DNA of 64,000 bases from Amycolatopsis australiensis (lineage in GTDB: Bacteria > Actinomycetota > Actinomycetes > Mycobacteriales > Pseudonocardiaceae), in assembly GCF_900119165.1 (NCBI RefSeq), contig NZ_FPJG01000006.1, positions 4,836,001 through 4,900,000 of the forward strand, written 5' to 3'. The position numbers and the translations under genes were made by a program. Of this stretch, positions 1 through 64,000 are shown in pieces (position 1 is the first letter of the stretch; each line of letters begins with the position of its first letter). The notes under the pieces were generated by a model. That model was given only the letters and a program-made list of their open reading frames with translations. It did not search any database and had not been told where the DNA came from.

Positions 1-1
1 C

Positions 2-196
2 GGGGTGTTCTCCCCGGACCGCGACCGCGCGACGGCGGTGGCCCGCCGGATCGTGACGGGCAGCGTCGGGGTGAACACGTCGACGCTGCCGATCGAAACC
101 CCGTTCGGTGGCGTGAAGAACAGCGGAATCGGCCGTGAGCTGGGCCCGCAGAGCGTCGACGCGTACCTGGAGTACAAGACGATCTTCCGGGCCTGA
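2..196 (+). CDS. Aldehyde dehydrogenase, C-terminal end (partial)
   Basis: Only the last 64 codons of the gene lie in the window; the rest is upstream. The peptide carries the ALDH C-terminal signature: VARRIVTGSVGVN, then PFGGVKNSGIGRELGP, then a terminal YLEYKTIF. In NAD(P)-dependent aldehyde dehydrogenases this part forms the oligomerisation strand and substrate-tunnel rim. It faces the MmgE/PrpD gene tail to tail and shares a hairpin terminator with it. Family assignment is secure; the substrate cannot be told. Confidence 0.9.
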   Translation, partial: GVFSPDRDRATAVARRIVTGSVGVNTSTLPIETPFGGVKNSGIGRELGPQSVDAYLEYKTIFRA

Positions 197-197
197 C

Positions 198-247
198 AAC
201 ACGAAAGCGGCCGCCGGACTCGCGAGTCCGGCGGCCGCTTTCGTGTT
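198..247. terminator. Perfect 50-bp inverted repeat, bidirectional terminator
   Basis: Two 25-nt arms are exactly complementary, centred between bases 222 and 223. The outer part is A/T-containing (AACACGAAAG / CTTTCGTGTT) and the core is very G+C-rich. It lies exactly between two convergent genes, 1 bp after the ALDH stop and 1 bp before the MmgE/PrpD stop. It therefore probably terminates transcription from both sides. Confidence 0.85.
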
Positions 248-248
248 C

Positions 249-1637
249 TCAGGCTTTCAGCAGGGCGGCGAACTCCGCGGCCGGCTGGCCGAGGTCGCCC
301 TCCTGGACGGCCCGCAGCAGCGCGGCACTGCGGTCCGGCCCCAGCGCGGCCTCCGTCAGGTCGCGGAACTTCGCGTCCAGATCCGCTTGCGAAATCGGGT
401 TCTCCGCCGTCCCCACCGGGTTGTCGACGAACACCTCCTCGCGGGTCCCGTCGCGGTAGGTCACCGCGATGTCGCCGACCCAGCGGCCCGGGTACGCGCG
501 GTCCAGCTCCGGCCGGACCTCGATCTTCACCCGCCGGGCGAGCGCCGCCACCGCGCTCGACGGCCCCAGGTCCAGGCGGCCGGCCAGGTAGTCGTGGTGC
601 GTGGTGAACCCGTTGCCGTGGCTCAGTGCCGCCAGCGCGAACTGGAACGGCAGGCTGTACTGCAGGTGCTCGATGATCTTCGGCGCGTACGCGTTCGCGT
701 TCCGGTTGCCGATCACGACGTCGCCGCCGGTCTGGATGCCCAGCAGCACCGAGTCGATCTCCGCCGCCTTCGCCGACAGCCGCCGGGCGCCGTCGATGTA
801 CGCGTGGTTGATTCCGCAGCAGCAGTACGGCTTCACCCACACCCGCGTGATCTCGAACGGCCGGTCCGGCCCGAACGCCGCGGCGTCGGAGACCTCGGTG
901 CCCGCGAACACCCGGAGGAACCCCTTCTCGCCGGTCAGGAACGTCGTCGGCCCGGTGATCCCGGCCGCGGCCAGCTCGGCCGCGCGGATCCCGTTGCGCG
1001 TGCCGATCCCCGAGTGGGCGCGCTTCACGGACCCGCCCGACGACGTGTACTCCGTCGTCCCGGACGCGTGGCTCAGCGCGATCGCCAGCGCGTGCACCGT
1101 CGTCGGCACGTCGAACCCGCGCAGCTTCGCGACCACCGCCGCCGCGCCGAACGCCGACAGCAGCCCGTGCGGGTGGAAACCGCGTTCCAGCAGCGTCGGC
1201 GCGGCCAGGACACCGATCCGGGTGTACACCTCGTAGCCCGCGACGATCCCGGTGAGCACGTCCCGCATCGGCAGACCGAGTTCTTCGCCGACGGCCAGCG
1301 CCGCGGACACCACGCAGCTGCCGGGGTGCGACGAGCTCGCGCGGTGGGCGTCGTCGTACTCGAACCCGTGGCCGAAGGTCGCGTTCACGAACGCCGCGTC
1401 GGCCGCGCTCATCGCGTCGCCGGTCGCCGTCACGTGCGCGGTGCCCGGGACGCAGGCCGCGCGCGTCACGTCGAGGATCGCCCGGCTCCACGGCAACGCC
1501 GCGCAGCCGATCTGCACCGCGAGCTGGTCCTGCAGCAGCTGGCGCGCGCCGGCGAGGGCGTCGGCGGGGATGGTGGCGAAGGTCAGCCCGGTCACCAGGC
1601 GGGCCGCCGCTTCTTCGACCGGAGGGAGATTTCCCAT
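249..1637 (-). CDS. MmgE/PrpD family protein
   Basis: This 462-aa protein belongs to the family of 2-methylcitrate dehydratase and cis-aconitate decarboxylase, which act on tri- and dicarboxylates. Visible hallmarks are NATFGHGFEYDDAH at about residues 85-98, HPGS at 104-107 and a basic KRAHSGIGTRNG segment in the middle. ATG start at 1637. It follows the aldehyde dehydrogenase gene by 14 bp and is probably co-transcribed with it. MmgE/PrpD genes also occur beside bacterial itaconate-degradation genes together with a CaiB CoA-transferase, a MaoC hydratase and a CitE-like lyase, all of which are found nearby. The exact substrate is unknown; PrpD itself is possible, but no methylcitrate synthase is seen. 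Confidence 0.85.
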   Translation of the reverse strand: MGNLPPVEEAAARLVTGLTFATIPADALAGARQLLQDQLAVQIGCAALPWSRAILDVTRAACVPGTAHVTATGDAMSAADAAFVNATFGHGFEYDDAHRASSSHPGSCVVSAALAVGEELGLPMRDVLTGIVAGYEVYTRIGVLAAPTLLERGFHPHGLLSAFGAAAVVAKLRGFDVPTTVHALAIALSHASGTTEYTSSGGSVKRAHSGIGTRNGIRAAELAAAGITGPTTFLTGEKGFLRVFAGTEVSDAAAFGPDRPFEITRVWVKPYCCCGINHAYIDGARRLSAKAAEIDSVLLGIQTGGDVVIGNRNANAYAPKIIEHLQYSLPFQFALAALSHGNGFTTHHDYLAGRLDLGPSSAVAALARRVKIEVRPELDRAYPGRWVGDIAVTYRDGTREEVFVDNPVGTAENPISQADLDAKFRDLTEAALGPDRSAALLRAVQEGDLGQPAAEFAALLKA

Positions 1638-1651
1638 GCTGTGCTTGCCTT

Positions 1652-3097
1652 TCAGAGAGAGGGGAGCCCGTAGGACTTGATTTCGACGTAGGCGTCGAAG
1701 CCTTCGAGACCGGCTTCGCGGCCGATCCCGCTGTTCTTGAAGCCGCCGATCGGGGCGGTGAAACCGACCGGGTTCCCGTTGACCTCGACGGTGCCGGTGC
1801 GGATCCGCCGCGCGACCGCCAGCGCGTGCTCCGGGTCGGCGGCGAACACCGAGCCGTTCAGCCCGTACTCGGAGTTGTTGGCGATCGCGACGGCCTCGTC
1901 CTCGGTGTCGAAAGTGTGCACGGTCAGCACCGGCCCGAAGATCTCCTCCTGGGCGATCTTCGCGTCCGGGTCGACGTCGGCGAACACCGTGGGCGCGACG
2001 TACCAGCCGGGGCCCTCGGGCCGTTCACCGCGGACGAGGACGGACGCACCGGACGCCTCGCCGTCGGCGATGTAGCCCTCGACGCGCTTGCGCTGGTTCT
2101 CGCTCACCATCGGGCCGATCTCGGTGGCCGGGTCGAACGGGTCACCGACCGGCATCGAGCGGACCAGCTCGGCCAGCCGGTCGTGCAGCTCGTCCCGCAG
2201 CGACCGGGCCACCACGATCCGGGTCTTGTTGCTGCACACCTGGCCGCTGTTGCGCAGCGACACGGCGCGGATCGCGGCGACGGCGGCGTCGAGGTCGGCG
2301 TCATCGAGCAGGACCGCGGCCGACTTGCCGCCCAGCTCCAGCGTCACGCGCCGCAGGTCGTGGCCGCACAGCGCGCCGATCCGCCGTCCCGCCGCGGTGG
2401 ACCCGGTGAACGACACCTTGTCGACCCCGTGGTGGCGCACCAGGTACTCGCTGACCTCGCGCCGGGCCGGGACGATGTTCACGACCCCGGCCGGGAGCCC
2501 GGCCCGCTCCAGCAGGTGGCCGAGCAGGTAGGCGTCCAGCGGGGTTTCCGGCGACGGCTTCAGGACCATCGTGCAGCCCGCCAGCAGCGCCGGGGCGAGC
2601 TTGATCATGGTGATGAGCAGCGGCGCGTTCCACGGCACGATCGCCGCGACGACACCCACCGGTTCCCGCGTGACGAGCGCCTTGCCGGTCGCGGAGGCCC
2701 GCGTGTCCGTCCACGGGTATTCCGGTGCCAGGCCGAGGAAGGCGTCCAGCAGCAGCCGCGGGCCCATCGCCTGCATCTTCGCCGACAAGGTGATGGGGCA
2801 CCCCATCTCCGTGCTGACCAGCCGGGCGATTTCGGCCTCGTGCGCGGCCAGCTCGCCGCTGAGCCGGCGGAGCACCGCCACGCGGTCTTCGAGCGGGAGG
2901 CGGGGCCACGGGCCGCGGTCGAACGCCTCGCGGGCCGCGGCCACGGCCGCGTCGATGTCCGCCTCGACGCCGTCGGGAACTCGGGCCACGACTTCCTCGG
3001 TGGCGGGGGAGATCACCGCCAGGTCCCCGTCCGACGCCGGCGGTACCCACCGGCCACCGACGAACAGCTTGTCGTACCGGCCTTGCCAGAGATCCAT
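1652..3097 (-). CDS. NAD(P)-dependent aldehyde dehydrogenase
   Basis: A full-length 481-aa aldehyde dehydrogenase that oxidises an aldehyde to the acid in the cytoplasm. Motifs visible: VPWNAPL (about 154-160) and FTGSTAAG (230-237) for cofactor binding, catalytic Glu254 in LELGGKS, nucleophilic Cys288 in SGQVCSN, and a C-terminal PIGGFKNSGIGRE. It is the first gene of a two-gene unit with MmgE/PrpD. It is divergent from a CoA-transferase gene across an 83-bp spacer holding an AT-rich operator-like site. It resembles the vanillin/benzaldehyde-type branch only in general layout; the substrate is not predictable. Confidence 0.93.
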   Translation of the reverse strand: MDLWQGRYDKLFVGGRWVPPASDGDLAVISPATEEVVARVPDGVEADIDAAVAAAREAFDRGPWPRLPLEDRVAVLRRLSGELAAHEAEIARLVSTEMGCPITLSAKMQAMGPRLLLDAFLGLAPEYPWTDTRASATGKALVTREPVGVVAAIVPWNAPLLITMIKLAPALLAGCTMVLKPSPETPLDAYLLGHLLERAGLPAGVVNIVPARREVSEYLVRHHGVDKVSFTGSTAAGRRIGALCGHDLRRVTLELGGKSAAVLLDDADLDAAVAAIRAVSLRNSGQVCSNKTRIVVARSLRDELHDRLAELVRSMPVGDPFDPATEIGPMVSENQRKRVEGYIADGEASGASVLVRGERPEGPGWYVAPTVFADVDPDAKIAQEEIFGPVLTVHTFDTEDEAVAIANNSEYGLNGSVFAADPEHALAVARRIRTGTVEVNGNPVGFTAPIGGFKNSGIGREAGLEGFDAYVEIKSYGLPSL

Positions 3098-3133
3098 CGC
3101 ACCGCTCCTTCGCGTTCTTGACCGACCCTACCG

Positions 3134-3154
3134 AAAATTATATAAAATATGTAG
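3134..3154. promoter_or_regulatory. AT-rich operator-like site 1 (ALDH / CoA-transferase spacer)
   Basis: A run of about 20 almost pure A/T bases in a spacer between divergent genes. It contains ATATAAAATAT at 3140-3150, whose reverse complement recurs exactly in the spacer at 16503-16513. It may serve as operator and/or -10 region for both directions. A likely binder is the GntR/FCD regulator encoded 1 kb away (inference). Confidence 0.55.
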
Positions 3155-3180
3155 TGCGTATTCCCGGGAAGGCAGGCAGC

Positions 3181-4356
3181 ATGCAGCACAAGCCGCTCGA
3201 CGGCATCCGGATCCTGGAGATCGGGGGTTACATCGCGCTCCCGTTCGGCACCTCGATGCTGTGCGCGCTCGGCGCGGAGGTCGTCAAGGTCGAGAAACCC
3301 GTGGCGGGGGAGGACTTCCGCCGGCACCAGAACGACCGGAGCCCGTACTTCCGCCAGTACAACACCGGGAAGCGCAGCCTCTCGGTCGACCTCAAGAACC
3401 CCGAAGGCGTCGCGCTGGTGAAGGCGCTGGTGCCGCGGTTCGACGTGGTGCTGGAGAACCTGCGACCGGGCAAGCTCGCGGCGATGGGCCTCGGGCCGGA
3501 GGACTGCCGGGCGCTGCGCGCCGACGTGGTCTACGGCTCGGTGACGGGTTTCGGCTCCGGCGGCCCGCTGGCGAACCGGCCGGCCTACGACACGATCGGG
3601 CACGCCTTCGGCGGGTTGTACTCCCTGTTCAGCGACGACGGGCACCCGCAGCTCGCGGGCGGGCTCAGCGCCGACCTGGTGACGGGCCTGTGCACGGCGG
3701 CAGGCGTGCTGGCGGCGCTGGTCGGGCGGCTGAAGACCGGGCGGCCGCAGCGGCTGGAGACGTCCATCATGGAGGCGGTCAGCGTCCTCATCACCGACGG
3801 TGTCACGCAGGCCTTCGAGCTCGGCCACGATCCGAGCCGCACCAGCAGGCACCCGCAGGCGCAGAACTTCTGCGTGCCGACCGCCACCGGTGAGTACCTG
3901 GCCGTGCACCTGTCGTCGTCGCAGAAGTTCTGGACCTCGCTGTGCCGCGCGATGGACCGGATGGACCTCACCGAAGACCCGCGGTTCGCCGAATACCGGG
4001 CCCGCGAAGCGAACTATTTCGACCTGGTGCCGATCGTCGAAGCGGAGTTCGCCGCGAAACCGGAGAAGCACTGGCAGGAGGTCCTGATCGAAAACGACGT
4101 GCCGTTCGCGCCGGTGCTGTCCATGACCGGCTACACCGAGCACGAGCAGGTCGGGCACCTGGAGCTGGTCGAACGCCAGCCGGACGGGCTGGCCCTGCTG
4201 CGGCCGCCGTGGAAGTTCGACGGCACGCGCCCGGCCCGCGGCGGCCGGGCGCCGAAGGTGGGCGCGGACACCCGCGCGGTGGCCGGCGAGGTGCTGCCGG
4301 CCGGCCGGGTCGAAGAACTGCTCGCGTCCGGAGTGCTCTACGCGGACGAAACGTGA
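3181..4356 (+). CDS. CaiB/BaiF (family III) CoA-transferase
   Basis: A 391-aa family III CoA-transferase, which moves CoA between carboxylic acids without free CoA. Visible: GAEVVKVEKP (31-40), NTGKRSLSVDLKNPEG (61-76), SVTGFGSGGP (120-129), and the Asp137 in PAYDTIG that aligns with the catalytic aspartate of formyl-CoA transferase. The ATG at 3181 is preferred because GGGAAGG lies 8 bp upstream and the AT-rich regulatory site lies just before it; an in-frame ATG at 3118 would place that site inside the gene. Next to MmgE/PrpD, and with CitE-like and MaoC genes downstream in the island, it could activate a C5 branched dicarboxylate such as itaconate or mesaconate (inference). Confidence 0.88.
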   Translation: MQHKPLDGIRILEIGGYIALPFGTSMLCALGAEVVKVEKPVAGEDFRRHQNDRSPYFRQYNTGKRSLSVDLKNPEGVALVKALVPRFDVVLENLRPGKLAAMGLGPEDCRALRADVVYGSVTGFGSGGPLANRPAYDTIGHAFGGLYSLFSDDGHPQLAGGLSADLVTGLCTAAGVLAALVGRLKTGRPQRLETSIMEAVSVLITDGVTQAFELGHDPSRTSRHPQAQNFCVPTATGEYLAVHLSSSQKFWTSLCRAMDRMDLTEDPRFAEYRAREANYFDLVPIVEAEFAAKPEKHWQEVLIENDVPFAPVLSMTGYTEHEQVGHLELVERQPDGLALLRPPWKFDGTRPARGGRAPKVGADTRAVAGEVLPAGRVEELLASGVLYADET

Positions 4357-4429
4357 ACGCCGCCGTGGCCGGACCGGGGCGCACCCGGCGGATCCCCGGC
4401 CCCGCGGATCGCCGCACCGCCCGTGACCA

Positions 4430-5122
4430 TCACTCGCCGTCGGACCAGAGGCCGCGCTCCTCCAGCATCTTGATGACGCTGTCCGCGCCCTCCAGGATGT
4501 GCTGCTCGGCGATCGTCCTGGCCTTCCGCGCGTGACGGCCGCGCAGCGCCTGGACCAGCTCCGCGTGGTCGTTGCGGGTCGCGGTGACGTGCTCCTCGAT
4601 CGAGGCGTAGAACCGGTTCGGCAGGTGCTTGACCACGGAGCTGAGCAGCATCGTCAGCCGGTGCGAGCCGGCCGCGAGGTTGATCCGGCGGTGGAACTCG
4701 TGCCCGAGCCGGGCGACGGTCTCCTGGTCACCGGCTTCGACGGCCTTCTCGAAGTCCTCGTTGATGGCCTCGAGCCGCTCGAGCTCGTCGGTCGTGATCT
4801 TCTTCGCCGCCCGCGCGGCCAGTTCCGACGAAAACTGCGCCTGCGCCCAGAAGAGATCACGGATGTCCTGCCGGGAAACCGGCGCGACGACGAATCCGCG
4901 CCGCGGCACCAGCTCGACGAAACCCTCGCTGCGCAGGGAAAGCAGCCCTTCGCGGACGGGCGTGTTGCTGACGCCCACCGCTTCGGCGATCGGCTCGGTG
5001 CGCAGGAACTCGCCCGGCTTGGCCTGGCCCGACATGATGAGTTCGCGCACGTAGGTGGCGACTTCCTCGGGCAGCTGCTGCCGGCCGTTGCCACCGCGGG
5101 GCCTGAACGGGTTGTCGGCCAC
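4430..5122 (-). CDS. GntR family regulator with FCD domain
   Basis: A 230-aa transcription factor. The N-terminal winged helix (about 10-80) contains EPIAEAVGVSNTPVREGL. The C-terminal FCD ligand domain has the usual metal-binding pattern: HEFHRRINLAAGS, DHAELVQAL and EQHI. The GTG start at 5122 is chosen because AGGAGG sits 6 bp upstream; the frame stays open further but loses similarity. It is divergent from the racemase-like gene, with an AT-rich site in the 71-bp spacer, so autoregulation is likely. FCD regulators usually bind organic acids or acyl compounds. It is the best candidate for controlling the AT-rich operators scattered through the first 25 kb (inference). Confidence 0.88.
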   Translation of the reverse strand: MADNPFRPRGGNGRQQLPEEVATYVRELIMSGQAKPGEFLRTEPIAEAVGVSNTPVREGLLSLRSEGFVELVPRRGFVVAPVSRQDIRDLFWAQAQFSSELAARAAKKITTDELERLEAINEDFEKAVEAGDQETVARLGHEFHRRINLAAGSHRLTMLLSSVVKHLPNRFYASIEEHVTATRNDHAELVQALRGRHARKARTIAEQHILEGADSVIKMLEERGLWSDGE

Positions 5123-5146
5123 CCGGCACCTCCTGAAATCGTTTGC

Positions 5147-5165
5147 CAACATCATATACAACGTT
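5147..5165. promoter_or_regulatory. AT-rich operator-like site 2 (GntR / racemase spacer)
   Basis: The spacer between the divergent regulator and racemase genes holds ATCATATACAAC. It shares the heptamer ATCATAT (5151-5157) with the site upstream of the AraC gene (7650-7656). Position and composition fit an autoregulatory operator; binding is not shown. Confidence 0.45.
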
Positions 5166-5193
5166 CTCCCGATGATGTGCGGAGGAAGAGCCG

Positions 5194-6345
5194 ATGAAGC
5201 ACGAGACGACCGGGCCGCTGGCGGGCGTGCGCGTGGTCGCGCTGGCCGGCATGGGGCCGACGCCGTTCGCGAGCATGCTGCTCGCGGACATGGGCGCGGA
5301 GGTGGTCCGGGTGACGCGGCCGGCGCACCGCCGCGGGCGGGCACTGGGCCAGACCGAGGGCCTGGCCCCCGAGCACGACCTCGCCAACCGCGGCGTGGAT
5401 ACGGTGGAGGCGGACCTGAAGAGCACCGCGGGGATCGCAACCGTGCTGCGGCTGGCCGACGCGGCGGACGTGTTCCTCGAAGGCTACCGGCCCGGCGTGG
5501 CCGAGCGGCTGGGCCTGGGCCCGGACGTGCTCCTGCGGCGCAACCCGGCCCTGGTGTACGCCCGGCTGACCGGTTACGGCCAGACGGGCCCGCTGGCCCG
5601 GCAGGCGGGGCACGACATCAACTACGTGGCCCAGTCGGGGGCACTGCACGCGATGGCCCGGGCCGGTGAGCCGCCGCGGCCGCCGGTCAACCTGCTGGGC
5701 GACTACGCGGGCGGCGCGCTGGTGGCGGCGTTCGGCGTCGTGTGCGCGATACTCGAAGCACGCGGTTCGGGCCGCGGCCAGGTGATCGACGCGGCGATGG
5801 TGGACGGAGTCGCGCTGCTGACGGCGAAGCTGCAGGGTCTGCGCGCGGCGGGCCGCTACGACGACGAGCCCGGCACGAACTACCTCGACTCCGGGGCGCC
5901 GTTCTACGACACCTACCGCTGCGCGGACGGCCGCTACCTCGCGGTGGGAGCACTGGAACCGGACTTCTACGCCGAGTTCCTGACCCGCCTGGGCACGGAC
6001 ACGAGCGGCTGGCCCGCGCAGGACGACCGCGCGGAGTGGCCGCGGCTGCGCGCGCTGATCGCGGCGGCGGTGTCGGCGAAAACACGCGACGAGTGGGCGG
6101 AGATCTACGCTGGCACGGACGCGTGCGTGACCCCGGTCCTGACGTTCGACGAAGCGGCCGAGCACCCGCACAACCGCGAGCGCGGGGTGTTCGCCCGGGT
6201 CGGCGGGGTGCTGCACCCGCGCCCGGCGCCCCGCCTGAGCCGCACCCCGGCGCGCGAGCCGCAGGCACCGGCCGGGGAGGTGCTGGACCCGGACCGGCTG
6301 GCCGGGGAATGGACGGCGCGCTCAGGCCGGCGGCGCTCGGCCTGA
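5194..6345 (+). CDS. Alpha-methylacyl-CoA racemase-like protein
   Basis: A 383-aa member of the CaiB/BaiF fold. The pattern AGHDINY with His140, followed 30 residues later by Asp170 in NLLGDYAGG, reproduces the His/Asp catalytic pair and spacing of alpha-methylacyl-CoA racemases. It is therefore more likely an epimerase of 2-methyl-branched acyl-CoAs than a CoA-transferase. Other conserved pieces: MGPTPFASMLLADMGAEVVRV, GYRPGVAERLGLGP and RLTGYGQTGPLA. A racemase fits degradation of a branched-chain substrate, since acyl-CoA dehydrogenases act on one epimer. GGAGGAAGAG precedes the ATG. Divergent from the GntR gene. Confidence 0.8.
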   Translation: MKHETTGPLAGVRVVALAGMGPTPFASMLLADMGAEVVRVTRPAHRRGRALGQTEGLAPEHDLANRGVDTVEADLKSTAGIATVLRLADAADVFLEGYRPGVAERLGLGPDVLLRRNPALVYARLTGYGQTGPLARQAGHDINYVAQSGALHAMARAGEPPRPPVNLLGDYAGGALVAAFGVVCAILEARGSGRGQVIDAAMVDGVALLTAKLQGLRAAGRYDDEPGTNYLDSGAPFYDTYRCADGRYLAVGALEPDFYAEFLTRLGTDTSGWPAQDDRAEWPRLRALIAAAVSAKTRDEWAEIYAGTDACVTPVLTFDEAAEHPHNRERGVFARVGGVLHPRPAPRLSRTPAREPQAPAGEVLDPDRLAGEWTARSGRRRSA

Positions 6346-6504
6346 GACCCGGGCTCCGCCACTCGCCGACGACGCCACGGGGACCCGCGAACTCGCGCCT
6401 GATCGGCCGGCCTGCCGAAACCCCGCGCGACCCTGGCCGTGGTCCGCGGCGCGGCCGGAGTGCCGCGGACGGCTCGTTCGCGGGCAGCCTGCGCTCGGCG
6501 GGTC

Positions 6505-6700
6505 GGCTGTGTCGGGGGCGATTGTGGCGGTTCGGTGTCGCGCTTGGCGGGTCGGCTGTGTCGGGAGCGATCGTGGCGGGGGTTCGGTGCGACGCCCGGC
6601 GTCCGGCAGTGATCGTGGCGGGGTTCGGTGCCGCGCCCGGCGCCTGGCCGTGTCGGCAGCGACCGCGGCCGGGGTTCAGTGCCGCGCCCGGCGGGCCGTT
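6505..6700. repeat. Degenerate tandem repeats, about four units
   Basis: The 330-bp gap between the racemase and the AraC gene contains about four diverged copies of a 42-53-bp unit. Each copy has the order TGTCGG..GCGAT..TGGCGG..TTCGGTG followed by a CGCGCC(C)GGCG stretch, starting near 6508, 6553, 6605 and 6650. The last copy runs into the 3' end of the AraC gene. No gene is credible here. The function is unknown; it could be a transcription-termination or spacer region. Confidence 0.55.
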
Positions 6701-7638
6701 TCCGAGGGCAGGGCACCGAACCGCTCCCGGTACTGCTGCGCGAACCGCCCGGGGTGGAAGAAGCCCCACGCCGCCGCGATCTCCGTGACCGAACGGGGGC
6801 CGCCCGCCAGCAGCTCGGCGTGCACCCGGTCCAGTCGCACCCCGCGCAGGTACGCGGTCGGGGACATGCCCACCACGTCGTGGAAGCCCGCCTGCAGCGC
6901 CCGCGCTCCGATGCCCGCCAGCGCCGCCAGGTCCGCCGTCGTGATCTCCTCCTCCGGGTGGCGGTCGATGTGGTCGACGATCTCCCGGATCTTCGAATGC
7001 CGCGTGTGCGCCGGCCGGCTGTGCAGGCTTTCGGTGAGCTGGCTCGGCACCGTCATCAGCAGCTGCGTCATCAACGCCGACTCCAGCTCGTGGCACGCCG
7101 CCGGGATCGTCGAGATCCCGCCTTCGCGGCTCAGCTCGGCGTACAGGAACCCCGCGGTCGCCACCAACGCCTGTCCCGTGCTCGACGCCAGCGGGAACGT
7201 CAGGTCGAACCGGATCTCCTCGCCGGCGGGGTGCCCGGTCAGCTTCGCCGCGTGCGCCTCCAGGAGGTCCTTCGGCAGCTTCACGTGGTACTGCCACGAA
7301 TCCGCGCTCCAGCGCACCAGCACGGGCGCGCGCGGCACGAACGCCACGCCGGCCTCACCCGCCGCGAAGGTCCGGCGGACACCGTTCTGCTCCACCGTGC
7401 TTTCGCCGGTGACCGGCAGGTTGACGTGGTAGCACAGCCGCATCGGCGGGCCGACGATCGTGGTGTCCGCGCCGTAGGACATCCGGCCGATCGTCAGGCG
7501 GGGCGCGGGCGCGATGTCCAGCCGGAATTTCAGCTCGCCCTGGTCGGCGACGTGCACGTCGTGGCTCGCGAACGTCTTGGTGACCTGTTCGCGCGCGACG
7601 TCGAGGTCCGCGGTGCGGAAGCTGAGCGGCTGAGCCAC
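6676..7638 (-). CDS. AraC family transcriptional regulator
   Basis: A 320-aa regulator. The N-terminal half (about 20-180) has the AraC_binding_2 cupin-like character. The C-terminal HTH_18 domain (about 215-315) contains ITTADLAALAGIGARALQAGF, then the second helix-turn-helix WGFFHPGRFAQQYRERFG. The GTG at 7638 has no Shine-Dalgarno sequence, and an AT-rich block lies immediately upstream, so a leaderless transcript is possible. It is divergent from the carboxylase-type operon starting at 7789 and probably activates it. Domains of this class often sense aromatic or small organic effectors. Confidence 0.9.
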   Translation of the reverse strand: MAQPLSFRTADLDVAREQVTKTFASHDVHVADQGELKFRLDIAPAPRLTIGRMSYGADTTIVGPPMRLCYHVNLPVTGESTVEQNGVRRTFAAGEAGVAFVPRAPVLVRWSADSWQYHVKLPKDLLEAHAAKLTGHPAGEEIRFDLTFPLASSTGQALVATAGFLYAELSREGGISTIPAACHELESALMTQLLMTVPSQLTESLHSRPAHTRHSKIREIVDHIDRHPEEEITTADLAALAGIGARALQAGFHDVVGMSPTAYLRGVRLDRVHAELLAGGPRSVTEIAAAWGFFHPGRFAQQYRERFGALPSETARRARH

Positions 7639-7642
7639 CGTT

Positions 7643-7660
7643 CGAATATATCATATTTGA
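7643..7660. promoter_or_regulatory. AT-rich operator-like site 3 / AraC promoter
   Basis: GAATATATCATATTTGA lies 6 bp outside the AraC gene start. It shares ATCATAT with site 2. Read toward the AraC gene, it offers TATGATATATTC as a -10-like element directly before the GTG. Confidence 0.5.
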
Positions 7661-7713
7661 CTCGGCGATGCCGTCACCTGCGGAAAGTGGACAGCCGGCT
7701 TCGCTGCACGGAT

Positions 7714-7729
7714 GGTGGCGGCCGCCACC
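7714..7729. promoter_or_regulatory. 16-bp perfect palindrome upstream of carboxylase operon
   Basis: GGTGGCGGCCGCCACC is a perfect inverted repeat 60 bp before the first gene of the operon, between it and the divergent AraC gene. It may be a regulator site. AraC proteins usually prefer direct repeats, so a different binder or chance in G+C-rich DNA is possible. Confidence 0.35.
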
Positions 7730-7788
7730 CCGGACTTACGGTCACCTTCGTCCAGTGACCTCCGGCACACCACCGAAAGCTGTGCGAC

Positions 7789-7992
7789 ATGACTGAACAA
7801 GCTCCGGTCCTCGACCGGATCCCCGTGGCCGGACCCTGTCCCCGGTGCGGCGCCGAAGAGCTGCACCGCTACCCCGTGGTGTCCGAAGGCGGCTGGTTCC
7901 AGGTCGTCAAGTGCCGGAACTGCCTGCTGTCGGTCGAGCGCGAACCGTGGTCGCGGCTCGGCCCGATCCAGCTGCTCTCCGACCTGCTGTAG
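7789..7992 (+). CDS. Small zinc-ribbon protein (possible carboxylase accessory subunit)
   Basis: A 67-aa protein with two CxxC knuckles, Cys17/Cys20 (CPRC) and Cys42/Cys45 (CRNC), separated by 21 residues, typical of a rubredoxin-like zinc ribbon. It starts the operon and ends 14 bp before HyuA. Acetone carboxylase and acetophenone carboxylase carry a small extra subunit besides their HyuA- and HyuB-like subunits; the acetone carboxylase gamma subunit binds zinc. By position this protein could play that role in reduced form. That is inference; it is much shorter than the known gamma subunits. Confidence 0.7.
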   Translation: MTEQAPVLDRIPVAGPCPRCGAEELHRYPVVSEGGWFQVVKCRNCLLSVEREPWSRLGPIQLLSDLL

Positions 7993-8006
7993 CGAAGGGA
8001 TCGACG

Positions 8007-10034
8007 ATGATCGCAGTCGACGTCGGCGGCACGTTCACCGATGTGGTGGCCCTCCAGGACGGGCGCATCCGCACGGCGAAGGTCTCCACCGACTACACCG
8101 GGGTCCACGGGCCGGTCCTCAAGGGCGCCGCGACCCTCGGCGTCGAGGACGCCACCGTGTTCAACCACGCCAGCACCCACGGCCTCAACGCCGTGATCAC
8201 CCGCCGGCTGCCCAAGATCGGCTTCCTGGCCACCGAAGGGCACCGCGACATCCTCGACATGGGACGGGTCTGGCGGCCCGCGTCGGCCATCCTCGACCCG
8301 CGCTGGCGGCGCAGCTTCGGCGACGCCGCCCGCCCGCTGGTCGAGCGCTACCTGCGCCGCGGCATCCGCGAGCGGATCACCGCCGGCGGCGGCGTCCTGT
8401 TCGAACTGGACGAGGAGCAGGCCCGCGCCGAACTCGAGGTGCTGCGGCGCTGCGACGTCTCCGGTGTCGCGATCTGCCTGCTCAACGCCTACGTCAACCC
8501 GGCGCACGAGCTGCGGCTGCGCGAGCTGGTCCGCGAGGTCGTCGGCGACGTCCCGTGCTCGGTCTCCAGCGAGGTCTCGCCGCTGGCGAAGGAGTACGCG
8601 CGGGCTTCGACCACGGTCGTGGACACCTTCATGAAGATCATCTACGCCGACTACACCGCCAAGCTCGAGAAGGGCCTCGCCGACCTCGGGTTCACCGGGC
8701 GGCTCAACTTCGCCGACTGCGCGGCGACGCTCGTCCCGGCCGGGCGGGCGATGGAGCAGCCGTTCCGGATCGTCTTCTCCGGCCCGGCCGCGGGCACCGT
8801 GGCGTGCGCGCACTTCGGCGCCCTCATCGGCGAGACCGACCTGCTCTGCGCCGACGTCGGCGGCACCTCGTGCGACATCAGTGTCGTCACGGCGGGGGAG
8901 CCGTTCGTCAACACGACGTTCGAGCTGGAGCACGACCTCGTGGTCAACGCGCTGGCCAACGACATCTCCAGCATCGGCGCCGGCGGCGGCAGCATCGTCG
9001 CGGTCGGGCCCGGTGGCGAGATCCAGGTCGGCCCGGACAGCGCCGGCGCGGCCCCCGGCCCGGCCTGCTACGGCCGGGGCGGCACCCGGCCGACCACCAC
9101 CGACACCTGCCTGATGATCGGCATCCTCGACCCCGGCCGGTTCGCCGGCGGCGAGGTCGCCCTCGACCCGGAGCTGGCGAAGCAGGCTTTCGAGAACCTC
9201 GATTCGGAGTTCACGCTCGCCCAGCGCGTGCGCTACGCCTACGAGATGGCCGTGAACAACATGGCCGAAGGCGTCTTCAACATCGCCATCAAGAACGGTG
9301 TCGACCCGCGCGACTACAGCCTCGTCGCCTACGGCGCGGCCGGCCCGATGCTGCTGCCCGCGGTGCTCGGCACCGTGCACTGCAAGCAGGTGATCGTGCC
9401 GCCGAACCCCGGCCTGTTCTCGGCGCTCGGCCTGCTGTCGGCCGACCAGGTCTTCACGGTCAACCGCAGCGCCTACCTCGTGCTCACGCCGGACGCGGCC
9501 CCGCGGATCGGCGAGCTGTTCGCCGAAATGGAAGCCCGGCTGCGCGAACGCCTCGACCCGGGCACCCGGGTGACGCTGCACCGCAGCATGGACGCCCACC
9601 TGGTCGGGCAGAGCTGGGAGACGCCGTTCGTGCCGGTGCCGGACGGCGAGATCGACGAGGCCGCCATCGCCGCGATGATCGCGTCGTTCCACGACACCTA
9701 CGAAGGCCGGTCGGGCAACCGCTTCGAGATGCTGCCCGTGGAAGGCGTGACCTTCCGCGTGCGGGCGGTGCTGGACACCCCGAAGGTGACCTACCCCGAG
9801 GTGCCCGGGCGCGGCGACGAGCCGCTCACGCCGGTCCGCACGACGGAGCTGCGCTACCTCGGCGAGGGCGAAAGCACCCAGGAGGCCGCCGTCTACGACC
9901 GCGCGGCGCTGCGCGCGGGCGACGTCCTCGACGGACCGGCCATCGTGGACGAAGGACTGTCCACCACGCACATCGGCGCCGGCCAGCGCGCGAGCGTCGG
10001 CCGCTACGGCGAACTCGTCATCCGGAGGAAGTGA
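8007..10034 (+). CDS. HyuA-type hydantoinase/oxoprolinase, acetone carboxylase beta-like
   Basis: A 675-aa ATP-dependent enzyme subunit of the hydantoinase A/oxoprolinase family. The N-terminal nucleotide-binding motif VDVGGTFTDVVALQDG comes at residues 3-18; the second motif DVGGTSCDISVV and the glycine loop SIGAGGGSI lie in the middle. The family phosphorylates a substrate carbonyl or lactam oxygen; in acetone and acetophenone carboxylases this drives carboxylation. The ATG at 8007 follows GAAGGGA, and the VDVGGTFTD motif normally starts the protein, so the longer open frame is ignored. Followed 5 bp later by HyuB. A ketone carboxylase is favoured over a hydantoinase because a zinc-ribbon gene, an acyl-CoA ligase and an SDR share the operon. 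Confidence 0.85.
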   Translation: MIAVDVGGTFTDVVALQDGRIRTAKVSTDYTGVHGPVLKGAATLGVEDATVFNHASTHGLNAVITRRLPKIGFLATEGHRDILDMGRVWRPASAILDPRWRRSFGDAARPLVERYLRRGIRERITAGGGVLFELDEEQARAELEVLRRCDVSGVAICLLNAYVNPAHELRLRELVREVVGDVPCSVSSEVSPLAKEYARASTTVVDTFMKIIYADYTAKLEKGLADLGFTGRLNFADCAATLVPAGRAMEQPFRIVFSGPAAGTVACAHFGALIGETDLLCADVGGTSCDISVVTAGEPFVNTTFELEHDLVVNALANDISSIGAGGGSIVAVGPGGEIQVGPDSAGAAPGPACYGRGGTRPTTTDTCLMIGILDPGRFAGGEVALDPELAKQAFENLDSEFTLAQRVRYAYEMAVNNMAEGVFNIAIKNGVDPRDYSLVAYGAAGPMLLPAVLGTVHCKQVIVPPNPGLFSALGLLSADQVFTVNRSAYLVLTPDAAPRIGELFAEMEARLRERLDPGTRVTLHRSMDAHLVGQSWETPFVPVPDGEIDEAAIAAMIASFHDTYEGRSGNRFEMLPVEGVTFRVRAVLDTPKVTYPEVPGRGDEPLTPVRTTELRYLGEGESTQEAAVYDRAALRAGDVLDGPAIVDEGLSTTHIGAGQRASVGRYGELVIRRK

Positions 10035-10039
10035 CCACC

Positions 10040-11962
10040 ATGGACACTCGTCTGCGCGACCTCTCCGACGAGGACTTCGCCGCCGCGTACGGCGGTGACC
10101 GGTTCACCTCGGCGGTCATCCTGAACCGCCTGCGGTACGCGGTGGAGCACATGTCGACCGGCTTCATGCGGGAGGCGTTCTCGCCGATCATCCGCGACTG
10201 GTACGACTTCGCCTGCACGATCAGCGGCCCACCGTCGGCCGGGTACCCGATGGCGGTGGTGAGCAACAGCCTGGTCGTCTTCCTCGGCACGCTCGGCGAC
10301 GCCGTGCGCAACACCGTCGAGGAGTACGGGCCGGAGAACCTCTCCCCGGGCGACGTGCTGATCTGCAACGACCCGTACCGCGGCGGCACGCACGTCAACG
10401 ACGTGTGCTTCATCCGCCCGGTCTTCGCCGGCGGCGAGATCGTCTCGTTCGTCAACATGCGCGCCCACCAGCTCGACATGGGCGGCACCGTGCCCGGCGG
10501 CTTCTCCGCCACGAAGTCCAATGTGTACGAAAACGGCCTGGTCATCCCGCCGATGCTGCTGTGGGCCGGGGACGAGCCGGTGCGCTCGACGTTCAGCCTG
10601 ATCTTCGACAACACCCGCTGGGGCGGCATGCTGCTGCCGGACTTCAAGAGCATCCACCAGCAGCTCAAGCTCGGCGAGCAGCTCGTGCTGGAGAACATCG
10701 GGCGCTACGGCCTCGACGCCTACCTCGGCACCCTCGCCTACGCCTGCGACACCTCGGCCGAGCGGATGCGCGAGGCCATCGCGCTGGTGCCGGACGGCGA
10801 CTACACCGGCTCGGCGCTCATCGACGCCGACGGCCTGGACGACACCGTCGACTACACGGTGCGCGTCACCCTGCGCAAGCGCGGGCAGGACGTCGAAGTC
10901 GACCTGTCCGGCACGTCGGCGCAGGCGCGGACGTGCATCAACTGCGGCGTGCTCGACGCCAAGACCGCCGCCGGGGTGGCGCTGACGATGCTGCTGGACC
11001 CCGAGGTGCCGTTCACCTCGGGCACCTGGCGCACCATCGACCTGGCCGTGCCGCCCGGAACGCTGGTGTCGTCGCTGCCGCCGGACGGCGGGATCATGAT
11101 GTTCTGGGAAGCGTCCGGCGCGGTCGTCTCGGCGATCTTCGACGCGCTCAACCCGGTGCTCGGCGCGAAGGGCGTCGCGGGCGACTACGGCTCGACGAAC
11201 ACGCACAACGCGTCCGGCCTGACCGCCGGCGGCACCCCCTGGACCAGCGCGACGCAGTGCGGTGGCGAGCACGGCCCGTGGGGCGCCACGAAGGAAGGCG
11301 ACGGTGACAGCTACACCGTCCTGTTCTTCCTGAACAACCTCGACCCGGCGACCGAGACGATCGAGCACGACGCCCCGGTCGTCATGCTCCGCAAGGAACA
11401 CGCGATCGACACCGGCGGGGCCGGCACGTTCCGCGGCGGCGCGGCGAACCTCAAGGACACGCTCTGGCTGGCCGACGCCAACCACTACCTTTCGCCGTTC
11501 CGGACGAAGGTGCCCAGTGGCGTGGGCGCCAACGGCGGCCAGGCCGGCCCGGCCGGGGCGATGTGGTTCTTCCCGCCCGGCGACCGCGAGCCGGGGCTGC
11601 TCGGCACCGGTAAGGACGTCTACGCGGCCAGCGTCCCCGTCGCGGGCGTGCTCGACCCGGAAACCAAGGCACTGGACCCGGAAAACGGCGTCTACCACTA
11701 CTTCGCCAGCCGGCCGGTGTGGCAGACGAAGGCCGGCACGGTCCTGCGGTGCGTCACCAACGGCGGCGGTGGCTGGGGCGACCCGTTCGCCCGCGACCCG
11801 GCCAGGGTGCTCGCCGACGTCCGCAACGAGTACGTCAGCGTCGAGGCCGCCGCCCGCGACTACGGCGTCGTCGTCACCGGCGACCCGCACCACGACCCGG
11901 AAGGCCTGCGCGTCGACGAGCAGGCCACCGCGAAACTCCGGACGAAGAGGACAACGGAATGA
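10040..11962 (+). CDS. HyuB-type hydantoinase/oxoprolinase, acetone carboxylase alpha-like
   Basis: A 640-aa subunit that pairs with HyuA. The family signature NDPYRGGTHVNDV lies near residues 112-124, with AVVSNSLVVFLGTLGD before it and GGGGWGDPFARDP near the C-terminus. In acetone carboxylase the homologous subunit carries the metal site for carboxylation. GGAGGA lies 10 bp before the ATG at 10040; a GTG at 10031 is too close to that ribosome-binding site. Its stop overlaps the next start (ATGA), showing translational coupling. Together the two subunits form the catalytic core of the operon. The true substrate (ketone, lactam or hydantoin) is not visible in the sequence. Confidence 0.85.
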   Translation: MDTRLRDLSDEDFAAAYGGDRFTSAVILNRLRYAVEHMSTGFMREAFSPIIRDWYDFACTISGPPSAGYPMAVVSNSLVVFLGTLGDAVRNTVEEYGPENLSPGDVLICNDPYRGGTHVNDVCFIRPVFAGGEIVSFVNMRAHQLDMGGTVPGGFSATKSNVYENGLVIPPMLLWAGDEPVRSTFSLIFDNTRWGGMLLPDFKSIHQQLKLGEQLVLENIGRYGLDAYLGTLAYACDTSAERMREAIALVPDGDYTGSALIDADGLDDTVDYTVRVTLRKRGQDVEVDLSGTSAQARTCINCGVLDAKTAAGVALTMLLDPEVPFTSGTWRTIDLAVPPGTLVSSLPPDGGIMMFWEASGAVVSAIFDALNPVLGAKGVAGDYGSTNTHNASGLTAGGTPWTSATQCGGEHGPWGATKEGDGDSYTVLFFLNNLDPATETIEHDAPVVMLRKEHAIDTGGAGTFRGGAANLKDTLWLADANHYLSPFRTKVPSGVGANGGQAGPAGAMWFFPPGDREPGLLGTGKDVYAASVPVAGVLDPETKALDPENGVYHYFASRPVWQTKAGTVLRCVTNGGGGWGDPFARDPARVLADVRNEYVSVEAAARDYGVVVTGDPHHDPEGLRVDEQATAKLRTKRTTE

Positions 11963-12684
11963 TTCCCGCCTTCGAGCACCGCACGCTGTTCTTCGCCTTC
12001 TGCACCTTCACCGGCGAACGCGAGACGTTCGACCGCTGGTACGACGAAGAGCACATCCCGCAGGTGATGGACACGACCGGCATGGTCGGCGCCCAGCGGT
12101 TCGTGGTCGCGGACACCAAGCCGCTGGCCGGCACCGAACCGGTCGACTTCGGGCACGCGGCCCTGTACGAACTGGACGGCAGCCCCGCGGGCTTCCGCGA
12201 AGAGGTCAAGCGGATGCTCATGTCCGGCGACATGGTGCTGCCGGAGTTCATGGTCCAGCCGTTCACGGCCCTGTTCCTGGAGCCGGTGAGCGAACCGCAC
12301 CACAGCGACCGCTTCGCCGGGCTCACCGACCTCGACGACCGGCATCTCTGGCTGGTCTTCAGCGAGCGCCCGGAGCAGCCCGAAGCCTACGACAAGTGGT
12401 ACGACGAGGAACACATCCCGCAGGTCCTGGCCGCGCCGGGGTTCGTGCGCGCGCAGCGGTTCGTCACCTCCGGCGTCAAGCCGCTGCCGGGTGTCGTGAC
12501 GCCCGAAGTGAGCCACCTGGCGATCTACGAGACCATCGGGGACCTCGGCCCGATGCGCGAGGACGTCAAGCGGCAGCTGGTCTCCGGGGAGATGGTCCTG
12601 CCCGAGTTCATGAAGCTGCCGTTCGGCTCGATGTTCCTGCGGCCGGTGAGCCCGTTCTTCCCGGCGAAGGGAGCCGGCTCGTGA
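11959..12684 (+). CDS. Tandem dimeric alpha-beta-barrel (EthD-like) protein
   Basis: A 241-aa protein made of two copies of one domain. Each copy has a WYDEEHIPQV segment, an AQRFV strand and a GxMVLPEFM..PF stretch. Copies span about residues 5-108 and 118-228. The WYDEEHIP motif is typical of small ferredoxin-fold proteins of the dimeric alpha-beta-barrel superfamily, which normally dimerise; here two units are fused into one chain. It overlaps HyuB and the next ALDH by 4 bp on both sides. Known relatives act on hydrophobic ketones or quinones or have no known activity. A role in handling the carboxylation substrate or product is possible; the function is not established. Confidence 0.75.
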   Translation: MIPAFEHRTLFFAFCTFTGERETFDRWYDEEHIPQVMDTTGMVGAQRFVVADTKPLAGTEPVDFGHAALYELDGSPAGFREEVKRMLMSGDMVLPEFMVQPFTALFLEPVSEPHHSDRFAGLTDLDDRHLWLVFSERPEQPEAYDKWYDEEHIPQVLAAPGFVRAQRFVTSGVKPLPGVVTPEVSHLAIYETIGDLGPMREDVKRQLVSGEMVLPEFMKLPFGSMFLRPVSPFFPAKGAGS

Positions 12685-14132
12685 TCGTCGCCGACGTGGT
12701 GGTGCCGCACCCGGACGAGGTGTTCGTGGCCGGGGAGTGGGTGGCCGCCGGAGACTCCGGCGAGGTCGTCTCGCCGGCCACCGGCCGCCCGGTCGCCGAG
12801 GTCGGGCTGCCGTCCGAGAAGCACGCCCTCGCCGCCGTCCAGGCCGCCCGCGACGCCCTGGCCACCTGGGCCGAACTGCCGGTGGCTCGCCGCGTCGAGA
12901 TCTGCGGCCGGTTCTGCGCGGCGATGGAAGCCCGCCTGGACGACCTCGGGACCGTGTGGGCGGTCGAGTCCGGGATGCCGGTCCGCTACAGCCGCACCCT
13001 GCACAGGTTCGCCGCGGTCGCCGCTTGGCGGACGCTGCTGGAGTCCGCCGGGAACGTCCTGTGCGACGACTCCCGCGAGTCCGCGCTCGGCGCCATCGTG
13101 CTGCGGCGCGAGGCGGCGGGCGTGGTCGCGGCCGTCATCGCCTACAACGGCCCCCTGGTCACCGTCGCCAGCAAGGTCCTCCCGGCCCTGCTGGCCGGGT
13201 GCCCGGTGATCGTCAAGGCCGCGGTGGAATCGCAGCTGATCATGCGCATCGTCGCCGACTGCGCGGCCGGGGCCGGCTTCCCGGCGGGCGCGCTGAGCAT
13301 CCTCTGCGGCGACGCGGAGCTCGGCCGGACGCTCACCGCGCACCCGGCCGTCGACATGGTGTCGCTGACCGGCGGCCGGATGGCCGCCCAGGCGATCATC
13401 GAGGCCACCCGGCACCGGTTCGCCCGCACCCACCTGGAGCTGGGCGGCAAGTCCCCGGCGCTGATCCTCGACGACGCCGACCCGGCCGTCGTGCTCAAGA
13501 CGCTGGTCCCCGGCGCGACCAGCGGCGGCGGCCAGGTCTGCGCGGCACTGTCGCGGATCCTGGTGCCCGAGCGGCGCCACGACGAGTTCGTCGCGCTGCT
13601 CGAGCAGGCGTGGGAGGGCCTGGTCATCGGCGATCCGCTGGACCCGCGCACCCAGCTCGGGCCGCTGGCGTCGCCGGCGGTCGTCGAGCGCACCGAGGGC
13701 TTCCTCGCCCGTGCCGTCGCCGACGGCGCCCGCGTGGTGACCGGCGGCCGCCGCCCGGCCGGGTTCGACGGCGGCTGGTGGTTCGAGCCGACGCTCGTCA
13801 CCGGCGTCGCCCGCGACTCCGACCTGGCGCAGAACGAGGTGTTCGGGCCGGTCACCGCCGTGCTGACGTACGCGGACCCCGAAGACGGGCTGCGGCTGGC
13901 CAACGACACGTCGTACGGGCTGTCCGCCAGCGTCTACACCGCCGACGAGGCGAAAGGCGTCGAGTACGCCCGCCGGATCCGGGCGGGCTCGGTCGCGGTC
14001 AACGCGTTCGGCCCGGCGCTCACCGCGCCCTTCGGCGGGGTGAAGGGGTCGGGCTGGGGCCGCGAGGCGGGCCCGGAAGGCATCCTCGAGTTCACCGAGC
14101 TGAAGCAGATCCTGCTCGGAGGCCGGCGATGA
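12681..14132 (+). CDS. Aldehyde dehydrogenase
   Basis: A 483-aa ALDH starting at GTG 12681, overlapping the previous stop. Motifs: AYNGPL in the cofactor region, VSLTGG where FTGS is usual, LELGGKSPALIL with the general-base Glu, and GGGQVCAALSRI with the nucleophilic Cys; the C-terminal APFGGVKGSGWGREAG is intact. The replacement of the FTGS phenylalanine and final serine is mildly unusual. It is embedded in the carboxylase-type operon, so it probably oxidises an aldehyde of the same pathway. Confidence 0.9.
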   Translation: MIVADVVVPHPDEVFVAGEWVAAGDSGEVVSPATGRPVAEVGLPSEKHALAAVQAARDALATWAELPVARRVEICGRFCAAMEARLDDLGTVWAVESGMPVRYSRTLHRFAAVAAWRTLLESAGNVLCDDSRESALGAIVLRREAAGVVAAVIAYNGPLVTVASKVLPALLAGCPVIVKAAVESQLIMRIVADCAAGAGFPAGALSILCGDAELGRTLTAHPAVDMVSLTGGRMAAQAIIEATRHRFARTHLELGGKSPALILDDADPAVVLKTLVPGATSGGGQVCAALSRILVPERRHDEFVALLEQAWEGLVIGDPLDPRTQLGPLASPAVVERTEGFLARAVADGARVVTGGRRPAGFDGGWWFEPTLVTGVARDSDLAQNEVFGPVTAVLTYADPEDGLRLANDTSYGLSASVYTADEAKGVEYARRIRAGSVAVNAFGPALTAPFGGVKGSGWGREAGPEGILEFTELKQILLGGRR

Positions 14133-15661
14133 CGTTCCCGTGGATCCTCGACGCCGCGCCGCGGCGCGACCGGGTCGCGCTCAGCTTCGACGCCCGGGTC
14201 CGGCTCACCTACGGCGAGCTGGACGAGCTGACCCTGCGCTACGCCCGCGCCCTGCGCGAACTCGGGCTGCGCAAGGGCGACCGGCTCGGCCTGCTGCTGT
14301 ACAACGACCCCGAGTACGTGCCGCTGTACCTCGCGGCCGCGAGGCTCGGGCTGATCACCGTCCGGCTGAACTTCCGGCTCGCACCCGCCGAAGTGGAGTT
14401 CATCCTGGCCGACTCCGGAGCGTCGGTGGTCGTCGTGCACGGCAGCCTGGCCGGCCGCGTCGAGCCGGTGCCGGCGCGGACGTACGTGGTGCTGCCGGAC
14501 ACCGGCGTGGTGCCGGAGTGGGCGCGGCCGTTCGACGTCCTTCGCGGACACCGGCCGCTGTCCCGGGACCAGCTGCCGGAGCTGTCCGAACGGGACCCGA
14601 TGAGCCTGCTCTACACCTCCGGCACCACCGGTTCGCCGAAGGGCGCGGTGTGGACGCACCGGAACACCGTCGCGGTGGCGACGGCCCAGGCCCTGCGGTG
14701 GCAGTTCGCCGAAGACACCGTCGCGCTCGTGCCCGGCCCGACCTACCACGCGGGCGGGTTCGAGGCGGTGATCGCGCCCGCGTTGCTGATGCACGGCCGC
14801 GGCGTCTTCCTGCCTTCGGGGAACTTCACGGTCGACCGGCTGCTCGCCGTGCTGCGTGCCGAGCGGGTGACCGATTGCCTGCTGTTCCCGTTCATGCTCG
14901 ACGAACTCCTGCACAAGCCCGGCCTCGAGCTGCCGCCGCCGGTGCGGCGGCTGATCCTCGGCGGTGACACGCTGATGCCCTCGACCGCCCGGGAAGTCAA
15001 GCGGCGCTGGCCGGACGTCAAGCTCACCCAGGTCTACGGCCTCACCGAAGGCGGCGCGATCGCGACCACCCTGGAGGACGCGGACTTCCTGGCGCAGCCG
15101 AAGAGCATCGGCCGCCCGGTGCCGCTGGCGGAGGCGCGGGTGGTGGGCCCGCTCGGCGACGCGGCCGCGGTCGGCGAAGTGGGCGAGATCGAGGTACGCG
15201 GCCCGGCGGTGAGCGAGGGCTACTGGAACCGCCCGGAAGCGACGCGGGCGACGTTCCACGACGGCTGGTGCCGCACCGGCGACCTCGGCTACTTCAACGC
15301 GGACGGCTTCCTGCACCTCGCCGGCCGGGCGAAGGACATGATCCGCAGCGGCGGGGAGAACATCTACCCGGCCGAGGTCGAAAAGGTGCTGGCGACGCAC
15401 CCGCGGGTGCGGGAAGCGGCGGTGGTCGCGGTCCCGGACGAGCGCTACAGCGAGGTCGGCTGCGCGATCGTCGTGCCGGAGCCGGGCGCCGCGCCGGACG
15501 ACCTGGCGGCGTTCTGCCGGGCGCGGCTGGCCGGGTACAAGGTGCCGCGGTACTTCGTCTTCGTGACCGAGCTGCCGCGCAACGCCTCGGGAAAGATCCT
15601 GAAATTCCGGCTGCGCGAGGAATACGCGGCCATCGGTTCCGCGGAAAGGGCGGCGACATGA
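14129..15661 (+). CDS. AMP-forming acyl-CoA synthetase
   Basis: A 510-aa ANL-family ligase. The P-loop YTSGTTGSPKGAVWTHRN lies at about 166-183, YGLTEGG in the middle, TGDLGYFNADGFLHLAGRAKDMI near 385-405, and the catalytic lysine in PRNASGKILKFRL near the C-terminus. It activates a carboxylate to the CoA thioester via an adenylate. Coupled by ATGA to the ALDH before it and to the SDR after it. In anaerobic acetophenone degradation a CoA ligase follows the carboxylase and activates benzoylacetate, so a beta-keto acid is a plausible substrate here (inference). Confidence 0.9.
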   Translation: MTFPWILDAAPRRDRVALSFDARVRLTYGELDELTLRYARALRELGLRKGDRLGLLLYNDPEYVPLYLAAARLGLITVRLNFRLAPAEVEFILADSGASVVVVHGSLAGRVEPVPARTYVVLPDTGVVPEWARPFDVLRGHRPLSRDQLPELSERDPMSLLYTSGTTGSPKGAVWTHRNTVAVATAQALRWQFAEDTVALVPGPTYHAGGFEAVIAPALLMHGRGVFLPSGNFTVDRLLAVLRAERVTDCLLFPFMLDELLHKPGLELPPPVRRLILGGDTLMPSTAREVKRRWPDVKLTQVYGLTEGGAIATTLEDADFLAQPKSIGRPVPLAEARVVGPLGDAAAVGEVGEIEVRGPAVSEGYWNRPEATRATFHDGWCRTGDLGYFNADGFLHLAGRAKDMIRSGGENIYPAEVEKVLATHPRVREAAVVAVPDERYSEVGCAIVVPEPGAAPDDLAAFCRARLAGYKVPRYFVFVTELPRNASGKILKFRLREEYAAIGSAERAAT

Positions 15662-16440
15662 GCAAGCTGGTGCTGGTGAGCGGTGCGGCGGGCGGCGTCG
15701 GCTCGGCGACGGCCCGCCGCTTCGCCGCGGACGGCGCGAAGGTGGCCCTGACGGACATCGACGCGGACCGGCTGAAGGTAGTGGCGGACGAAGTCGGCGG
15801 GCTCGCCCTGCCCGCGGACGGCACCCGGCGCGACGAGGTCGCCGCGGTGGTCCGCCGGGCGGTCGCCGAGCTGGGCGGCCTGGACACGGTGATCGCGGCG
15901 CAGGGCGCGGCGGTGTCGGGCACCGCGAGCCCGAAGGCGGACGACGCCTGGTTCCGGGCGTTCGACGTCAACCTGCACGGCTCGTTCTACCTGGCGAGCG
16001 AGGCGCTGCCGCACCTGGTTCCGCGCCGCGGCTCGCTGGTGCTGTTCGCGTCGACGGCGGGCTTGCTCTCGGGGCCGCCGGGTACCGCCGGCTACAGCGC
16101 GGCGAAGGCGGGGGTGATCGGCCTGGTGCGCTGGCTGGCCCGCGACTTCGGGCCGCGGGGCGTGCGGGTCAACGGCGTCTGCCCCGGCTGGGTGCGCACC
16201 CCGCTGGGCGACGGCGCGATGCGGTACCTCGCCGAGCGGGAGGGCATCGCGGTCGAGGAGGCCTACCGCCGCGTGGCCGAGCACGTCCCGCTGCGGCGGG
16301 TGGCCGAGCCGGCGGAGATCGCCGCGGTGTGCGCGTTCCTGGCGTCGGCGGACGCGTCGATCGTGACCGGGCACGTCCTGGTCGCCGACGGCGGCGGCGC
16401 GGCGGTCGACCCGGCGACCACGCTGTTCGACCAGGGGTGA
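15658..16440 (+). CDS. Short-chain dehydrogenase/reductase
   Basis: A 260-aa SDR with the NAD(P) motif SGAAGGVG at residues 8-15, a Ser in the catalytic strand SLVLFASTAG, and the catalytic YSAAK. The C-terminal GHVLVADGGG is typical. It closes the carboxylase-type operon and overlaps the ligase by 4 bp. It could oxidise a secondary alcohol to the ketone that HyuAB would carboxylate, as 1-phenylethanol dehydrogenase does upstream of acetophenone carboxylase, or act on a 3-hydroxyacyl-CoA. The two cannot be separated from the sequence. Confidence 0.88.
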   Translation: MSKLVLVSGAAGGVGSATARRFAADGAKVALTDIDADRLKVVADEVGGLALPADGTRRDEVAAVVRRAVAELGGLDTVIAAQGAAVSGTASPKADDAWFRAFDVNLHGSFYLASEALPHLVPRRGSLVLFASTAGLLSGPPGTAGYSAAKAGVIGLVRWLARDFGPRGVRVNGVCPGWVRTPLGDGAMRYLAEREGIAVEEAYRRVAEHVPLRRVAEPAEIAAVCAFLASADASIVTGHVLVADGGGAAVDPATTLFDQG

Positions 16441-16496
16441 TCGGGCCGGGACCTCGAGCGGGCGCGATCCGCGGGGGATGACAGCCTGGTGCCTCG

Positions 16497-16516
16497 TAGT
16501 ATATATTTTATATTCA
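16497..16516. promoter_or_regulatory. AT-rich operator-like site 4 (lyase operon promoter)
   Basis: AGTATATATTTTATATTCAG lies 25 bp before the lyase start, just upstream of its AAGGAG ribosome-binding site. ATATTTTATAT at 16503-16513 is the exact reverse complement of the element at 3140-3150. It probably acts as promoter -10 and operator for the lyase operon. Confidence 0.6.
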
Positions 16517-16540
16517 GCACCGGATGTCGAAGGAGATGCG

Positions 16541-17428
16541 ATGAAGCCCTACCGCTCGATGCTTTTCGTCCCCGGGCACAAGGGATCCTGGGCGGACAAG
16601 GGTGTCGCGTCCGGGGCGGACGCCCTGATCCTCGATCTCGAGGACTCCGTTCCCGCCGCCGGGAAGGAGCAGGCCCGGGTCACGGTCGCCGAGACGATCG
16701 ACCGGCTGCACGGCGCCCGGCCCGATCTGTGGGTGCGCGCCAATCCCGAGGTCAGCGGCCTGCTCGGCGCCGACCTCGAAGCAGTCGTCCGGCCGGGCCT
16801 GACCGGGCTGTTCCTCGCGAAGGTCTTCGACGCCCAGGAGATCGTCCGCCTCGACGCCGTCCTCACCCACATCGAGCAGCGGGACGGCCTCGAACCCGGA
16901 GCCGTGCGGCTGATCGTCTCCTACGAGACCGCGTCCTCGATGGCGCACTGCGAGGAAATCGCGGGCGCCAGCCCGCGAGTCGCTTCGCTGCTGGGGGCCA
17001 CCGGGCCGAACGCCGACGTCGGCCGCGAGCTCGGGTTCGAGTTCACCCCGGCCGGCCTGGAGACGCTCTACCTGCGCAGCCGGCTCGTCCTCGCCGCCCG
17101 TGCGAACGGCCTGCACCACCCGGTCACCGGCGTCTGGCAGGACATCAAGGATCTCGACGGCTGTCGGCGGTTCTGCCTGGACAACCGCGCCCTCGGCTAC
17201 CGCGGCCTGGTCGCCATCCACCCCTCGCACGTGGCGGTCGCCAACGAGGTGTTCTCGCCGACGCCGGAGCAGGTCGACCACGCGCGCCGGATGATCGCCG
17301 CCTTCCGGGCGGCCGAGGCCGCGGGCAGCGCCGCCGTCGACTTCGAGGGCCAGCACATCGACATCGCGCACGTGAAGACCGCCGAGGGCGTGATCGCGCT
17401 CGCCGACGCGATGGCCGTGCACGCCTGA
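16541..17428 (+). CDS. HpcH/HpaI (CitE-like) CoA-ester lyase
   Basis: A 295-aa protein of the citrate lyase beta / malyl-CoA lyase family. Visible: MLFVPGHKGSW at the N-terminus, DALILDLEDSVP (about 27-38), LWVRANP, and VAIHPSHVAVANEVFSPT near 225-242. The usual active-site stretch is replaced by YETASSMAH and LLGATGPNADVG, so the subgroup is unusual. Reaction: Mg-dependent cleavage of a 3-hydroxyacyl-CoA such as citramalyl-, malyl- or methylmalyl-CoA into acetyl- or propionyl-CoA and an oxo acid. It starts an operon with a MaoC hydratase resembling mesaconyl-CoA hydratase, which fits hydration followed by cleavage. AAGGAG lies 5 bp before the ATG. Confidence 0.87.
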   Translation: MKPYRSMLFVPGHKGSWADKGVASGADALILDLEDSVPAAGKEQARVTVAETIDRLHGARPDLWVRANPEVSGLLGADLEAVVRPGLTGLFLAKVFDAQEIVRLDAVLTHIEQRDGLEPGAVRLIVSYETASSMAHCEEIAGASPRVASLLGATGPNADVGRELGFEFTPAGLETLYLRSRLVLAARANGLHHPVTGVWQDIKDLDGCRRFCLDNRALGYRGLVAIHPSHVAVANEVFSPTPEQVDHARRMIAAFRAAEAAGSAAVDFEGQHIDIAHVKTAEGVIALADAMAVHA

Positions 17429-17456
17429 CCACCTCCACCGAGAAGGGAACCCCGCC

Positions 17457-17921
17457 ATGCCAGGTCTGTACTTCGAAGAGTTCGAGCCCGGGATGGTCAT
17501 CGACCACCCGACCCGCCGCACGGTCACCGAGGCCGACAACACGCTGTTCAGCGTCATGACGCTCAACCTCGCCCCGCTGCACCTGGACGCCGAGTACAGC
17601 AAGAACTCGATCTACGGGCAGCGGCTGGTCAACAGCCTGTTCATCCTCGGCCTGGTCTCCGGGGTCACCGTGCCGGAGACCACGCAGGGCACCACGCTCG
17701 GCAATCTCGGCTTCGAGCAGATCAAGTTCCCCAAGCCGGTGTTCCACGGCGACACGATCCACGTGCGCACCGAGATCGTCAGCAAGCGGGAGTCGAAGAG
17801 CCGCGGCGACTCCGGCATCGTCATGTTCCGCCACCTCGGGCTCAACCAGCGCGACGAGATCGTCTGCGACGCCCTGCGCGCGGGCCTGATGCTGAAGAAG
17901 CCGGTCGCGGCGCATGCCTGA
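17457..17921 (+). CDS. MaoC-type hydratase, mesaconyl-/itaconyl-CoA hydratase-like
   Basis: A 154-aa hot-dog protein. The stretch LNLAPLHLDAEY followed by YGQRLVNSLFILGLVSG, and later FPKPVFHGDTI and VSKRESKSR, resembles mesaconyl-CoA (2-methylfumaryl-CoA) hydratases rather than generic enoyl-CoA hydratases. Predicted reaction: reversible addition of water to a branched unsaturated CoA ester, giving the substrate of the lyase encoded 28 bp upstream. It overlaps the next gene by 8 bp. Together with the lyase it forms the core of an itaconate- or mesaconate-type module. Substrate choice is inference. Confidence 0.85.
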   Translation: MPGLYFEEFEPGMVIDHPTRRTVTEADNTLFSVMTLNLAPLHLDAEYSKNSIYGQRLVNSLFILGLVSGVTVPETTQGTTLGNLGFEQIKFPKPVFHGDTIHVRTEIVSKRESKSRGDSGIVMFRHLGLNQRDEIVCDALRAGLMLKKPVAAHA

Positions 17922-19812
17922 GTTCGCCTGGGTACCGGACGACGCGGTCCGGCAACGCAGCAGGCTGCCGGCCGCCTTGCGGAAGTGGGGCATCGCCGAC
18001 GTCACCGAGCTGAACGAGCGGGCCATCGCGGACCCCGAGTGGTTCTGGCGCGCGGTCGTCGAGGACCTGGACATCGGCTTCACGACGCCGTTCGAGCGCG
18101 TGCTCGACGAGTCCGCGGGCAAGCCGTTCCCGAAATGGTTCCCCGGCGGCCGGATCAACGTCGCCGACCTCGCCGTGCGCGGCGAACCCGGAAAACTCGC
18201 CGTGGTCTACGAAGGCGACTCCGGGCAGCGCCGGACGCTCACCTTCGCCGAGCTGGACGCGCAGGTGCGCCGGTTCGCCGCCAACCTGGCCGCGCTCGGG
18301 GTGTCCCGTGGTGACCGCGTCGTGCTGTTCATGCCCGTGGTGCCCGAAGCCGCCGTCGCGTTCCTGGCGGTCGCGAAGCTCGGCGCCATCTCGGTGCCCG
18401 CCTTCAGCGGCTACGCGGCCGACGCCCTGGCGACCCGATTGCAGGACTCCGAAGCCGTCGCGCTCATCACCGCCGACGGCACCACCCGGCGCGGCAAGGA
18501 GGTCCCGCTCAAGGCGACCGCCGACGCCGCGCTCGAGGACGCGCCGGACGTGCGCACGGTGGTCGTCGTCCGGCACCTGGGCACCGACGTGCCGATGCGG
18601 GCCGGCCGGGACGTCTACTTCGACGAACTCGGCGAAGCACCGCCGGTCGAGACCGCGCCGACCGAGTCGAACGACCCGCTGACGATCGTCTACACCTCGG
18701 GCACCACCGGCCGTCCCAAGGGGATCGTGCACTCACACGGCGGTTTCGCGGTGAAGACGGCGACCGACTTCGCATACGGCTTCGACACCCACGCCGACGA
18801 CGTCGTCTGCTGGATCACGGACCTCGGCTGGCTGGTCGGCCCGATGCTCATCACCGGGCCGCTGCAGCTGGGCGCGACGATCGTCATGGCCGAAGGCCTG
18901 CCCACGCATCCCACGCCGGAGCGGCTGTGGGACGTCGCCGAGCGCAACGGCGTCACCGTGCAAGGCATCGCGCCGACGGCGGCCCGGGCACTGCGGGCGG
19001 CTTCGGAAACGCCGTCGCACACCCTGAGCACGCTGCGGTCGTTCGTCTCCACCGGCGAAGCCTGGGACGAGCCGACGTGGTGGTGGCTGTTCGACCAGGT
19101 CGGCAAGCGGCGCGTGCCGATCGTCAACTACAGCGGCGGCACCGAGGTCGGCGGCGGCATCCTGGTCGGCTACCCGTTCCTGCCCGCCGCGCCCGCGGCG
19201 TTCACCGGCGCCTTGCCCGGCGTCGACGCGGCCGTCCTGGACGACGACGGCAAGCCGGTGACCGGCGCGATCGGCGAGCTGGCCGTGCGGAACACGTTCC
19301 CCGGCATGACGCACGCGTTCTGGCACGACCGGGAGCGGTACCTGGAGACGTACTGGTCGCGCTTCGACGGCGTGTGGGTCCACGGCGATCTGGCCAGTGT
19401 GGACGCTGACGGCTCGTGGCTGATCCACGGTCGTTCCGACGACACGCTGAAGCTCGCCGGCCGCCGGGTCGGCCCGGCCGAGATCGAGGCCGCGCTGCTG
19501 CGCGACGAGCGGATCGCCGAAGCCGCGGTGATCGGCGCACCCGACGAACGTCGTGGCCAGCGCGCGGTCGCGTTCGTGGTGGTGAAGGGGTCAGTGGACC
19601 TCGACGATCTGCGCGCGACGGCGCTGGCGAACGCCGGGCGGTCGTTCGCCCCTGAAGTGCACGTCGTGGCGACGCTGCCGAAGACCAAGAACGGCAAGAT
19701 CATGCGCCGCGCGATCCGGGCGCGGTTCACCGGATCCCCGGTGGGCGATCTGTCCTCTTTGGACCCGTCGACCCCGCTCGAGGCCATCCCCGAAGACCAG
19801 GAGAAACGATGA
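17914..19812 (+). CDS. Acetyl-/propionyl-CoA synthetase-type acyl-CoA ligase
   Basis: A 632-aa AMP-forming synthetase with an N-terminal extension like acetyl-CoA synthetase (PEWFWRAVVEDLDI). Motifs: YTSGTTGRPKGIVHSHGG, NYSGGTEVGGGI, HGDLASVDADGSWLIHGR, DDTLKLAGRRVGPAEIE and KTKNGKIMRRAIRA with the catalytic lysine. It activates a short-chain acid to the CoA thioester. The position between a MaoC hydratase and an acyl-CoA dehydrogenase (4-bp overlap) suggests it primes the substrate for dehydrogenation, or recovers a short acid product. Confidence 0.88.
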   Translation: MPEFAWVPDDAVRQRSRLPAALRKWGIADVTELNERAIADPEWFWRAVVEDLDIGFTTPFERVLDESAGKPFPKWFPGGRINVADLAVRGEPGKLAVVYEGDSGQRRTLTFAELDAQVRRFAANLAALGVSRGDRVVLFMPVVPEAAVAFLAVAKLGAISVPAFSGYAADALATRLQDSEAVALITADGTTRRGKEVPLKATADAALEDAPDVRTVVVVRHLGTDVPMRAGRDVYFDELGEAPPVETAPTESNDPLTIVYTSGTTGRPKGIVHSHGGFAVKTATDFAYGFDTHADDVVCWITDLGWLVGPMLITGPLQLGATIVMAEGLPTHPTPERLWDVAERNGVTVQGIAPTAARALRAASETPSHTLSTLRSFVSTGEAWDEPTWWWLFDQVGKRRVPIVNYSGGTEVGGGILVGYPFLPAAPAAFTGALPGVDAAVLDDDGKPVTGAIGELAVRNTFPGMTHAFWHDRERYLETYWSRFDGVWVHGDLASVDADGSWLIHGRSDDTLKLAGRRVGPAEIEAALLRDERIAEAAVIGAPDERRGQRAVAFVVVKGSVDLDDLRATALANAGRSFAPEVHVVATLPKTKNGKIMRRAIRARFTGSPVGDLSSLDPSTPLEAIPEDQEKR

Positions 19813-20969
19813 CGGACACCGAAAGCACGGTCGAGATCGTCCGGAAGGCCACCCGCGAGCTGGCCCGCAAGTTCGACAACGACTACTGGCTGGACAAGGA
19901 CCGCAAGCACGAATACCCGTGGGACTTCGTCAAGGCGTTCGCCGCCGGCGGCTGGCTCGGCGCGATGATCCCGGAGGAGTACGGCGGAATCGGCCTGGGC
20001 CTGCGGGAAGCCGCCGCGATGATGACGGAGATCTCGTCGTCGGGTGCCGGGATGAGCGGCGGCTCGGCCATCCACTTCTACGTCTTCCCGCCCGCGCCGG
20101 TCGTCAAGTACGGCTCGGAGGAGCTGAAGCGCGAGTTCCTGCCGCAGCTGGCGTCGGGCGAGCTGCTGATGGCGTTCGGTGTCACCGAGCCCGACGCGGG
20201 TGTCGACACGTCGCGGATCAAGACCAAGGCCGTCAAGGTGGACGGCGGCTGGAAGGTCAACGGCCAGAAGGTGTTCATCACCAACGCCCAGAACGCGCAG
20301 AAGATCCTCCTGCTGGCCCGGACCTCCCCGCGTCGCGAGGACAAGCCGTTGTGGGGCATGTCGTTGTTCCTGGCCGACATGGACCGCGCGCACATCGCGG
20401 TGCGGGAGATCGACAAGCTCGGCCGGGCGGCGATCGACACGAACGAGCTGTTCATCGACGACCTGTTCGTGCCCGAAGAGCGGCTCGTCGGTGAGGTGGA
20501 CAAGGGGTTCTACTACCTGCTCGACGGGCTCAACCCCGAGCGCATCGTGGTCGGGCTCGAAGGTGTCGGCCTCGGCCGCGCGGCGCTGGAACTGGCCACC
20601 GAGTACGCGAAGAACCGCGTCGTGTTCGACCGGCCGATCGGGCAGAACCAGGCCGTGGCGCACCCGCTGGCCGACTCGTGGATCCGGCTGGAGGCGGCCG
20701 AGGGCATGGCGATGCGGGCGGCGGAGCTGTTCGACGCGGGACAGCCGTGCGGACCGGAAGCGGCGGCGGCGAAGTACCTCGGCGCGGAGGCCGGGTTCGA
20801 GGCGTGCGATCGCGCGTTCTCGACCCTGGGTGGTTACGCGTACGCGAAGGAGTACCACATCGAACGGCTGTGGCGAGAGGTCCGGTTGCTGCGCAACGCG
20901 CCGTTCTCGCAGGAGATGGTGCGCAACTACGTGTCGCAGCAGGTCCTCGGTCTGCCGCGGTCCTACTGA
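19809..20969 (+). CDS. Acyl-CoA dehydrogenase
   Basis: A 386-aa FAD-dependent acyl-CoA dehydrogenase. AFGVTEPDAGVDTSRIKTKA is the FAD/substrate signature, VFITNAQNA follows, and GGYAYAKEYHIERLWREVR near 343-361 contains the candidate catalytic Glu (KEY). It introduces a 2,3-double bond into an acyl-CoA, passing electrons to ETF. Last gene of the lyase operon; its end overlaps the convergent LtrA gene by 7 bp. A dehydrogenase feeding a MaoC hydratase and a lyase gives a complete acyl-CoA to hydroxyacyl-CoA to cleavage route. Confidence 0.92.
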   Translation: MTDTESTVEIVRKATRELARKFDNDYWLDKDRKHEYPWDFVKAFAAGGWLGAMIPEEYGGIGLGLREAAAMMTEISSSGAGMSGGSAIHFYVFPPAPVVKYGSEELKREFLPQLASGELLMAFGVTEPDAGVDTSRIKTKAVKVDGGWKVNGQKVFITNAQNAQKILLLARTSPRREDKPLWGMSLFLADMDRAHIAVREIDKLGRAAIDTNELFIDDLFVPEERLVGEVDKGFYYLLDGLNPERIVVGLEGVGLGRAALELATEYAKNRVVFDRPIGQNQAVAHPLADSWIRLEAAEGMAMRAAELFDAGQPCGPEAAAAKYLGAEAGFEACDRAFSTLGGYAYAKEYHIERLWREVRLLRNAPFSQEMVRNYVSQQVLGLPRSY

Positions 20970-22075
20970 TTCCGCAAGGCGGCGGCCAGGGCGGCGAGGA
21001 CCACGACCAGGAGCGCGACCACGGCGTAGCCGGGCAGCCAGTACGCGGCCACCGCCGCCACGGCGAGCACTCCGGTGCCGATCGCGCGGGGGCGCCAGCC
21101 GGTTCCGGTCTCCACGCGGAAGTAGATCGTCTGGGACAGCAGGTAGATCGCGGGCCCGGCGAGCGCCAGGGCACCGCCGACGCCGGCGCGCGCGTCGTGG
21201 ACGTGCGCGAGGACCAGCTCGATCCCCGCCGCGAACGTGACCAGCCCGGTCAGGACGCCGTAGAGGACGTTCATCCCGATGTGGACCGACCGGACCGGGT
21301 CTTCGGCGGCTTCCGTGTGCTGTTCGACCTGTTCCTCGGAGCGTCCGAAGTAGACCGCCCACAGGCCGACCAGCGACGCGAAGCCGCCGACGGCCACCAG
21401 CACCGTGAGGACCTCCGGGGTGTGTTCGGAGAGCACCCGGCCCAGCGCCAGGACCGTCTCGCCGAGCAGGATGATGAGGAACAGCCGCATCCGCTCCAGC
21501 ATGTGCCGGGCGTCGAACTCGATCCGCTCGGTGGCGGTCGTCCGGCCCGGGAAAGGGTGCGCGGTCCAGGTACCGGCCAGGTCGACCAGCGCCGCGGCGG
21601 CCCACCACCACAGCCGGGTTTCGGGGTCGGCGGCGGCGCCGACGACCCACAGCGGCGTGGACACGGCGAACCAGAGCAGCACGCGGGCGAAGTGCCGGCG
21701 CAGTTCCGCGTCCGGTGCGGCGAGCGCCGCGTAACCGCCGGGGCCGACGAGCGCGACCAGCATCGGGACCGCGAACAGCCACGGGCCCCCGGCGAACGCA
21801 CGCGTGATGCCCGCGTTCATGAACAGGCCGAGGCCCATCACCACGACCGTGATCACCCGGGTCGCGCCGCGCTCGACGTCGAGCAGGGTGACTTCGAAGG
21901 ACGTGAACGTCCAGACGCCGCACACCGCGACCAGCGCCACCAGCGTCTCGGCGGCGCCCCGCCGGCCCAGGTGGGCGAGCAGGTGGTGGGTCAGCTGGCC
22001 GACCGCGAAGACGAAGACGAGGTCGAAGAAGAGTTCGAGCGGAGCGACCTCGCGCCGGACGTTCGGAGTGGTCAC
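20963..22075 (-). CDS. LtrA family membrane protein
   Basis: A 370-aa integral membrane protein with about ten hydrophobic segments. The N-terminal PLELFFDLVFVFAVGQLTHHL and the central MRLFLIILLGETVLALG are hallmarks of the low-temperature-requirement protein A family. Its biochemical function is unknown. GTG start at 22075, 2 bp after the DUF2255 stop, so it is the last gene of a three-gene unit led by an XRE regulator. No link to the catabolic genes can be seen. Confidence 0.87.
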   Translation of the reverse strand: MTTPNVRREVAPLELFFDLVFVFAVGQLTHHLLAHLGRRGAAETLVALVAVCGVWTFTSFEVTLLDVERGATRVITVVVMGLGLFMNAGITRAFAGGPWLFAVPMLVALVGPGGYAALAAPDAELRRHFARVLLWFAVSTPLWVVGAAADPETRLWWWAAAALVDLAGTWTAHPFPGRTTATERIEFDARHMLERMRLFLIILLGETVLALGRVLSEHTPEVLTVLVAVGGFASLVGLWAVYFGRSEEQVEQHTEAAEDPVRSVHIGMNVLYGVLTGLVTFAAGIELVLAHVHDARAGVGGALALAGPAIYLLSQTIYFRVETGTGWRPRAIGTGVLAVAAVAAYWLPGYAVVALLVVVLAALAAALRNQ

Positions 22076-22077
22076 GC

Positions 22078-22446
22078 TCAGCCCGCGGCGTCCAGCCGCA
22101 CGGTGGACCCGGCCGCCGCCGGGGCGAGCATCGGCTCCAGCGAGCTCGGCTGGCTCCGGTACTTGGCCCGGTAGGCGGCGTCGACCTCGGTGTTCGCCGA
22201 CGGCTCGGGCGTGAGGGTCACGTCGGTCTCGACGCCGTTCGCCCGGATCCGCGCGGCCCGGTTCTTCATCGCATTGCGGTACCAGCCGCCTTCGGAACCG
22301 TAGGCGGAGCGGATGTACAGCTCGTCACCCACACGGACGACCCAGATCGGTGTCCAGCGGCGGGCGGTGCCGTCCTCCCGCAGGCTCGTGATGTGCAGCT
22401 CCGGCGTCGAGCCGAGGCGGTCGAGCACGTCATTGTCCCAGGTCAT
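22078..22446 (-). CDS. DUF2255 family protein
   Basis: A 122-aa protein with the DUF2255 pattern: an N-terminal HITSLREDGTARRWTPIWVVRVGDELYIRSAYG, then GWYRNAMKN and a C-terminal DAAYRAKYRSQ. Relatives resemble small split-barrel flavin-binding nitroreductase/pyridoxamine oxidase proteins, and a flavin or F420 role is possible. It overlaps the XRE gene by 17 bp and is translationally coupled to it. Confidence 0.8.
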   Translation of the reverse strand: MTWDNDVLDRLGSTPELHITSLREDGTARRWTPIWVVRVGDELYIRSAYGSEGGWYRNAMKNRAARIRANGVETDVTLTPEPSANTEVDAAYRAKYRSQPSSLEPMLAPAAAGSTVRLDAAG

Positions 22447-23302
22447 GGCGTTCCTTTTCGGGGGCGATCTCGGTCGCGGTCCAGCTCGCCAGCAGCTGCA
22501 GGGCCTCCGCGGACGGCGAGCCCGGCTCCGCGGTGTAGCCGATCAGGGTGAGCCCCGCGGCGCTCGTGACCTCCAGGGCCTCGAAGCGCAGCGTCAGCTC
22601 GCCGACCACCGGGTGGCGGAACCGCTTGGTCCCGCGCCGGTGGGCGACCACGTCGTGGGCGGCCCAGCGCGTGCGGAATTCGTCGCTGCGGGTCGCCAGG
22701 TCGCCGACCAGGCCGGTGACCGCTTTCGAGTACGGCGAGCGCGCCGCTTCGACGTGCAGCAGCGCCACCGAGTCGTCGGCGGCCTTCGCCCAGTCGGGGA
22801 AGAGCTCGTCCGCCCGGCCGTCCAGGAAGATGAACCGCGCCAGGTTCGGCGCGCCGGTCGCGCGGGCGAAGACGTCGCCGTAGAGCACCCGGCCGAGCGC
22901 GTTCGCGGCGACGATGTCGAGGTGCCCGTTCTGGACGATCGCCGGGGCGGTCACCATCGAGTCCAGGAGCGCCTGGACGCTCTCCGGCACCGACGGCCGC
23001 GCCCGGGTGGGCCGCTTGCGCCGGGTGGCCGCGCGCGCCAGGTCGAACAGGTGCGCCGTCTCGACGTCGTCGAGCTGCAGGGCGGTGGCGATCGCGTGCA
23101 GGACCTCGTCGGAGACGCCGGCGACGTGCCCGCGCTCGATCTGGACGTAGTACTCGGCGCTCACGCCGGCCAGGCTCGCGACTTCCTCGCGGCGCAGGCC
23201 CGCCACCCTCCGGCGGCCACCGGCGACGAGCCCGGCTTGCTCAGGAGTGATCTTCGCGCGGCGCGTCATCAGGAACTCCCTGATGTCCTTGGCGATCTCC
23301 AT
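22430..23302 (-). CDS. XRE-type regulator with MmyB-like ligand domain
   Basis: A 290-aa regulator. The N-terminal helix-turn-helix (about 5-80) contains GLRREEVASLAGVSAEYYVQ. The C-terminal MmyB-like domain (about 105-280) contains KRFRHPVVGELTLRFEAL and GYTAEPGSPS. Such proteins often control adjacent dehydrogenases or reductases in actinomycetes. It is divergent from an alpha/beta hydrolase gene across 132 bp and leads the DUF2255-LtrA unit, so it may regulate both sides. A second copy of only the C-terminal domain occurs at 61.5 kb. Confidence 0.92.
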   Translation of the reverse strand: MEIAKDIREFLMTRRAKITPEQAGLVAGGRRRVAGLRREEVASLAGVSAEYYVQIERGHVAGVSDEVLHAIATALQLDDVETAHLFDLARAATRRKRPTRARPSVPESVQALLDSMVTAPAIVQNGHLDIVAANALGRVLYGDVFARATGAPNLARFIFLDGRADELFPDWAKAADDSVALLHVEAARSPYSKAVTGLVGDLATRSDEFRTRWAAHDVVAHRRGTKRFRHPVVGELTLRFEALEVTSAAGLTLIGYTAEPGSPSAEALQLLASWTATEIAPEKERHDLGQ

Positions 23303-23434
23303 GACCCGAGCCTAAGCCCGCTCCGGGCGTCGATGCAGGGGCTGGCGGTACCCCCGATAGGCGGCCTCTGCCACGCGCACGTGAACCGCCGCAGGGTGGA
23401 AGGCGAACCACCACCGACGACACAAGGAGTGACC

Positions 23435-24346
23435 GTGGAGGCCATCACCTTCCCCAACGGCCCGATCACCATGGCCGGGAACCTCTACCTGCCCGAGGGT
23501 TTCGACCCGAAGGGCAGCTACGCCGCGATCGTCACCGTTCACCCCGGCGGGGGAGTGAAGGAGCAGACCGCGGGCCTGTACGCGAGCAAGCTGGCCGAGC
23601 GGGGTTTCGTGGCCCTCGCCTACGACGCGTCCTACCAGGGCGACAGCGGCGGCGAGCCGCACTTCCTGGAAGACCCGGCGGCCCGCGTCGAAGACGTCCG
23701 CGCCGCGGTGGATCACCTGCAGACGCTGGACTACGTCGACTCGGGGCGCATCGGCGTCCTCGGCATCTGCGCCGGCAGCGGGTACGCGGTCAGCGCGACC
23801 ATGACCGACCACCGGATCAAGGCCCTCACCACGGTCAGCGCCGTCAACATCGGCAGCGCGTACCGCAAGGGCTGGTTCGGCACCGACGCCGACTCCGCCG
23901 CGGTGCCCACCCTCGAAGCCGCCGCCCAGCAGCGCACGGCCGAGGCCGGGGGCGCCGACGCCGCGTATATCCCGTACGTGCCCGCGGAAACCGACGAGAA
24001 CACCCCGCGCGACATGGTCGAGGCGCACGACTACTACCTGACGCCGCGCGCGCAGCACCCCAACGCGCAGAACAAGAAGCTGTTCACCAAGAGCATCTCG
24101 CGGATCTTCGCGTTCGACGCCTTCCACCTGGTGGAGGACCTGCTGACGCAGCCGGTCCTGATGGTCGCGGGCAGCGAGGCGGGGTCGTTGTGGCACACCA
24201 CCGAGCTGCACGCGAAGGTGCGTTCGCCGAAGAAGCTCGTGGTCGTCGACGGCGGCACCCACATGGACTTCTACGACGTGCCGCAGTACGTGAAGCGGGC
24301 CGTCGAGGAGGCAGTGCCGTTCTTCACCGAGAATCTGTCCGAATAA
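23435..24346 (+). CDS. Alpha/beta hydrolase, dienelactone-hydrolase-like
   Basis: A 303-aa hydrolase. HPGGGVKEQTAG holds the oxyanion region; the nucleophile elbow GICAGSG carries Cys where lipases have Ser, as in dienelactone hydrolases. The acid and His are probably in VAGSEAGS and DGGTHMDFYD. GTG at 23435 lies 5 bp after AAGGAG. It is divergent from the XRE regulator and followed 27 bp later by a nitroreductase gene. Substrate unknown. Confidence 0.85.
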   Translation: MEAITFPNGPITMAGNLYLPEGFDPKGSYAAIVTVHPGGGVKEQTAGLYASKLAERGFVALAYDASYQGDSGGEPHFLEDPAARVEDVRAAVDHLQTLDYVDSGRIGVLGICAGSGYAVSATMTDHRIKALTTVSAVNIGSAYRKGWFGTDADSAAVPTLEAAAQQRTAEAGGADAAYIPYVPAETDENTPRDMVEAHDYYLTPRAQHPNAQNKKLFTKSISRIFAFDAFHLVEDLLTQPVLMVAGSEAGSLWHTTELHAKVRSPKKLVVVDGGTHMDFYDVPQYVKRAVEEAVPFFTENLSE

Positions 24347-24360
24347 AATATATTATTTGC
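24341..24360. promoter_or_regulatory. AT-rich operator-like site 5 (before nitroreductase)
   Basis: GAATAAAATATATTATTTGC overlaps the hydrolase stop codon and lies 13 bp before the nitroreductase ATG. ATAAAATATAT (24343-24353) is the reverse complement of ATATATTTTAT inside site 4 (16501-16511). It is probably a -10 region and operator of the same regulon. Confidence 0.55.
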
Positions 24361-24373
24361 TAGGCTGGGTGGC

Positions 24374-25035
24374 ATGGACTTCAGGAAGCTGGTCAGCGAG
24401 CGCTGGAGCTGCCGGGCGTACCTGCCCGACCAGGTGCCGGACGACGTCATGCGCGAGATGTTCGAGATCGCGCAGCAGACGGCCTCCTGGTGCAACACCC
24501 AGCCCTGGCAGGTCCACGTGACGAAGGGCGACGCGACCCGGCGGTTCGCCGAGAGCCTGACCGAGTACGTGAAGACCCACGAAGAGGCGCCGGACCTGGG
24601 CATGCCGAGCGGCTACCACGGCGTCTACCGGGATCGGCGGCGGCCGCCGGGTACGCGCTCTACGCCAGCCTGGGAATCCGGAAGGAGGACTGGGACGCCC
24701 GCGTGCGGCAACGGCTGAAGAACTTCGAGTTCTTCGGAGCGCCCCACGTGGCGATCGTGACTACGGACCGCGACCAGGGAACGTACGGCGCGATCGACTG
24801 CGGTGGCTACGTCGCGAACCTGCTCCTGGCGGCCCGGTCACTCGGTGTGGCCACGATTCCCCAGGCAGCCATCGCGATGTACGCCGGCCACGTGCGGCGC
24901 CACTTCGGGCTCCCGGACGACCGGCTGGTCGTGTGCGCGGTGTCCTTCGGCTACGCCGACACATCCCACCCGGTCAACCGGTTCCGCACGACAAGGGCGG
25001 CAGTGGACGACACCGTCGTCATGGTCGGCGGCTGA
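24374..25035 (+). pseudogene. Nitroreductase, interrupted by one frameshift
   Basis: The first frame (from ATG 24374) encodes RKLVSERWSCRAYLPDQVPDD and SWCNTQPWQVHV, typical of FMN-dependent nitroreductases. After YRDRRR the homology jumps to another frame: AGYALYASLGIRKEDW, GAPHVAIVTTD, DCGGYVANLLLAARSLGV, ending VVCAVSFGYAD. The switch lies at about 24640-24655 in CGGCGGCGGCCGCCGGG and is healed by one extra G/C. It may be real or a homopolymer undercall; if the latter, the enzyme is an intact protein of about 220 aa. An operator-like AT-rich site precedes it. Confidence 0.8.
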
Positions 25036-25165
25036 CAAGCCGGGCCCCGGCGTGCCGGGGGGACGTGGATCTCGTGGGTGGCCCGCGGCCCGAGAAGGGC
25101 CGGACCAAGACGCCTGCGGGCACGAGGTCCGTTGCCCTACCGCCGGGCATCGCGGTGCGCTACGA

Positions 25166-25545
25166 AGAGCCGATGGACAGCCACCGCGAGCCGTTCGCCA
25201 TGTGCACGCCGGAGGAGCATCCGGGCGCGGGGGAGCGGCGGCCGCCGGTCCTGCCGACGTTCACCGGGTACGGCCCGAACTTGCTCGTCAGGAACCCGAG
25301 CACCTCGGGCAGTCTGCCACCGATCGCGCGCCGGGCGTCGGCACCCGGCGCGTACGCCGAAACCACCGGCGTGCCGTCCGGCAGGGTCGAGCGGTCGACG
25401 CTGAACTTGCCGATCGCGATCGTCGTCAGGTAGCTCGCGACCGGGTTCGGCTCGGTCCAGGTGCCGGGCGGGCCCTCGCGGCCGTTCGAGATCACCTTCC
25501 ACCCCCGCGGGACGTGCCCGTCGACCAGGTGTCCGGCCTGCCTGG
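25166..25545 (-). pseudogene. M1 metallopeptidase fragment
   Basis: On the minus strand one frame reads GHLVDGHVPRGWKVISNG, then YLTTIAIGKFSVD and LGFLTSKFGPYPVN, which match the N-terminal beta domain of M1 aminopeptidases. The HExxH catalytic domain is absent. The fragment is cut at about 25545, right beside the tRNA-Asn-like remnant. It is a truncated relic without start or catalytic site. Confidence 0.65.
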
Positions 25546-25554
25546 CGGTGACTT

Positions 25555-25600
25555 GACTGCGTTAACCGGAGAGTTCTTGGCTCGAGTCCAAGCGGGGTAG
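25555..25600 (+). other. tRNA-Asn 3'-half remnant (possible attachment site)
   Basis: GACTGCGTTAACCGGAGAGTT, then a perfect T-arm CTTGG-CTCGAGT-CCAAG at 25576-25592, then CGGGGTAG, matches the 3' half of tRNA-Asn (anticodon GTT), with two extra bases in the anticodon loop. The 5' half is absent, so it is not a functional tRNA. Such 3' halves are left behind by integrases that recombine in tRNA genes. An M1 peptidase fragment ends abruptly on its left side. Confidence 0.6.
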
Positions 25601-25937
25601 CAAAGGCGCTAAAGACCACGCCCGCAACGGCGCCGGAGCTTCAGGCATCCGCGCAACACGTAGGCGCTGCTGTGCAACGCGAAGAGGGCATCCGCGTCAG
25701 CGTGGGTGAAGGGGCGCAGTCGCAGACGAGCGGTGTCCAGCGTCGGGTGCCGACCGTTCTATCGGGATCTATCACGCTTCCGGCTGAGTCAGCTGCGCTC
25801 ATCCGCGATCGACACTCCGACACTCGCGGAGGTACCAACTGACCACGGGATCGGTCGAGCCACGCCGGACGGTTCGGCCGGCCAGATACGCCCTTCTGCC
25901 TTGCTGATGGTGCCGCCGCCTGACTGGCGACCATCGT

Positions 25938-26310
25938 GCTTGTCGGCCCATCCGGTCTTCGCCGCCTGCGTGGCGATCGCGGCCATGGCGGGCGCGCCGA
26001 CGTGGCTGGCCCTGGTCCTCCTGCCGGCCGCGGTGGTCGTGCACACGATCGGCGAACTCTGGCAGGCGGCGGGCGGCTTCGAACTGTCGTTCACACTGCA
26101 CGCGGTCCGCCAGTACCAAGGGCTCTTCGGGAGGGGACTGGGGCTCGGCGTGACGCTGGGGCCGGCGGTGCTGATCGCGCTGTGCATCACCTGGGCACTC
26201 CGGGCTGGACCGGGGGCGTCTTCGCCCCGACCGGCCTGGCTGTTCCCGCGGTGGTCCGCTGGGCCGAGCGTGACCGGTCGCGGCAGGCTGCGTCGAGCGC
26301 AGGCCGCGTG
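25938..26310 (+). pseudogene. MFS transporter C-terminal fragment, frameshifted
   Basis: One frame encodes HPVFAACVAIAAMAGAPTW, HTIGELWQAAGGFELSF and QYQGLFGRGLGLGVTLGPAVL, i.e. the last three or four membrane segments of a major facilitator transporter. At about 26190 the homology moves to the next frame: GTPGWTGGVFAPTGLAVPAVVRWAER. One missing G in the CCTGGGCAC run explains it. The N-terminal two thirds of the gene are missing, so it is a relic even if the frameshift is a reading error. The 390 bp before it (25601-25937) show no credible gene. Confidence 0.65.
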
Positions 26311-26488
26311 ACCGGTTTGCTGGTGGGGCAGGGGTTGTCGCCGCGCTGCCGGATACTCCGAGACGGTGTCCCGCTGGGTGGTCGGCGGCTGCCGTGGCCG
26401 AGCCGGTCAGGCTGAATTTGCGGGCCGGCCCGGCTCGCCGGTGGCGGGTCGTGCTGCTCGGATCGCTGCGCGGCGAGAAAGGGGCGGG

Positions 26489-27409
26489 TCACCGGGATGT
26501 TCTCTCCGCGGTCCGGCGCGGCCGCGCGGCGGCGAGGTTGCGGGAGCGGCGCAGCATCTCCTCGACCCGCCGGGTCAGCTTGGGTACGTCCGCGCCGGGG
26601 TCGGACAGTTCGGGCAGCAGGGCTGCGTAGTCGGCGACCAGGCGCCGGTAGCCGCGCGCGAAGCTGCTCTCGGCCGTGCGTGTTCCGCGGGTGTAGCGGG
26701 TGTCCAGGTCGATGATCTCCTGGGCCAGGACCGCGGCCGCGGCGGCGAGCTTCGCGTGGGCGTCGTCGGCGGCGTCGCGCCGTTCGCGGCGGGCTACGGC
26801 GGTGCGCGCGGCGCGGCGCCCGGCCAGGTACAGGGCCGCCGCGCCGAGCAGGACCGCCGTCACCGCGGTCACGGCGACCAGGTAGCGCGGCAGCGAGGGG
26901 CTGACCGTGCGCGCCCCGTCGGGCACGGTGCCCGCCTTCACCAGCAGGTCGTAGTTGACGACCGTGACCTTCAGCGCGTCGAGCGGCCGGTCGGTGAAGC
27001 CGTCGACGCCGTTGCCGATCAGCTGCTCGGACACGAACGACTTGCCGAAGGTGCCGGCGTCGTCGCCGGGCAACCGCGAGCAGCCGTACTTCTCGTAGTC
27101 GTCGCCGTCGCGGCTGAGCATCAGCGCGAGCGTGCCGTCCGCGGCGTTCCCGAGACCCGAACAGGCGGCCGAGAGGTCCGCGCCGGGCTCGAGGAAGGCG
27201 ACGACGAGCCGCCGGTTGCCCACGACGCGTTCGGCGGCCGCCTGGTCGAGCCGGATCCCGGGCGCCGCGTACACCGACGACGTCCGCAGCTGGCGGGCGA
27301 CCGGGCCGTCGAAGGCGCCCGCCGACCACACCGCCCAGCCCGCCAGCGCCAGGCAGGCCAGCACCGCGCCGCCGAACGCGGTGCCGAAGAACCGGATCGC
27401 CCGACTCAC
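26489..27409 (-). CDS. Membrane protein of unknown function (third gene of operon)
   Basis: A 306-aa protein with one N-terminal membrane anchor (FFGTAFGGAVLACLALAGWAV), an extracellular domain of about 140 residues containing two cysteines, a second membrane segment (LVAVTAVTAVLLGAAALYLAG) near 180-200, and a cytoplasmic Ala/Arg-rich helical tail. The GTG at 27409 overlaps the stop of the preceding gene (GTGA). No recognised domain. With its two neighbours it forms a conserved-looking membrane operon, perhaps a small envelope complex. Not assigned. Confidence 0.75.
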   Translation of the reverse strand: MSRAIRFFGTAFGGAVLACLALAGWAVWSAGAFDGPVARQLRTSSVYAAPGIRLDQAAAERVVGNRRLVVAFLEPGADLSAACSGLGNAADGTLALMLSRDGDDYEKYGCSRLPGDDAGTFGKSFVSEQLIGNGVDGFTDRPLDALKVTVVNYDLLVKAGTVPDGARTVSPSLPRYLVAVTAVTAVLLGAAALYLAGRRAARTAVARRERRDAADDAHAKLAAAAAVLAQEIIDLDTRYTRGTRTAESSFARGYRRLVADYAALLPELSDPGADVPKLTRRVEEMLRRSRNLAAARPRRTAERTSR

Positions 27410-28755
27410 ACCAGCCTCCCCTGCAGGTACATCGCAGGCCGGTAGTCGGGCCGGCCCAGCAGCTTTGCTGTGGTGTCCAGTTCGGCCTCCGCCGCGTCGA
27501 GCAGGCCGCGGACGTGCTTGTCCGGCAGGCGTTCCCCGAACGCCTCGCGGGCGGCCGTCAGCTGCGTGATGCCGCGGGTGAGGGAAGCGGCGGACGGCCC
27601 GTCGGTGAGCCCGGAGACCTCGACGGCGAGCGCCGTCAACCCGGCCAGCCTGCCGGGCACGGCCGACCGGCCCGGGAGCGCGCGGCGGCCGGGACGCAGC
27701 ACGGCCCGCGCCGAGAGGACAAGGAAGCCCAGCGCGCAGGCGGCGAAAATCCAGGGCAGCGCGGGCAGCGCCACCCGCAGCGGGTCGAACGGCGTGTACG
27801 GCAACGGCCGGTCGAAGAGCCCGGCGTACCGGATGGCCGTGACGCGGTCGAGGTAGGCCCCGAGCACGTTGCCTTGCGGGTAAGCGTACCGGCTGAGGCG
27901 ATCGGCGAACTGGCCGTAGAAGCTGGCCGTCGCGACCTCGGCGAACTCCGCCGCCGCGGGGCCGTCGTACTCGATCCACGAGCCGTAGAGCACGACGACC
28001 GGCCGGCCGGGGAACGCCGCCGCGAGCGCCGGGCCGTAGTGCACCAGGGGCTGCCCGGCCGGCTGTTGCGGCAGCGCGACGTAGAGCGGCTGGGTGCCGC
28101 CGAACGCGGGCGTGCTCCCGGGGAAGTCCGTCAGCGACGCGCCGGGCGCGGTGTAGTGGCCGGCACGCCGCAGTTCACCGGTCACGGTGGCGAGCTCGGC
28201 CGGGGTGGGGTCGCGCCGGGCGAGCGCGGGCGGGTCGGCGGGGGAGGGTTGGTGGTTCAGCGCGGCGATCAGCGTCGTCAGCGGGCCGGTGACGTCGCCG
28301 GTGGCGAACTGGCGCTGCCACTCGCTCGCCCGGTCGGCGCTCGCCTGGTAGGCGCCGCCGGTGACCTCGGTGCCGAGCACCCGGACGGTCGCGGCGTCGA
28401 CCTGCCGCAGACGGTCGCGCGCGTCCTCGGCGAGGCCCGGCGGGGCGACGAGGATCCGCACGTCCGCGGTCCCGATCGCGGCTCGCACCGGCCGCTCGTC
28501 CCAGGTGGCGATCGAGCCGGGCAGCCGGACGACGGGGTTCGTCTTGACCATCGCCGTCAGCTGTTGGGCCGTGGGCACGGTGGCCCCACTCAGCTCCCCG
28601 GCGCTGCCTTCGGGGATCGAGTCGGCCGCGGCCGGCGCCTGGGCGTAGCTGACCTGCGCGCTCTGCCGCTGCGCAAGGATGAACGCCACGAGCACCGCCA
28701 CCGCGACGGCCAGGAGGATCCACCGTGGCCAGGGGCCGCGCAGCCGCTCAGCCAC
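27406..28755 (-). CDS. Membrane protein of unknown function (second gene of operon)
   Basis: A 449-aa protein with an N-terminal anchor (WILLAVAVAVLVAFILAQ), a large extracytoplasmic region of about 300 residues, a second membrane segment (LPWIFAACALGFLVLSARAV) near 338-357 and a cytoplasmic helical tail. The topology matches the following gene product, which suggests the two act together. GTG start; it overlaps its upstream neighbour by 8 bp and the downstream one by 4 bp. No catalytic motif recognised. Confidence 0.75.
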   Translation of the reverse strand: MAERLRGPWPRWILLAVAVAVLVAFILAQRQSAQVSYAQAPAAADSIPEGSAGELSGATVPTAQQLTAMVKTNPVVRLPGSIATWDERPVRAAIGTADVRILVAPPGLAEDARDRLRQVDAATVRVLGTEVTGGAYQASADRASEWQRQFATGDVTGPLTTLIAALNHQPSPADPPALARRDPTPAELATVTGELRRAGHYTAPGASLTDFPGSTPAFGGTQPLYVALPQQPAGQPLVHYGPALAAAFPGRPVVVLYGSWIEYDGPAAAEFAEVATASFYGQFADRLSRYAYPQGNVLGAYLDRVTAIRYAGLFDRPLPYTPFDPLRVALPALPWIFAACALGFLVLSARAVLRPGRRALPGRSAVPGRLAGLTALAVEVSGLTDGPSAASLTRGITQLTAAREAFGERLPDKHVRGLLDAAEAELDTTAKLLGRPDYRPAMYLQGRLV

Positions 28756-29050
28756 CGGTCACCGCCCGCCACCGGGTGTCGGCGCGGTGCGCGCAGTCGC
28801 GGGCGGCCCGGGCCGCCCGCACCCCGCCGTGCCCCGCGGCCAGGGTCTCGGCCCTGGCCAGCAGCTGCTCGGCTTCGGCGTCCCGGCCACCGGCCGCGTC
28901 CCGGCTCACGGCGGCGCTGCCGATCGCCGCCCGAGCGGCCGACCAGGCCACGCGCCGCCGCAGCGCGCGGTCGCGCCACCAGGGCACCGCCACGGCAGTG
29001 CTCCCCGCGACGACGACCACCACGGCGCCGACCACCCAGACCCACCCCAT
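28748..29050 (-). CDS. Small single-span membrane protein (first gene of operon)
   Basis: A 100-aa protein: an N-terminal membrane helix (MGWVWVVGAVVVVVAGSTAVAV), then an Arg/Ala-rich cytoplasmic helical region (about 25-95). GGGAGGAG precedes the ATG. First gene of a three-gene coupled membrane operon. Function unknown. Confidence 0.7.
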   Translation of the reverse strand: MGWVWVVGAVVVVVAGSTAVAVPWWRDRALRRRVAWSAARAAIGSAAVSRDAAGGRDAEAEQLLARAETLAAGHGGVRAARAARDCAHRADTRWRAVTGG

Positions 29051-29298
29051 CGCCCGACCGCTCCTCCCGAGTCCACTCCGGAGCGATCATTCTGACCCGC
29101 GGTGCACCGGCGCGTGCCGACGTTGCAGGTTCGTGTCCTGTGACGCGCCCGCACTGACGAGCGGCTTCGTTCGGCACTACGGTCCGTCAAGTCGGCTCGC
29201 GACTTCACGTGGCTGGTCGAAGGTCTGAGGCGCCACGCGTCCGCTATGACGCTGTGAGCAGGGATGCCTTCGGCCGCGCCGGGTCGGTGGCACCCCGA

Positions 29299-29781
29299 TC
29301 AGCGCGGGTTTTGACGGTAGTCGGACGGGAGAGTGCGGAGCTTCGCGGCGATCCGGGCCAGCGCCTCGCGATCGGCCTTGTCGAGGGGATCGAGTACGAG
29401 CTCCCGTACCGTCCGCAGGTGGATCGGGGCCGCTGCGGCGAGGACCTCGTAGCCGGGGCCGGTAAGCGTGGCCAGGGTGTAACGGCCGTCCGTGGGGTCC
29501 GGTGCGCGGGTCACCCAGCCTCGGTTTTCGAGTCGTTTGACGACGTTCGACAGCCGGGACAGCGAGCCGTTGGTCAGGTAGGCCAGCTCGCTCATGCGGA
29601 TCGTGCGCGCGGGCGCCTCAGAGATCTGGCTCAGTGTCATATATTCGAACAACGTCAGGCCGGCTTCCTGGTGCAGTGGAGCTTCGAGGCGCCCGGGCAT
29701 CAGCAGAGCCATCGAGATGAGCCCGGTCCAGGCGTCCTTTTCCGCTGCATCGAGCCAGCGAGGCTCCGGATCTGTGGCCAC
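29299..29781 (-). CDS. MarR family transcriptional regulator
   Basis: A 160-aa winged-helix regulator. It contains LFEYMTLSQISEAPARTIRMSELAYLTNGSLSRLSNVVKRLENRGWV, the classic MarR DNA-binding region, followed by the wing DPTDGRYTLATLT. The GTG at 29781 (VATDPEPRWLD) is preferred; a longer frame from 29829 would bury one of two operator copies in the coding region. It is divergent from a RidA gene with two inverted repeats between them, so it probably represses both. Confidence 0.88.
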   Translation of the reverse strand: MATDPEPRWLDAAEKDAWTGLISMALLMPGRLEAPLHQEAGLTLFEYMTLSQISEAPARTIRMSELAYLTNGSLSRLSNVVKRLENRGWVTRAPDPTDGRYTLATLTGPGYEVLAAAAPIHLRTVRELVLDPLDKADREALARIAAKLRTLPSDYRQNPR

Positions 29782-29806
29782 CGGCGCACTGTACCGCGCG
29801 CATTTG

Positions 29807-29822
29807 ACTTCACGTTTGAAGT
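29807..29822. promoter_or_regulatory. MarR operator copy 1
   Basis: ACTTCA-CGTT-TGAAGT, a perfect 6-bp inverted repeat with a 4-bp spacer, between the divergent MarR and RidA genes. The same arms recur 32 bp downstream, about three helical turns, on the same DNA face. Confidence 0.75.
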
Positions 29823-29838
29823 GCTGCACAGTGGAGTT

Positions 29839-29854
29839 ACTTCAAGCGTGAAGT
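29839..29854. promoter_or_regulatory. MarR operator copy 2
   Basis: ACTTCA-AGCG-TGAAGT, the same 6-bp arms as copy 1 with a different spacer. It ends 4 bp before the AAGGAG of the RidA gene, so bound repressor would block transcription of ridA. Confidence 0.75.
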
Positions 29855-29869
29855 CATAAGGAGTGTGTG

Positions 29870-30274
29870 ATGACGGTTTCCCTGATCAACCCCGACGGCC
29901 ACGTCCGGGTTCCGCTCTACCACCACGTGGCGGTGGCGACGGGCTCCGAGCAGGTCCACGTGGCCGGACAGGTGGCCTGGGACGAGAACGGCACACTGGT
30001 CGCGCCCGGCGACCTGGCCGGGCAGGTCGTGCAGGTGTACCGCAACGTGGCGAAGTCACTGGCCGCCGCGGGGGCGACGTTCGCCGACGTCGTCCGCTTC
30101 ACCTGGTACGCGGCGGGCTGGAAGCGGGAGATGTACGACGCGTTCAACGCCGGCGTCGAGCAGGCGGCGAAGGAGTTGGACATCACCGCGCCGCCAGCGT
30201 CGCTGATCGGCGTCGAAATTCTCTTCGAGCCGGGGATCCTGGTCGAAGCCGAGGTCACTGCCGTCATCGGCTGA
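29870..30274 (+). CDS. RidA/YjgF family protein
   Basis: A 134-aa protein of the reactive-intermediate deaminase family, small trimeric enzymes that hydrolyse reactive enamines or imines. Visible: HVAVATGSEQVHVAGQVAWD, NVAKSLAAAGATFADVVRFTWY and LIGVEILFEPGILVEAEVTAVI. The Arg usually found in the IEV/IEA motif (R105 in E. coli) is absent; the segment reads SLIGVEIL, so a non-deaminase role is possible. AAGGAG at 29858-29863 sets the ATG at 29870. Controlled by the divergent MarR repressor. Confidence 0.85.
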   Translation: MTVSLINPDGHVRVPLYHHVAVATGSEQVHVAGQVAWDENGTLVAPGDLAGQVVQVYRNVAKSLAAAGATFADVVRFTWYAAGWKREMYDAFNAGVEQAAKELDITAPPASLIGVEILFEPGILVEAEVTAVIG

Positions 30275-30529
30275 CCGGACCGCCGGGCGCCCCACCGGGG
30301 TGAAGGAGCCGCGAAGGGCAGCGAGCACCCGGACGCAGGCGACCGTGCCGGGCAAGCGGTGGGTGCGGGCCGGGCCCGCATCCACCGCAGGGCTCGGTGG
30401 GTGGTGGAAGTCGTTGCTGGAGCCGATGTTCGTTGGGACAAGGCCGTCAGCTCGGGCAGGCTGCAGAACTCCGGCGATCTGCGCAGGCGGGTCAGCGAAG
30501 CCGGAGCACCCGGCCACCACGCGAGTCCG

Positions 30530-30964
30530 GTACGACGGGAAGTACACCGACGACAACGGCAAACCGTACCTGGACGACGAGATCTGTACCGGCACCGACA
30601 ACGGCAGGCCGGTCAAGCGCTGCGTCCAGATCAAGACCGTCAAGGGCCTGCGTGGTCTGGCCCGGACATGCGCGACGGGGCCGAGCAGCTCAACGGCCGG
30701 AAGAACGGCTCAGACGAGAAGTGCCCGCCGGGTTTCGAGCGCGTCCTGGTGATCGGACTGGAGCCCTCCGTCGGGCCGGGAATGATGTATGGGGGCATCC
30801 GTCCCGCCGTGGAGGCATTCCTCAAAGACAAGAGGAGCCAGCAAGCCCGCCAGAATCTCTGCGGTCCCAACGGGACCGACCTCGTCGACCGGCTGGTGAT
30901 CGTCAACGCCGCCGGAACCCGCGAGTGGACCGACCTGGGCAAGACCCTCGGGACCCCCTGCTGA
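30530..30964 (+). pseudogene. Toxin-like C-terminal fragment, frameshifted
   Basis: One frame reads RYDGKYTDDNGKPYLDDE then NGRPVKRCVQIKTVKGLRGLAR; at about 30663 the sense continues in another frame: DMRDGAEQLNGRKNGSDEKC, FERVLVIGLEPSVGPGMM and LVDRLVIVNAAG. One missing G in CCCGGACATG restores a single protein. There is no start or N-terminal part. Short charged C-terminal modules like this occur at the ends of polymorphic toxins, and RHS remnants exist at 47.7-48.5 kb. Fold and activity are not recognised. The 255 bp before it hold nothing clear. Confidence 0.5.
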
Positions 30965-31022
30965 CCCGACGCCGACGCAGGATCCGCCGCACCTTCCACG
31001 TCCGCACGTCACCGCCGGCCCT

Positions 31023-31805
31023 CTAGTTGTACTGGCCTGTGAGGTCGGGGACGCGGCTGGCCGGTGGGTGGCCCGCGTGTGCGGTGTCGCCGCGGTGGTG
31101 GTTGTAGGTGTGCAGCCAGTGTGGCAGGGCTTGGCGTCGTTGGGTTTCGGTGCGGTCGAGCTGGGCGTAGGCCCTTTCCTTCAGCAGGTGCGGTTGAACC
31201 GCTCCACCTTGCCATTGGTCTGCGGGCGGTAGGGCCGGGTGCGTTTCGGGTCGATCGCCGCGTCGCGCAGCGTGTCGCGCCACAGACGTGAGCGGTAGCA
31301 GGCGCCGTTGTCGGTCAGCACTGTTCGGACAGTGATGCCGCAGCCGGCGAAGAATGCCTGGCTCGGGGCCAGAACGCGACCGCGGTCCCCGGGTCTCATC
31401 GGCCAGGATTTCGGTGTAGGCCAGGCGGGAGTGATCGTCCACGGCGTTGTGCGGGTAGGCATAGCCGTGGCCACGTTGACCGCTGTTGCGGCGCCCGGCG
31501 GCGTGCACCGTGGAGAGGCTCAGGCCGAGCAGGTAGGCGGTCCGCGTCGGTCCCCACCGGCCGGGACTGGGTGCGCGGCGGCTGGACCGGGCGGCCAATT
31601 CGGGTTCGCCGAGGTCGCGGTTGCGGCCGGCCCATCGGGCGGCGGCGCAGACCGACATCTGGAACGGTTCCGCGGCCCGTCGTAGCGGCCGGCCGTCCTC
31701 GACGACGCAGCGGGCCAGGCGGAGTCTGCCAGTCGGGGTGAGGGGTGCGTTAGCGTGGGTCACGAGGGCCTCGAGGACAGCCGGTGCGGATGCCGCAATC
31801 CACAC
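31023..31805 (-). mobile_element. IS481-type transposase, degraded
   Basis: Minus-strand pieces of a DDE transposase lie in several frames: LARCVVEDGRPLRRAAEPFQMS and AARWAGRN (N-terminal HTH), then YPHNAVDDHSRLAYTEILAD (first Asp), TVLTDNGACYRS (second Asp) and RPYRPQTNGKVERFNRT (catalytic Glu), then WLHTYNHHRGDTAHAGHPPASR. Order and motifs fit the IS481 family. At least three frame changes make it inactive. Terminal repeats were not identified. Confidence 0.8.
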
Positions 31806-32068
31806 CGAACCCGGAGGCCCTCCCGCACACCACCATCATCCGATCACGTGTCACCACGATCGCGACCTGCCCGGGCAGAAGGGCTCCAGACCGGCGCGGC
31901 ACATCCGGAACGGTCGACGCCCTGGCCCTCAGTGCGGACGGCCGGACCTGGCCGCCGGGGCATGCACGGCGCGTTGCGGCTGTTCAGCGTTCGCCGCCGC
32001 GCTTGGCGAGGGGCCGCCGAAGACTGGACCAGCTGCGCAGCGGTGGGCCGCTTACGTGATCTGGGAAC

Positions 32069-32106
32069 GGAAAGTGCCGTGCGCCGGCGAGCGCACGGCA
32101 CTTTCC
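32069..32106. terminator. Hairpin terminator after beta-helix gene
   Basis: Two 16-nt complementary arms, GGAAAGTGCCGTGCGC and its exact complement, around a 6-nt loop, 13 bp after the minus-strand stop at 32119. No long T tract follows, as is common in actinomycetes. The 260 bp between this hairpin and the transposase relic contain no credible gene. Confidence 0.8.
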
Positions 32107-32118
32107 GGAACGGGCCGG

Positions 32119-35091
32119 TCAGGGATGCGTCCGGAACGCGTCCACGATCAGGTAGCTGCCGTTCTTCATCGTGCCGGTGATGGTGTGCACGCCGGGCTGG
32201 AGGCCGGAGATGCTCGCTACCGTCGACTGGTAGATCCGTTCCGGCGTCACGAAGCTGATCGTGTGGTATGCCGCGCCGTCGAGGGTCAGGTCGACGTCTC
32301 CTTCGTCGGTGTTGGTTTCGGAGATGATGTCGATGCCGGTGCCGTAGAAGGTGAGGCTCCACGAGTCGCCGATGTTCTGGGTGGCCCAGATGTCGTCGAG
32401 GTAGGACCCGCCACCGCCGGCCGCGGCGCCGCGCCAGATCCAGCCGGTCGGCGGGTTTCCGGTGTTGGTGTAGACGACGCCGGAGGTGTCGTTGAGCTGC
32501 TCGGCTTCCTTGGTCTTGGCCAGGTGCAGCGTCACGTCGGCTTGGCCGCGGCGCACGGCCAGCGTGATCGGGGCGCCCGGGGCCAGTTTGTTGTAGGCGA
32601 ACCAGAACGTGTTGCGGTCGTCGGTGACTTCCGTTCCGTTGATCGCGGTGATGTCGTCACCGGAGACCAGGCCGTTCTGGGCGGCGTAGCTGGCCTGCGG
32701 CACGGTCGGCAGGTACAGGCCGTACGGCTTGGTCAGGCCCAGCGACGACTGCACGGCGAGCGACGGGATGTTGGTCGCGGTGGCGCCCATCAGCATTTCC
32801 GGCTGGACGATCAGCCCGTTGCCGGGTGTGCCGCCGGAACCGGGGCCGTACGGGAAGACTGCCTTGGGCGGCAGCGCCGCGCCGCGGGCGCCGAAGCCGG
32901 TCATCGGGAAGCCCTGGTAGCCGAGGCCGGCGGCGGGGGAGTCGGCGGCGACCGTGAAGTCGTAGCTGCCGAGCGGGTCGGCGGCGGTGAACTTGGGGTC
33001 GGCGACGAGCGAATGGGTGTCCATGCCGGCCCGGACCCACGCCGACTGCCCGTTGATCCTGGCACCGTCGGCGGAGAGCGCTTCGTTGCCGCTGCCGTCG
33101 GGGTTGACGTACACCGGGTAGCCGCTGTTCCAGAACAAGTTCTTGTCGATGCCGTACTTGGCGGTGGCCGGGTTGTTCAGGACGTTGTTGTACGCCTGCG
33201 GTCCGAGGGTGATGTTGTGCTCGATCACGTCGCCGCAGTCGGAGTGGCTGACCTGCTCGTACACCGAGCCGTCCACCAGCAGGTTGTTGCGCACGGTGCG
33301 GTCGTAGCCGTCGCGCAGCTTGATGCCGCCCTTGAGGATCAGGTTGTCCAGCAAGCGGAAGTTCGACGAGCCGTCGTCCAGGTCGATCGCCCAGTCGCCG
33401 CCGTGCCAGAACCGGTTGTGCCGGATGGTGATCGGGGTGACGACGTCGAGCTTCATCATCTTCTCGGCTTGCGCGTCGGTCAGCGCGGTGCCGGTGGACC
33501 CGTCGAAACTCGTGCCGGGGGCGAGGCTGTTGTTGCCGGAGGAGGCCCAGAACCGGCCCCGGCCCCAGACGTTGATCGAGCCGTTGTCGCCGGTTTCCTC
33601 GACGCAGTCGAAGAGGTCGTTGTTCTTGATGTCGTGCCCGCCCCAGGTGCCGTCCTCGATGTTGAGGCAGGCGCGCGGGCTGTCGGAGATGGTGTTGCCG
33701 TCCACCGTCACGTCGGCGCTCATCGAGATGTTGACGCCGGAGGACTGCTTTTCGAAGCGGCCCATGTCCTTCATGACGTTGTTCCGCACGAGGATGTCGC
33801 GGGGATAGTCATCGGTCTTCGGACCGGCCGCGGTGTCGGTGACGGCGACGTTCTCGAAGTAGTTGCCGGAGTAGTCGCGCACCGCGCCGGGCGAGCCGAC
33901 GATCTGGACGTCGGAGGCGCCATCGGCGTCGAACCTGTTGTCGCTGACGGTGTCCTGCCGGTTGTAGCCGTCCAGGAAGACGCCGTTGCCGCCGAGCTGG
34001 TCGAAGAACGAGCCGGAGACGGACACGTCCGCCGCGTTCTTCAGCCGCACCGCGCCCTTGCGGACCACGGACCAGTCGCCCTTGGCGATGCTTTCGAAGG
34101 TGCTGTCGAACAGCGTGCGGTGCGTCTGGGTGAAGTGCAGGCCGCGGATCGCGATGTCGTGGACCGGGTCAGTCGCCGAATTTCCGGTCAGGGTGAGCAG
34201 CTGGTCCTGCTCGGCGGTTTCCACGGTCGCGGCGGAAAGATCGGTGCCGTCCGGCGGGTAGTAGAGCAGCTCGCCGGTCTTGCGGTCGTAGAACCACTCG
34301 CCGGGTGCGTCCAGTTCCTCCTTGACGTTTTCGGCCATCGCCGGCCCGACCCGGCCGGGCCCGTCGCCCTTGGCCAGCCCGCAGTCCTGGGGCCGGTTGT
34401 TGTCGCCGACGTAGTGCAGGTCGAGCCCGTCGCCGGTGCGTCCGCTGACCGTGAACGAGACCGAGCCCCAATCGCCGCAGTGCATCGCGCGGACCAGCGC
34501 GGTCGACGGGACGGACCACTTGGCGGATTCCTCGTTCAGGCGGGCCAGCGAGGTCGAGCCCTGGAGCCGGGCGGCGTTCGGGTCGTAGTTCGGATAGCGG
34601 GCCAGGATCTGGCGCTGCCCATTGACGAACAGGCCGTCGAAGTCCAGCCCGGACGGGACGGTCGCGGTCATGACCTTGCTGCCGGGCGCGGAGGGCTGCC
34701 ACTTCGGTCGCAGCGCCCGGCCTCCGCTGATCGTCACCGGCGCCGAGCTGGCGGGCTCCCAGGTGACGGTGTGGCCGTCGCGGCCGGAGTCCTGCGGGCC
34801 GAACGCCAGCGGCGTGTCGAGGTAGTAGGTGCCGCCGGCCAGCTTCACGACGATGTCGCGGTTCTTGCCGACGCCGGTGCCGAGGAGGTGCCGGACCCGC
34901 TGCTGTGCCTGAGGAAGCGAACAAGGCTGCGGCTGAGAGCACGGGTTGCCGGGCGGCGCGTCCGCGCCCGGAGCGGCGTACACCGCCATCGGCGGCGGTC
35001 CGCTCGCCACGGCGGGTGGGGCGACAGCGAGTGTCCCTCCCAGCACGGCGACAGCTGACACGACGATGCACCGAAGGCGGCGGTTCGGCAT
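32119..35091 (-). CDS. Secreted right-handed beta-helix protein with PDZ domain
   Basis: A 990-aa exported protein. Signal peptide RCIVVSAVAVLGGTLAVAPPAVASG at the N-terminus; then a pectate-lyase-like start (GKNRDIVVKLAGGTYYLD); a long parallel beta-helix (about 250-650) with repeated NNxxxD/DNRF-type turns such as VSDNRFDADG, VRNNVMKDMG and IRHNRFWHGG; a PDZ-like module near 800-870 (GLVSGDDITAINGTEV); and a C-terminal beta-sandwich (about 880-990) resembling carbohydrate-binding modules. ATG 35091 has AAGGAGG upstream. Beta-helix proteins of this build act on or bind polysaccharides; catalytic residues cannot be assigned. Its own hairpin terminator and an operator-like palindrome flank it. 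Confidence 0.85.
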   Translation of the reverse strand: MPNRRLRCIVVSAVAVLGGTLAVAPPAVASGPPPMAVYAAPGADAPPGNPCSQPQPCSLPQAQQRVRHLLGTGVGKNRDIVVKLAGGTYYLDTPLAFGPQDSGRDGHTVTWEPASSAPVTISGGRALRPKWQPSAPGSKVMTATVPSGLDFDGLFVNGQRQILARYPNYDPNAARLQGSTSLARLNEESAKWSVPSTALVRAMHCGDWGSVSFTVSGRTGDGLDLHYVGDNNRPQDCGLAKGDGPGRVGPAMAENVKEELDAPGEWFYDRKTGELLYYPPDGTDLSAATVETAEQDQLLTLTGNSATDPVHDIAIRGLHFTQTHRTLFDSTFESIAKGDWSVVRKGAVRLKNAADVSVSGSFFDQLGGNGVFLDGYNRQDTVSDNRFDADGASDVQIVGSPGAVRDYSGNYFENVAVTDTAAGPKTDDYPRDILVRNNVMKDMGRFEKQSSGVNISMSADVTVDGNTISDSPRACLNIEDGTWGGHDIKNNDLFDCVEETGDNGSINVWGRGRFWASSGNNSLAPGTSFDGSTGTALTDAQAEKMMKLDVVTPITIRHNRFWHGGDWAIDLDDGSSNFRLLDNLILKGGIKLRDGYDRTVRNNLLVDGSVYEQVSHSDCGDVIEHNITLGPQAYNNVLNNPATAKYGIDKNLFWNSGYPVYVNPDGSGNEALSADGARINGQSAWVRAGMDTHSLVADPKFTAADPLGSYDFTVAADSPAAGLGYQGFPMTGFGARGAALPPKAVFPYGPGSGGTPGNGLIVQPEMLMGATATNIPSLAVQSSLGLTKPYGLYLPTVPQASYAAQNGLVSGDDITAINGTEVTDDRNTFWFAYNKLAPGAPITLAVRRGQADVTLHLAKTKEAEQLNDTSGVVYTNTGNPPTGWIWRGAAAGGGGSYLDDIWATQNIGDSWSLTFYGTGIDIISETNTDEGDVDLTLDGAAYHTISFVTPERIYQSTVASISGLQPGVHTITGTMKNGSYLIVDAFRTHP

Positions 35092-35138
35092 CAGGTCCTC
35101 CTTGACCAGGCATCCACAGACGTCCCCAACACATCCAG

Positions 35139-35151
35139 GACATCCGATGTC
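35139..35151. promoter_or_regulatory. Operator-like palindrome GACATCCGATGTC
   Basis: A perfect 6+1+6 inverted repeat 48 bp upstream of the beta-helix gene start. A half copy (TACATCCGAT) occurs at about 35319-35328. Probably a repressor site for a sugar-type regulator encoded elsewhere. From here to about 35870 no credible gene is seen. Confidence 0.5.
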
Positions 35152-35869
35152 TGGGGAGACTATGCAGGAGGCGGGAACGGTCGTCAAGGAGCGTCGCGAG
35201 AGCGCTCCAGCGGCTCTCTGTGAGGGCTGATGTGCAAAAATAGAAACGTGACCGTGCTGCACGGGTTAGCTCTCGACCGCTGGGCGTGGCCGCTTCGCGC
35301 GGCAGCGGAGGCCCCCGGTACATCCGATCTATTCGCGTTCGACGGTGCGAGCGCCCCGAGAATCGGCGGCTGGAGCCGGACTCGTAGGCCGCACGGACCA
35401 AGCCCCGCGCAGCGGCGGTGAACCCGCGCAATGCCGTCTGAACCTGACCGCGCCAGTTCCGCCAAGCAACTCACCTGGCGGCCCGCCGGGTGACGGGGCC
35501 GCCGGGCCGCGGAAGTCGGCTCTCGCTTGAGGCATCCTGCCGGGTCCGGCCGTCGCGGAATCTGGGGAAGGTCACCCGCGAGGAGCTGGCGCTGTCGCTC
35601 GCCGACCGTTCTCCGGCGGCCACGGACTTCGCCACGCGGTACCGACGGCGTCGGCGCGGCCAAGGCATTCATCCGCGAGCTACAGCCACATCGCTGAGCT
35701 GCGACACCACCTCACCGACTTCCTGAACCGCAGCCGGTCCGACGATCCCGTCTAGCCACCGGATGGGTACGCAGGCCTGGCAGAAGAGGGCGCTGGCGCC
35801 GATTCGGCCTGACGGGTGGACCGCGCTCGTCACGGGGCGGCACTCGGCAGCGGAGCGCCGAATGGGCCT

Positions 35870-36140
35870 CAGGTCACGATCGGCGAACTCGCGCGCTCCG
35901 GCCGTCCGAGCACGGCAAGCGCATCCTCGGGGAGGCCGCGGATGAGGAGGCGCCAGCTGGTGAGGTGCTGGTCGGACAGGACGGTTCGTGGCCGGCGTGG
36001 TCTTCGTGGTCGCGGAGGTAGTCGTTGGTGAAGGGCAGCCACCTCCCGGCACCTCGTGAATCATGCCGCAGTCGGCGATCCGGTGCGAGGTGGCAGTTGA
36101 TCGTGTTCCGGGCGATCACGGCAGGAAAAGCTGGTTTCAC
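35870..36140 (-). pseudogene. Unrecognised coding remnant, frameshifted
   Basis: Minus-strand sequence with strong G/C third positions reads LPFTNDYLRDHEDHAGHEP, then continues in another frame as VLSDQHLTSWRLLIRGLPEDALAVLG before a stop. It seems to be the end of a gene broken by a one-base shift near 35975. No family recognised. The 200 bp to its right also look non-coding. Confidence 0.35.
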
Positions 36141-36350
36141 TTGCTGTCGTTCCGGGGCTGCTGGTGGGACCCACGGCGTGCCGACGCGCGGGTACCGGAT
36201 GCGGGCGCGGAAGCACCCCTGACGACCCGGAGTGCCGGCTGTTCGCCGCCCTGCACGTCGTCGACGGGAAGATCGCCGAGCTCACCGGATTCGACGCCAC
36301 CGGCGTCTCCTCGGAGCTGTCGGCATCCGGGCCGTGTCGCCGCGGGCCGC

Positions 36351-37421
36351 TCACCGGCGGTGGTGCGGGTATTCCGGTGAGCGGTGCTGGAAGGACAGGA
36401 TCGCGGGGTTCCGGATCACGCCGTCACGGATCTCGACGGCGCGCCGGAGGGTCTCGTGTTCGTCCCATGTGGAGTGTCCGGAAAGGACTGCCCGTAAGTG
36501 GGGGAGCAGGGCTTCGCTGATTTCCCAGGTTGCCGAGTTCCACAGGTAGGACGGGCTGTGGTCGACGGCGTAGTAGGTGATGCCGTTGCCGAGGGGGAAG
36601 ATCGGCCGGGTGAACGTGGTGGGCCGGGCCCAGCTGAAGCCCATGCCTTCGTCGCAGGAGACGTCGACGATGAGGCTGCCGGGGGTGAACGCGGCGAGGT
36701 CGTCTTCGATCAGGAAGGTCAGTGGCGCGTCGGTGTCCTGCAGCACGCAGCTGACGACGATGTCGTGCGTGGCGAGGAACCCGGCCAGCGGCACCCGGCC
36801 ATGCTCGGTCAGGGCGTGGCGCTGAGCCCGCGAGCGGTGAGCACGTCGACGTCGTGGATCCCGTGGGCGTTCAGCGCGGTCACCGAGCCGCGCGCGGTCG
36901 CGCCGAAGCCGATCACCACCGCGCGCAGCCGGCGGCCGTAGTCGCCGGTCGACCCGTTCAGCTGCAGCGCGTGCAGCACCGAGCAGTAGCCGGCCAGCTC
37001 GTTGTTCTTGTGGAACACGTGCAGGCCGAACGAGCCGTCACGCCGCCAGTGGTTCATCGCCTCGAAGGCGATCACGGTCAGCCGCCGGTCGATGGCCAGC
37101 TGGGTCAGCTCGGTGTCCTGCACGCAGTGCGGCCAGCCCCACAGCACCTGACCGGGCCGCAGCTCGGCAACGTCCTCCCGCAGGGGCTTGGCCAGCAGGA
37201 CGACGTCGCACTCGGCGATGATCTGCGCGCGTGCGCAGTCCCGCGACGGCGCCAGCCAGCCGCTCGTCGGGCACGCCGAAGGGTTCGCCGTAGCCGTGTT
37301 CGAGGTAGATCGTTTCGCGGAGATCGGCGTCGATCCGGTCGAAGTCGTGCGGGTGGACCGGCAGCCGCCGTTCGTTCTCTTTGCGGGAACGCCCGATGAC
37401 GCCGAGGCTGAGCTGGTGCAC
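36351..37421 (-). pseudogene. N5-(carboxyethyl)ornithine synthase-like, two frameshifts
   Basis: From GTG 37421 one frame reads LGVIGRSRKENERRLPVHPHDFDRI; near 37225-37245 the homology moves to a second frame: IIAECDVVLLAKPLREDV, FHKNNELAGYCSVLHALQLNGS, VVIGFGATARGSVTALNAHG; near 36808 it moves to a third: GFLATHDIVVSCVLQDTDAP to the end. The order matches alanine dehydrogenase/transhydrogenase-fold N5-(carboxyethyl)ornithine synthases, which make the ornithine-pyruvate adduct. The second shift is repaired by one extra C in ACGCCCTGACC. If both shifts are reading errors the gene is intact (about 357 codons, near normal). Confidence 0.75.
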
Positions 37422-37578
37422 GGTGGCCCCTTTGCTAGAACCCCGTTCTGACACACCCGGTGCGGTCGTCGTGTACGCTGGGCAATGTCCGAGAGCATTT
37501 CGTGCGCGAGTAGTCAAGCCTGCGCCGTCCTCGGCCCCAATCCGGCCGGTAGCCCCAGCCGGGGACGGGAGCGCCGAC

Positions 37579-38007
37579 ATGCCGTCGGTCCCGAGCACCA
37601 CCCCATCCACCCCATCCACCGCACCTCGCCTGCGGCTGAAACCGGCCGGGCCCGCAACCGGCAACGCCGACGGAGCGTGGTGGCCCCGCACCCGTGACTT
37701 GTCCGCCGAGCTGCCCGCGCTGCTCGCGGCGATGACCGCCCGCCTGGGGCGGATCGACCGGGTCACCTACCACCTCGCGGACTGGCCGGTACCGGCCCGG
37801 CGGCTCACCGTCGACGACGGCGCGGTCCGGCTCGAAGGCTTCCGGTCCCAGCAGGGCGGGACCCTGACGGTGGTCGGCTGGGACCGGCACCGGCTGACCC
37901 TGCTGGTCGTCGCGCCGGACACCGATTCCGACGTCGCGCAACACGCCCTCACCGCCGCCGCGGTGCCCGAATCCGCCACGGGCGGCGACGTACCGCTTCG
38001 CGCCTGA
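37579..38007 (+). CDS. DUF5994-like protein
   Basis: A 142-aa protein. After a Ser/Thr/Pro-rich start (TPSTPSTAP) it has RLRLKPAG, DGAWWPRTRDLSAELPALLAAM, RVTYHLADWPVPARRLTVDDG and RLTLLVVAPDT, matching small actinomycete proteins annotated DUF5994. Function unknown. ATG at 37579 after GGGGACGGGA. It is followed by a chain of three very small genes. Confidence 0.8.
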   Translation: MPSVPSTTPSTPSTAPRLRLKPAGPATGNADGAWWPRTRDLSAELPALLAAMTARLGRIDRVTYHLADWPVPARRLTVDDGAVRLEGFRSQQGGTLTVVGWDRHRLTLLVVAPDTDSDVAQHALTAAAVPESATGGDVPLRA

Positions 38008-38045
38008 TTCACGCCGTCCACGGACGGCACCGGAAAGGACCTCCG

Positions 38046-38252
38046 ATGATCACTTCCACATTGGGCACTTCGTTGTTCAGCCATCCCGAAGCCGGGCAAC
38101 CACGGCCCGGAGCACTCGCCACGCCGCAGGACGCCCGGTACGGGAGCTTGTTCCTGCCGCCGGTGTACACCCCGGCACCGTCGTCCGACATCGCCCGGAC
38201 AGCGACGCCGTCGTCGCACCAGCGGACCAGGCGACAGACTTCGCCGTCATGA
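38046..38252 (+). CDS. Small protein of unknown function
   Basis: A possible 68-aa gene. GAAAGGA lies 8 bp before the ATG, and its TGA overlaps the ATG of the next gene (ATGA at 38249-38252). The peptide is Pro/Ser-rich (HPEAGQPRPGALATPQDARYGSLFLPPVYTPAP) and has no recognised domain. Coupling to the next small gene is the main support. Confidence 0.45.
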   Translation: MITSTLGTSLFSHPEAGQPRPGALATPQDARYGSLFLPPVYTPAPSSDIARTATPSSHQRTRRQTSPS

Positions 38253-38452
38253 CCAGGACCGAGGTGAAGCCCCGCACCGTCGACACGGGAACGAGCGGCA
38301 CGGCCGGAATCGCCTGCGCGGCTTGCCCGCACGGCCAGGACTCCCATGACGTGATCGCACGCCGCTACTGCACGGCCGCTGTGGCGGGTGGCTTCCACCG
38401 CGGATGCGTTTGCGTCGGCGGGAACGGCGAACCGATGGAGGACAGATCATGA
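38249..38452 (+). CDS. RGCVC-type small cysteine-rich protein
   Basis: A 67-aa protein with CAACPHGQDSHDVIARRYC and HRGCVC: five cysteines, two histidines and the RGC(V)C motif seen in a family of tiny actinomycete proteins, probably metal-binding. It overlaps both neighbours by 4 bp. Function unknown. Confidence 0.7.
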   Translation: MTRTEVKPRTVDTGTSGTAGIACAACPHGQDSHDVIARRYCTAAVAGGFHRGCVCVGGNGEPMEDRS

Positions 38453-38607
38453 CCACGGATGCCGCCTTTGTCTCCCGGTACGACGTGCGGGTCAAGCAGG
38501 TGCGGGACGTCCTGAAGGACAACACGGAATTGCCCGACGACGCCTGCCAGGCGCACGCGGTGCGGCTCCTGCACACCATGGACGCCATTCCCGAACGAAT
38601 GCGGTGA
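38449..38607 (+). CDS. Small helical protein of unknown function
   Basis: A 52-aa protein (SRYDVRVKQVRDVLKDNTELPDDACQAHAVRLLHTMDAI) predicted helical. GGAGGA lies 6 bp before the ATG at 38449, which overlaps the previous stop. Similar tiny proteins occur next to RGCVC-type genes in Amycolatopsis-like genomes (from memory, not checked). Confidence 0.65.
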   Translation: MTTDAAFVSRYDVRVKQVRDVLKDNTELPDDACQAHAVRLLHTMDAIPERMR

Positions 38608-38699
38608 ACAAGCTCGGGACTGCCTGACGCCGGGGGACCGTTACCGGTCGGTGCCTGCATCACTGCGACACCGACCGGCTGACAGTGTTCCCCGGAGTC

Positions 38700-39035
38700 C
38701 GTCACTTGTGGACGGATCAATCGGCGACCATCGGGGCTGGGCGGGTCTTCCGGCCGCTTTGGCCGGTATCCGGGATGCTCTTCGGCCGGCAGGTCGACGG
38801 CGTGGCCGTCATGGAACACGTCGGAGGCCGGCTCGCGCGCGAGGCGGACCAGCTCACCTGCGCTGCGTCGGCTGGCCTGGATGTCGCGGCCGGCGGCAGC
38901 TACCGGAAGTTCGCCGTGCTCGCCGACACCGAGACGCTCGGCCTGCTGCACCATGAGCCGCGCCTGGCGCGTCCGATGTGGACGGTCCTGGTGCTCACCC
39001 GCCTGGCGGGCCGGAACGCGGGAGCGGTGGTGGCT
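38700..39035 (+). other. Possible gene remnant in a 1.37-kb gap
   Basis: Between 38608 and 39975 no full gene is convincing. A plus-strand stretch (about 38745-39035) has strong G/C third positions and reads READQLTCAASAGLDVAAGG and YRKFAVLADTETLGLLHHEP, with no start, stop or family I can place. On the minus strand, 38995-39327 gives ETGFDLTRDQRYHGARVVAS, DCALLLAVLGLEP (possibly a 110-aa protein), and 39306-39530 a short basic piece. All are low confidence. Confidence 0.3.
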
Positions 39036-39327
39036 CCGCGATGCCGTCGGCCGGTTCGAGGCCGAGAACGGCGAGCAGCAAGGCGCAGTCCTCGGCGTCG
39101 TTCGCCGCCGATGCCACCACGCGGGCACCGTGGTAGCGCTGGTCGCGCGTGAGGTCGAAGCCGGTCTCGGGCAGTGGTGGTGCCGTGGGGCGCCTCATCG
39201 GCGCGGGCGTCGGGAAGTCGCGGTGGTCATCGGTCCTCCGCCGGTATCGGCTGCTTCCGGTGGCACCGCCGGGGGGCGGGACGCACGTCTGCTGCTGACG
39301 CGGCGTCAGCGCAGCCGGACTTTCCAT
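38995..39327 (-). CDS. Possible small hypothetical protein
   Basis: A 110-aa frame whose C-terminal half, GFDLTRDQRYHGARVVASAANDAEDCALLLAVLGLEP, has protein-like composition and high third-position G/C. The N-terminal half is Pro/Arg-rich and may be non-coding. It conflicts with a short plus-strand remnant at its left end. Unrecognised. Confidence 0.4.
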   Translation of the reverse strand: MESPAALTPRQQQTCVPPPGGATGSSRYRRRTDDHRDFPTPAPMRRPTAPPLPETGFDLTRDQRYHGARVVASAANDAEDCALLLAVLGLEPADGIAEPPPLPRSGPPGG

Positions 39328-39975
39328 GGTAGCGCCAACGGCGGCGGAGTGGGTCGATCACGGTGGACGGAGACGAACGGGGGCACCGCGTCGGTGACCA
39401 GCTTCATCCCCTCCCGTGCGTGGGTCGCGGCCGTATGTCCCTTCGTCGTCTCGGACAACTCGGGGCGGTACATGAGCCGGACGTATGCGGTGTGCTCGCG
39501 GGAGAACCTCACCCGTCGGCACTGCCGCCACCACGCCGGTGGTGCCAGCCTGTCAGCCGGACTTGACCGGCTCTCAGAGTCGTGCGGCGGAGCGTCGTAC
39601 GGCCGATTACCGTCGGGAGCTAGACCGGCGGCGTCCCGGCGACCTTTCCGGAAGCACGTGGACGCCGTCGAGCGCGGCCAGGCGACCGGCGCGTGCCCGG
39701 GCGACCACGCGCGGCACCGCCGACGCTGGCGCTGCTGGCCGAGCACGAACATTCGGAGCCCGAGCTGATCCTCGCCGGCCCGGAACGAGCAGTGACCATC
39801 ACCACCCGGAAAGATCCGGGTCCAGCTGAGATCGTCGTCCGTTGCTGCGCGTTTCCGGTCCCCACCGTCGTGAAACGGTCTGGTGGCGCGGTTCGGTAGG
39901 CGGACCGCGGGCGTGGCTCGACCGGCGGTGAGGGCGAACACTCCCGGCACGTCCTCCGACCACGCAGGGAGCCGC

Positions 39976-40782
39976 ATGACGACGGTGGAATATGGCTACG
40001 CCACGGTGCCCGGCGGGCCGGTGCGCTACACGGAGCAGGGCACCGGCCCGGCCGTGCTGCTGCACCAGACCCCGCGCTCGCCCGACGAATTCGGCGAACT
40101 CCGGCCGTTGCTGGCCGTGGACCACCGGGTGATCGCCTTCGACACGCCGGGGTTCGGCAACAGCACGCCGCTACCCGGTCCGCAGCACATCGGGGACTAC
40201 GCCCGGGGCGTGCTCGCGGCGCTCGACACGCTCGGGGTGGATCGCGCGGCCGTGGTCGGTCACCACACCGGCGGCGTGGTGGCGGTCGAGCTGGCGGCCG
40301 CGGCGCCCGACCGTGTCACGGCCGTGGTCCTGTCGTCCAGGCCGTGGGCGGCCGCGGGCTACCCTGCGTCGCACGTGGATGGTCCGGGTGTCGACGACGC
40401 CGCTCGTGACCCGGGTGGCGGCCATCGGTTCGCGTGGTGGGAGCAGCGGCGCCCGTACTACCCGAAAGCGGCGACTGGCCTGCTCGCCCGGTTCGTCCCG
40501 GACGCCTTGGCCCCTGGTGTCGATCCGCGTGGAGGTCACCTGGCGTGCGCGCGGTACGAGAGGGAACAGCGGATCGGGCAGGTGCGTGCACCCGTTCTGC
40601 TCCTCGGCGCGGGAGCCGACCCGTTCGCTTTGCCGGCTCTGGAGCGTCTGGGGCGAAATCTGGTCTCGGCAGCCGCTGTTGAGCGGGCCGTCATCGACGG
40701 TGGCGCGGTCGCGCTCATGGAGGACAAGGCCGATGAGGTCGCGGCCGTGGTGCTGCCGTTCCTGCGCGGGTTCGTCCGATGA
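39976..40782 (+). CDS. Alpha/beta hydrolase with non-standard nucleophile elbow
   Basis: A 268-aa MhpC-like hydrolase fold protein: LLHQTPRSPDEF (oxyanion region), FDTPGFGNSTP, elbow VVGHHTGGVVAVELAAAAP, and a late Asp in GAGADPF. The nucleophile position in the G-x-S-x-G pattern is His (GHHTGG) and no Ser is in place, so it may not be an ordinary esterase. The typical C-terminal His is also not obvious. It is the first gene of a six-gene coupled operon and overlaps the substrate-binding protein gene by 4 bp. It may process the imported compound. Confidence 0.82.
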   Translation: MTTVEYGYATVPGGPVRYTEQGTGPAVLLHQTPRSPDEFGELRPLLAVDHRVIAFDTPGFGNSTPLPGPQHIGDYARGVLAALDTLGVDRAAVVGHHTGGVVAVELAAAAPDRVTAVVLSSRPWAAAGYPASHVDGPGVDDAARDPGGGHRFAWWEQRRPYYPKAATGLLARFVPDALAPGVDPRGGHLACARYEREQRIGQVRAPVLLLGAGADPFALPALERLGRNLVSAAAVERAVIDGGAVALMEDKADEVAAVVLPFLRGFVR

Positions 40783-42353
40783 ACCCGGGCAGGTCGGCGC
40801 GCCGTCGGAGTCCCGCGGTCGCGGTCGCCGTGCTGCTTTGCACCGCCGCGGCCGGGTGCGGGGTGGCCACGGGTTCCCCGGACACGCTCTACATGTCCCT
40901 GAACACCGATCCCGCGACCTTCGACCCGGCCCTGGCCAAGGGCGGCGACGACTACACCGTGGCCCGCATGCTGTTCGACACCCTGGTGCGCAAGGACCAG
41001 GGCAACTCCCTGGCACCCGGCATCGCGTCTCGCTGGACGGCCGAAGACGCGGCGCACTACACCTTCACGATCCGGCCGGGACTGTCCTGTTCGGACGGCA
41101 GCCCGATCACTCCCTCGGTGGTCGCGGCGTCGCTGAACCGGTTCGTCGCCCCGAAGACCGGCTCGACCGCCCGGACGCTCGCGCTCGGCACGGCGAAGGC
41201 GACGTTCACCGCCGACGACGGCACACACACGGTGCGCGCCACCCTGACCAAGCCGTGGGCCGACTTCCTGACCGGGTTGTCCCTGCCGCAAGCGGGGATC
41301 GTCTGCCCGGCCGGGCTGGCCGACCTCCCGGGCCTCACCGCGGGCTCGGTGGCGGGCGCGTTTTCCGGCCCGTACACCTTGACGTCGTCCCAGCCCGCCG
41401 TGAGCTATGACCTGACGCTGCGCGCGGACTACACGGCGTGGCCGCGATTCAAGAGACCGCTGGAGGGGCGTCCCGCCCGCCACGTCACCTTCACCCCGAT
41501 CGGCAACTATTCCACCATCGCCACCCAGTTGCTGGCCGGTGGCCTGGACGTGGGCACCATCGGCGACGAAAGCGCCAACCGCTTCGACGGCAACACCGCC
41601 TTCACCGCGTCCACCGCCGACAACATCACCACCTACCTGACGTTCAACGAGCGGCCGGGCACGGCCTTCGCCGGCCGGCAGGACCTGCGCGTCGCTGTCG
41701 GCCAGGCACTCGACGCGACGATTTTCAGCGACGTGATCAGCGGCCGGCGCGGCAGCACGACGAAATCCGTCGGCGCCGCGAAAGTGCTGTGCGCCAACAC
41801 CGACGCGTCCTTGCTGGTCAAGCCCGACCTCGCGGCCGCTCGCCGGAAACTCAGCGGTCTGCACCTCACCGTCGCGGGCACGAACCTGCTCCAGGGCGGC
41901 AACGACTACGTCGCCGAGGCCCTGCGCAACGCCGGGGCGGTGGTCACGCTCGCGTCGGTCGACAACGCCACCTGGAGCACGATGACCGCCGGCGGTACCA
42001 GCTGGGACATCAACGTCCAAGCCGACAACAACCTGATGGGCACGCTGACCTCGTCGCTGCTGCGCGTCATGGGCCCGGTGACCGAAAAGGGCGGCCGCAA
42101 CAAGACCGGTGACGTCGACGACGGGGGATACGCGGATCTCACCGGCGCGATGAGCCAGGTCGACCGCGTCGCGCAGTGCAGCAGGCTCCAGTCCGCCCAG
42201 GCGTCGTTCCTGCGGCGGGTCGACGCGATCCCGCTGGCCACGCTGCCCTCGACGACCTTCGCCGTCCGCGGCGTCAGCGTCCGGCAGTTCGACGACTACC
42301 TCGACCCCGCCACTCTCCGCATCACCGCCCAGCCGGAAGGCCGCTCATCATGA
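40779..42353 (+). CDS. ABC transporter substrate-binding lipoprotein (family 5)
   Basis: A 524-aa extracellular binding protein of the peptide/nickel SBP_bac_5 family. Signal sequence with lipobox ending at Cys27 (TAAAGC), then LYMSLNTDPATFDPALAKGGDDY, LVRKDQGNSLAPGIASRW, YTFTIRPGLSCSDGSPIT, the standard start of the fold. It captures a peptide-like or amide ligand for the permeases encoded next. Overlaps both neighbours by 4 bp. Confidence 0.92.
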   Translation: MNPGRSARRRSPAVAVAVLLCTAAAGCGVATGSPDTLYMSLNTDPATFDPALAKGGDDYTVARMLFDTLVRKDQGNSLAPGIASRWTAEDAAHYTFTIRPGLSCSDGSPITPSVVAASLNRFVAPKTGSTARTLALGTAKATFTADDGTHTVRATLTKPWADFLTGLSLPQAGIVCPAGLADLPGLTAGSVAGAFSGPYTLTSSQPAVSYDLTLRADYTAWPRFKRPLEGRPARHVTFTPIGNYSTIATQLLAGGLDVGTIGDESANRFDGNTAFTASTADNITTYLTFNERPGTAFAGRQDLRVAVGQALDATIFSDVISGRRGSTTKSVGAAKVLCANTDASLLVKPDLAAARRKLSGLHLTVAGTNLLQGGNDYVAEALRNAGAVVTLASVDNATWSTMTAGGTSWDINVQADNNLMGTLTSSLLRVMGPVTEKGGRNKTGDVDDGGYADLTGAMSQVDRVAQCSRLQSAQASFLRRVDAIPLATLPSTTFAVRGVSVRQFDDYLDPATLRITAQPEGRSS

Positions 42354-43363
42354 CCGTTGCTCTCGATCGGCCGGCCCGCGCGGCCGGAGCCGGCTCGATC
42401 TGGCCGAAGTTCGCGTTGCGGCGGATGGCCGGCCTCGCCGCCATCTTCCTCGCGCTGCTCGTCGTCTCGTTCCTGATCGTGCAGCTGATCCCCGGCGACC
42501 CGGCCACGGCACTGGCGGGCGCCGACGCGGGACCGCAGGAGATCGCCCTGGTGCGTCATCAGCTCGGGCTGGACCAGCCGCTGTGGCACCAGTTCGCGAG
42601 CTACACCGGCAACGTTCTTTCCGGGCACTTGGGCACGTCGTTCATGTACCGGCAGCCGGTGGCGACCATCGTCTTCAACCGGCTGCCCTTCACCGCCACG
42701 ATCGCGCTGACCGGCATCGTCGTGGTCCTGCTCGTCGCGATTCCGCTCGGCATGCTGATCGGGGTGCTGACCCGCGGCGGCCGCCGCAGGGGGCTGGACA
42801 CGACCTTCGGGATGACCACCGGGTTCCTCGACTCGGTCCCGGGCTACATCATGGCGTCGTTCCTGGTCGTCGTGTTCGCCCGGGGGATCGGCCTGGTCCA
42901 CCTGTTCCCGCCCGCGTACACCCCACGCTACGGCGTGAGCTCGTTCGTCCTGCCCGTCGCGGCGATCGTGCTCGGGCCGATCTGCACGGTCGCCCGTGTG
43001 GTGCGCCGTGAGACGGCCGTCGTCCTCGAAACCGACTACATGCGCACCGCTCGCGGGTGGCGGCTGCCCGCGCTGCGGCGACACCTCCGCTGGGCGCTGC
43101 CGAACCTGCTCACGACCACACTCACCCTGAGCGGCCTGGTGCTGACCGGCATGATCGGCGGCGCGATGATCATCGAGTCCGTCTTCGCGCTGCCGGGCCT
43201 CGGCAGCGGCATCATCAAGGCGATCCTCGACCGCGACTACCCGGTCATCCAGGGCATGGTGCTCGTCATCGGCATGATCACCGCGCTGGTCAACCTCCTG
43301 GTCGACGTCGTGCTCGGCCTCATCGACCGCCGCACCCTCGGAGGTTCGCATGTCGCGGTGTGA
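42350..43363 (+). CDS. ABC transporter permease (DppB-type)
   Basis: A 337-aa inner-membrane permease with about six helices: FLALLVVSFLIVQLIPGDPA (family N-terminal signature), the central EAA-like loop RRETAVVLETDYMRTARGW, and C-terminal GAMIIESVFALPGLGSGIIKAI. It pairs with the permease half of the next, fused protein. ATG at 42350 overlaps the binding-protein stop. Confidence 0.93.
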   Translation: MTVALDRPARAAGAGSIWPKFALRRMAGLAAIFLALLVVSFLIVQLIPGDPATALAGADAGPQEIALVRHQLGLDQPLWHQFASYTGNVLSGHLGTSFMYRQPVATIVFNRLPFTATIALTGIVVVLLVAIPLGMLIGVLTRGGRRRGLDTTFGMTTGFLDSVPGYIMASFLVVVFARGIGLVHLFPPAYTPRYGVSSFVLPVAAIVLGPICTVARVVRRETAVVLETDYMRTARGWRLPALRRHLRWALPNLLTTTLTLSGLVLTGMIGGAMIIESVFALPGLGSGIIKAILDRDYPVIQGMVLVIGMITALVNLLVDVVLGLIDRRTLGGSHVAV

Positions 43364-45017
43364 GCGCAACCGCACTGCGCAAGCGGGGCTGGCGATCGGC
43401 CTGATCCTGCTCGCCCTGGTCCTCGTGGTCGCCGTCGCCGCTCCGGTTCTGTTCTCCGCCCAGGCCGACGTCCTGGGGCCGCGATTCGCGTCGCCGTCCG
43501 GCGAGCACCTGCTCGGGACGGACGCAGCCGGGCACGACGTGTTGCTGCGCAGCCTGGTCGCCGCCCGGCTCACGGTGCTCATGACCGCCGCGGCCACGGC
43601 CGTCGCGGTCGTGCTCGGAGTCTTCGCGGGCACCGGCGTCTGGCTCCTGCGGCCACGCGGCCGGGAGCTGAGCCTGCGGGTGATCGACGCGATGGTCGCC
43701 TTCCCCGGGCTGCTGCTGGCCCTGGTCGTGGCCGCCGTGCTGGGCGCGGGCGCCGGCTCGGCGGTGGTGGCGATCGGCGTCGCCGGTATCCCGTACTTCG
43801 CGCGTCTGACGGCGAACCTGGCCGCGCGCATCTCCCAGCAGGAGTACGTGTCCACCGCCCGGCTGCTCGGGGTCGGCCCGCTGCGCGTCGCCGTGCGGCA
43901 CATGCTGCCCAACATGGCCGAGCCCCTGCTGGTACTGGCCGCGTCCACGTTCGCCACCACGCTCACTGCCATCTCGGCCCTGTCCTTCGTCGGCCTGGGT
44001 GTCCAGGCACCGGCCTACGACTGGGGGAAGCTGCTCAACGAGGCCCTGCCGTCGTTGCTGGCGGGCCGGCCGGCCCAGCTGGCCGGTCCCGCCGTGCTCA
44101 TCGTGCTGGCCGGGCTGGGCGCGGTGCTGATCGGCGACGGGCTGGCAGCCCGGGCCAACCCCCGCGCCGCGGCGTCACGGGCCCGCGCGAGCGCTTCGGC
44201 CGCAGCGGCGGCACCGGCGGGCGACTTCCTCGTCGAGGTCCGGGACCTGCGGATCAGCGCCGGTGACCGGGAGTTGGTGAAAGGCATCTCCTTCGACGTC
44301 CGCGACGGCGAGGTCGTCGGGATCGTCGGGGAAAGCGGATCGGGCAAGACGCTGACCGCGATGGCGCTCGCGCAGTTGCTCCCGGACGGGCTCTCGGCGA
44401 AGGCCGCGCGGCTGTCCTTGGCCGATCTCGACCTGGCGGTCCCGGTCGCGCCGGCCCGCATGGCCGAGGCGGTGAGCCTCGTCTACCAGGACCCGGGATC
44501 GACGTTCAACCCCGCTTTGCGGATGGGCACCCAGCTCACCGAGGTGCTGCGGGTGCACCGGCGAACGGGGGCGCGCGCCGCCCGGGAGCGGATCATCGAC
44601 GCCCTCCGCGCGGTCCGGCTCACCGAGCCCGAACGCCGGATGCGGCAGCACCCGCACGAACTCTCGGGCGGGATGCGGCAGCGGGCGATGATCGCGACGT
44701 CGCTGGCGACGCAGCCGCGGCTGCTGATCGCCGACGAGCCCACGACCGCCCTGGACGTCACCGTCCAAGCGGAAATCCTGCGTGAGCTCCGTCGACTGAA
44801 CCGCCGCGAGGGGATGGCGATCCTCGTGATCTCCCACGACATCGGCGTCGTCCGCGCACTGTGCGACCGCGTCGTGGTGATGTACCACGGCGAGGTCGTG
44901 GAGGAGGTCGCCGCCGCCGATCTGACGGTCGACGGGGTCGGGCAGCCGTACACCAAGGCGTTGCTCGAAGCGACTCCCGAACTCGACCATCCGGTGAAGG
45001 AGCCTGTCCATGACTGA
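43350..45017 (+). CDS. Fused ABC permease-ATPase (DppC-DppD)
   Basis: A 555-aa protein with two units usually encoded separately. Residues about 1-270 are a DppC-type permease (HLLGTDAAGHDVLLRSLVAAR, then YVSTARLLGVGPLRVAVRHMLPN). A short Ala/Arg-rich linker (about 270-290) follows. Residues about 292-555 are an ABC ATPase: Walker A GESGSGKT, Q-loop VYQDPGSTFNPAL, signature LSGGMRQRAMIA, Walker B LLIADEPTTALD, His switch ISHD. Start ATG 43350 after GGAGG; it overlaps the previous gene by 14 bp. Confidence 0.93.
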   Translation: MSRCERNRTAQAGLAIGLILLALVLVVAVAAPVLFSAQADVLGPRFASPSGEHLLGTDAAGHDVLLRSLVAARLTVLMTAAATAVAVVLGVFAGTGVWLLRPRGRELSLRVIDAMVAFPGLLLALVVAAVLGAGAGSAVVAIGVAGIPYFARLTANLAARISQQEYVSTARLLGVGPLRVAVRHMLPNMAEPLLVLAASTFATTLTAISALSFVGLGVQAPAYDWGKLLNEALPSLLAGRPAQLAGPAVLIVLAGLGAVLIGDGLAARANPRAAASRARASASAAAAAPAGDFLVEVRDLRISAGDRELVKGISFDVRDGEVVGIVGESGSGKTLTAMALAQLLPDGLSAKAARLSLADLDLAVPVAPARMAEAVSLVYQDPGSTFNPALRMGTQLTEVLRVHRRTGARAARERIIDALRAVRLTEPERRMRQHPHELSGGMRQRAMIATSLATQPRLLIADEPTTALDVTVQAEILRELRRLNRREGMAILVISHDIGVVRALCDRVVVMYHGEVVEEVAAADLTVDGVGQPYTKALLEATPELDHPVKEPVHD

Positions 45018-45846
45018 CGAGCAGTGCGCGGTCCGGATCCGTGACCTCGAAGTGAGCTACGGATCGGGGACCGCGGCGGCCCGCATCCTGCACGGCGTCT
45101 CGCTCGACGTCGCGGCCGGCCACACCGTCGGCATCGTCGGGGAGTCCGGCTCGGGCAAGTCCACCCTGGCCCGGACGGTGGTGGGCTCGCTGCGGCCGAC
45201 GGCGGGCAGCGTGCACATCCGTGGCGTCGACGTGCACGCCGTCCGTGGTACGCGGCGGAAGGTGCTGCGCCGCGCGGTCCAGCTGATCCCGCAGGATCCC
45301 TATTCTTCGCTGGATCCGCGCCGGACGATCGGCGAGGCACTCGCCGAGGCGCTCGACCCACGCCGCGCGAACGTCAAGCGCCACCGCGACGACATCGCGC
45401 ACTGGCTGGAGACCGTCAGCTTGCCCGCGGAGACGATGGCGAAGTACCCGCACGAATGTTCAGGCGGCCAGCGGCAGCGGGTGGCGATCGCGCGCGGGCT
45501 GATGCTGCGGCCCGAGGTGGTGATCGCCGACGAGATCACCAGTGCACTCGACGTCTCCGTCCAGGCCGGGATCCTCGACCTGATCGCCCGCCTGCGCGCC
45601 GAGCTCGGGCTGACCATGCTGTTCATCTCGCACAACCTCGCCGTCGTGCGGCAGGTGAGTGACGAAGTGGTCGTGCTCTACCACGGCGAAGTCGTGGAAC
45701 AGGGACCGGCCGCGCAGCTCTACGCCGCGCCGTCGCACGCCTACACGCGCAAACTGCTGGACTCGGTGCCGGGCGCGCCCGGCTTCGACATCGAACCACT
45801 GGACATCGAGGCGGGGACCGACCTCGCGGAACGGAGTGCGCGATGA
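45010..45846 (+). CDS. ABC transporter ATPase (DppF-type)
   Basis: A 278-aa ATP-binding subunit: Walker A GESGSGKST, Q-loop IPQDPYSSLDPR, signature CSGGQRQRVAIAR, Walker B VVIADEITSALD (with EIT where EPT is usual), His switch ISHN. It forms the second nucleotide-binding domain with the ATPase half of the preceding fusion. Overlaps neighbours by 8 and 4 bp. Confidence 0.93.
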   Translation: MTDEQCAVRIRDLEVSYGSGTAAARILHGVSLDVAAGHTVGIVGESGSGKSTLARTVVGSLRPTAGSVHIRGVDVHAVRGTRRKVLRRAVQLIPQDPYSSLDPRRTIGEALAEALDPRRANVKRHRDDIAHWLETVSLPAETMAKYPHECSGGQRQRVAIARGLMLRPEVVIADEITSALDVSVQAGILDLIARLRAELGLTMLFISHNLAVVRQVSDEVVVLYHGEVVEQGPAAQLYAAPSHAYTRKLLDSVPGAPGFDIEPLDIEAGTDLAERSAR

Positions 45847-47087
45847 CGCGGACCGTCTTCACCGGAGCGACCCTCATCGACGGCGGTTCGGACGCCGCGG
45901 TGCCGGACGCGGCGGTCGTGGTCGAGGACGGCGTGTTCACCTACGCCGGCCCGGCGGCGGCCCGCCCGTCCGTTCCGGACGAGCGGGTCGTCGACCTGAG
46001 TGGCCGCACCGTGCTGCCGGGCTTCTTCGACTGCCACGTCCACTTCCTGATGGACAGCAACGCCGACTTCCGCGGCAAGATGCTCACCAACCGGCCGGTC
46101 GTCAACGTCTTCGAGCGGGCCCGGCGCATGCGCGACACGCTGCACGCGGGGGTGACGACCGCCCGGGATCTCGGCGGAATCGAGGCAGGCTACCGGGACG
46201 CGGTGGAGCAGGGACTCATCGACGGCCCTCGGCTGCACGTCGCGCTGCGGTTGATGAGCCACACCGGAGGGCACGCCGACTTCCGGCTGCCGAGCGGGTT
46301 CGACCCGTCGCGATTGCTGGGGCCGTTCAGCGAGATCGTGGACAACCCGGACGAGGTGCGCGCCGCTGCGCGCAGGCTGATGGCCGAAGGCGCGGACGTG
46401 ATCAAGGTGTGCGCGACCGGCGGGGTCAACAGCCCGAGCGACCAGCCGGAAGACGAGGGCCTGACCGTCGAGGAAATCGCGGCGATCGCCGACGAGGTCC
46501 GGCGGCACCGCGGGCGGCCGATCGCGGCTCACGCCCAAGGCGCGCAGGGGATCAAGAACGCCCTTCGCGGCGGCGTGACGAGCATCGAACACGGCTACCT
46601 GATCGACGACGAAGGTATCGATCTGATGCTCGAGCGAGGGGCTTACCTGGTCCCGACGCTTTCCACGTTCGACATTGACCCGGCGGCGTACACGCCTGCC
46701 GCATACGCCAAGAAACAGCGGCTCGCCGAAACGGCGATGGCCCGGTTGAGCGAGGCAGTGCGCCGCGGCGTCAAGGTGGCGCTCGGCACGGACTCGGGAG
46801 TCGGCCCGCACGGCCGGAACCTCCGGGAGCTCGCGCACCTGGTCAAGCTCGGGATGTCGCCGTCGGAGGCGATCCGCGCCGGCACGGTCAACGCCGCCGG
46901 GCTGCTGGGCGTCGAGGACCGGCTGGGCAGCATCTCCGCCGGGAAGATCGCGGACTTCGTGGTGTGCGAGGGCGATCCGCTCGCGGACATCGAGGTCCTC
47001 GGAGATCCGCGCGCCGTCTCCTTGGTCGTGCAGGGCGGTGCGGTGAAGAAGGGGTCGCTGGAGCAGTTCGGTTTCGCGGTCCGCTGA
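45843..47087 (+). CDS. Amidohydrolase (imidazolonepropionase-like)
   Basis: A 414-aa metal-dependent hydrolase. Metal ligands: HxH in DCHVHFLMD, candidate carboxylated Lys in DVIKVCATGG, His in AAHAQG and SIEHGY, Asp in GTDSGVGP. The C-terminal beta-domain SISAGKIADFVVCEGDPL is typical of cytosolic amidohydrolases cleaving cyclic or N-acyl amides. No signal peptide, so it acts after uptake. Last gene of the transporter operon; the pair suggests import and hydrolysis of an amide-type compound. Confidence 0.9.
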   Translation: MTRTVFTGATLIDGGSDAAVPDAAVVVEDGVFTYAGPAAARPSVPDERVVDLSGRTVLPGFFDCHVHFLMDSNADFRGKMLTNRPVVNVFERARRMRDTLHAGVTTARDLGGIEAGYRDAVEQGLIDGPRLHVALRLMSHTGGHADFRLPSGFDPSRLLGPFSEIVDNPDEVRAAARRLMAEGADVIKVCATGGVNSPSDQPEDEGLTVEEIAAIADEVRRHRGRPIAAHAQGAQGIKNALRGGVTSIEHGYLIDDEGIDLMLERGAYLVPTLSTFDIDPAAYTPAAYAKKQRLAETAMARLSEAVRRGVKVALGTDSGVGPHGRNLRELAHLVKLGMSPSEAIRAGTVNAAGLLGVEDRLGSISAGKIADFVVCEGDPLADIEVLGDPRAVSLVVQGGAVKKGSLEQFGFAVR

Positions 47088-47285
47088 CTGAACCTCGGCG
47101 TTGGATGACATCGCCGTGGCCTGCGGGCGGCAGCACTCGCCAGCGGCACGACATCGTCCGCCGTGGCGCCGAGTCTGATGCGGTAGTGCCGGAGCAGGTA
47201 CCTCTGCCGGACGTGGAAGATCATTAAGTTCGCCTCCCGAGATCACTGGCGGTGCGTGGCCGAGCCGAGCGATCGTCGCCGGCAG

Positions 47286-47531
47286 TTATAAGCCGGGGAT
47301 CCTGCGAACAAAGCGCCCCGCGACGGCCAGTTGTCCCACCTGGCAGGAGGAGTAGTGTTCGGGCGACGCACCGGGCCGTTGTCGGTGTTCACCGTGATGC
47401 CTGGCCAGGCGTGCGGGCAGGTACGACATCGCCGCGCCGATGGGGTCCGCGGTGCACTCGACCTTGGACAGCAGCGTGACGTTGCGTTCCTTGTCCGGGT
47501 GATCGGGGTAGGTGACCGGCCACTGCTGCAA
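47286..47531 (-). pseudogene. Unrecognised coding fragment
   Basis: About 80 codons with strong third-position G/C bias: WPVTYPDHPDKERNVTLLSK, VECTADPIGAAMSYLPARLARH. No credible start, so it is probably the tail of a lost gene. The rest of 47088-47720 has no clear content. Confidence 0.35.
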
Positions 47532-47722
47532 AAGCTCCCATTGTCAGTGCACGGCGACCCGACCGCGATGACAGGGCGGCCACCCCTGCTTCGGGCGTAC
47601 CGGGCGACCGATGCCGGCGGAGCCGTCACCGCCGACGAGTAGCCGACCGGATCCGCGCCCAGCTCGGCGGCGGCCGACCGCTCCAGGACCTCCCGCGCGG
47701 CCGGGAAGTCCCGCGGCCCGTC

Positions 47723-48470
47723 TTGCGTGGCCGGTATGGCACGGACATCGTCGTAAAGCAGTTACCTCGGGTTCGACGCCGCCGACCGACACCTGACCGC
47801 CGCCACCACCAGTCCAGACCCAGCCCTGGTCGCGACAATCGGCTACACCCGCGACGCGACCAACCGGCTGTGCGCCGCGACGCATCCGCCGGAGATCACC
47901 AAACCACTGCGCTCTATGGCTACCGCGGCGGCGGCGACGTCGCCGCGGTAGCCCACGACGCAGACAAACGACTGCTCACCCGCAGCCTGTCCTTGCCCGG
48001 CGGCGTCCTGCTGACCCTGACCTACTCCGGCGGGACCGCGCCAGCGAATACGACCACCCCACCATCCGTGGCGACATGCTGCTGACGACCGATAGCACCG
48101 GCAAGCAGGCCGGACAGGTGTTCGCCCATGACCCGTACGGCGAGCCGCTGCGCATCGACGGGACGCCGGACACGAACTCCGTCCCTGACAACCAACCTGG
48201 CAAGCTCGACTACGGTTGGCTCGGCCAACACCAACGTCCCTACGAGCGCGCTGGCGGCTTGTCGCTGGTGGAAATGGGAGCCCGACATACAGCTCGAGCC
48301 TCGGCCGGTTCTTCTCGGTCGACCCCGTTGATGGCGGGACTCCAACGACTACATCTATCCCCAAGACCCGATCAACCAGAGCGACCTCAGCGGGGCCTGC
48401 TTCTGGGACGCATGCATCGCTGAAGGCATCGGCACTTTCGAACTGGGTCTGGCGATCGTCGCAGTGCCGG
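47723..48470 (+). pseudogene. RHS/YD-repeat protein, C-terminal remnant in several frames
   Basis: Plus-strand fragments in changing frames read GYTRDATNRL, YGYRGGGDVAAVAHDADKRLL, SLSLPGGVLLTLTYSG, TIRGDMLLTTDSTGKQAGQV, HDPYGEPLRIDG, QPGKLDYGWLGQHQRPYERAGGLSLVEMGAR and LGRFFSVDPVDGGT. This is the well-known end of the RHS core (GRFLSxDP), where variable toxin tips attach. At least three frameshifts, and the N-terminal thousands of residues are missing. A relic of a polymorphic toxin or wall-associated protein. Confidence 0.75.
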
Positions 48471-48521
48471 CGCCATCCGCCACAAATCAGTATTCCGACG
48501 CCCCAGGCAGTCCCGGGATCG

Positions 48522-48761
48522 ATGTGGCTGGTGATCGTGATCAACCCCCTGATCGCGGTCCTCGTCGCCCTCGCCGCAACCCTCCTGATCAGGCGTCCGT
48601 GGGCCCGCGGCCTCGCGGTATCCATGGAGGTGGTGGGCGCCGTGAGCGTGCTGATCAGCGTCCTCACGGGCTACCCCCAAGCCGTGATCGCGATCCTGCC
48701 GGCCATCGGCGTGATCGTGCTGGTGACCTCCTGCACTCACCGCCCCACCCGCGCCGCGTGA
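48522..48761 (+). CDS. Small membrane protein, possible immunity protein
   Basis: A 79-aa hydrophobic protein: WLVIVINPLIAVLVALAATL, a short basic loop, then LAVSMEVVGAVSVLISVLTG and VIAILPAIGVIVLVTSC, i.e. three membrane segments. It lies just after the RHS relic, where immunity genes often sit. The ATG at 48522 lacks a clear ribosome-binding site. Function not assigned. Confidence 0.5.
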   Translation: MWLVIVINPLIAVLVALAATLLIRRPWARGLAVSMEVVGAVSVLISVLTGYPQAVIAILPAIGVIVLVTSCTHRPTRAA

Positions 48762-48774
48762 GGAGATCGGCTCC

Positions 48775-49000
48775 ATGAAAGATCATGCCGTGTCCCGGTT
48801 CCGCCTGGTCACTCTCGCGAGCGCCGTCGTCCTGCTTCTCGCCCCCGGAACTCTGTCGTCCCGATCGTCCCCCGCAGCGCGAACGGCCCGGCCCGACGGA
48901 CGGTCGGAGAATAGCCCCGGTTTCCGGGGCCGACCGCGTCATCTGCACGTGAAGCTGCGAAGCGCCTTGGCCGGCACCCAAGCGCGGCCCAGCGACAAAG
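48775..49000 (+). pseudogene. Signal-peptide-bearing gene start, decayed
   Basis: ATG 48775 follows GAGGAG and encodes a good signal peptide (RFRLVTLASAVVLLLAPGTLSS). Codon bias is lost after about 35 codons, though the frame stays open to 49542. Probably the start of a secreted protein gene that has decayed. 49000-49385 hold nothing convincing. Confidence 0.35.
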
Positions 49001-49385
49001 AGAACTCCACGGGACTCGAAGTCCTTCGGCGCACCGCCGGAGCGGCGGGCCGTGTGCCCGCCAGGGGCACCGGCGGAGTCAGCGCCCTTGAGAAGTTCCT
49101 CCCGCGTGGCCCAGAGTTGGATCCGGCGCGTCTCGCGCGAGTCCTCGAAAGCCGGCCACCGGTCATGAACCGTGGTACTGACGGGCCGGTGCCGTCGAGC
49201 GGCGGAGCAATGCGGGTCGCGGTGCGGCGAACAGCTGGTTCCGGTGTGGTTTCGTGCGCCTCGGGGCCGGTCAATGAGCGCGTTTGCAATGCACGGCATC
49301 GAGACCCGACGGAAGCCGGCAGCCTTCCGCAGGGAGCACGGACTCCCGCGGTGCCGACCGCGATCCGGTCGGCGACCGCGAGCCG

Positions 49386-49829
49386 TCAGGCCGTTGCCGC
49401 GTCAGGCGGGGCGGCCGGGTGGCGGGCCAGGGAGCCGAGCGCGACGGCGCCCGGGCCGGTGAAGACGAGCAGCAGGAACGCCCAGCAGAACAAGGCGGAG
49501 GACTCGCCGTGGTTCTGCAGCGGCAGGAGCCCGTCGGGCTGATGGACCACGAAGTAGGCGTAGGCCATGGAACCGGAGGCGAGAAACGCCGCGCTGCGGG
49601 TGAATACGCCTGCCGCGACCAGCAGCCCGCACACCAGCTGGATCACCGCCGCGTACCAGGACGGCCAGGCTCCGGCCGCGACGGTTCCGCCATTCGTGCC
49701 GACCGCTCCGCCGAAAACTCCGAAGAGCGAGGCGGCGCCGTGAGCAGCGAAAAGCAGACCGATGACGACGCGGAAGACGCCGAGCGCGACTGGAGCCGCC
49801 TTGTCGATGGTCGAACTGGGCACGGGCAT
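49386..49829 (-). CDS. DoxX family membrane protein
   Basis: A 147-aa protein with four membrane segments: VALGVFRVVIGLLFAAHGAASLFG, then YAAVIQLVCGLLVAAGV, FLASGSMAYAYFVVHQP and CWAFLLLVFTGPGAVALG. The N-terminal R-x-x-x-GLLF-x-x-HG pattern is typical of DoxX. DoxX proteins take part in quinone- or thiol-linked membrane redox complexes. GAGGAG precedes the ATG. An IdeR/DmdR-type iron box 25 bp upstream predicts induction under iron shortage. Confidence 0.88.
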   Translation of the reverse strand: MPVPSSTIDKAAPVALGVFRVVIGLLFAAHGAASLFGVFGGAVGTNGGTVAAGAWPSWYAAVIQLVCGLLVAAGVFTRSAAFLASGSMAYAYFVVHQPDGLLPLQNHGESSALFCWAFLLLVFTGPGAVALGSLARHPAAPPDAATA

Positions 49830-49853
49830 GATTACTACTCCTCGTCGAGAAAG

Positions 49854-49872
49854 TTAGGCAAGGCTCGCCTAC
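49854..49872. promoter_or_regulatory. Iron box (IdeR/DmdR-type operator)
   Basis: TTAGGCAAGGCTCGCCTAC matches the 19-bp actinomycete iron box TTAGGTTAGGCTCACCTAA at 15 of 19 positions, with both half-sites recognisable. It lies 25 bp upstream of the DoxX start. 49873-50250 hold only scattered coding-like remnants. Confidence 0.7.
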
Positions 49873-50249
49873 CATAGAGAGGTGCCGCAGGACCGTCCAG
49901 AGGCTGTGATCCGGGTCAAAGCGGGACGTGCCGGACACTGGATCTTGATCGACCTGCTCGCGATGCCGCTGCGGATGTGCTGGCCTGCAAAAACTCTGAA
50001 CCACGGGAGTCCAGGCTGGAGACCGCGCGTCGCGGGCAGCGACCTCCGGCTCCCGCGTCCCGGGCCGCGGAGGTCACCGAACCCCCGCGCACCTAGCGGC
50101 TGATGCTCGTCGCGCTCGCCCAGCGGGACCTGCGGCAGGAAGCCCACCCCAGCCGCTGACCCTGGCAGCTCGTGGCCGAGGAGCTCGACGAGGTGGACCC
50201 GCGACGGACCGCCAAGCGGGTCGAGCACCTCGTCACCGGCGTCTGCCCC

Positions 50250-50530
50250 TGCTTGGGTGGAATGGTGATCGCGCCGGAGACCGTGAACCGCACCACGCCT
50301 CCTCGCCGTTCACCACGACGAGCGCGATCTTGGCGCGGCAGGTGCCGGTTCCGTAGTCGTCGGCAAGCACGCGGACCACGTGCCCGGAGTGCACACTGCG
50401 GACCCGTCTTCGTCGGTCAGGGGGCTCGCCGCGGTCGAAGATCACCCGTACGTCACCGTCGCGGCAACCCCGGGTGCATGCGTCCACGGTGACCAGTGAG
50501 CGTACCGCGTAGACCGCCAGCCAGACCACG
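50250..50530 (-). pseudogene. Unrecognised coding remnant
   Basis: The minus strand reads DVRVIFDRGEPPDRRRRVRS, HSGHVVRVLADDYGTGTC, AKIALVVVNGEEA, then moves to another frame as VRFTVSGA. Protein-like but without start; it seems broken near 50294. On the plus strand near 50165-50235 a short LVAEELDEVDPRRTAKRVEHL helix-turn-helix-like stretch is also seen. No gene can be assigned between 49873 and 50846. Confidence 0.35.
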
Positions 50531-50846
50531 CCGCGCCGCCCGCAGCGAGGCGATCGACAAGCCCGAGCCGACCGATCCCGCGCCGCTGCTTCTTTCGGCC
50601 CGCCTGCATCACCGTTGGTCACCATACTGCTCAGGGGGAGACTCAGGAATGGGACGCCTTCGGTGAGGAGGTGCCCGACGATGATGTTCCGCCGAGGATC
50701 ATCCGAAGCGCGTGCAGAGACGTCTCGTGGTCCCAGCCGGGTGAAGCTGTCGACGGTGTGCCGGGCGCTCTGGGGGAGCACGGCGCCCGGTGCAGGTGGT
50801 TGGCCGGTTCGAGTCCGAGTGGGACGACTTGTCGGATCGCCCGAAG

Positions 50847-52485
50847 CTAGGAGTGGTCCGGGACGATTCCGAACGCGCGGATCTTGCGGTAGATCGTCGC
50901 CCGGGACATGCCGAGGTCGGCCGCTGCGTGTTCCTTGTTGCCGCGGTTGGCGGCCAGGCTGCGCACGATCGCGTCGCGCTCGATCGCCTCCAGCTTGGTC
51001 AGCTGGCGGCGGGTGAACGTGCGGCACTCGGCGGGCAGGTCCGCCACTTCGATCGTCCCGCTCCGGCGCCGGCGCGCGGCGTCCGCCAGCACCTGGTCCA
51101 GCTGCCGGACGTTCCCCGCCCACGGCAGCCGCATGAGCTGGCGCAGGCAGGCGTCCGACACCGTGAGCGGCCGGTTCGCGGTGTGGCGCGCGAGCAGGTG
51201 GGGTACCAGCCGCTGCAGGTCGTCGAGCCGGTGGCGCAGCGGCGGGACCTCGACGGTGTGCGCGAAGAACGGCATCAGGCAGCCCTGCACGTCCGAGCCG
51301 GCCGACTCGTCGCCGAGGGTGACGACCACCCAGGCCGGGGCCTGGTCCGGCGGCGCGCCCTGCCACCCGGTCAGCAGCGTGGTGAGCCGCTGCAGGCCGT
51401 CGCCCGACAGCGTGTCGGCGCGCCGGACGATCACCACCGGCGGTTCGCCGCGGGGCACGTCGTCGGCCAGGTCGTCGGCCCACTCCTCGTAGCCGTCGGC
51501 CACCGCGGCGCAGTCCACCAGCACCGGGCGCCGCCGGGTCGCTGCGGGCCGCCCGGCGCCGGGACTGGGCCTGGTTCTTCACGCGGAACACGCCGCCCGC
51601 GAGCACGGAGCCGCTGTAGACCGGCCGGTACTCCAGCCGGGCGACGATGCCGGACGGCAGGTCGGCGACCACGGTCGTCGGCTTCGTCGAGCCGACCAAG
51701 TCGGCCGTGTGGGTGATGAGCGCGGCCCGGTCGGTCACGTCGTAGAGCTCCTCGGCGTGGCTGTTGACCATCACGACGTCCTGGTTGACGGCCAGGACGG
51801 CGCCCGAGCCGCGCCGGCAGGAGGCGAGGTACTCGCGGAACAGGCTGAGCTCGCGGGCGCCGGTGGTGGCGAGCATCGCCTCCTCGATCCGCTTGGCCGT
51901 GGTGCGGGCCAGCGTCAGGAGCAGCGGGCCGCAGGCGTCGGCCCACGACGTGAGGTCGAGTACGCCGGCCAGGTTTCCCCTGATCGGGTGGACGATCGGC
52001 GCGCCGGCGCACTCGAACTCCGTGAGGCTGCCGTTGAAGTGCTCGAACCCCGACACCAGCACCGACTTCTGGCACTCCAGCGCCGTGCCGATGCCGTTCG
52101 TGCCCACGGACTCCTCGGCGTAGCTGTACCCGGGCGCGAGCGAGACCTTGTCGAGTCCCGTGGTCAGGGCCCGGTCCGTGGTCACCCGGCTGACCACGAG
52201 ACCGTTCGCGTCGGTCAGCAGGATGGCGACGGGGTGGCCGGCCATCTCCTCCGACAGGTTCGCCAGAACGGGTGTCGCGCTGTGGGCCAGCAGGCTGTCT
52301 TCGTCGCGGTCGGTGACGTACACCGGGTCCGGCTCCTCCGCGTCGACCCGGTTCGCCAGCGCGCGCCGCCACGACGCGCTGATGACGTCCCGCACGCCCG
52401 GCAGCTCGGCCGGGGGCGAGGACAGGAACATCTCCCGCAGGTCACGCATCGGCTGTGGTCCCTGCCGGTCTCGGTGCGTCGTCAC
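50847..52485 (-). CDS. mimR: AcoR/MimR-type transcriptional activator, one frameshift
   Basis: The first frame from GTG 52485 (AAGGAG 6 bp upstream) encodes an AcoR-like N-terminal region: VISASWRRAL, a GAF domain with APGYSYAEESVGTNGIGTALE and FNGSLTEFECAGAPI, and a PAS-like part. Near 51550-51570, in a C-run (CAGTCCCGG), the frame changes; the second frame gives a shortened AAA+ region (no GAFTGA, degenerate Walker B PPVVIVRRAD, WAGNVRQL) and a Fis-type HTH (GNKEHAAADLGMSRATIYRKIRAF). One base heals it. It is divergent from the monooxygenase operon, as MimR is in mycobacteria, and likely activates it. Either a sequencing error or a disabled regulator. Confidence 0.8.
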
Positions 52486-52571
52486 CAGCGTCTCCTTCGA
52501 CGGTCGGTGCCCCGGGCGGGTGGTGGAACGGCCCGTGCCCGCCATGGTCGCGCGGACCGGCGTCCCGCTCG

Positions 52572-52586
52572 GTCTCACATTGAGAC
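52572..52586. promoter_or_regulatory. Inverted repeat GTCTCA-CAT-TGAGAC
   Basis: A perfect 6-bp inverted repeat with a 3-bp spacer, 84 bp before the hydroxylase start and 87 bp before the regulator start. Its placement between the divergent activator and operon fits an upstream activator site. No sigma-54 -24/-12 promoter was seen, as expected for an actinomycete. Confidence 0.6.
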
Positions 52587-52669
52587 AGAACCCGGGTGCG
52601 ATGCGCAACACACTCTCCCCGTCAGACGTACGGCCGGGCTGAGAGACCCCGGTTTCGAGGAGGCCGATT

Positions 52670-54307
52670 TTGAGCAGGCAGAGTCTCACCAAAGCGCACA
52701 ACAAGATCACCGAGCTGTCGTGGGAGCCGACGTTCGCCACGCCGGCGACCCGGTTCGGGACGGACTACACGTTCGAAAAGGCGCCCAAGAAGGACCCGCT
52801 GAAGCAGATCATGCGCTCCTACTTCCCGATGGAGGAGGAGAAGGACAACCGGGTCTTCGGCGCGATGGACGGCGCGATCCGCGGGAACATGTTCCGGCAG
52901 GTGCAGCAGCGCTGGCTCGAATGGCAGAAGCTGTTCCTTTCGATCATCCCGTTCCCGGAGATCTCGGCGGCCCGCGCGATGCCGATGGCGATCGACGCGG
53001 TGCCGAACCCCGAGATCCACAACGGACTCGCGGTGCAGATGATCGACGAGGTTCGCCACTCCACGATCCAGATGAACCTCAAGAAGCTGTACATGAACAA
53101 CTACATCGACCCGGCGGGCTTCGACATCACCGAAAAGGCGTTCGCGAACAACTACGCGGGCACCATCGGCCGCCAGTTCGGCGAGGGGTTCATCACCGGG
53201 GACGCGATCACCGCGGCCAACATCTATCTCACGGTCGTGGCCGAGACCGCGTTCACCAACACGCTGTTCGTCGCGATGCCCGACGAGGCCGCCGCCAACG
53301 GCGACTACCTGCTGCCGACGGTGTTCCACTCCGTGCAGTCCGACGAGTCGCGCCACATCAGCAACGGCTACTCGATCCTGCTGATGGCGCTGGCCGACGA
53401 GCGCAACCGGCCGCTGCTGGAGCGCGACCTGCGCTACGCGTGGTGGAACAACCACTGCGTCGTCGACGCGGCGATCGGCACGTTCATCGAGTACGGCACC
53501 AAGGACCGCCGCAAGGACCGCGAATCCTACGCGGAGATGTGGCGCCGCTGGATCTACGACGACTACTACCGCAGCTACCTGCTGCCGCTGGAGAAGTACG
53601 GCCTCGTCATCCCGCACGACCTCGTCGAGGAGGCGTGGAACCGGATCACCAACAAGTTCTACGTCCACCGCGTCGCGCAGTTCTTCGCGACCGGCTGGCC
53701 GGTGAACTACTGGCGGATCGACGGGATGACCGACGCCGACTTCGAGTGGTTCGAGCACAAGTACCCCGGCTGGTACGACCAGTTCGGCAAGTGGTGGGAG
53801 GCCTACAACCGGCTGCGCTACCCGGGCCGCAACAAGCCGATCGCGTTCGAGGACGTCGGCTACGAGTACCCGCACCGCTGCTGGACCTGCATGGTGCCCT
53901 GCCTCGTCCGCGAGGACCTCGTGGTCGACAAGGTCGACGACCAGTGGCGCACGTACTGCTCGGAGACCTGCGCCTGGACCGACAAGGTCGCCTTCCGGCC
54001 CGAGTACGAGGGCCGTCCGACGCCCAACGCCGGCCGCCTGACCGGCGCCCGCGAGTGGGAGACGCTGCACCACGACCAGGACCTCGCCGACATCGTCGGG
54101 AACCTCGGCTACGTCCGCGACGACGGCCGGACCCTGATCCCGCAGCCGCACCTCGACCTGGACGACCCCAAGAAGCTCTGGACGCTCGACGACCTGCGCG
54201 GCATCCGGTTCGCCAGCCCCAACGTGCTGCTCAACCAGATGTCCGACGCCGAACGCGAGCAGTGGGCCGCGGCCTACCGCGCCAACCCGAACGTCACGGT
54301 CGCCTGA
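52670..54307 (+). CDS. mimA: Binuclear iron monooxygenase, large hydroxylase subunit
   Basis: A 545-aa hydroxylase alpha subunit of the propane/acetone/phenol soluble diiron monooxygenases (MimA; PrmA in propanotrophs). The diiron site is complete: Glu97 (PFPEIS), Glu127 and His130 (DEVRH), Glu192 (AETAFTN), Glu226 and His229 (DESRH). Near 400 there is a cysteine-rich YHS-like segment ([18 protein letters not shown]). TTG start at 52670 with GAGGAGG 6 bp upstream. Predicted reaction: O2- and NADH-dependent hydroxylation, for example propane to 2-propanol. First gene of an operon reaching to groEL at 61.4 kb. Confidence 0.95.
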
Positions 54308-54374
54308 CCCCGAGACCGGCGGCCGGCGGCCGTGTCCGCACTCCGCCGGCCGCTTCCCGAGAATCGAGGCAACC

Positions 54375-55421
54375 ATGGCCGACAAGCACCGCATCTCGTT
54401 CGAGCCGGTCGACGTCACGATGGAGGTGGGCGAAGACGAGAAGATCCTCGACGCCGCCTTCCGCCAGGGCATCCACCTCATGCACGGCTGCCGCGAAGGC
54501 CAGTGCTCGGCGTGCAAGTCCTACGTCCTCGACGGCGAAATCCAGATGGAGCGCTACTCGACGTTCGCCTGCAACGACGCCGAGGTCGAGGAAGGCTACG
54601 TGCTGCTGTGCCGCGCGCACGCCTTCAGCGACTGCACCATCGAGCTGCTGAACTTCGACGAGGAGGAGCTGCTCAACTCCGCGCCGCTGCAGCACGTCCG
54701 GACCGAGGTCGCCGAGATCGTCGAGCACACCCGCGACATCGTCGGCCTCAAGCTCAGGCCGGTCGACCCCCCCGGGTACGAGTTCAAGGCCGGGCAGTAC
54801 GCCGACCTGACCATCCCGGGCACCGGTGAGCGCCGGTCGTTCTCGATGGCGACGACACCGGCCACGACCGGGCACATCGAGTTCGTCATCAAGAAGTACC
54901 CGGGCGGCCGGTTCTCGTCGCTGCTGGAAGACGGCATCGCCGTCGGCGACCCGATCGAGCTGACCGGGCCGTACGGCAACTTCACGCTCAAGAGCGGGCA
55001 CGCGCTGCCCCTGGTGCTCATGGCGGGCGGCGCGGGCATGGCCCCCGTGCTCGGCCTGCTGCGGCACCTCAGCGAGACCGGCGACCCCCGCCGGATCCGG
55101 TTCTACTACGGCGCCCGCACCGCCGCGGACCTGTTCTACCTGGACGAGATCCGCGCCCTGGGCGAGCGGCTGGCGGACTTCGGGTTCGTCGTCGCCCTTT
55201 CGGAGTCCACCGACGGCGCCGCCGGGCTCGGCGTCCACGCGGAGCCGGGGATGGTCACCGACGTCGTCGAGGCCGCGGAGCCGCAGCTGCACCGGAGCGA
55301 GGTCTACCTGTGCGGGCCGCCGCCCATGGTCGACGCCGCACTGGCCTTGGCCGCCCGCCAGGGCGTTCCGGACGACCAGGTGTTCTACGACAAGTTCACG
55401 ACCGCGGTCCACGACGAGTAA
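54375..55421 (+). CDS. mimB: Monooxygenase reductase, 2Fe-2S/FAD/NADH
   Basis: A 348-aa electron-transfer component. N-terminal plant-type ferredoxin with Cys39, Cys44, Cys47 and Cys79 (CREGQCSAC...LLC); FAD domain with [10 protein letters not shown] and [13 protein letters not shown] domain with [15 protein letters not shown] and [11 protein letters not shown]. It transfers electrons from NADH to the diiron centre. 67 bp after mimA. Confidence 0.94.
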
Positions 55422-55432
55422 GAGGAGACGAC

Positions 55433-56536
55433 ATGGCAACACCCGCGCCGAAAGCGCGCAGCTTCCCGAAGGTGGAGTTCACCGACTCGGAAGCCGGCGC
55501 CCTCGAGTTCCCCAGCTCCAAGAGCCGGGCCTACTCCTACTTCAAGCCGGCCAAGCTGCGGGCGACGGTGTACGAGGACGTGACCGTCGACGTCCAGCCC
55601 GACCCCGAACGGCACCTGTCGCAGGGCTGGATCTACGGCTTCGGCAACGGGCCCGGGGGCTACCCGCCGGAGTGGACCCGCGCGAAGTCCTCGAACTGGC
55701 ACGCCTTCCTCGACCCGAACGAGGAGTGGGAGCAGACCATCTACCGGAACAACTCCGCGGTGGTCCGGCAGGTCGCCCTCGGGCTGGAAAACGCCAAGCG
55801 CGCCAACGCCTACGGTGGCTGGAACGCCGCGTGGCAGAAGTTCATCGCCCGCAACCTCGGCGCCTGGATGCACGCCGAGAACGGGATGGCGCTGCACGTG
55901 TTCACCTCGATCCAGCGTTCCGGCCCCACCAACATGATCAACACCGCGGTCGCGGTCAACGCCGCGCACAAGATGCGCTTCGCCCAGGACCTCGCGCTGT
56001 TCAACCTCGACCTCGCCGAGTCGCTCGACACCTTCGACGGCGCGGTCCACAAGGAGGTCTGGCAGTCGGCCCCCGAGTGGCAGCCCACCCGGCGCGTGGT
56101 CGAGGAGCTGACCGCCGTCGGCGACTGGGCCGAGCTGCTGTTCGGCACCAACGTCGTGTTCGAGCAGCTCGTCGGGCAGCTCTTCCGCTCGGAGCTGGTG
56201 ATGCAGATCTCCGCCAGGAACGGCGACTACATCACCCCGACCATCGTGGGCACCGGCGAGCACGACTACAGCCGCGACCTCACCTGCACCCGTGCCCTGT
56301 TCCGGCTGCTCACCCGCGACGAGCGGTTCGGCGCCGCCAACCGGGAGCTGTTCGGCCAGTGGCTGTCGACCTGGGTGCCGCGGTGCCTGGACGCCGCGCT
56401 CGCGCTGCAGCCGATCTGGTCGCAGCCCGCCGAGAAAACCCGCACCTTCGCGGACTCGCTCGCCGCGACCAAGGAGAAGTTCGCCCAGCTGCTCTCGGAG
56501 CTCGGGCTCGACGTGCCGAAGGAGCTGGACCAGTGA
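55433..56536 (+). CDS. mimC: Monooxygenase small hydroxylase subunit
   Basis: A 367-aa beta subunit of the hydroxylase, structurally like alpha but without metal ligands. It contains [54 protein letters not shown] and [17 protein letters not shown]. It forms the alpha2beta2 hydroxylase with MimA. AGAGGAG precedes the ATG at 55433; the GTG of the next gene overlaps its stop. Confidence 0.93.
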
Positions 56537-56883
56537 GCACTCCCATGCAGTTCGGGTCGCAGACAGAGGCGTCGAACATGTGCGGCGTCACCCTGATGAA
56601 CACGCCGATCGGCCGCGTCGTCGCCGACGTGATGGGCGCCAAGGACGACGTGGCCCTCGTCGAGTACCCGTCCATGATCCGGGTGGACGGCCGCAAGCTG
56701 CTCGAGTTCGACTACGCCGAGCTGACCGACGCCCTCGGCCAGCCGTTCGACGGCTCGGTCTTCGAGGAGATCAGCTCCACCCACTACGGGCGCATGGTGC
56801 ACCTGGACGACCGCACCCTGCTGTTCGCCAACCCCGAGGACGCCGCCGAGTACATCGGCTTCGACCTCTCGGCCCACGGCTGA
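56533..56883 (+). CDS. mimD: Monooxygenase coupling/effector protein
   Basis: A 116-aa cofactor-free effector (MmoB/DmpM family): [39 protein letters not shown] and [20 protein letters not shown]. It docks on the hydroxylase to gate oxygen and substrate. The GTG at 56533 overlaps the mimC stop (GTGA). Confidence 0.92.
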
Positions 56884-56976
56884 GCGGACCGCGCCCACCC
56901 GGTGGTGGCGGGGCACCGGGGGCCCCGTCACCACCACCCCCACCACACACGACGCACCGAAGGGTGAGGATCTCCG

Positions 56977-58011
56977 ATGTACGAGAAGGATGGCGAGCAG
57001 TACTACGTCGTCGACGGCCACGTCCACATCTGGGACGCCCGCGAGGCCAACCTCAAGAACGTCCACGGCAAGCAGTTCATCGACTGCTTCTACGACTACC
57101 ACCGCAACCTCAGCCCCGAAGAGGTCGTCTGGGACTACGACACCTACACCTACTACGGTGCCGAGCGGTTCATGAAGGACGTCTTCGGCGAAGGGCACGT
57201 CGACCACGCGATCTTCCAGGCCACGCTGCTCACCGAGTTCTACAAGACCGGGTTCGGGCAGACCGAGGAGGCGTTCGGCCTCGCCCGGCAGCACCCCGAC
57301 AAGCTGACCTACAACCACGCCTACGACCCGCGCGACGGCGAAGCCGGCCTCGAGCGGCTGCGCCGCGACGCCGAGCGGATGAACCTCAAGGGCGTCAAGC
57401 TCTACACCGCGGAGTGGCACGGCGACTCGCGCGGCTACAAGCTCGACGAGCCGTGGTCGCGCCGCTACCTGGAGGAGTGCCTCGCCCTCGGCATCCGCAA
57501 CATCCACGTCCACAAGGGACCGACGATCCGGCCGCTGGACCGGGACGCCTTCGACGTCGCCGACATCGACAAGGTCGCGACCGACTACCTCGACCTCAAC
57601 TTCATCGTCGAGCACGTCGGCCTGCCGCGCCTGGAGGACTTCTGCTGGATCGCCACCCAGGAGTCCAATGTGTACGGTGGGCTGGCGGTGGCGATCCCGT
57701 TCATCCACACCCGGCCGCGGTACTTCGCCCAGATCATCGGCGAGCTGCTGTACTGGCTCGGCGAAGACAAGATTCTCTTCGGCAGCGACTACGCGCTGTG
57801 GACGCCGAAGTGGCTCGTCGAGCGGTTCGTCGACTTCCGCATCCCGGGGGACATGACCGAGTACCCGGCGATCACCACCGAACAGAAGAAGAAGATCCTC
57901 GGCCTCAACGCCGCCGCGCTCTACGACCTCGACGTGCCGCGCCAGCTGCGGCTGCCGACCCAGGCCGGTGACGCCGGCGCCGAAGTCGCCGCCGGGGCGG
58001 GTGGGCGATGA
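56977..58011 (+). CDS. Amidohydrolase of the monooxygenase cluster
   Basis: A 344-aa amidohydrolase-2 family protein with VVDGHVHIWDA (HxH metal motif) at the N-terminus, NIHVHKGP, VEHVGLPRLEDFCW and LFGSDYALW (Asp). Homologues regularly follow mimABCD/prmABCD. Its function in alkane or ketone metabolism is not established; it may be a decarboxylase- or hydrolase-type enzyme, or support hydroxylase assembly. Overlaps the next gene by 4 bp. Confidence 0.88.
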   Translation: MYEKDGEQYYVVDGHVHIWDAREANLKNVHGKQFIDCFYDYHRNLSPEEVVWDYDTYTYYGAERFMKDVFGEGHVDHAIFQATLLTEFYKTGFGQTEEAFGLARQHPDKLTYNHAYDPRDGEAGLERLRRDAERMNLKGVKLYTAEWHGDSRGYKLDEPWSRRYLEECLALGIRNIHVHKGPTIRPLDRDAFDVADIDKVATDYLDLNFIVEHVGLPRLEDFCWIATQESNVYGGLAVAIPFIHTRPRYFAQIIGELLYWLGEDKILFGSDYALWTPKWLVERFVDFRIPGDMTEYPAITTEQKKKILGLNAAALYDLDVPRQLRLPTQAGDAGAEVAAGAGGR

Positions 58012-58733
58012 CCACGGCCGTGTCGGTGGAAGCCGAGGTCCTCGCGGCGCTGGCCACCGTTCTCGACCCCGAGCTGGACCAGCCGGTGACCGAACTCGGT
58101 TTCGTGCGCTCGGTGCGCATCGACGACGACGGCGTCGAGGTGCACCTGCGCCTGCCGACGTCGTTCTGCGCCCCCAACTTCGCCTACCTGATGGTCTCGG
58201 ACGCCTGCGACGCGCTGGCGGCCGTCCCGGGGGCGGGCCGGGTCCGGGTGCTGCTGGACGACCACCACGACTCGGAAAAGATCAACCGCGGGGTCGCGGC
58301 GGGAGCCGGGTACGTCGGCACCTTCGGCGTCGAAGCCGAAGACAGCCTGGAGGAGCTGCGCCGGACCTTCCGGCGCAAGGCGCACCTGGCCGCCGTCGAG
58401 CGGTGCTGCCGCGCCGTGCTCGCCGGTGGGGCCTGGACGCTCGAAGAGCTGCCGCTGCTGGAGCTGTTCGACCTGCCCGAAGGCCCGCTGAAGACGGCGC
58501 TGCTGCGCCGCCGGGAAGCGCTCGGCCTGCCCACCGGTTCGCACTCCCGCGTGCTCGTCGGCCACGACGGCACTGCGGTCACGAAGGCGGACAGCGCGTT
58601 GTGGCTGCGCCTGGCCGCCGCCACCCGTGTGTCCATCGAGGGCAACGCGCACTTCTGCCGGGGGCTGCTCGCCACCCGGTACGGCGACGCGGATCCCGCC
58701 CCGCTCGTCACGAACACGAGGAGCCGCTCATGA
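58008..58733 (+). CDS. DUF59/MIP18-type iron-sulfur assembly-like protein
   Basis: A 241-aa protein. The first 100 residues are a MIP18/DUF59 domain: VLDPELDQPVTELGFVRSV and HLRLPTSFCAPNFAYL with a possible cluster-handling Cys. The C-terminal half is less familiar (KAHLAAVERCCRAVLAGG with a CC pair). DUF59 proteins help assemble Fe-S or metal centres, which fits a diiron monooxygenase with a 2Fe-2S reductase. Coupled by 4-bp overlaps on both sides. Confidence 0.82.
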   Translation: MTTAVSVEAEVLAALATVLDPELDQPVTELGFVRSVRIDDDGVEVHLRLPTSFCAPNFAYLMVSDACDALAAVPGAGRVRVLLDDHHDSEKINRGVAAGAGYVGTFGVEAEDSLEELRRTFRRKAHLAAVERCCRAVLAGGAWTLEELPLLELFDLPEGPLKTALLRRREALGLPTGSHSRVLVGHDGTAVTKADSALWLRLAAATRVSIEGNAHFCRGLLATRYGDADPAPLVTNTRSRS

Positions 58734-59755
58734 AAGCCGTCCAGGTCACCGGGTACCACCGGAACCTCGAGCTCCGCGAGGTCGCGGAACCGGAGATCAG
58801 CGGCCCGCTGGACGTCGTCGTCCGGGTCGGGGCCGCCGGTGTCTGCCGGACCGATCTGCACATCCTCGAAGGCCAGTGGGCGGAGAAGAGCGGCGTCACG
58901 CTGCCGTACACGATCGGGCACGAGAACGCGGGCTGGGTGCACGCCGTCGGCGACGCGGTCACGAACGTCGCGGTGGGCGACAAGGTCATCCTCCACCCGC
59001 TGATGACCTGCGGGCTGTGCCGGGCCTGCCGGCTGGGCGACGACGTGCACTGCGAGAACTCGCGGTTCCCCGGCATCGACACCGCCGGCGGGTACGCCGA
59101 GTACCTGCTGACGTCGGCACGGTCCTGCGTAAAGCTGGACGACAGCCTCGAACCGGCCGACGTCGCCGCGCTCGCCGACGCCGGCCTGACCGCCCAGCAC
59201 GCCGCGGCGAAAGCGGCGAAGGTGCTGCGGCCGGGGGACGTCTGCGTCGTCATCGGCGCGGGCGGCCTCGGCCACATCGGCGTCCAGTGCCTGAAGGCGA
59301 TGAGCGCGGCGACCCTCGTCGTGCTCGACCGCAACCCCGCGGCGCTCAAGCTGGCCGAGCAGATCGGGGCCGACGTCACGATCGTCGCCGACGGGTCCCA
59401 TGTGGACACCGTGCTCGACCTGACCGGTGGCCACGGCGCGGAAGCCGTCATCGACTTCGTCGGCGAAGGCGGCTCGACCGCCGAAGGCGTGCGGATGCTC
59501 CGGCGTGCGGGCAGCTACTACGTCGTCGGCTACGGCGAAAACCTCGACGTGCCGACGATCGACATCATCTCCACCGAGATCAGCTTCGTCGGCAACCTCG
59601 TGGGTTCCTACACCGACCTGCAGGACCTGATGGTGCTCGCCGCCCAGGGCAAGGTGAAGCTGCACACCGCCCAGTACCGGCTCGAACAGTTCCAGCAGGC
59701 CGTCGACGACCTGAGCGCGGGGCGGGTCCGCGGCCGGGCAATTCTCATCCCCTGA
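58730..59755 (+). CDS. Zinc-dependent alcohol dehydrogenase
   Basis: A 341-aa medium-chain dehydrogenase. Catalytic zinc Cys39 in GVCRTD and His in IGHENAG; structural zinc CGLCRACRLGDDVHC; NAD motif GAGGLGHIG. It probably oxidises the alcohol made by the monooxygenase, for example 2-propanol to acetone or 1-propanol to propanal. 17 bp before groEL. Confidence 0.92.
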   Translation: MKAVQVTGYHRNLELREVAEPEISGPLDVVVRVGAAGVCRTDLHILEGQWAEKSGVTLPYTIGHENAGWVHAVGDAVTNVAVGDKVILHPLMTCGLCRACRLGDDVHCENSRFPGIDTAGGYAEYLLTSARSCVKLDDSLEPADVAALADAGLTAQHAAAKAAKVLRPGDVCVVIGAGGLGHIGVQCLKAMSAATLVVLDRNPAALKLAEQIGADVTIVADGSHVDTVLDLTGGHGAEAVIDFVGEGGSTAEGVRMLRRAGSYYVVGYGENLDVPTIDIISTEISFVGNLVGSYTDLQDLMVLAAQGKVKLHTAQYRLEQFQQAVDDLSAGRVRGRAILIP

Positions 59756-59765
59756 AAGGAAGTAG

Positions 59766-61418
<1,653 letters not shown>

Positions 61419-61431
61419 TCGGATGGCGCGG

Positions 61432-61464
61432 GGTGCGCGTCACGGGCAATCCGTGGCGCGCACC
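61432..61464. terminator. Hairpin terminator after groEL
   Basis: Arms GGTGCGCGTCACGG and CCGTGGCGCGCACC pair along all 14 positions (one G-U) around the loop GCAAT, 14 bp after the groEL stop. It ends the monooxygenase operon. A short T-containing tract follows. Confidence 0.75.
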
Positions 61465-61499
61465 TTGGCGTGTCGATGGGTCCCGGGTCGTCTGCCGGG

Positions 61500-61937
61500 G
61501 GCGCCGCCTACCCGGCCGCGGCTCGCGGCCGCAACCGGTCGGCCACGCTGCTGTTCTCCGACCCGGTCTTCAAGTCGTTGCACCAGGACTGGGAGCCGAT
61601 GGCCCGCACCGCGGCGGCGATGCTGCGGATGGAGGCCGGCCGCGACCCGCACGACCAGCGGATGGCCGCGCTGGTGGGCGAGCTTTCCTGGCGGGACGAG
61701 GATTTCCGCCGCTGGTGGGGCGACCACCGGGCCACCGCCCGCGACCGCGGCAGCAAGGTGTTCAAGCATCCGGTCGCCGGCGAGCTGACCCTCGGCTGGG
61801 ACGCGCTGACCTGCGTCGCGGACCCGGAGCAGCAGCTGGTGGTGTGGACCGCGGAACCCGGCAGCCCGTCCCATGACGGGCTGATGCTGCTGTCCTCCTG
61901 GGCCGCCAGAACCGACAGTTCGGCAGCCGGTCGCTGA
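61500..61937 (+). pseudogene. Orphan MmyB-like domain of an XRE regulator
   Basis: About 140 residues matching only the C-terminal ligand domain of MmyB-type regulators: LFSDPVFKSLHQDWEPMARTAA, KVFKHPVAGELTLGWDALTC, VVWTAEPGSPSHDGLMLLSSW. It lacks the helix-turn-helix and a good start. Its ending parallels the complete regulator at 22.4-23.3 kb. Probably a 5'-truncated gene. Confidence 0.65.
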
Positions 61938-62030
61938 CCGGTCCGTTCCCGAACAGGGATCGCCGGCGCGGAGGAACGTCCGACGTCGATTGCTCGAACG
62001 AAGTACGGTACCTTCCGGAGGTGGTTCACC

Positions 62031-62483
62031 GTGCCGCTGTGGTTCGAGGATTTCGAGGCGATGGGGGAGGACGACGAACTGGTTTCGCCCGGTCGCACGG
62101 TGACTGAGGCGGACGTGGTGTCGTTCGCCGCCACGACCGGGGACTACAACCCGATGCACACCGACGCGGTCGCCGCGGCGGACGGGCGATTCGGCGAGCG
62201 GGTCGCGCACGGCGTGCTCGGATTGTCGTGGTGCCTCGGCCTCAGCTCGCGGACCGGCGCGTTCGAGGGCTCGGCGCTGGCGTTGCTGGGCATCGAGAAC
62301 TGGGAATTCCAGGCGCCGCTTCGGTTCGGCGACACCGTGCACACGAGGGCGCGGGTGATGGGCACGCGGATGACCGGCCGCGGCGATGCCGGGGTCGTCC
62401 GGGTGCGGTACGACCTGGTGACTCAGGACGGCGTCGTCGCGCAGACCGGTCTGATGTCCTATTTGATCCGCAATCGTCCTTAG
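62031..62483 (+). CDS. MaoC-type (R)-hydratase-like protein
   Basis: A 150-aa hot-dog protein with VTEADVVSFAATTGDYNPMHTD (catalytic Asp/His of the hydratase 2 motif) and FGERVAHGVLGLSWCLGLS, then FGDTVHTRARVM. Likely hydrates an enoyl-CoA. GTG at 62031 with GGAGG upstream. It differs from the mesaconyl-CoA-hydratase-like MaoC at 17.5 kb. Its stop overlaps the convergent dehydrogenase by 4 bp. Confidence 0.88.
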   Translation: MPLWFEDFEAMGEDDELVSPGRTVTEADVVSFAATTGDYNPMHTDAVAAADGRFGERVAHGVLGLSWCLGLSSRTGAFEGSALALLGIENWEFQAPLRFGDTVHTRARVMGTRMTGRGDAGVVRVRYDLVTQDGVVAQTGLMSYLIRNRP

Positions 62484-63598
62484 CTCGCGTGCGGGGCGAT
62501 CATCACGTGCACCGCGTCCTCCCCGGGCACGTGTCCGGCCAGGGTCTCCACGGCTCGCGCGACGGAGTCGAGGCCGAAGGTGTGGGTGTGCATCCGTTCG
62601 AGCGGATATTTGCCCGATTCGATCAGCCGGAGCGCGGGCTCGAACGCGCGGATGTCCTGGGACCACAGGCCTTTCACGGTGAGTTCCTTGGTGATCACCG
62701 CGTCCGGCAGGAAGCCGGGAACGGTCGCGCCGGAGCCTTTGACCCCGGCCAGCACGACGGTCGCGCCGGGCTTGGCGACGGCGATCGCGTCCACAATGGG
62801 CTGGGTCGAGACCGCGGTGACGTCCACGACCACGTCGGCTCCTTCGCCGCCGGTGTGCTCGGCGACCGCGGCCACGGTGTCCTCCTCATCGGCGACCACC
62901 GTGACGTCCGCGCCGAAAAGCTTGGCCAGCTCCAATTTGTGCGCGTCGCGGGCCAGGCCGGTCACGATGATCCGGCCGGCGCCGGCGTCGCGCGCGGCGA
63001 CGACCCCGGCCAGGCCGCGTTGCCCGCAGCCGAGGATCACCACGGTGTCTCCGCTGCGCAGGCCGGAATCGTGGGCGAACCAGCGGATCCCGGCGGCCAT
63101 CGGCTGGTAGAGCGCGGCCAGCTCCAGAGGCAGATCGTCGTGCAGCTTGTGGAGCACGGTGCGCGGGTGCAGGTACAGGTATTCGGCGTAGCCGCCCCAC
63201 AAGCTCGGCGTCAGCGCGGTCGGCAGGTAGCCGTAGGCGTTGATCGCCGCGCCGTTGCCGGATCCCTTGCAGCGGCGGTAGGAACCGGTGAGGCAGGACC
63301 GGCAGGAACCGCAGCCGAGCACCGGTTCGACGGCGACCCGGTCTCCGGCGCGCACGCCCCAGCGGCGCGCGGCCTCGGGCCCGATTTCGGCGACGGTGCC
63401 GATCGGTTCGTGGCCGGGGATGACCGGATAGGTCACGCCGAGTGCGGCGAATCCTCCGTCGTACTGTTCGACGTCACTGCCGCACATGCCGCACGCGTCC
63501 ACCCGCAGAAGCGCTTCCTCGGGGCCGATCCGGGGCACGTCGAACTCTTCGATCTCGAATCGCCGGTCGGCGACCTGTACCGCGGCGCGGGCTTTCAT
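62480..63598 (-). CDS. Zinc-dependent alcohol dehydrogenase
   Basis: A 372-aa medium-chain dehydrogenase: catalytic zinc CGMCGSDVEQYDGG and GHEPIG, structural zinc CGSCRSCLTGSYRRC, NAD motif VILGCGQRGLAG. The ATG overlaps the stop of the preceding NTF2-like gene (ATGA), so the two are coupled. Substrate unknown; the pairing with an NTF2-like protein occurs in steroid- and aromatic-type pathways. Confidence 0.92.
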   Translation of the reverse strand: MKARAAVQVADRRFEIEEFDVPRIGPEEALLRVDACGMCGSDVEQYDGGFAALGVTYPVIPGHEPIGTVAEIGPEAARRWGVRAGDRVAVEPVLGCGSCRSCLTGSYRRCKGSGNGAAINAYGYLPTALTPSLWGGYAEYLYLHPRTVLHKLHDDLPLELAALYQPMAAGIRWFAHDSGLRSGDTVVILGCGQRGLAGVVAARDAGAGRIIVTGLARDAHKLELAKLFGADVTVVADEEDTVAAVAEHTGGEGADVVVDVTAVSTQPIVDAIAVAKPGATVVLAGVKGSGATVPGFLPDAVITKELTVKGLWSQDIRAFEPALRLIESGKYPLERMHTHTFGLDSVARAVETLAGHVPGEDAVHVMIAPHAS

Positions 63599-64000
63599 TT
63601 CGCTCCCATCAGGTCTGCGCGGCCGGGGCCGGTGACGAAGTCGGCGTCGCGGCGGGCGCCCTGGACGAACGCTCCGCTGGCGACGCTGCCCAGCGCCCAG
63701 GGCGCGAGCACGGTGGAACCGCTCCAGTCGTGGATCATCTGCCGGTAGGCGATGCGCCAGGTTCCGTCGCGCCGTTCGACGCGGTCGACGTAGCGGCCGC
63801 AGAAAACGTTGATCTCCTGGTGGTCCTTCTGTTTCTGGAAGGTCAGCACGATCGCCTCGGAGAACGCCCGGTCGCCGTCGAGTTCGACGAGGTGGTTGGT
63901 GACCGCGTGGGTGGTCCATTCCGTGGTCGCGAGTTTCGCCGCGACGATCCGGTCCGCGAATTCCCATGCCGGGCCCGCGTCCGCGCCGTGGTTGTCGTAG
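63595..64000 (-). CDS. NTF2-like (SnoaL-type) protein, partial
   Basis: The 134 C-terminal residues of a cone-shaped NTF2-like fold protein: DRIVAAKLATTEWTTHAVTN, HLVELDGDRAFSEAIVLTFQ, VFCGRYVDRVERRDGTWRIA, RQMIHDWSGSTVL. The pattern matches nuclear-transport-factor-2-like proteins of the SnoaL_4/ring-hydroxylating beta type. The 5' end lies beyond the window. Coupled to the dehydrogenase. Confidence 0.85.
   Translation of the reverse strand, partial: YDNHGADAGPAWEFADRIVAAKLATTEWTTHAVTNHLVELDGDRAFSEAIVLTFQKQKDHQEINVFCGRYVDRVERRDGTWRIAYRQMIHDWSGSTVLAPWALGSVASGAFVQGARRDADFVTGPGRADLMGAK

Follow-up and report, generated by a model that had tools for sequence, protein, structure and literature searches.

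Few HyuAB-type enzymes have been characterized (available sections of PMC5214803). Among them, acetophenone carboxylase ApcABCDE from Aromatoleum (PDB 5L9W) also has ATP and metal subunits of the HyuA/HyuB type together with a small four-cysteine subunit, and belongs to a pathway with an alcohol dehydrogenase and a CoA ligase, as in the locus described here. Acetone carboxylase AcxABC (PDB 5SVB, 5M45) shares with this locus the three-subunit logic and the metal ligands, apart from an Asp here that is Glu89 in Acx. Caprolactamase CapAB (PDB 6YRA) has the same D/H/D/H metal site in CapB and the same ATP motifs but, like the N-methylhydantoinase (PDB 7HK5), it belongs to a different clade and to the enzymes that lack a small subunit and consist of two subunits or a fusion of them. 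As a published rule, two-subunit Hyd enzymes have no gamma subunit, whereas Acx and Apc have one (same sections of PMC5214803). CapAB requires bicarbonate (available sections of PMC8453981); therefore, bicarbonate dependence alone would be no proof of carboxylation.

In the window (the whole stretch of 64,000 nucleotides of Amycolatopsis australiensis analyzed here), open reading frames and Pfam matches delimit seven genes between positions 7789 and 16440:

7789..7992, + strand, zinc-ribbon small subunit, VdcD-like, 67 aa, CPRC...CRNC (two CxxC knuckles), from the ORF
8007..10034, + strand, HyuA, ASKHA-type ATP-binding subunit, 675 aa (Pfam Hydantoinase_A, 8.8e-67)
10040..11962, + strand, HyuB, metal-site subunit, 640 aa (Pfam Hydantoinase_B, 1.2e-122)
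11959..12684, + strand, tandem ferredoxin-like barrel protein, 241 aa, repeated WYDEEHIP motif (DUF4286, 1e-6; EthD, 4e-6)
12681..14132, + strand, aldehyde dehydrogenase (ALDH), 483 aa, GTG start (Pfam Aldedh, 1.6e-124)
14129..15661, + strand, AMP-forming acyl-CoA ligase, 510 aa (Pfam AMP-binding, 8.1e-78, plus AMP-binding_C)
15658..16440, + strand, SDR alcohol dehydrogenase, 260 aa (Pfam adh_short_C2, 1e-55)

The junctions are, in order, a 14-bp spacer, a 5-bp spacer, and four 4-bp overlaps, which bears out the tightly chained array that had been claimed from the sequence. An alternative GTG start is possible for HyuB at 10031. The set is not a chance array, since the same order recurs in loci L009-L011, L015-L018, L023, and L035. 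Besides, a second operon type (L208), whose HyuA is 35% identical, keeps all seven kinds of gene in a changed order (identities to the window of 72% for the SDR, 63% for the ALDH and for the barrel protein, 43% for the small subunit, and 36% for the ligase), so the original prediction that the seven genes form one unit stands. The ALDH fell under the cut-off of every NCBIfam model listed (best score 25 against a cut-off of 42), as did the ligase and the SDR (best scores 107 and 226, respectively), and therefore no substrate could be read from NCBIfam. The SDR has an Asp after beta-2, which suggests NAD as the cofactor.

HyuA does not belong to the branch of the acetone and acetophenone carboxylases. 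In a tree rooted on Acx, the window HyuA lies on the hydantoinase/caprolactamase side, with Acx and Apc excluded (support 100/98) and the Acx clade, including 5M45, standing separately (100/100). Nor does it sit firmly among the N-methylhydantoinases or oxoprolinases, the placement that had been named as contradicting the proposal; HyuAs accompanied by the small subunit form one clade (100/99), located in the hydantoinase-like part of the tree and apart from both 7HK5 and CapA. The solved relatives with the best scores were the N-methylhydantoinase 7hk5 for HyuA and the caprolactamase CapB (6yra) for HyuB, but these two enzymes are distant, with HyuA scores of 327 and 223 bits (self score, 1511). 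CapA was the best NCBIfam model, yet the equivalog cut-offs were not reached for either CapA/CapB (354/1000 and 187/1000 bits) or ApcC/ApcD (255/1500 and 111/1500 bits).

The active sites are well preserved. The ATP residues D5, G7, G8, D12, D283, G285, G286, and T287 are present in 94/94 HyuAs (T9 in 93/94), and the metal ligands D56, H118, D121, and H143 in all 79 HyuBs of the clade and in 10/10 of the second clade. These residues are common to lactamases and carboxylases; therefore, they do not decide for or against carboxylation. The GxxPGP motif, which Acx has lost, is retained in the window HyuA, and its first Gly is found in 86/94 HyuAs. Compared to ApcABCDE, the operon has a single HyuA instead of the two ATP-binding subunits alpha and alpha', no homolog of the Apc gamma subunit, a HyuA from a different clade, and another gene order.

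For the small subunit, we compared the best 80 of 330 public loci, with HyuAs 57-91% identical to that of the window, and 79 of these 80 carry the gene, 77 of them directly upstream of HyuA as in the window and two after HyuB, whereas in Acx the order is A-B-C with gamma downstream. None of the 27 HyuA ORFs in a phylum-wide sample had it (best PF01968 locus per genome, searched 1.5 kb to either side of the Pfam match, so that a gene placed after HyuB would be missed). It was also absent within about 15 kb of 20 control loci, which were hand-picked and nearly all preselected as lacking it in the 1.5-kb flanks, so that the 0/20 is partly circular and the 0/27 less so. Within 2.6 kb, the gene accompanied 97 of 164 HyuA ORFs, some genes having been fetched twice; the rows without it include L132, the same gene as L166, where the small subunit stands further off, a second HyuA copy inside an operon that has one (L056), and a second-clade row truncated by the end of its locus (L035). 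The 67-aa protein proposed as a third subunit is thus a real partner, judged by its presence in 79/80 related loci versus 0/27 sampled HyuAs, and it is probably bound in the complex. That it is merely a linked zinc-ribbon protein outside the enzyme, such as a regulator, is very improbable given its two placements (upstream and downstream) across those 79 loci, its presence in two clades, and its conservation even where the cysteines are lost.

No Pfam model matched the zinc ribbon above a cut-off; some relatives carry the label PF26358. Its AlphaFold model (pLDDT 89) is a three-stranded ribbon (strands 25-32, 35-42, and 48-53). C17, C20, C42, and C45 are invariant in 44 aligned small subunits, a set chosen from the cysteine-bearing form, and the YPVxSEGGW and LGPI motifs are conserved and peculiar to this protein. 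The cysteines have been lost in 20/94 copies (18/87 distinct) that are otherwise conserved; hence, zinc is not essential everywhere. The best profile match was VdcD (hhalign 92-95% over about 50 residues, with a VdcD profile made from two sequences), which was also the best PDB profile match (E 0.8), although generic zinc ribbons score much like VdcD in HMMER, and the window protein is under the cut-off of the NCBIfam VdcD model NF041205 (16.0 versus 30 bits; among seven members tested, the highest score was 25.1). VdcD/ShdD (PDB 7AE4, 7AE5, and 7AE7) likewise have about 70 aa and two CxxC knuckles, but they are essential activators of the prFMN (UbiD-type) decarboxylase VdcC, whereas the partner here is HyuAB and no UbiD-type decarboxylase is found among the operon genes.

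We also considered a shrunken Acx or Apc gamma subunit, and profile comparison ruled it out (hhalign 3-8%). The Acx gamma family PF08882 gave no match at E up to 10, with an hhalign probability of 5% against eight PF08882 proteins, and the probability against Apc gamma was 3-8%. In Foldseek, 5l9w_C had the highest TM among the matches listed (0.48) but an E of 5.9, and 5svc_C an E of 6.6; neither was among the matches listed in a second search, and both are too weak to count. Among the titles and abstract openings listed, the open-access literature gave no description of a zinc-ribbon subunit of HyuAB; the nearest mention concerns microcompartment loci of actinobacteria, in which a HyuAB has no assigned role (available sections of PMC10470539).

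The neighborhood of this HyuAB type was compared with that of the controls by using 20 clade loci chosen for full flanks and spread (including the window and its own paralog), with gene calls made by a custom script and sets that differ in taxa. Within three genes, an SDR was found in 15/20 small-subunit loci versus 2/20 controls (Fisher 7e-5), an ALDH in 9/20 versus 1/20 (Fisher 0.008), and an AMP-ligase in 8/20 versus 2/20 (Fisher 0.065, not significant). The gene logic of HyuAB, SDR, and CoA ligase therefore held for the SDR, to which the ALDH can be added, while the ligase is commoner without reaching significance. The claimed likeness to acetophenone degradation was borne out in part. In the near-identical loci L062 and L064, a few genes further downstream, the same strand also encodes a thiolase; against the likeness stand the one alpha subunit and a small subunit that is not a gamma. 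Thiolases are rare, one query finding them near L062, L064, L080, and L010 only; within three positions they account for 2/114 control genes and are not among the 25 commonest clade neighbors.

Across 298 genomes from the order, the gene of the barrel protein occurs seven times, and in 7/7 cases its cluster also includes the small subunit, HyuA, and HyuB (loci L129-L131 among them). The AlphaFold model (pLDDT 94.9) has two tandem ferredoxin-like domains, as have bacterial chalcone isomerase, an anthrone oxidase-like protein, and sulfur oxygenase reductase, and no PDB chain matched the sequence. Bacterial chalcone isomerase uses His33, and the barrel protein has an invariant His in helix 1 (H32), but this fold is common to many functions.

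Several genes flanking the operon belong to sequence clusters that recur in the 82 loci compared (the window included in each count):

5194..6345, + strand, CaiB-type CoA-transferase, upstream (Pfam; cluster in 11/82 loci)
6676..7638, - strand, AraC-type regulator, divergent (Pfam; cluster in 24/82 loci)
16478..17428, + strand, HpcH/CitE-like C-C lyase (Pfam; cluster in 5/82 loci)
17457..17921, + strand, MaoC-type hydratase (Pfam; cluster in 7/82 loci)
17914..19812, + strand, acetyl-CoA-synthetase (ACS)-like ligase (NCBIfam acetate--CoA ligase, 537 bits, under the 657 cut-off)
19809..20969, + strand, acyl-CoA dehydrogenase (ACAD; Pfam)

The divergent AraC-type gene is probably the regulator of the operon. 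Since the four genes past the SDR are on the same strand, with gaps of 37 and 28 bp followed by overlaps of 8 and 4 bp, the transcript may continue into the HpcH/CitE-like, MaoC, ACS-like, and acyl-CoA dehydrogenase genes. The ACS-like protein was also considered as an acetoacetyl-CoA synthetase of the kind that would accompany an acetone carboxylase; it scores higher as an acetate--CoA ligase, below the cut-offs listed.

Altogether, we consider that the operon encodes a three-subunit HyuAB variant acting in a pathway from an alcohol or carbonyl compound to an acyl-CoA (probability of roughly 0.85). For the reaction of HyuAB itself, ATP-dependent ketone carboxylation is our leading guess by analogy, held at somewhat under even odds. 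The SDR would oxidize a secondary alcohol to the ketone, whose enol, and possibly bicarbonate too, would be phosphorylated by HyuA with ATP. HyuB would then receive the activated species at its metal site and carboxylate the ketone to a beta-keto acid, by analogy with Acx and Apc. The zinc-ribbon subunit, judging from its profile and fold, may dock on the complex as an activator, like VdcD on VdcC. The AMP-ligase would form the CoA ester, to be cleaved by a thiolase or, in the window, perhaps by the downstream ACAD/MaoC/HpcH set. The barrel protein probably acts on a related carbonyl intermediate by acid-base catalysis, and an aldehyde would be cleared by the ALDH.

In favor of carboxylation are the presence of a small subunit, given the rule in the available sections of PMC5214803 that Acx and Apc have a gamma subunit and two-subunit Hyd enzymes none, the linkage to SDR and ALDH (and, short of significance, to AMP-ligase), the thiolase downstream in L062 and L064, and the conserved seven-gene set of the L208 type. 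The FMO/BVMO-type flavin monooxygenases near seven loci and the Amidase, Amdase, and DAO neighbors that are listed for the controls and not for the clade (both detailed below) also speak for it. On the other side, the position of HyuA in the tree and a small subunit that is not homologous by profile to the gamma of Acx or Apc argue against it, as do the retained GxxPGP, the loss of the small-subunit cysteines in 20/94 copies, the rarity of thiolases, and the Amidohydro_3 gene that is the divergent neighbor in three gammaproteobacterial loci (L036, L037, and L041). The single alpha subunit also counts against it, since Apc has a further kinase subunit that can serve bicarbonate and this operon does not.

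Somewhat less likely is a hydrolase or lyase that spends ATP on a cyclic substrate free of nitrogen. HyuA would activate the substrate, which could be a lactone, a diketone, or a cyclic ketone, HyuB would open it with metal-bound water, and the SDR, ALDH, and ligase would process the resulting hydroxy or oxo acid, a role that suits these three enzymes. HyuA is on the hydrolase side of the tree, and one query found flavin monooxygenases near L020, L029, L054, L070, L073, L084, and, more weakly, L066, with an FMO-like Pfam match in both of those scanned. We take these FMO/BVMO-type enzymes to act on ketones and, as read from their sequences, to be presumably Baeyer-Villiger and HAPMO-like, which would yield lactones or esters. 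However, to our knowledge lactones normally require no ATP, and no ATP-dependent member of the family with such a substrate was found in the literature sections covered.

Less likely still is an ordinary ATP-dependent hydrolase of cyclic amides or imides (of the hydantoinase, lactamase, or oxoprolinase type) with an accessory ribbon. It would agree with the best-scoring solved relatives and best NCBIfam model given above, with the divergent Amidohydro_3 genes, and with the bicarbonate requirement of CapAB (PMC8453981, available sections), but the clade is separate, the CapA score is far below its cut-off, and the operon's own genes include none that handles nitrogen. In lists limited to the 25 commonest neighbor families, Amidase, Amdase, and DAO appear for the controls (with 2, 3, and 2 of 114 genes, respectively) but not for the clade, where one or two cases could fall below that limit.

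Returning to carboxylation, its fullest form is a tentative proposal: the enzymes would be a third line of ATP-dependent ketone carboxylases working without biotin, which would have arisen from the hydrolase side of the HyuAB family independently of Acx and Apc, would use as essential activator a VdcD-type ribbon, a kind of protein that also turns on prFMN (de)carboxylases, and would serve a dedicated alcohol-ketone-acyl-CoA pathway across Actinomycetota, Pseudomonadota, Myxococcota, and Bacillota. If the enzyme is a ketone carboxylase, biotin-free ATP-dependent carboxylation arose more than once on the HyuAB scaffold, and a simple three-subunit enzyme would be at hand for CO2-fixing biocatalysis; if it is not, the rule that HyuAB plus a small zinc subunit equals a carboxylase falls. 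In either case, part of the unassigned HyuAB family becomes open to testing through this separate clade, which is marked by a small subunit of its own, recurring neighbors, and a dedicated barrel protein. The family is widespread, with a PF01968 match above the cut-off in 33 of the 60 sampled genomes of the phylum.

All seven open reading frames of the operon were found where the original prediction had placed them, and its claim of tight chaining also held, with a 14-bp spacer between the zinc ribbon gene and hyuA, one of 5 bp between hyuA and hyuB, and 4-bp overlaps at the remaining four junctions. The setting in the window (C6:4836001-4900000 of the 9.3-Mb genome) is as follows:

6676-7638, facing away from the operon: AraC regulator
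7789-16440, + strand: operon of the 67-aa zinc ribbon protein (small subunit), HyuA, HyuB, tandem barrel protein, ALDH, AMP-ligase and SDR
3' of the operon, same strand, small gaps: four genes, coding for HpcH, MaoC, an ACS-like protein and ACAD

The MaoC, HpcH and ACAD genes were also found in Burkholderia (locus L030) and in a gammaproteobacterial MAG (L053). An HpcH/CitE-like lyase, MaoC and an acyl-CoA dehydrogenase recur near small subunit-HyuAB clusters (window 16478-20969; L053 14079-19959; L030 1-2451; L059 2684-6551), in some loci accompanied by CaiB, and could form a lower pathway akin to itaconate degradation. An MmgE/PrpD-family gene is found at 249-1637 of the window and at the edge of L053 (21443-22016).

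Scanning contigs with HyuA, we obtained 330 encoding loci and kept the best 80 (57-91% identity); these belong to Actinomycetota, Pseudomonadota, Myxococcota and Bacillota, the nearest named relatives among them being Amycolatopsis. In 77 of these best 80 of 330 loci, hyuA is directly preceded by the small gene, and in two the small gene follows hyuB; the remaining locus, L056, was scored on a second HyuA copy, and its operon has the small gene further upstream. No small subunit was detected with 27 HyuA ORFs (best locus per genome among 60 genomes sampled across the phylum, 1.5-kb flanks), in 20 loci chosen from such HyuAs, nearly all of them ribbon-free in the 1.5-kb flanks, and searched within ~15 kb, or with the 10 HyuA ORFs of seven loci of the acetone (Acx) or acetophenone carboxylase (Apc) type. 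The small subunit is a true partner of HyuAB, with which it probably forms a three-subunit complex. The cysteines are kept in 74 of its 94 copies (87 distinct) and lost in 20 (18 distinct) that retain the rest of the protein; hence, it matters beyond zinc. Both forms match each other in hhalign (99.6%), and the Cys-less one appears from its sequence to be a natural zinc-free version. It occurs in L045-L047, L050-L052, L057, L058, L062, L064, L066, L068-L070, L073, L075, L077, L078, L084 and L086, always with the core YPVLSEGGW...LGPI. PF08882 (carboxylase gamma) was detected within long open frames in L096 (G121, 1266 aa) and L097 (G112, 801 aa); the latter looks HyuB-like by eye, which points to a possible gamma-HyuB fusion in that locus.

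In a 111-row tree, all HyuAs with the small subunit fell in one clade (99% SH-aLRT); the two unlabelled rows in it are the second copy of L056 and L132, the latter being the gene of L166, where the small subunit is present. A careful 43-row tree, with 15 rows from the clade, supported it at 100/99 and recovered it in 100% of 200 bootstrap trees, with Acx and Apc each in a clade of its own (100/100). Rooted on Acx, the tree places the clade on the hydantoinase side, in a group that also contains the caprolactamase subunit CapA, N-methylhydantoinase and further hydantoinase-like proteins and leaves out both Acx and Apc (100/98). Among 40 genomes (its own and relatives), HyuA has three orthologues at 90-91% identity, after which identity drops from 64% in its own paralogue to at most 38% in all others, making the subfamily sharply bounded. 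Scores against the NCBIfam equivalogs CapA, ApcC and ApcD fall far short of their cut-offs. The species label of L037-L039, recorded as a Klebsiella pneumoniae MAG, looks doubtful; L038 and L039 cluster with other gammaproteobacterial MAGs.

HyuB residues D56, H118, D121 and H143, counterparts of the CapB metal ligands D41/H99/D102/H124 described in PMC8453981, are present in 79/79 HyuBs of the clade and 10/10 of a second clade; the N-methylhydantoinase structure 7HK5 carries Gln in place of the last ligand, and Acx carries Glu in place of the first. Both phosphate motifs are retained in 94/94 HyuAs and T9 in 93/94. The GxxPGP motif, lost in Acx, is kept in the window HyuA; its first Gly is found in 86/94 and the last two PGP residues in 94/94. 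Judged by these residues, the metal and ATP sites would fit carboxylation or hydrolysis alike.

Neighbours up to three genes away were compared between 20 clade loci and 20 other HyuAB loci (Pfam on 118 versus 114 genes), an important control given how frequent SDRs are in genomes of this kind (the 9.3-Mb genome has 145 PF13561 matches, several of which are fragmentary or belong to very long frames). SDRs occur at this distance in 15/20 clade loci versus 2/20 controls (Fisher 7e-5), ALDHs in 9/20 versus 1/20 (0.008) and AMP-ligases in 8/20 versus 2/20 (0.065, not significant). The arrangement in L062 and L064 (SDR, ligase, small subunit, HyuA, HyuB, SDR, thiolase, with other genes interspersed) comes close to the gene logic of acetophenone degradation. 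Seven loci have a flavin monooxygenase nearby, and eight a CMD-family protein. In Neobacillus vireti (L082 7164-9628), the region upstream of the cluster, with two SDRs and two CMD-like stretches, matches the CMD-SDR-SDR set 3' of it in Amycolatopsis and Prauserella, a cross-phylum linkage. Gammaproteobacterial MAGs have an Amidohydro_3 gene (577 aa; scan of L036) upstream on the opposite strand, adjacent in L036, L037 and L041 and one gene further away in L054 and L055.

This context counts for alcohol and carbonyl chemistry, and we infer an alcohol-ketone-acyl-CoA pathway, in which the HyuAB step would be a carboxylation. Tree position counts against carboxylation by descent. Thiolase is among the listed neighbours of the controls (2/114 genes) and not of the clade, which speaks against this reading. 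We give carboxylation a probability of about 0.4. Caprolactamase depends on bicarbonate (PMC8453981), so carboxylation and hydrolysis are close chemistries on the HyuAB scaffold. A ring-opening reaction on a nitrogen-free substrate, compatible with the hydantoinase-side placement, is somewhat less probable than carboxylation, and an ordinary cyclic-amide hydrolase is less probable again. Amidase, DAO and Amdase are among the 25 commonest neighbour families listed for controls and not among the 25 listed for the clade, although lists capped in this way could hide one or two cases.

The barrel gene was found in seven copies in five of 298 genomes of the order (E up to 1e-20), all seven clusters having the small subunit and HyuAB; five copies directly adjoin hyuB and two (L165, L208) belong to a second operon type. 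L208 has all seven kinds of gene (in the order HyuA, HyuB, small subunit, ligase, barrel, ALDH, SDR), and L165 (A. keratiniphila) is the same minus ALDH. In L208, barrel (63%), ALDH (63%) and SDR (72%) are better conserved relative to the window than HyuA (35%), ligase (36%) or small subunit (43%), which suggests that both operon types may handle the same kind of substrate. A second-clade HyuB shares the locus with the first cluster in 10/82 loci. Two HyuAB systems, ~35% identical and at most ~15 kb apart, were seen in Nocardia, Amycolatopsis and Actinomycetospora (L015-L022, L025, L035, L042, L065, L067). The predicted barrel model (pLDDT 94.9) has two ferredoxin-like domains, each with an invariant WY...H, and its nearest folds include chalcone isomerase and anthrone oxidase-like proteins (aromatic carbonyl chemistry), as well as sulfur oxygenase reductase. 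H32 in its first helix resembles His33, the base in chalcone isomerase (PMC9694015), a likeness that may serve as a lead.

The A. australiensis genome carries a second cluster without barrel (L005 7929-18553; C6, 7.25-7.27 Mb), identical to the window at 64% (HyuA), 53% (HyuB), 57% (small subunit) and 57% (ALDH), and also with ligase, SDR, CaiB and nitronate-monooxygenase-family genes. Both clusters of this genome also have nearby an MLTR_LBD HTH regulator gene and, divergent to it, alpha/beta-hydrolase genes (window 22430-24346; L005 5001-7884).
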